Virus record (IMG/VR): IMGVR_UViG_3300020411_002554 | Location: 1-22,497 of that record | Strand: one strand, 5' to 3' | Source of the DNA: a virus | DNA: 22,497 nt | Shown here: positions 1-22,497 of the stretch, one piece after another | Layout of the letters: each line of letters starts with the position of its first letter | Numbering within the stretch: position 1 is the first letter of the stretch | The notes under the pieces: model-generated | Databases searched by the model: none | Told to the model about the DNA's origin: nothing | What the model saw: the letters and a program-made list of their open reading frames with translations, nothing else | Position numbers and translations under genes: made by a program

Positions 1-79
1 CGGGGGGTTGTTTATAATTCCGATGGATCCCCTAAGCTATAAACGACCCAGATCGACCTTTAAATATAAAGAAGAATGA
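1..79 (+). other. possible 3' end of an upstream gene
   Basis: Two forward frames are open from the left edge. Frame 1 reads RGVVYNSDGSPKL and stops at 40-42. Frame 2 reads through a segment ending RPRSTFKYKEE and stops at 77-79. Either could be the C-terminus of a gene that begins outside the window; frame 3 stops at once (15-17). Both peptides look protein-like, but too little is visible to name a family or to choose between them. The inverted repeat at 5-49 overlaps both readings. Confidence 0.25.
5..49. repeat. 12-bp inverted repeat (hairpin)
   Basis: The left arm GGGTTGTTTATA (5-16) pairs with the right arm TATAAACGACCC (38-49) over 12 positions, with one G-U wobble if transcribed, around a 21-nt loop. 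The loop contains the palindrome GGATCC. No T-run follows directly; the nearest is T8 at 83-90, so this is not a standard intrinsic terminator. It could be an mRNA-end or processing hairpin, or a protein-binding site. The function is unknown. Confidence 0.6.
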
Positions 80-96
80 AAATTTTTTTTCCCATA

Positions 97-102
97 TATA
101 AT
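97..102 (+). promoter_or_regulatory. candidate -10 box before the AbrB-like gene
   Basis: A perfect TATAAT lies 22 bp upstream of the start codon at 125. No convincing -35 hexamer is found at 16-18 bp spacing, where the sequence reads GAATGA or similar. In DNA this AT-rich the box could be chance, so it is a weak candidate. Confidence 0.25.
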
Positions 103-124
103 TTCGACACAGGTTTCGATTCAT

Positions 125-301
125 ATGAAAAAAAATTCTGGAAAAATTTTTGAATCCATTCAGGTCGATTCAGTAACAAATCATTATTATGTTGAGTTAC
201 CTGAATGGGTCGTTAATGATTTTGGATGGTATGAGGGATCTGAAATTGAACTTACATTAGATGGCAATGAAATCGTTATTACTGAAAGAGAAAATGACTA
301 A
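125..301 (+). CDS. AbrB/MazE-like small protein (58 aa)
   Basis: This encodes 58 residues starting MKKNSGKIFE. Its second half follows the SpoVT-AbrB/MazE swapped-hairpin pattern: a strand leading to LPEWVVNDFGW, then YEGSEIELTLDG, then NEIVITERE. That matches the family pattern of lP..l...lgw.eGd.iel..dg..i.i. Members are usually dimeric DNA-binding proteins, such as transition-state regulators or antitoxins. No partner toxin is visible: the next gene overlaps its end and has no toxin signature I recognise. The start is the first ATG of the open frame; only a weak AGG lies upstream. A DNA-binding role is inferred from fold resemblance, and the small size leaves room for error. It could act on the palindromic repeats or the promoter just downstream, but nothing in the sequence proves this. 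Confidence 0.6.
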   Translation: MKKNSGKIFESIQVDSVTNHYYVELPEWVVNDFGWYEGSEIELTLDGNEIVITEREND

Positions 302-461
302 TCCAACTTATCACATATACTTAAAGAACAATTGTTTGTTTAAAGATTTAAATGAGTGGGAGTTTAATATTATATGGAGAAGGATATATAAGTCGTATTT
401 TACAGAAGATTTAACATATGAAAAGTTAATCGAACCTGAGATGGTCGATGCATCATATTGA
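294..461 (+). CDS. hypothetical protein, 55 aa
   Basis: This small protein starts MTNPTYHIYLKNNCLFKDL and is followed by a region rich in aromatic and charged residues (EWEFNIIWRRIYKSYF, then TEDLTYEKL). I chose the ATG at 294, which overlaps the stop of the preceding gene in an ATGACTAA arrangement typical of translational coupling; the in-frame ATG at 261 would overlap that gene by about 40 bases. A purine-rich stretch (GAAAGAG) precedes the start. I associate short proteins with a similar YHxYLK start with cyanomyovirus genomes, but know of no function. The last codons lie in the first copy of a 15-bp direct repeat, so the C-terminus (VDASY) borders a local duplication. It is probably cytoplasmic, with no signal peptide or membrane segment. 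Confidence 0.65.
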   Translation: MTNPTYHIYLKNNCLFKDLNEWEFNIIWRRIYKSYFTEDLTYEKLIEPEMVDASY

Positions 462-486
462 GGTATCCTTGGATGCATCATATTGA
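447..486. repeat. 15-bp direct repeat with palindromic cores
   Basis: GATGCATCATATTGA occurs at 447-461 and again at 472-486, a 25-bp period. Each copy begins with the 8-bp palindrome GATGCATC. The first copy is the end of the 55-aa gene including its stop; the second runs into the -35 hexamer at 483-488. It may be a local duplication that carried the stop region forward, or a paired operator beside the promoter. Confidence 0.75.
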
Positions 487-511
487 CAATTTCTATATAA
501 TAATGTATGAT
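483..511 (+). promoter_or_regulatory. sigma70-type promoter (TTGACA-17-TATGAT)
   Basis: A perfect -35 hexamer TTGACA (483-488) is followed after exactly 17 bp by TATGAT (506-511), a one-mismatch -10. Transcription would start near 518, leaving a leader of about 16 nt before the glycosyltransferase ATG at 534. This is the host vegetative promoter type, unlike the phage late boxes further on. The upstream gene ends 22 bp before the -35. Confidence 0.75.
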
Positions 512-533
512 ATGAATGTAATTACAACACGTT

Positions 534-1289
534 ATGGCTAAAGGATTTACAGTAAAGGCAAACCCTCCTGCTGCTAAAAAAGAAACAGAATGGGATTATG
601 ATAAAGCAAAAGAATTACTTAAGGGAAAATCAGTAGTATTTTGTTTACCAGGTAGAGGAGTATCTTATACTTACTTAAAGGCATTTGTTCAGCTATGTTT
701 TGATCTAGTGCAATGTGGAGCAAGTATACAAATATCTCAAGATTATTCATCAATGGTCAATTTTGCCCGTTGTAAGTGTCTTGGAGCAAATGTATTAAGA
801 GGACCAGATCAATTACCTTGGGATGGTAAGTTAAATTATGATTATCAATTATGGATTGACTCAGATATAGTTTTTAATTCTGAGAAATTCTTTCAGTTAG
901 TTTTGATGGATCAGGATATAGCGTCTGGTTGGTATTGCACCGAAGACGGCAAAACCACCTCAGTTGCACATTGGATGGAAGAGGATGATTTTCGTAGCAA
1001 TGGTGGTGTAATGAATCATGAGACACTCGAAAGTATATCCAAGCGTAAGAAACCATTTACTGTAGATTATGCAGGTTTCGGATGGTTATTGATTAAAAAA
1101 GGAGTCTTTGAGAATGATGGAATGAAGTATCCTTGGTTCGCACCGAAGATGCAAGTATTTGAATCAGGAGAAGTGCAAGATATGTGCGGTGAGGATGTTT
1201 CTTTCTGTCTTGATGCAAAAGAAGCAGGTTTTGAGATCTGGTGTGATCCTAGAATTCGTGTAGGGCATGAAAAAACAAGAGTCATATAA
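534..1289 (+). CDS. GT-A-type glycosyltransferase (251 aa)
   Basis: This is a putative nucleotide-sugar glycosyltransferase. After a short lysine-rich N-terminus, VVFCLPGRG (34-42) begins a Rossmann-like strand and loop. WIDSD (107-111) carries the DxD metal/nucleotide-sugar motif (D109, D111). GEDVSFCLDAKEAGFEIW (219-236) matches the family's ED-x-x-F-C-x-x-A-x-x-AGF segment, and H245 in VGHEK is placed like the C-terminal metal-binding histidine of many GT-A enzymes. About 250 aa is enough for a single catalytic domain. There is no signal peptide or transmembrane helix, so it is probably cytoplasmic. It is the first gene of a unit bounded by a sigma70 promoter and a terminator, and its last 23 bases overlap the next gene. 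Only a weak ribosome binding site is visible. Donor and acceptor are unknown; a phage structural protein, phage DNA or host surface glycan are all possible. Confidence 0.75.
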   Translation: MAKGFTVKANPPAAKKETEWDYDKAKELLKGKSVVFCLPGRGVSYTYLKAFVQLCFDLVQCGASIQISQDYSSMVNFARCKCLGANVLRGPDQLPWDGKLNYDYQLWIDSDIVFNSEKFFQLVLMDQDIASGWYCTEDGKTTSVAHWMEEDDFRSNGGVMNHETLESISKRKKPFTVDYAGFGWLLIKKGVFENDGMKYPWFAPKMQVFESGEVQDMCGEDVSFCLDAKEAGFEIWCDPRIRVGHEKTRVI

Positions 1290-1431
1290 TATTCTTATAA
1301 AGGATAAGGTAGTATTTTCTGGTCTTTCAGAGTATGAAATGTTTGAGAGACTAGAAGATCTTTCGATAGAGTTCTATCAGACAGGTATACCTGATCCAAA
1401 TGACATAAAAACCAAAATTATAGAGGAATAA
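1267..1431 (+). CDS. hypothetical protein, 54 aa, acidic
   Basis: The ATG lies inside the end of the glycosyltransferase gene in another frame, giving a 23-base overlap and probable translational coupling. The product starts MKKQESYNILIKDKVVFSGL. It continues with an acidic helical stretch (SEYEMFERLEDLSIEFYQTG) and ends IPDPNDIKTKIIEE. I recall similar short proteins, with a beta hairpin followed by an ExxFxxxEDLxxEFYxTG helix, from cyanomyovirus genomes as conserved hypotheticals; no function is known to me. It has no membrane segment. A clean frame, co-directional overlap and a following gene with a good ribosome binding site make it convincing as a real gene. Confidence 0.7.
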   Translation: MKKQESYNILIKDKVVFSGLSEYEMFERLEDLSIEFYQTGIPDPNDIKTKIIEE

Positions 1432-1433
1432 AC

Positions 1434-1580
1434 ATGGCAAAAGCAAAAACTGGACTTAATGGAAACGTTTTCGTTGAGTCAATACCCAAAAAATCTCGTC
1501 AAGGGAACGGAAAACACTCAAAATACTCCGCAACATCCCGTAACTCGGCTCGTAAAAGGTATAGAGGGCAAGGAAAATGA
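1434..1580 (+). CDS. small highly basic protein, 48 aa
   Basis: This protein starts MAKAKTGLNGNVFVESIPKK and is then dominated by Arg, Lys, Ser, Gly and Asn, ending KRYRGQGK. I count 14 Lys/Arg and a single acidic residue, so it is strongly cationic. A clear ribosome binding site (AGAGG, 1422-1426) sits 7 nt before the ATG and overlaps the end of the previous gene, from which it is separated by 2 bases. By hand count the gene is about 41% GC, much higher than the structural genes downstream, with codons such as CGT, CCC and TCC. I recall near-identical short proteins in cyanomyoviruses as conserved hypotheticals. Charge and low complexity suggest nucleic-acid binding, but that is inference. 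An intrinsic terminator begins 4 bases after its stop. Confidence 0.75.
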   Translation: MAKAKTGLNGNVFVESIPKKSRQGNGKHSKYSATSRNSARKRYRGQGK

Positions 1581-1584
1581 CCAG

Positions 1585-1609
1585 AGCGTCTCGAAAGAGA
1601 CGCTTTTTT
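1585..1609 (+). terminator. intrinsic terminator
   Basis: A perfect 8-bp stem, AGCGTCTC (1585-1592) with GAGACGCT (1597-1604), closes a GAAA tetraloop. The T-run covers 1604-1609, its first base being the last of the stem. The GNRA loop and strong stem stand out in this AT-rich DNA. It ends the glycosyltransferase unit and insulates the late operon. Confidence 0.93.
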
Positions 1610-1621
1610 AGTGTTTTTACT

Positions 1622-1629
1622 TATAAATA
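1622..1629 (+). promoter_or_regulatory. T4-type late promoter box, distal
   Basis: An exact TATAAATA, the T4 late-promoter -10 element recognised by the gp55-type sigma factor with no -35 needed, lies 12 bp after the terminator T-run and 53 bp before gp25. Together with a second copy 26 bp downstream it should drive the baseplate operon late in infection. Confidence 0.8.
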
Positions 1630-1647
1630 AAGAATTGAGATTATAGA

Positions 1648-1655
1648 TATAAATA
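1648..1655 (+). promoter_or_regulatory. T4-type late promoter box, proximal
   Basis: This is a second exact TATAAATA, 27 bp before the gp25 start codon. Transcription would begin about 6 bp further on, leaving a leader near 20 nt. In tandem with the box at 1622 it gives two late starts for one operon. Confidence 0.8.
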
Positions 1656-1682
1656 AATCTAGCAAACTGTTTACTAAATTGA

Positions 1683-2081
1683 ATGAAAACTAGGGTATCT
1701 AGGTCATTTAAAGATATTAATTTATCATTTAAGCCCCATCCAATCACAAAAGATATTACAGTCATCAAAGATGCGAATGCAATCAAGAGATCTGTAAGAA
1801 ATTTGGTAGAAACAATGCCAAGAGAAAGGTTTTTTGCTTCTAATTTAGGAACTGATATACGAGGAAGTCTTTTTGATTTCTGTGATTTTGGTACTGCTTC
1901 TGTTATACAGAAACAAATTATAACAACGATTGAAAATTATGAACCAAGAGTGGATAATTTGAATGTTGAAGTATTTCCAAGACCAGATAACAATGAATTT
2001 GAAGTAAATATCTTCTTTGAAATCATTGGTCAACAGTTTCCTGCTCAAGCATTTCAATTCATATTAGAGTCATCAAGATAA
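1683..2081 (+). CDS. 25: baseplate wedge subunit gp25
   Basis: This is the gp25-like baseplate wedge protein (GPW/gp25 family), which in T4 sits at the wedge core with gp6 and gp53 and contacts the sheath. The 132-aa length matches the T4 protein. The family pattern is visible: ITKDITVIKDANAIKRSVRN (21-40) with the I.N..AI..S..NL signature, MPRERFF (45-51), NLGTDIRGSLFDF (54-66), and the conserved EPR (87-89) followed by VDNLNVEVFPR. The family was once called lysozyme-like, but its role in the virion is structural. It is the first gene after the tandem late promoters and lies 1 bp before gp6. No clear Shine-Dalgarno is seen before the ATG, which is the first in the frame. Confidence 0.95.
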   Translation: MKTRVSRSFKDINLSFKPHPITKDITVIKDANAIKRSVRNLVETMPRERFFASNLGTDIRGSLFDFCDFGTASVIQKQIITTIENYEPRVDNLNVEVFPRPDNNEFEVNIFFEIIGQQFPAQAFQFILESSR

Positions 2082-2082
2082 T

Positions 2083-4005
2083 ATGCCATTTACTAAATTT
2101 TCAAACTTAGACTTTGATCAGATAAAGACATCAATCAAAGATTATTTAAGAGCAAACTCAGATTTTACTGATTTTGACTTTGAAGGATCTAATTTTTCTG
2201 TTTTAATTGATACTCTTGCATATAATACTTACATAACTGCAGTTAATTCCAATTTAGTTGTTAATGAATCGTTTTTAGACTCTGCAACGGTTAGAGAAAA
2301 CGTTGTTTCTTTAGCAAGAAATATTGGTTATGTTCCTAGATCAAGAACTGCGGCAAAAGCAACTATATCATTTAATATTGAATCGATTTCAGACCTGTCA
2401 ATGCCCTCTACAGTGACTCTTAAAGCAGGTCTAGTGTGCATTGGTACTGGTAATAATGTTACTTATACTTTCTCTATTCCAGAGGATATAACGACCACTA
2501 CAGTATTAAAGGGAACAGCAGATAATCCAGCTGGTTATACAGCATCATTTAATGATATTGTTGTTTATCAAGGAACATATTTAAAAAAATCTTTTAAAGT
2601 TGATGGATCTTTAGATCAAAGATTTATATTAGATAATTCATTTATTGATACATCAACAATGATCATTTACATAAAAGATGATTTAAATGGTGCTGATAAA
2701 GGAATTTTATATAGTAAAATAGACAATATTTTAACACTAAAATCAACATCAAGAACATATTTAATACAAGAAGTGCAAGATGAGAAATATGAAATTCTTT
2801 TTGGTGATGGTATTTTTGGTAAAAAGTTAGAAAATGGTAAAATAATTGATGTTAGTTACATTATTACCGATGGAAAAGATGGTAATGGACCATCAGTATT
2901 CTCATTTGCAGGAACTGTAGAAACAATTCCAGGTTCAGTAGTTGATTTAAATGGAACACCATCAATAAGCGTTACTTCTGGTGCCTCTAATGGGGGTGAT
3001 ATTGAACCAATAGACTCTATTAAGTATTTTGCACCTAGACTTTACTCAGCACAGTATAGGGCGGTTACAGGAAGGGATTATGAGTCAATAATACAGCAAA
3101 TTTATCCAAATACTGAGAGTGTTTCTGTTGTTGGTGGTGAAGAAATAGATCCACCTCAATTTGGAACAGTTTTTATTACAATTAAACCAAAAAATGGTGA
3201 ATTTGTATCAGATTTTGATAAAACTTCTATACTTTCTGAATTAAAGAATTATTCATTAACTGGTATAAACCAAAAAATTATAGATTTGAAAATTTTACAT
3301 ATTGAGGTTGATTCCTCTATTTATTATGATGCATCTAAAGTTAGAAATATAGATGGATTGAAAACAGATGTTGTTAATGGATTGACTGAATATTCCAAAT
3401 CTGTGGATATTAATAAATTTGGTGGTAGATTTAAATATAGTAAAGTTTTGAGTGTAATTGATAATATTGAAGATTCAATTACTTCAAATATAACAAAAAT
3501 TAGAATTAGAAGAAATTTAAATGCTCTTGTAAATCAATTTGCACAATATGAACTTTGTTTTGGTAATGAATTTAATGTTAAATCTGAAGGATTAAATATT
3601 AAGAGTACTGGATTTAAGATTGCAGGTGAATCTGCAAATGTATATTTAACAGATACTCCAAATGCTGATAAAAAAGAAGGAATTGTATCTATTGTAAAGG
3701 TAGGTGAGGATGGTGAAAAAATAATCATTGTTGAAAATGCAGGAACAGTTGATTATATTAAAGGTGAAATTAATTTAACTACAATCAATATAATATCAAC
3801 TTCAAAACCAAATAATATTATAGAGGTTCAAGCATTTCCAGAATCAAATGATATTATTGGTCTTCAAGAGTTATATTTGAAATTTAACATTGCTAATAGT
3901 ACAATAAATATGGTTAAAGATACTATTTCATCAGGTGATCAAATATCTGGTGTTGGATTTAAAGTTACTTCAAGTTACACAAACGGAGCATTAATAAGAG
4001 GATAA
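2083..4005 (+). CDS. 6: baseplate wedge subunit gp6
   Basis: This is the gp6-type wedge protein of the Baseplate J-like superfamily; in T4, gp6 dimers form the inner ring that links wedges and transmits the contraction signal. The 640 aa are close to the T4 length. The N-terminus is typical: a start near FSNLDFDQIKTSIKDYL, then FDFEGSNFSVLIDTLAYNT (about 34-52), an NESFLDSATVRENVVSLA segment and IGYVPRSRTAA (about 87-97). The central signature is at about 314-350, with a YFAPRLYSAQYRAVTGRDYE-type segment followed by IYPNTESVSVVGGEE. The gene lies 1 bp after gp25, and its 3' end carries the ribosome binding site of the next gene. No damage is seen. Confidence 0.95.
   Translation: MPFTKFSNLDFDQIKTSIKDYLRANSDFTDFDFEGSNFSVLIDTLAYNTYITAVNSNLVVNESFLDSATVRENVVSLARNIGYVPRSRTAAKATISFNIESISDLSMPSTVTLKAGLVCIGTGNNVTYTFSIPEDITTTTVLKGTADNPAGYTASFNDIVVYQGTYLKKSFKVDGSLDQRFILDNSFIDTSTMIIYIKDDLNGADKGILYSKIDNILTLKSTSRTYLIQEVQDEKYEILFGDGIFGKKLENGKIIDVSYIITDGKDGNGPSVFSFAGTVETIPGSVVDLNGTPSISVTSGASNGGDIEPIDSIKYFAPRLYSAQYRAVTGRDYESIIQQIYPNTESVSVVGGEEIDPPQFGTVFITIKPKNGEFVSDFDKTSILSELKNYSLTGINQKIIDLKILHIEVDSSIYYDASKVRNIDGLKTDVVNGLTEYSKSVDINKFGGRFKYSKVLSVIDNIEDSITSNITKIRIRRNLNALVNQFAQYELCFGNEFNVKSEGLNIKSTGFKIAGESANVYLTDTPNADKKEGIVSIVKVGEDGEKIIIVENAGTVDYIKGEINLTTINIISTSKPNNIIEVQAFPESNDIIGLQELYLKFNIANSTINMVKDTISSGDQISGVGFKVTSSYTNGALIRG
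3996..4001 (+). promoter_or_regulatory. ribosome binding site of the giant gene
   Basis: AAGAGG lies 5 nt before the ATG at 4007, inside the last codons of gp6. It is the strongest Shine-Dalgarno in the structural block and supports the chosen start of the giant gene. Confidence 0.7.
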
Positions 4006-4006
4006 T

Positions 4007-7000
4007 ATGATAAGTACGGGTATTGATAAAAGAATTAAAGTTCAACAAATTATTGAAAATCAACTTCCAGAATTTATATTAGCTGAAAGTCCAAAAACTG
4101 TAGATTTTTTAAAACAATATTATATTTCTCAAGAATATACTGGTGGTCCAATAGATTTAGTTGATAATTTAGATCAGTATTTAAAATTAGATAATTTAAC
4201 TCCAGAAGTTATTACTGGAGAAACAAAATCAACTGGAATAACTACTTCTGGTGATACTACAATTTCAGTTGAAACTACAAAAGGATTTCCAAATGAGTAT
4301 GGTTTATTAAAAATTGGAAGTGAAGTTGTAACATATACAGGTATAACAACTAATAGTTTTACTGGATGTAAACGTGGATTTAGTGGAATAACAACATATA
4401 AAGATGCTAATAATCCATCAGAGATAATATTTTCAGATTCATCTGCAGATTCTCATGTAGAAGGAATCAAGGTACAGAATTTAAGTGCTTTATTTTTACA
4501 AGAATTTTATAAAAAGTTAAAGAAAACTTTTACACCTGGATTGGAAAACTCTGATTTTGTAAGTGATTTAGATGTAAATAATTTTATAAAGGAAGCAAGA
4601 ACATTTTATCAAGCAAAAGGTACAGAAGAATCTTTTAGAATTTTATTTAATGTATTATATGGGGTAAATCCAAAAGTAATTGATCTTGAACAATATTTAA
4701 TAAAACCATCGTCAGCAAGATATGTAAGACGAGAAAGAATAGTAGCAGAAAGAATATCTGGAGATCCTTTAAAACTAAAAGGACAAACAATAATTAGAAC
4801 AACAGATTCCTCTACTACAGCTTCAATTTCTGAAGTTGAAGTACTGACAGGAATAGGTGGAATATATGGAACATCAGATTATTATAGTTTAGACATTTTT
4901 GTTGGATATGATGATGAAGAATTTGTAACTGGAACATTTAATGTAACAGGTAAAACTAAAGTAATATCTAATGTCACTACAGAAAGCAAAGTTATAACAG
5001 TTGATTCTACTATTGGTTTTGGTGCAACGGGTACAGTTATTGCTGGTCTTAATACAAGTATTACATATACCGATAAAACTGTAAATCAATTTTTAAATTG
5101 TTCAGGTATAACCTCACCAATAACATTAGGTTCTGATCTTATTATTGATGATAAGATTTTTGGGTATGAAAATGGAGATTTAACGAAGAAAGTAGAGTTA
5201 AGAATAACTGGAGTTTTAAAAGAACTTGTTCCCTCTCCAAATAATAAATTAGCTCTAGAAGGAGAAACAATTAGTATTAAGAGTATTGGTGAAATAATTC
5301 AAAATCCAGATTATGATGCAACTCAAAAAGAAATATTTGCAAATTCTTGGAATTATAATACTTCAAGCAATTACGATGTTAAAGAAACTACTACAAATCA
5401 AAGTGCAAGTTTTATCTTAAAATCTACTATAGATAAATCTAGTTTAAAAGAAGGAGATTCTGTTCAATTTTTAGTTAAAAATAGTGATCCATTTTCTTTA
5501 GGAACACTTATTGCAGAATCTGTTGTTAGTGAGATTAAAAAATCTGAAAATAAAGTTTTATTAGAAGATACAATAACTGATTTAAGTGCAAAAAATCAAT
5601 ATGTAATTAGAAGATTATTAAAGAAAGCATCTAGCACATATGATTTAATTAAATTTGGAAATGATACTTTAACTACAGAAATTCAAAATGTTTATAATGA
5701 ATCTGATGAAAGTTTATATGTAGCAAGTAATTCCTTACCAGCATATGAAATTGATACAAATATATTAAAATCTACTATTTCTAACGTAGTTGTAAATGAT
5801 ACTATTCGGGATTATAATCCAATAACTAGAAAATATTCAACAATATCATTTAATTCTGATACTACTTTTATAACTGGAGATAGAGTATATTATGAACCAC
5901 AAGGAAATCCTCTGGTTGGAATATCAACTGGATATTATTATATTAAAAATTTTGAAGCAAATAAAATAAAATTATATCAATCATTAGCATTTATTAAATC
6001 AAATGATAATATTGAATTTGATATTCCATTAGATACTACCACTTCACATACTTTTATTTTATCTGATCATTATGATAGGAAAATAACTCCTCAAAAAATA
6101 TTAAAGAAATTTCCAATAGATGTTAAACAAAATCTAGGTAAAAAAGTAAAAACTATTCCTGGATCTGTCGGAATGTTGATAGACGGTGTTGAAATAGAAA
6201 ATAATAAGTCTACAGATAGTATTTTTTATGGTTCTATAAGTAATTTTTCAGTTATTGGTAATGGAAGTGATTATGATGTAGTTAATCCTCCTGTAATTGA
6301 TATAGATTCTATAGAATCTCCTGTACCAACTAAAGCATTAGTAAGTCCTGTTATAAAGGGTGATATAAAGGAATTTATAGTTGATCCACAAGAATATGAT
6401 ATAGAAAATGTTGCATCAATAAAAATATCTGGTGGAAACGGAGGAGGAGATTTATTACAACCAATTATTTCTTATAGAAATAGAGTTTTAGAATTTAATG
6501 GAGTAACTACATCATTTGGTGGTGGTGTTGATACTTATTCAGAAACTATAACATTTAGTACTCCACATAATTTGACTAGTGGTCAAGTATTAATTTATGA
6601 TAGAAATAAAAATCAACAATTAGGAATTGGAACATTTAAGGGTAGTAATATTTCTGCTTCTGAATTTTTAATAGATGGTTTGCCATATTGGCCAGAGGTT
6701 GTAGGTTTGTCTACAATTAGACTTTATAGAAGTGAAAATGATTATATTAGTGGTATTAATACAATAGGATTTACTGAGTCATTTAAAGATGGTATTCATA
6801 AATTTAGAATAAAAGATTCTAAGAAAACTTTATCTGGAGTTAGAATTGTAGAGACTGGTAAACCATATTATTGTAGAAAGGTTTATGTTAATCCTACTGG
6901 AATATCTACAGAAAAATCAATAGTTACATTTAATAATCATGGATTTTCTGATGGAGAATTAATTTCATATCAAGCATCTGTTGGATTAGGATCTACAGCA

Positions 7001-10000
7001 CCTGAATCTATTTCTGGATTAACTACTATAAGTCAATATAAAATAATTAAAATTGATGATGATAGTTTTAGGTTATCTAATGCTGGCGTAGGTGGAACTG
7101 ATAATACTGATTATAATCGTAAAAAATATGTTAATTTTAATACTAAAGGAACTGGATATCAACTATTTAAGTATCCTGATATAGAAGTTACTACAGAAGT
7201 AATATATTCAGTATCAACTTCAGATAAAATAAAAATAACACCAGTAATAAAAGGTGAAATAATAGATGCATCTTTATACCAAAAGGGAGTTGGATATGGT
7301 GTTACTGATATTATTAATTATGAAAATACTCCAAATATTAATGTTAAAAATGGTTTAACAAGAACTGATAAACTTATAACTCCATCTTTACTTCCTATAA
7401 TATCTAATGGAAAAATAGTTAATGTTAATATTCAAGATGGTGGTGATGAATTTTATTCTCCTCCAGATTTAACTGTTGTTGGTGATGGTATAGGTGCTAA
7501 ATTAAGAGCAGTTATTGATACAGATGAAAATTCAGAAACATATCTAAAAATTATTAATGTAATTATTGTAAATGGTGGATCTAATTATAGCTATGAGAAA
7601 ACAAAAGTAAATATAACTCCAAGAGGAAAGAATGCTGCATTTAATATTTCAATTGATGAATTAAGTTTATGTGGTATTCAAACAAATTCACCATATTCTT
7701 CAAGATATAGTGATAAAAAATTAAGTTTATCTAATGATGGGTTAAAATATTCTATTGTTGGATATTCAACTCAGATTGGGGAAGATGAATTTAGACAGGA
7801 AAGTGGTAAACATTCACCAATAATTGGATGGGCATACGATGGAAATCCAATTTATGGTCCATATGGATATGTGGATCCTTTAGATGTTGATTCTGGTATA
7901 AAAATATTAGAAACTGGATATGTAAAAAATTCTACTATTGAAAATAGATCAGATTTACCTTTTGAAATAGGATTTTTTGTAGATGATTATAGATATTCTC
8001 CATCATCTTCTACTGATTTAGATGAGCATAATGGTAGATTCTGTAAAACTCCAGAATATGAAGATGGTGTGTATGCTTATTTTGTATCTATAAATTCTCT
8101 AACAAAAGAACCAAAATATCCATATTTTATTGGAAAAACATATAAATCTATACCAAGTGCTTTAGATAGTAGATCAACATTAACACAATCATTTGATTTT
8201 AATAATTCAAATTTAGTTAGAAATACTTTTCCATATAAATTAAATGATAATTCAGCTAATAATGATTTTATTGTTGAATCTAATGAAATATTATCACAAA
8301 TAACAAAAATTACTGCAGTATCTCAAGGTAGTATTGATTCTTTAGAAATTGTTAAATCTGGAGAAAATTATAATGTTGGTGATCTTGTAAAATTTGATAA
8401 TAGTAATACAGAGGGTAGTGGAATAAGTGCTTCTGTATCTAAATTAGATGGTAAGGAAATAGATAATATTGATACTTCATATGAATCTTTAAATAATGTA
8501 ACTTTTATTTGGAAAAATTCAAATACAGTTTCTGTTTTTGTTCCAACTACTCATCAATTAGAAATTGGTAATAATGTTGAAATATCAGGGTTAACTACGG
8601 ATATTTCATCTGCAGATGGTTTATCATTAATAGGTAATAAAGTCGTATCTGGTATTCCTACTGAATCTACTATTTTATATAAGCAAGTTGCTTCAAATGG
8701 AACTCCTGGTGTAGTAACTGATATTTACGTATATAAGACAGATCTTATTTCTATTGGAAGTAGTATAGGAATAGGTACTGAAAAATTAGTGGTTTTAAAT
8801 AAATTTGATGATAGAAATATTTTAAGAGTTAAAAGAGGTGTTACTGGAACAGCACACACTTTATCATCAAAAGTAAATTTAATTCCTAAATCATTTAATA
8901 TAAACTTTAGATCAGATTCTTTTGATTCAAAATTAAATGATATTGTTTATTTTAATCCTAGAGAATCTATAGGAGTTGGAACAGCATTAGGCAACCCTGG
9001 TATATCTTCATCAATAACTGTTTCTATTGGTGATACTGGAAGACAAGTATCTATTCCAGCTCAAAGTATGTATTTGCCAAATCATCCATTTACTACTGGC
9101 CAGCAAATTACCTTCAAAAAACCACCTTCAGGTGGATTATCTATAGAGGTTTCTAGAGATGGTTCAGCAGCTGAATCATTTAATATACCATTATCAGGAT
9201 CTAGTCAAACATTATATGCTATTAATAAGTCTAAAGATTATATTGGAATTGTAACTCAAGTAGGTTTAACTACATCTAACGGATTATATTTTAGATCTAA
9301 TGGTGATAATGATTATGAATATTCATTTGAATCTAATTTTAATCAAATAACTGGAAATTTAGAAAGAATAAATTCAAAAGTTACTTTAACTACATCTCAT
9401 ACTTTATCTATGGGAGATATAGTTAGTTTAAATATAAATCCAAATCAATCAGTTGGTATTGGAACTTCTACTTCTGTTAGGGTTAAATATAATTCTGTAA
9501 TTGATAGTGTATTAATAAATCAAATTGGTTTTACTTCTGCAGGAATTAATACATCTACAAATATAATAACTTTAAATTCTCATGGATTAAAAACAGGTGA
9601 TAAGGTTTATTATGATGCTACAGATGATATATCTAGTGGATTGCAAACTGGTAGTTATTTTGTTTATAAAGTCAGTGATAATCAGTTAAAGTTAGCAGAT
9701 ACTTTATATGATTCTCAATTAATTCCACCAAATGTTGTAAATTTGGTATCAATTGGTGGGTCAGAACATAGTCTATCTTTAATTAATCCTCCAATAAGTG
9801 TAGTAAAAAATAATAATTTAGTTTTTGATCTTTCAGATTCTTCATTATCTGGTTTAGATTTTAAAATATATCAAGATCATGATTTTAATAATAATTTTGT
9901 GTCTACTGGAGCAACAAATATTAATGTTGTTTCTACTTCAGGAACAATTGGAGTTACTTCAACTGCCTCATTAACACTAAATTATTCTATTGAAAATCCA

Positions 10001-13000
10001 ATAAATCTTTTTTATAATGTTGAAAAATCAGGTTTTATAAGTACATCCGATATAGATGTTGTTAATGGATCTAAAATATTATATGTTAATAGTAAATATA
10101 ATAAAGATTATTCAATTGTTGGAATTGGAACAACTACATTTGATATAAGATTATCCGAAAAACCAGAAAATTTAGTATATACTCAAAATAATACATCCGA
10201 TTTAGAATATTCAACTAATTCAAAAACTGAAAGAGGATCTATTAATAAACTTAGTTTAGATTTTGGTGGAAGTGGATATAAAGAGTTACCTAAATTTGTA
10301 AGTGTTGCTTCTACTACAGGAGTTAATGCAAAAATAATACCAGGATCTTCTACTGGTAATGTAATTGAAAATACTGAATTAGGAAATATTGGATTTGAGT
10401 ATTCTTCAGATAAAACTTTAAAGCCATTAGCTAGAATATCTCCAGTAATAACTACAAAAAATTCAAATAAGATAGTATCTATAAGTATTGTTAGTGGTGG
10501 AAGAGATTATATAACACCACCTACATTAACTATTGTTGATCTTGATTCAAAAGAAATTGTGAATAGTGGTTCTTTACAAGCAAATGTAAGTAAAGCGACA
10601 CAATCAATTTCTAGTGTTGATATAATTTCTGTTCCAAAAGGTATTGGAGATTGTAAGATCTTTAGTGTAGATAATACAAATGGTGTTCAAATAACAAATA
10701 TTGCAATTGGTGGTACAGTAGTTACAAATAATCTTACTGGTTTAGTAACATTTACTTTGGCAACACCAATTTTAGGATTTACTACTGCACCATTTGCAAT
10801 TGGGGATAGTGTATTTGTCGAAAATGTTGAAAATGAGTATGGAAATACTATAAATTCTCCCAATAATCAATTTAATTTTTATCCAGTAACTGGAGTTGTT
10901 GGAGGAAGTAATCCAAATCCATTTAAATTTGAAATTAATTTAAATAAAATAGTAACAAATCCTGGATTAGCAAAAACTAGTCAAACATATGCTTCTGTAG
11001 TTAATTTTAGTAATTATCCAAAATTTGATATTACAACAGATCTTTCACCGTTTAGTATTGGTGAAGATATTTTGGTTTCTAGAAATAATGAATTATTTAA
11101 AAACGTTGGTCTTACTTTAGATAAAGAATCAAATAATTACGTAAAAGTTTCGGGTAATTATGATTTAAAGGTTGGTGATAAATTAAAAGGTTTATTTACT
11201 GGTTCAATAGCTACTATTAATAGTTTATTTGAAAATAAAGGAGATTATTTAGTAGATTATTCTTCTCCTAAAAGTAAAGGTTGGTCTGATGATGTTGGTA
11301 AATTAAATATAGATTACCAAGTAATTCCAGATAATGATTATTATCAAAATCTATCCTATACAATTCAAAGTCCAATTACCTATCAAACATTAGTAAGCCC
11401 TGTAAATAAATTATTACATACAAGTGGTCTTAAAAACTTTGCTGATGTTGGAATATCATCTGCGGTTGGAGTTGGTTCAACTACAACTGTAGATTCTACA
11501 TCAATTATAAGGGATTTAACAACTGAAAATAGAGTAGATGCTATTGATAACTTTGATTTAGTACGAGATATTGATATTATACAAAATCCTGAAAGATCGA
11601 AATTTATTAATTTCCAAAATAAAAAACTTGCAAATTATTTTGAATGTTCAACTAATAATGCTCTTAAAATAGACGATATTAGTACTTTATTTTCAGATTC
11701 TACAAATAATGCTAGATTAGATGGTAGTTTACCACTTACTAATTCTTTTAATAGATTTTTAATTCAAACTAAAGTTCCCCCTTCTCCAACAACGGGATTA
11801 TTAGAGACTACAAATAGTCTTCAATTAACAGAATTGGTAACATCTGTAGATTTTACTAATAAAAATATTTACACTATTCAAAAAGGTTCTTTAAGTGATG
11901 AAACTAAATTAGTTGATATTCTTGGGTATAAAGATATAGATGATAATTATCTTTTACAATTTAATCCAGTTGATGTATATAATACTGATTTAGATATTAA
12001 AATTTTAGATCAATCATTTATATCTGGAGTAAATCCTGTTGGAATTGCTACAACAAGTCTTGGATTTGTTAGTTTGACAGGAAGAAATATTAATGTATCT
12101 GCTTCTACTACTTCAACTATAATATCCTCAAATATTGATAATATAGAATCTTATTTTGCTACTATTTCAATAAATGATGATACTGCGGTTGAAAATAATA
12201 TAGTAGAACTTTATGTAACACATGATGGTCAAGATTCTTATATTTCAAATTATTCATTAGAAACCAATACTGGAAATTCAATAGGAACATTTACATCTAA
12301 TTATGAAGCTTCAAGTGGAATTTTATCATTAAATTATGAAAATGATAGAACAAATCAAGTATTAGTTAAATCTAGAATAGTTGGTTTTGGTACAACTGCA
12401 TCTGGTACTGGAACATATAGATTTAAATCAGATTCACAAATTGATGGATCTGAAAATTCTGCTAGATTAGAATCCAAATTTGTTGGTATAGCAGCAACAT
12501 CCACAATAGCTGGATTTACAACATCTAAAGATACTTGTATTAAGAGTATAGTTAGAGTTTCTATAGGTAATACCAGTGCATTACATCAAGTTTTGATGGG
12601 TCATGATGGAAGTAATACTTTTATTACCCAATACCCATTTATATCTATTGGATCAGAATCTGGAATCGGTACGTTTACTTCAGAATTTGATGGATCTAAT
12701 ATTAATTTAATATTCCATCCAGATTCTAATTTTATAGGAGTTGGTAATATACAAGTTCAATCATATAATGAAATTATTAATTCAGATCAAGATTTAATTA
12801 ATATTACACCAACTTTAACTTATGGTAAGTCATCAGAATCTTTATCTCTATTACAATTTGATTCTATAAATGGTCAAAGATCAAATAGAGGTTCATTTAA
12901 ATTAAAAAATAAAGGTAATTTAATATTTGCTAATTATTTTGAACCATCTGTTGGTCTTAATACAGTAACTGGTCAATTTACAATTGAAAATAATTTCTTT

Positions 13001-16000
13001 AATAGAAATGAAAGATTAATATACACAGCTGGTTCATCTGTAGATGGTATTACTGCTTCACCAATAGTGATGTCTAATGGAAATCCTTTACCTAGTGAAG
13101 TTTATGTATCTCTTCCTTCAGGAACAACTAATTCAAATGTATTTGGATTATCAACTACTAGAGGAGGAACTTCTCTGACTTATAATAGTATAGGAGCAGG
13201 AAATAGACATTTATTGGAAATGTATGAAAAAAATGAAAAAACTCTAATTACTCTTGATAATGTAATTCAATCACCAATATCATACACACCAATAACATCT
13301 ACATTGTCTAATAATATTAGTGGTCAAGTTTCTATATCAACTTCAATAATATCTTTAGCTGGAATAACATCTATTGTTATTAATGATGTTTTAAAAGTAA
13401 ATGATGAATATTTAATAGTAAATAATGTTGGTTTTGGAACTACTAGTAGTGGTCCTATATCAAATACTGGATCTTTAGCATTAGTAGATGTTACTAGAGC
13501 ATCTATTGGATCAACATCAACTGTTCATTCTGATAGTTCTAGTATTAGATTGTATAAGGGTGGATATAATATAGTTAAGGAAAATATTTACTTCACTAAT
13601 CCTCCTAGAGGAAAGAATTTACTTATAAAAGATGAATCTAATCGTGATTTTGCTAGAGCAAGTTTTAGTGGAAGAGTATTTTTAAGACAAGATTATTCTT
13701 CTAATGCAATTTTTGATGATGTTTCACATGAATTTACAGGTATAGCTCAAACCTTTAGAACATCTATATCTGGTGTTAATACAACTGGTCTTACTACTGG
13801 TAGCAGTTTCTTAACTATTAATGGTATATTCCAATATCCAACTACTGAAAAGAATCCTTTAAACAATTATAATTTTAGTGAATCTGCTGGAATAACAAGT
13901 TTTGTATTTAGTGGAATTTCTTCTGCAGATGGAACACAAATAATAAGTGAATCTGATGTTAATCAAAATCAATTACCAAGATCTGGTCAAATTATATCAA
14001 TTGGATATACAGGTGGATTGGGATATGCACCTTTAGCTGGTGCTGCTGTTACAGCAATTACTAGTGCTGGTGGAACTATTACTTCTGTAGGATTGGGAAG
14101 TATGGATTTTCATGGATCTGGATATCGTTCTGGGTTAAGTACATCGGGAGATGGTATTATTCATATTGATGTTGTAGATGAAGCATATGATCATAGATTT
14201 GTAAGTTCTGGTATTAACTCTATCACCATTAAATCTGGTGGAATTGGAGTAGATGCTACATTTACGCCTACAGATGCTCCTTATACATCATCAACGGGTA
14301 TTGTAACCCTTACAAAGGATAATCATGGTCTCATTACATCAGATTCATATACAGCAACTACAGGAACCGTTTATAATCCCACTACAGGTGTTTTAACTAT
14401 AAAACTTAGTTCATCACCTTCACCAGCATTAGTAAATGGTCAAATAGTAAAATTTGATAACAATTCTCTTACATTTACATGTGCTAAGGATCTTCATGCT
14501 ACAAATCATACATATCCAAGATCAACTGATCCTGTAGGTGGCAAATGGTTACCAATATCTAATGTAACTGGAGGTGACCAATTTGATATTAATGTTCTTG
14601 AAACTATTCCATCATCAAATACAGGTATCCATACATTTGTAACTGCTACTACTAATGGTGTTAAGAGATCTGCCAATAAGGTTTCTATTGCTACTAGTGC
14701 TTTAGTATATACTTGTGCAAGAGATGCTTATAGCACCGATCATGCATATCCAAGAACATCAGATCCAGCTTATAGTACCGATTTAAATATTCTTGAGGCT
14801 ACTGATAATTACTTTAAAGTTGGAGTTGGAACTGGTGGTGGAGCTGGAATTGGAGCAACAATAACTGCAACAGTAGGTATTGGTGGAACTTTGGCATTTA
14901 CTGTTGTTGGTGGTGGATCTGGATATATTAATCCAGTTGTTATGTCACCATCTCCAACATACGAAAATCTTACAATAACTGGTACTTCTAGATTAGGTCT
15001 TGGTGCTACAACAGATACTGGTATAGGATTATTATTGACTATTGACGTTGGTGGTAGTAATACAACTGGTATTGGATCTACTTTATTTGAAGTAACGGAA
15101 TTTAAAATTGCTAGATCTGGATATGGGTTTAGAAAAGGTGATAAGTTTAAACCTGTTGGATTGGTTACTCATAAATCATTATCTTCACCAATTTCAGAAA
15201 TAGAATTTACAGTTAATGAAGTATTTACAGATACTTTCTCTTCTTGGAATGTTGGTGAATTTGATTATATTGATTCTATTGCTTATCTTCAAGATGGTGT
15301 TAGAACAAGATTCCCATTGTATTATAATGATGAATTAGTATCTTTTGAATCTGAAGTAGGTTCTGCATTAGAAATGCAATCTTTACTATTAATATTTGTC
15401 AATAATGTTTTACAGATTCCAGGAGAATCTTATATTTTTGAAGGAGGAACTTCTTTCCAATTCACTGAGGCACCAGATCAAAGTGATAATATCGCAATCT
15501 TCTTCTTTAAAGGAACAAATAATTTAGATGTTACCTTTGTTGAGGTTGATGAAAGTATTAAGTCTGGTGATGAAGTTCAAATATTAAACAATCCTTCTAA
15601 TATTTTACCCACTGGAGATCAAAATATTAGAACAATAGCTGGAATAACAACTGCTGATACTATTGAAACAGAATTATATTATGCAAAAGGTATTGATGAA
15701 GTTAATTTTAAACCTTTAAGATGGTTAAAACAAAAAACTGATAAATTTGTAAATGGTGAATTAATCACTAAAGTTAGACCTTTAATAGAACCATTGGTAT
15801 TCCCTGATGCAAGAATTATTAAAGATGTAGCATCTGGTGACTCCACTATCTATTTGGATAGTATTAATAATTTCTTCTCTTACGATAGTCCTACAACAGT
15901 AGATACTTTAGTTATTGATGATAATATTACTAGACAATCTGCTAATCTTAATGCAGTTGTCTCTGCTGCTGGAACCATTCAATCAATAACAGTTACTGAC

Positions 16001-16741
16001 GGTGGAAGTGGATATGTTGGAGCAACAACATCTATTTCAATTGGTATTCCTACCATAGGCATTACTACTTTTATAAAAGATGATGGAACAGTTGGAACAG
16101 GAGAAACTGCAATAGCAACTGCATCAATTACTGCTGGAATTATTACTAGTATTACTATTACTAATCCAGGTGTTGGATATACTAGTTCCTCTGTTCCTAA
16201 TGTTATAGCACCAGTTCCAATAACACCATCCGAAGAAATTACTGGATTTACTGGTTCTGCAGGTTTTTCAGGTATTGTAACGGGTATAAGTGTTCTTAGT
16301 AGTTCTACTATAAAATTCTTCCTTGATAAAGGAACTGGAACATTTGGTGGATTAGCAAATGGAGATCCAATTTATATCTTTGATACTTCTGTTGGTTCTG
16401 GAGCAACTTCTACTATAATATCAACAGGTGCACCTGTAGGTGTTGGAACAACATTCTTTGACAATATTTACATTGTTAGTTCTCTAAGTTCAAGTAGTAA
16501 TTTTGGTGAATTTGTTGCAGGAGTAAAGACAGATACATCCATTGTAGGTATTGCTACAGAAAATACTATTTGTGGTAAATTCTCTTGGGGTAAGTTAACT
16601 GGTGGTAGTAGATCATCAACAAATCCACTTACACTTACTGTTTCTGGTAACACTGTTAATTCGGGATTGACAACTTTCCCTAGAGTGCAAAGAAGAGGTT
16701 CTGGTCTAAGAGAAACAGGTGCTATAAAAGATTCAACTTAA
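4007..16741 (+). CDS. giant baseplate/structural protein in gp7 position (4244 aa)
   Basis: A single uninterrupted frame of 4244 codons occupies over half the window; the product should exceed 400 kDa. By position between gp6 and gp8 it is the counterpart of T4 gp7 (1032 aa), but it is about four times longer. The N-terminus (1-250) is globular: LKQYYISQEY (about 35), GCKRGFSG (about 119-126), then FYQAKGTEESFRILFNVLYG and a basic YVRRERIV segment (about 200-246). The body is repetitive beta-type sequence. HG-x-x-x-GD modules lie near 615, 973 and 1854. GG-x-GY-like motifs lie near 751, 1145, 1189, 2087, 2164, 3370, 3635, 3998 and 4053. A YHYH-like domain spans 1265-1385, a duplicated module 2719-2925, and paired C-D-H-YPR-DP motifs 3489-3587. 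A conserved-looking C-terminal part has FDYIDSIAYLQDGVRTRF (about 3750) and ends FPRVQRRGSGLRETG. I see no coiled coil or membrane segment. It is preceded by a good ribosome binding site 1 bp after gp6. A wedge role is inferred from position and N-terminal character; orthology to gp7 over the full length is not claimed. Confidence 0.85.
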   Translation: MISTGIDKRIKVQQIIENQLPEFILAESPKTVDFLKQYYISQEYTGGPIDLVDNLDQYLKLDNLTPEVITGETKSTGITTSGDTTISVETTKGFPNEYGLLKIGSEVVTYTGITTNSFTGCKRGFSGITTYKDANNPSEIIFSDSSADSHVEGIKVQNLSALFLQEFYKKLKKTFTPGLENSDFVSDLDVNNFIKEARTFYQAKGTEESFRILFNVLYGVNPKVIDLEQYLIKPSSARYVRRERIVAERISGDPLKLKGQTIIRTTDSSTTASISEVEVLTGIGGIYGTSDYYSLDIFVGYDDEEFVTGTFNVTGKTKVISNVTTESKVITVDSTIGFGATGTVIAGLNTSITYTDKTVNQFLNCSGITSPITLGSDLIIDDKIFGYENGDLTKKVELRITGVLKELVPSPNNKLALEGETISIKSIGEIIQNPDYDATQKEIFANSWNYNTSSNYDVKETTTNQSASFILKSTIDKSSLKEGDSVQFLVKNSDPFSLGTLIAESVVSEIKKSENKVLLEDTITDLSAKNQYVIRRLLKKASSTYDLIKFGNDTLTTEIQNVYNESDESLYVASNSLPAYEIDTNILKSTISNVVVNDTIRDYNPITRKYSTISFNSDTTFITGDRVYYEPQGNPLVGISTGYYYIKNFEANKIKLYQSLAFIKSNDNIEFDIPLDTTTSHTFILSDHYDRKITPQKILKKFPIDVKQNLGKKVKTIPGSVGMLIDGVEIENNKSTDSIFYGSISNFSVIGNGSDYDVVNPPVIDIDSIESPVPTKALVSPVIKGDIKEFIVDPQEYDIENVASIKISGGNGGGDLLQPIISYRNRVLEFNGVTTSFGGGVDTYSETITFSTPHNLTSGQVLIYDRNKNQQLGIGTFKGSNISASEFLIDGLPYWPEVVGLSTIRLYRSENDYISGINTIGFTESFKDGIHKFRIKDSKKTLSGVRIVETGKPYYCRKVYVNPTGISTEKSIVTFNNHGFSDGELISYQASVGLGSTAPESISGLTTISQYKIIKIDDDSFRLSNAGVGGTDNTDYNRKKYVNFNTKGTGYQLFKYPDIEVTTEVIYSVSTSDKIKITPVIKGEIIDASLYQKGVGYGVTDIINYENTPNINVKNGLTRTDKLITPSLLPIISNGKIVNVNIQDGGDEFYSPPDLTVVGDGIGAKLRAVIDTDENSETYLKIINVIIVNGGSNYSYEKTKVNITPRGKNAAFNISIDELSLCGIQTNSPYSSRYSDKKLSLSNDGLKYSIVGYSTQIGEDEFRQESGKHSPIIGWAYDGNPIYGPYGYVDPLDVDSGIKILETGYVKNSTIENRSDLPFEIGFFVDDYRYSPSSSTDLDEHNGRFCKTPEYEDGVYAYFVSINSLTKEPKYPYFIGKTYKSIPSALDSRSTLTQSFDFNNSNLVRNTFPYKLNDNSANNDFIVESNEILSQITKITAVSQGSIDSLEIVKSGENYNVGDLVKFDNSNTEGSGISASVSKLDGKEIDNIDTSYESLNNVTFIWKNSNTVSVFVPTTHQLEIGNNVEISGLTTDISSADGLSLIGNKVVSGIPTESTILYKQVASNGTPGVVTDIYVYKTDLISIGSSIGIGTEKLVVLNKFDDRNILRVKRGVTGTAHTLSSKVNLIPKSFNINFRSDSFDSKLNDIVYFNPRESIGVGTALGNPGISSSITVSIGDTGRQVSIPAQSMYLPNHPFTTGQQITFKKPPSGGLSIEVSRDGSAAESFNIPLSGSSQTLYAINKSKDYIGIVTQVGLTTSNGLYFRSNGDNDYEYSFESNFNQITGNLERINSKVTLTTSHTLSMGDIVSLNINPNQSVGIGTSTSVRVKYNSVIDSVLINQIGFTSAGINTSTNIITLNSHGLKTGDKVYYDATDDISSGLQTGSYFVYKVSDNQLKLADTLYDSQLIPPNVVNLVSIGGSEHSLSLINPPISVVKNNNLVFDLSDSSLSGLDFKIYQDHDFNNNFVSTGATNINVVSTSGTIGVTSTASLTLNYSIENPINLFYNVEKSGFISTSDIDVVNGSKILYVNSKYNKDYSIVGIGTTTFDIRLSEKPENLVYTQNNTSDLEYSTNSKTERGSINKLSLDFGGSGYKELPKFVSVASTTGVNAKIIPGSSTGNVIENTELGNIGFEYSSDKTLKPLARISPVITTKNSNKIVSISIVSGGRDYITPPTLTIVDLDSKEIVNSGSLQANVSKATQSISSVDIISVPKGIGDCKIFSVDNTNGVQITNIAIGGTVVTNNLTGLVTFTLATPILGFTTAPFAIGDSVFVENVENEYGNTINSPNNQFNFYPVTGVVGGSNPNPFKFEINLNKIVTNPGLAKTSQTYASVVNFSNYPKFDITTDLSPFSIGEDILVSRNNELFKNVGLTLDKESNNYVKVSGNYDLKVGDKLKGLFTGSIATINSLFENKGDYLVDYSSPKSKGWSDDVGKLNIDYQVIPDNDYYQNLSYTIQSPITYQTLVSPVNKLLHTSGLKNFADVGISSAVGVGSTTTVDSTSIIRDLTTENRVDAIDNFDLVRDIDIIQNPERSKFINFQNKKLANYFECSTNNALKIDDISTLFSDSTNNARLDGSLPLTNSFNRFLIQTKVPPSPTTGLLETTNSLQLTELVTSVDFTNKNIYTIQKGSLSDETKLVDILGYKDIDDNYLLQFNPVDVYNTDLDIKILDQSFISGVNPVGIATTSLGFVSLTGRNINVSASTTSTIISSNIDNIESYFATISINDDTAVENNIVELYVTHDGQDSYISNYSLETNTGNSIGTFTSNYEASSGILSLNYENDRTNQVLVKSRIVGFGTTASGTGTYRFKSDSQIDGSENSARLESKFVGIAATSTIAGFTTSKDTCIKSIVRVSIGNTSALHQVLMGHDGSNTFITQYPFISIGSESGIGTFTSEFDGSNINLIFHPDSNFIGVGNIQVQSYNEIINSDQDLINITPTLTYGKSSESLSLLQFDSINGQRSNRGSFKLKNKGNLIFANYFEPSVGLNTVTGQFTIENNFFNRNERLIYTAGSSVDGITASPIVMSNGNPLPSEVYVSLPSGTTNSNVFGLSTTRGGTSLTYNSIGAGNRHLLEMYEKNEKTLITLDNVIQSPISYTPITSTLSNNISGQVSISTSIISLAGITSIVINDVLKVNDEYLIVNNVGFGTTSSGPISNTGSLALVDVTRASIGSTSTVHSDSSSIRLYKGGYNIVKENIYFTNPPRGKNLLIKDESNRDFARASFSGRVFLRQDYSSNAIFDDVSHEFTGIAQTFRTSISGVNTTGLTTGSSFLTINGIFQYPTTEKNPLNNYNFSESAGITSFVFSGISSADGTQIISESDVNQNQLPRSGQIISIGYTGGLGYAPLAGAAVTAITSAGGTITSVGLGSMDFHGSGYRSGLSTSGDGIIHIDVVDEAYDHRFVSSGINSITIKSGGIGVDATFTPTDAPYTSSTGIVTLTKDNHGLITSDSYTATTGTVYNPTTGVLTIKLSSSPSPALVNGQIVKFDNNSLTFTCAKDLHATNHTYPRSTDPVGGKWLPISNVTGGDQFDINVLETIPSSNTGIHTFVTATTNGVKRSANKVSIATSALVYTCARDAYSTDHAYPRTSDPAYSTDLNILEATDNYFKVGVGTGGGAGIGATITATVGIGGTLAFTVVGGGSGYINPVVMSPSPTYENLTITGTSRLGLGATTDTGIGLLLTIDVGGSNTTGIGSTLFEVTEFKIARSGYGFRKGDKFKPVGLVTHKSLSSPISEIEFTVNEVFTDTFSSWNVGEFDYIDSIAYLQDGVRTRFPLYYNDELVSFESEVGSALEMQSLLLIFVNNVLQIPGESYIFEGGTSFQFTEAPDQSDNIAIFFFKGTNNLDVTFVEVDESIKSGDEVQILNNPSNILPTGDQNIRTIAGITTADTIETELYYAKGIDEVNFKPLRWLKQKTDKFVNGELITKVRPLIEPLVFPDARIIKDVASGDSTIYLDSINNFFSYDSPTTVDTLVIDDNITRQSANLNAVVSAAGTIQSITVTDGGSGYVGATTSISIGIPTIGITTFIKDDGTVGTGETAIATASITAGIITSITITNPGVGYTSSSVPNVIAPVPITPSEEITGFTGSAGFSGIVTGISVLSSSTIKFFLDKGTGTFGGLANGDPIYIFDTSVGSGATSTIISTGAPVGVGTTFFDNIYIVSSLSSSSNFGEFVAGVKTDTSIVGIATENTICGKFSWGKLTGGSRSSTNPLTLTVSGNTVNSGLTTFPRVQRRGSGLRETGAIKDST
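7799..8155 (+). other. YHYH-like domain within the giant protein
   Basis: Residues about 1265-1385 contain HSPIIGWAYDGNPIYGPYG, the hallmark of the YHYH domain. Further on come LDEHNGRFCKTPEYEDGVYAYF (about 1338-1360, with H1341 and C1345) and YPYFIGKTY (about 1373-1381). In the position where many relatives have Y-H-Y, this copy has Y-A-Y. The domain is known from secreted bacterial proteins and from cyanophage structural proteins; its biochemical role is not established as far as I know. Confidence 0.8.
12161..12790 (+). repeat. tandem duplication of a ~127-aa module
   Basis: Two divergent copies lie at residues about 2719-2797 and 2850-2925 of the giant protein. Aligned landmarks are THDGQDSYISNY with GHDGSNTFITQY (offset 127 residues), SIGTFTSNYEASSG with GIGTFTSEFDGSN, and LSLNYEND with INLIFHPD. 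DNA identity is low, so the duplication is old. The module resembles the vtHDG..ayitEY...GTF units frequent in cyanophage structural proteins. Confidence 0.7.
14471..14767 (+). repeat. paired C-x2-D / H-x-YPR-x2-DP motifs
   Basis: Residues 3489-3509 and 3567-3587 of the giant protein share the frame C-A-K/R-D-x4-x-H-x-YPR-x-x-DP with exact 78-residue spacing (C3492/C3570, D3495/D3573, H3501/H3579, YPR 3503-3505/3581-3583). Cys is rare elsewhere in this protein, so conserved Cys, Asp and His at a fixed period suggest a structural or metal site. I recall the same motif in other marine phage structural proteins. Confidence 0.75.
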
Positions 16742-16746
16742 TATGG

Positions 16747-16754
16747 TATAAATA
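16747..16754 (+). promoter_or_regulatory. T4-type late promoter box before gp8
   Basis: An exact TATAAATA lies in the only sizeable gap (34 bp) of the structural block, 21 bp before the gp8 start. It gives gp8 and the downstream gene a late start of their own, independent of reading through the 12.7-kb giant gene. Confidence 0.8.
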
Positions 16755-16775
16755 AAGAAAAAAAGTCTATAAAAA

Positions 16776-18425
16776 ATGTCGGCAATTGTAACAGACCAAT
16801 TTAGAATTAATAACGCAGGTAATTTTTTAGGAAATGTAAATACTTCCGAAAACTCATATTATGTGTTTGTTGGACTATCAAATCCTACTGCAGCTGCAAC
16901 AAGATCATCAGTAGCTTTTGGTAGAAATGCTAGTCTTACTGATTGGAATGATGATGCTACTAGAAAAAAACCAATAGATAATTTTAATTATCTAAGTCAT
17001 GTTAAAGATACTATGATTTTTGGTAAGAAAATTACCTCAGATAATATTAGAAGAGTTGTAAGAAAAATTGAATGGACTAAAGAAACTAGATATGATATGT
17101 ATCGCCATGACTATTCTAAGGATAACATGGCACCAAATGGAAAAACAGCTAGATTATATGATTCTAATTATTATGTAATTAATAAAGATTTTAATGTTTA
17201 TATTTGCATATCTAATGGTTCATCTGGTATTAATACTGAAGGTAATCGTTCTTTAAATGAACCATCTTTAACTGGATTAGAACCTTTTAGAGCATCTGGT
17301 GCTAGTGATGATGGTTACCTTTGGAAGTATCTATTTACAATATCTCCAAGTGATATTATAAAATTTGATGCAACAGAATATATACCATTACCAAATGACT
17401 GGTCTACAAGTGATGATGCAAATATATCAAATGTTAGAGATAATGCAAATTCTGATATTAATAATAATCAGATAAAAACAGTTTATATTGAGAATCAAGG
17501 ATCTTCTTATAAAAATGCAGGTGCTGGAGGGCAAGAATTTAATATTGTAGGTGATGGATCTGGTGGAAAAGCAATTGTAGAAGTGGGTAGTGATGCTAAA
17601 ATTAGTGATGTAAAAGTAAGTGTTGGTGGTAAAGGATATAGTTATGGAATTGTTGATTTAACAACAATTCAACCATCAAATCCTGATGCAAAATTAATTC
17701 CTATTATTCCACCATCAAAAGGTCATGGATATAATTTATATAAAGAATTGGGTGCAGATAGAATTCTAGTTTATGCTAGATTTGATGATGCAACAAAAGA
17801 TTTTCCTATTGATACTAAATTTTCTCAAATAGGAATAGTTAAAAATCCAACATCTATCGGATCTACTGAAATTTTTACTCAAAATCAATATTCTTCAGTA
17901 TCATCTTTATATCTTGATAGTTTTCCTGATGGTACAATTGAAGTTGGGGATTTAATTACACAAGATGTAAAAAGTGGTAGTAGTGTAATTGGTCAAGTAA
18001 GAGGTTATGTTGTTTCTTTTGATAAAATATCAACTGATTCTGGTAATCCAATAGCAGTTTTAAAATATTATAGAGATAGATCTTTATATTTTAATACAAC
18101 AACAGGAGATCAATCAGACCATGCTGGTATTGGTACCATAAGTGGTTCTAATGGTCAAGTATATGATTTTACTGCAAGTGGAGAGACTATTAGTGGAACA
18201 AATGGATCAACATCATATACTGTAACTATAAATTCTAATTTTAGTGGTATTACAACAAATCCTACAGGAACTAAGGTTATTGATCTTGGTGTTGAATTTA
18301 AAAATGGGTTATCTCAATCTGAGATAAATAATCAGTCGGGTGATATTATCTATTTGGACAATAGAAAATCAATTACTAGAGATAGTAGACAAAAAGAAGA
18401 CATTAAAGTTATCCTGGAATTCTAA
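16776..18425 (+). CDS. 8: baseplate wedge subunit gp8
   Basis: This is gp8-type baseplate wedge protein, a dimer in T4 that links gp7 and gp10 in the outer wedge. Recognition rests on landmarks in order: an N-terminal AIVTDQFRINNAGNFL segment, IEWTKETRYDMYRHDY (about 108-123, parallel to the T4 RRDWGDTRY region), and DGYLWKYLFTISP (about 178-190, matching T4 DGYVWEYLFEIPP). FSQIGIVKNP (about 348-357) and a C-terminus SGDIIYLDNRKSITRDSRQKEDI then closely parallel the T4 end. At 549 aa it is about 215 residues longer than T4 gp8. The extra material includes a GG-x-GY module (about 237-292), like those in the giant protein, and a Gly/Ser/Thr-rich stretch near the C-terminus (about 445-505). A late promoter lies immediately upstream. 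The downstream gene follows after 3 bp. Confidence 0.9.
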   Translation: MSAIVTDQFRINNAGNFLGNVNTSENSYYVFVGLSNPTAAATRSSVAFGRNASLTDWNDDATRKKPIDNFNYLSHVKDTMIFGKKITSDNIRRVVRKIEWTKETRYDMYRHDYSKDNMAPNGKTARLYDSNYYVINKDFNVYICISNGSSGINTEGNRSLNEPSLTGLEPFRASGASDDGYLWKYLFTISPSDIIKFDATEYIPLPNDWSTSDDANISNVRDNANSDINNNQIKTVYIENQGSSYKNAGAGGQEFNIVGDGSGGKAIVEVGSDAKISDVKVSVGGKGYSYGIVDLTTIQPSNPDAKLIPIIPPSKGHGYNLYKELGADRILVYARFDDATKDFPIDTKFSQIGIVKNPTSIGSTEIFTQNQYSSVSSLYLDSFPDGTIEVGDLITQDVKSGSSVIGQVRGYVVSFDKISTDSGNPIAVLKYYRDRSLYFNTTTGDQSDHAGIGTISGSNGQVYDFTASGETISGTNGSTSYTVTINSNFSGITTNPTGTKVIDLGVEFKNGLSQSEINNQSGDIIYLDNRKSITRDSRQKEDIKVILEF

Positions 18426-18428
18426 AAC

Positions 18429-21400
18429 ATGTCACAGAAAACAAATTTAAATATAAGTCCTTATTATGACGATTTTAATAAGGACAATAGTTTTTACAAA
18501 GTCTTATTTAGACCAGGTAGACCTGTTCAGGCTAGAGAACTAACTACTTTACAGTCAATATTAGATAATCAGGTAAAATCTTTTGGATCTCATATTTTTA
18601 AGGAAGGATCAGTAGTCATTCCTGGTGGTCTTTTATATGATAATGCCTATTATTCTGCAAAAATAGAATCAGTTCATCTTGGTCTTCCAGTATCTCTTTA
18701 TAGTGATCAATTAATAGGTAAAGAATTTAAAGGTCAGAATTCTGGTGTAAAGGTTCAAATTAATGATATTAAATTTCCAAAAGATTCTACAGATATTACA
18801 GATGTAACTATTTTTATAAAATATCTTACTGGAAATGATGATAATCAAATATCAAATTTAAGTGATGGTGAACCATTAATTGCTTTACAGGATATAACTT
18901 ATGGTAATACAACAATATATAACGGAGAAAGTGTTGCTTCATTAGTTCTATCAGATGCCTGTGCGGTTGGTAGTGCGGTAAAACTTACTCCTGGTGTCTA
19001 TTTTATTAAAGGAACGTTTGTAAACGTTTCTGCAGACACTATAGTATTAGATCCATATTCTAATGATCCATCATATAGAGTTGGATTAAGTATTTCAGAA
19101 ACTATTGTTACGGCAAAAGATGATTCATCATTATATGATAATGCTAAGGGATTTTCTAATTTTGCAGCACCAGGTGCTGATAGGTTAAAAATAACTGCAA
19201 CTTTAGCAAAGAAATCATTAGATGATACTGATGATATTAATTTTGTTGAATTAATTAAACTTAGAGCAGGAGAGGTTAAAAGGTTACAGGATTATTCTGT
19301 ATATAATATTTTAGCTGAAGAATTTGCAAAAAGAACTTATGAAGAATCTGGAGATTATTCCATTGATAATTTTAAAGTTCGTATATCAGAATGTTTAGAT
19401 GACCGTATTTCAAATGGAGGTGTTTATAAATCAAACGAAACTACTGAACAAGGAAATACTCCATCTGAGGATTTAGCATGTGTTGAGGTAAGCCCTGGAA
19501 AAGCATATGTTAAAGGTTTTCGTATTGAGGAACCTGGAACCACAAATGTAGATTTTGATAAACCAAGAGATACTGATAGTGTAAACACTGCACTAGTTCC
19601 TTTTAATATGGGAACTTTAATTCGTGTCAATAATGTAGCAGGAACACCTATTATAACCACGAATATTGCAGAAAATGTAGTTACTCTTTATAGTAGAAGA
19701 AAAACCACAACTGCAGCAGCTGCAAAACCTACGGATGCCCATCCAATAGGAAAAGCAAGGGTATATGCATTTGGATTAAGAAATACTCCATATGTTGATG
19801 CTGCTACTGAATGGAATTTACATTTATTTGATGTTCAAACATACACATATTTGACATTAAATGCTCCATTATCTGCAGACGTTAGTTCTTTTGTTAGAGG
19901 TGCTAACAGTGGTGCTACAGGATTTATCAATGAGGATTATACTACAAAAACTGAAATAGCTCTTTCAGAAACTTCTGGATCATTTATTCCTGGTGAACAA
20001 ATAATTATTAATGAATTAGAAGATTCTGTTTCTAATAGATCAATAGTATCATTAAGACAATATACTATTGAAGATATAAAATCAGTATATCAAGATACAA
20101 ATGGTATGTCTAATGGAATATCTGGTTTTCTTGATTTCAGTGCGGATACTATACTTGAAACTACTAGCATACCATCATTACCAACTTTTAATAATAGTAT
20201 AATCTCTTCTGTAGATGGTAATACAGGAACAATAACTTCACCTGGTAATGCATTTAGTGGTATAACAACAGATTCTATTATTCAATATCAACGTGCAGGA
20301 ACAACTGATATTACATATAATAGAGTTTCTGATATTAGTGCAGATTTAAAAACACTTAGTATTGTTAAGGAAGGACTTAATGTCTCAGGCGTAGCGTTAG
20401 GAACTATTGGTATTAATACTGCAGCTTCAATATCTTTAGCAACACCTGTTATTGTAGACAAAGAAAATAGTGGATTATATGCCCCATTAGATAATAGTTC
20501 TATAAGTGAAGTTAATTTAGCAAATTCTACACTATCAGTTGCTTCTCAATCTCAAAAATTTACTTTATCAGGTAATTCTTGTACAACACCAATTTCTAAT
20601 CTATCACCTGGAATAACAAGTGCATTCTTTAGTAATTTTGATACTCAGAAGTATTCATTATTTTATCAGGATGGATCGGTAGAACCTTTAACAAGAGATC
20701 AATTTAAGTTAGTTGATGCTAGTTCAAAAGTTCAATTTAGTGGATTGGCAAAAAATTCTGGGTCTGCAGTTCTTAATGTTACTGTAGAAAAAGAAGGTAT
20801 CACAAATAAAACCAAAGAGTATATAAGAAGTAATCAAATTGTTATTAATAAAACTAGTGCAGGTGTAACAACAACTACTAGTGGTTTGACTAAAAATGAT
20901 TTCTATGGATTGAGAGTAGAAGATAAAGAAATATCATTAAATGTTCCAGATGTTGTAAATGTAGTAACTATATTAGAATCTTTAGATGCTAATGATCCAA
21001 CTCTTGATAAAATAACAACAATATCTGGGTTATCTTTGGATGTTAATAGTGTAATTGGTGAACAAATTGTTGGTTCTGAAACTGGAGCAGTTGCTCAATT
21101 AATTAATAGAGTAGATGGTCAAAATGTAGAAATTGCTTATCTTACAGATGTTAAATTTGTTATAGGTGAATTAATAACATTTCAAGAATCAAATATTGAA
21201 ACTACAGTTCAAGGAATAACAATTGGAAATAATTTAGATATTACTGAAAGGTATTCTCTTGATAAGGGGCAAAGAGAACAGTATTATGATTATTCTAGAA
21301 TAGTTAGAAAGAGGAATTCTTCTCCTCCTTCTAGAAGAATTTTAGTTGTTTATAATTCATATGAAGTTCCATCAACAGATCTTGGTGATTTATTTACTGT

Positions 21401-22497
21401 AAATTCTTATGATAAGAGTAGATATACTAATGATATACCAATATTAGCTAATGGTGTAAGAGCAACAGATGTTCTTGATTTTAGACCTAGAGTATCAACA
21501 AATGTAACTACTGATGCTTCTCCTTTTGCTTTTACTACTAGAAATTTCACTACATCTGGATCAACACCTTCTCTTGTAGTTTCTCCACAGGGAGATTCTA
21601 CTCTAGGATATAGTTATTACCTACCAAGGATTGATAAAATAACTGTTTCAGCTAATAAGGAGGATGGTGATGGAATATTCTCCGTTATTAAAGGATCATC
21701 TTCCCTTAATCCAAAACCCCCATCTTTAATAGATGGAGCTATGCATATTGCAACTGTTGAACTTCCAGCATACCTTTATAATGTAAATGATGCAAAAATA
21801 TCTCTTATTGATAATAAGAGATATACAATGAGAGATATTGGTAAATTAGAAGATAGAATAGAAAATTTAGAGATAGTTACAAGTTTAAGTTTACTTGAAT
21901 TAGATACTAAAACTCTTCAAATAAGAGATGGTGTTGGTGATAGATTTAAATCTGGATTTTTTGTAGATGATTTTAAAGATAATCAACGTCTTGATTTAGA
22001 AAATCAGGATAATACTGTTAATATTGATAGTGAAAATCAAGAGATGGTTGTTCCTATAGATTTCTATACAGTAAAACCAGTATTAGGTGTATCTGATAGT
22101 ATTAATATATCAAGTGCAGATTTTTCTCAAAATTTACCTTTACTTGATGATAATGTACAAAAAACAGGAGATTTAATTACTTTAGCATATACTGAAGTAG
22201 TATCTGATATTGGTAATCCTCAAGCAAGTAGGGTGGAAAATGTTAATCCTTATGAGGTTGTTGTTCGTAGAGGTAGAATTTTATTAACTCCATCTAGTGA
22301 TAATTGGACAGAAACTATAGAAATTGATGGTGGAACAATTACAAGAATTGGAGATAGAGCATCAGAAACTGCAAGTAGAGTATTAACAGGATCAAGACCA
22401 TTAGAATTTATTAGATCTAGAAATGTTGGATTTGCTGCATATTCATTAACACCAGGTGTTAGACATTATCCATTCTTTGAAGGAAGAAGTGGTATTG
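18429..22497 (+). CDS. large virion structural protein, DUF4815-like (3'-truncated by window)
   Basis: The frame is open from ATG for 1356 codons to the right edge, with no stop; the gene is cut by the window, not broken. It starts MSQKTNLNISPYYDDFNKDN and continues FYKVLFRPGRPVQARELTTL, the signature of DUF4815 proteins in T4-like cyanophages. Other landmarks are VSPGKAYVKGFRIEEPG (about 356-372), ITERYSLDKGQREQYYDYSR (about 938-957), RATDVLDFRPRVS (about 1012-1024), GFFVDDFKDNQRLDLENQ and, near the edge, NPYEVVVRRGRILLTPSSDN and FIRSRNVGFAAY. It lies where T4 has gp9/gp10, next to gp8, so a pin, fibre-attachment or other tail appendage role is likely; I cannot equate it with gp10 from sequence alone. 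A 3-bp gap to gp8 suggests co-transcription from the late promoter before gp8. There are no signal or membrane segments. Confidence 0.85.
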   Translation, partial: MSQKTNLNISPYYDDFNKDNSFYKVLFRPGRPVQARELTTLQSILDNQVKSFGSHIFKEGSVVIPGGLLYDNAYYSAKIESVHLGLPVSLYSDQLIGKEFKGQNSGVKVQINDIKFPKDSTDITDVTIFIKYLTGNDDNQISNLSDGEPLIALQDITYGNTTIYNGESVASLVLSDACAVGSAVKLTPGVYFIKGTFVNVSADTIVLDPYSNDPSYRVGLSISETIVTAKDDSSLYDNAKGFSNFAAPGADRLKITATLAKKSLDDTDDINFVELIKLRAGEVKRLQDYSVYNILAEEFAKRTYEESGDYSIDNFKVRISECLDDRISNGGVYKSNETTEQGNTPSEDLACVEVSPGKAYVKGFRIEEPGTTNVDFDKPRDTDSVNTALVPFNMGTLIRVNNVAGTPIITTNIAENVVTLYSRRKTTTAAAAKPTDAHPIGKARVYAFGLRNTPYVDAATEWNLHLFDVQTYTYLTLNAPLSADVSSFVRGANSGATGFINEDYTTKTEIALSETSGSFIPGEQIIINELEDSVSNRSIVSLRQYTIEDIKSVYQDTNGMSNGISGFLDFSADTILETTSIPSLPTFNNSIISSVDGNTGTITSPGNAFSGITTDSIIQYQRAGTTDITYNRVSDISADLKTLSIVKEGLNVSGVALGTIGINTAASISLATPVIVDKENSGLYAPLDNSSISEVNLANSTLSVASQSQKFTLSGNSCTTPISNLSPGITSAFFSNFDTQKYSLFYQDGSVEPLTRDQFKLVDASSKVQFSGLAKNSGSAVLNVTVEKEGITNKTKEYIRSNQIVINKTSAGVTTTTSGLTKNDFYGLRVEDKEISLNVPDVVNVVTILESLDANDPTLDKITTISGLSLDVNSVIGEQIVGSETGAVAQLINRVDGQNVEIAYLTDVKFVIGELITFQESNIETTVQGITIGNNLDITERYSLDKGQREQYYDYSRIVRKRNSSPPSRRILVVYNSYEVPSTDLGDLFTVNSYDKSRYTNDIPILANGVRATDVLDFRPRVSTNVTTDASPFAFTTRNFTTSGSTPSLVVSPQGDSTLGYSYYLPRIDKITVSANKEDGDGIFSVIKGSSSLNPKPPSLIDGAMHIATVELPAYLYNVNDAKISLIDNKRYTMRDIGKLEDRIENLEIVTSLSLLELDTKTLQIRDGVGDRFKSGFFVDDFKDNQRLDLENQDNTVNIDSENQEMVVPIDFYTVKPVLGVSDSINISSADFSQNLPLLDDNVQKTGDLITLAYTEVVSDIGNPQASRVENVNPYEVVVRRGRILLTPSSDNWTETIEIDGGTITRIGDRASETASRVLTGSRPLEFIRSRNVGFAAYSLTPGVRHYPFFEGRSGI

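Follow-up and report, generated by a model that had tools for sequence, protein, structure and literature searches.

The locus analysed in this work raises the question of whether a small group of genes, lying immediately ahead of the baseplate genes of a marine virus, is a recently acquired accessory cassette or an established transcription unit of its phage family. T4-like cyanophages are among the most abundant viruses of the oceans. The window (the whole stretch of DNA analysed, 22,497 nucleotides) is a fragment of such a phage, in which gp25 and gp6 open the baseplate operon directly after the unit; the slot of the unit is between a region of small genes and this late operon. An earlier note, made from the letters of the DNA, had described a promoter of the host type, three genes, a terminator and the late promoters that follow, and had proposed that the unit is a moron and its three proteins a functional trio.

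The same genome region, with its lineage-specific small genes, was covered by Sullivan et al. 2010 (PMC3037559); the portions of that article considered here contain no account of a promoter-terminator unit, of a single origin of the transferase or of a self-promoted p48. Early, middle and late expression clusters are conserved between phages P-HM2 and P-SSM2 (Thompson et al. 2016, PMC5082946), and open-access article text yielded no published expression timing for the transferase orthologue or the unit. In most of the records listed the transferase is labelled hypothetical.

Relatives were collected from IMG/VR, using the transferase, gp25 and p48 as queries, and from annotated phage records, for a total of about 250 loci. 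Promoter conservation was assessed in 129 distinct loci as the presence of a site scoring at least 10/12 inside the 150 bases upstream of a gene start. A maximum-likelihood tree of gp25 and gp6 comprised 155 loci, of which 126 carry the transferase and 29 lack it. The boundary downstream of p48 was studied in the 18 rows with a p48-gp25 gap below 200 bases, among which the window is counted twice (once as L009). A search of positions 1-4500 of the window gave no Rfam match to a known RNA element, and PADLOC gave zero hits that would link the unit to defence. The features of the locus are listed in Table 1; the three genes are packed as tightly as first described.

Table 1. Position of the unit and its neighbours in the window
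Feature	Position	Strand	Remarks
u58, 58-aa acidic protein	125..301	+	SpoVT/AbrB (MazE-type) fold
u53, 55-aa ORF	294..461	+	phrog_2626; matched by p54 profile
15-nt direct repeat GATGCATCATATTGA	447..486 (447-461, 472-486)	+	product of a 25-bp tandem duplication
sigma70-type promoter	483..511	+	TTGACA-17-TATGAT; expected start near 518
palindrome TGTAATTACA	517..526	+	at expected start site; kept in part of the clade, replaced elsewhere by other palindromes
putative GT-A glycosyltransferase	534..1289	+	phrog_1574; invariant D109 and D111 (DSD motif)
p54, 54-aa fast-evolving protein	1267..1431	+	phrog_3252; overlaps transferase ORF
p48, 48-aa basic protein	1434..1580	+	phrog_516; near-universal in T4-like cyanophages
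intrinsic terminator	1583..1606	+	10-bp stem, GAAA tetraloop, T run
late promoter box TATAAATA	1622..1629	+	
second late promoter box TATAAATA	1648..1655	+	
gp25, baseplate wedge	1683..2081	+	first gene of the late operon
gp6, baseplate wedge	2083..4005	+	

The promoter scores 11/12 and is among the two best of the 130 sigma70-like sites found by scanning 20 kb of the window. As 138 such sites were expected, there is no excess, and the window by itself is no proof of a promoter; the proof comes from conservation. Upstream of the transferase, 99% of the 129 loci have a site scoring 10/12 or better, which confirms the near-consensus promoter of the earlier note as a conserved class. The same test gave 0% for p54, 1% for gp25, 6% for gp6, 15% for u58 and 27% for p48, and 4.8% for shuffled sequences. 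Information per column amounts to 1.85 bits in the -35 hexamer and 1.62 in the -10 hexamer, against 0.80 in the spacer and 0.27 in the 20 columns upstream. Between the end of the promoter and the ATG of the transferase there are 22-23 nt in most loci and 38-39 nt in a subset.

Where u53 adjoins the transferase, its stop codon TGA is found inside the -35 TTGACA in 42 of 48 relatives; in the window, the tandem duplication parts the stop codon from the -35 box, and both are retained. At the expected transcription start the relatives carry perfect palindromes (TGTAATTACA, TGAATCGATTCA, GTTGTACGTACAAC and AAGTAACGTTACTT).

The annotated genome of P-SSM2 (Salacisavirus) allowed a comparison with known gene classes. 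This phage carries an orthologous transferase (89% identity) and p54 as PSSM2_106 and PSSM2_107 (T4-GC 102 and 103), shares the promoter of the window at 22 nt, and has p48, though unannotated; it differs by a 2OG-Fe(II) oxygenase gene between p48 and gp25, where the window has none. On the plus strand of its 40-140 kb region only 11 sites score 11/12; where an annotated gene begins no more than 40 nt after such a site, it is an early-region gene, gp55, the transferase or one hypothetical gene, the last with a leader of 6 nt and situated just before gp45. Over these 100 kb, strong intergenic sigma70-like sites lead to non-virion genes, gp55 and the transferase, and late boxes to virion genes, with TATAAATA-like boxes 29-59 nt ahead of them. 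This partition by gene class agrees with the proposal that a host promoter serves the unit separately from the late boxes.

At the 3' end, the terminator of the window, with its GNRA-type GAAA loop, has a folding energy of -15.7 kcal/mol (z = -4.2), and is as strong as was claimed. Directly after it stand the two late boxes, as also described, placed as T4-type late promoters are, with TATAAATA 30-60 nt before virion genes. Among the 18 short-gap rows, a hairpin-plus-T terminator directly follows p48 in 14 and a late box is present in 15; two of the four rows scored as lacking a terminator are without the transferase, and L078 has a visible hairpin that the scan missed. The stem sequences differ between loci, which argues for selection on terminator function. 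In the closest relatives (L083, L090-L105) one or two extra genes follow p48, and the terminator then stands just before the pair of late boxes, so that the frame from promoter to terminator to late boxes is conserved and the 3' cargo is variable. Among the inserts between p48 and gp25 are a 2OG-Fe(II) oxygenase and an AdoMet decarboxylase; most common is a protein of about 222 aa belonging to no Pfam family, with about 55 similar ORFs. Its gene lies 149-817 bases past the p48 stop in L099; in some clades it precedes the terminator, and elsewhere it lies near a late box. In the boundary scan most loci with inserts had no recognisable terminator after p48, and read-through into the inserted genes is therefore likely where that terminator is missing.

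Since the unit is co-directional with the late genes, it might also be driven by late promoters alone, the sigma70-like match being a relic. We consider this most improbable, because the hexamers are conserved above both the spacer and the upstream sequence, and because the terminator and late boxes stand after p48, not ahead of the transferase. As read from the sequences, the conserved promoter class and the recurrence of differing terminators at the same boundary make it almost certain instead that the unit is an operon of the host RNA polymerase, apart from the late baseplate operon.

A promoter and a terminator of its own are what a moron would have, and a recent, sporadic accessory cassette should further be scattered between conserved flanks. 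Comparison across relatives, which the earlier note had proposed as a check, gave a different picture. On the gp25+gp6 tree the presence of the transferase requires one change, on a single branch (SH-aLRT 97), against a mean of 26.9 after shuffling; a few losses could be missed, because sampling was partly by transferase query. At fourfold-degenerate sites, identity to the window is about 0.3-0.55 in the transferase, and gp25 and gp6 have similar values. Protein identity is mostly 83-93% (about 87%) in the case of the transferase; that of gp25, outside the nearest relatives, is mostly 55-75%. With synonymous sites saturated like those of its neighbours, and a protein more conserved than those of the baseplate genes, the transferase is, as judged from these comparisons, an old gene on which purifying selection acts strongly.

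Base composition had seemed to favour recent transfer. Third-position GC in the window is 0.25-0.31 in the transferase and p48 (534-1580) and 0.07-0.12 in gp6, gp7 and gp8 (2083-18425), and it is higher in the transferase than in gp6 in 155 of 160 loci. However, it is also raised in p48, with and without the transferase, so that this composition, found clade-wide, seems to reflect the codon usage of the unit and not a recent transfer. The accessory-cassette reading is thus very unlikely, and the transferase is of single origin in the sampled clade. A cellular donor of the transferase was rejected: in a scan of bacterial and archaeal genomes, the nine contigs found, with 74-90% identity, all came from metagenome bins, and phage DNA binned by mistake is their most likely source.

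We then considered the small proteins. p48 (consensus PKKTRQGxGKHTKYAATSRNxARKRYRGQGK) matches about 450 phage records, every one from a cyanophage or marine virus; the transferase matches 103. gp25 follows p48 directly in 76 of 77 p48-anchored loci, and in this sample the transferase lies upstream in 40 of the 66-67 loci with room for it. Elsewhere the upstream neighbours are PAAR/gp5-like genes (S-SM1, Syn9, P-RSM4, ACG-2014d), a 2OG oxygenase (P-SSM7) or others. In S-SM1 (SSM1_099, T4-GC 394) and Syn9 (gp96), for example, the p48 orthologue is found shortly upstream of gp25-gp6 as in the window, but it comes after a PAAR-type gene, the transferase is absent and there is no host-type promoter. 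T4 uvsY.-2 was rejected as a homologue of p48, as both sequence and gene order differ.

It had been suggested that both small proteins always travel with the transferase and form a functional trio with it, a reading that would make them its cofactors. Seen from the transferase, the constant company holds for p48, present in 142 of 142 loci with room, and fails for p54, found in 131 and missing in 11; such co-occurrence and the tight packing of the genes would fit a trio. Seen from p48, only about 100 of its records have the transferase and its upstream partner varies, and p54 can be missing; of the trio, only a transferase-p54 pair survives. A functional trio is accordingly unlikely. In the gene-order comparison p48 emerges as the constant element of the slot, and the tight partner of the transferase is another protein, u58 (see below).

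Loci without the transferase are also informative about the promoter. A TGnTATAAT promoter of its own precedes p48 in 18 of 37 of them, where 0.1 were expected, as opposed to 3 of 142 transferase loci; it ends 22-24 nt before the p48 ATG. Several further loci of this kind have TTGACA-type sites before p48, and in S-TIM5 the TGnTATAAT promoter is present even though p48 is not adjacent to gp25. Such promoters suggest that the host-type promoter before p48 is older than the transferase, the root of the tree being uncertain.

Of the 141 transferase loci that extend over 350 bases upstream, 122 contain u58; among 86 loci without the transferase, 0 do. On this exclusive linkage, u58 appears as the real companion of the transferase. 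Its sequence signature and predicted structure both place it in the SpoVT/AbrB fold: Pfam MazE is matched by 13 of 31 members (best E value 2.8e-5; the window member alone falls below the Pfam cut-off), and the AF2 model (pLDDT 87) has EcMazE and AbrB as its top solved structures in Foldseek. A protein of this fold, so exclusively linked, could be a dedicated repressor of the operon that binds the start-site palindrome, all the more as perfect palindromes of at least 12 bp occur in 28 of 115 leaders versus about 1.3% of shuffles. However, u58 is strongly acidic (10-14 D+E and 1-5 K+R among the members listed), the palindrome is missing from several clades, and, with transferase distance controlled for, u58 and the leader show no co-variation (partial r 0.07, p 0.11). 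The acidity and the missing co-variation leave the predicted operator role as only a lead, and we judge a dedicated repressor to be rather unlikely. The neighbouring u53 (294-461) and p54 (1267-1431), which flank the transferase, cross-match each other's profiles and are likely paralogues.

There is moderate evidence that the transferase is a GT-A glycosyltransferase. It has a DxD metal-binding motif, with D109 and D111 invariant and placed after a predicted central strand (104-108), and a PHROG glycosyltransferase match (3.5e-6); its homologues in S-TIM5 and Sf-CH5 are also annotated as glycosyltransferases. The best Foldseek matches of the model, a poor one (AF2 mean pLDDT 61, TM about 0.45), include LH3, beta4GalT and GtrB. 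The resemblance to these GT-A enzymes (LH3 glycosyltransferase domain, beta-1,4-galactosyltransferase, GtrB) lies in the DxD-type motif and, tentatively, in the predicted fold class; no sequence relationship to them was found in the PDB search, and Pfam, NCBIfam and PDB sequences gave no family-level match. The LH3 match is a glycosyltransferase paired with a 2OG-Fe(II) hydroxylase, and P-SSM2 has 2OG-Fe(II) oxygenase genes on both sides of the unit; by analogy, hydroxylation followed by glycosylation is conceivable. In one subclade (L114, L117, L135, L137, L167) the transferase profile match is split in two, about 90-140 bases apart, which suggests an insertion within the gene.

Taken as a whole, these observations are best explained by a self-contained host-RNA-polymerase operon of a T4-like cyanophage clade, and we consider this explanation, with the following roles and history, to be probable. 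From the conserved sigma70-type promoter, through a leader of about 22 nt, unmodified host polymerase would transcribe the transferase, p54 and p48 ahead of the late genes, up to the hairpin terminator that precedes the late boxes. During takeover the enzyme, as a metal-dependent GT-A glycosyltransferase, would transfer a sugar to a single, highly constrained acceptor; candidates are a glycan of the host envelope, a protein and a modified base. p48 would take part in takeover as a small protein that binds nucleic acid, and p54 and u58 would be accessory partners that evolve fast. The simplest history would be that p48 formed an older unit with a host-type promoter, and that the transferase and p54 came to lie between the two; the promoters of p48 and of the transferase may also simply be of one class, and the root of the tree is uncertain. 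More tentatively, p48 could be a takeover micro-protein that nearly all T4-like cyanophages carry and that has gone unrecognised, retained under a conserved promoter of the host type as an island of transcription between structural operons, with the very constrained module u58-transferase-p54 inserted behind its promoter and fixed in one large clade, a possibility that we regard as somewhat doubtful. If it were true, host modification and p48 would be switched on together.

A clade-wide unit of promoter, operon and terminator, whose enzyme is better conserved than the adjoining baseplate proteins, points to a function that matters in infection. Re-drawn in this way, the unit narrows the genes open to testing down to a few: p48 in almost all T4-like cyanophages, and the transferase and u58 in one clade.
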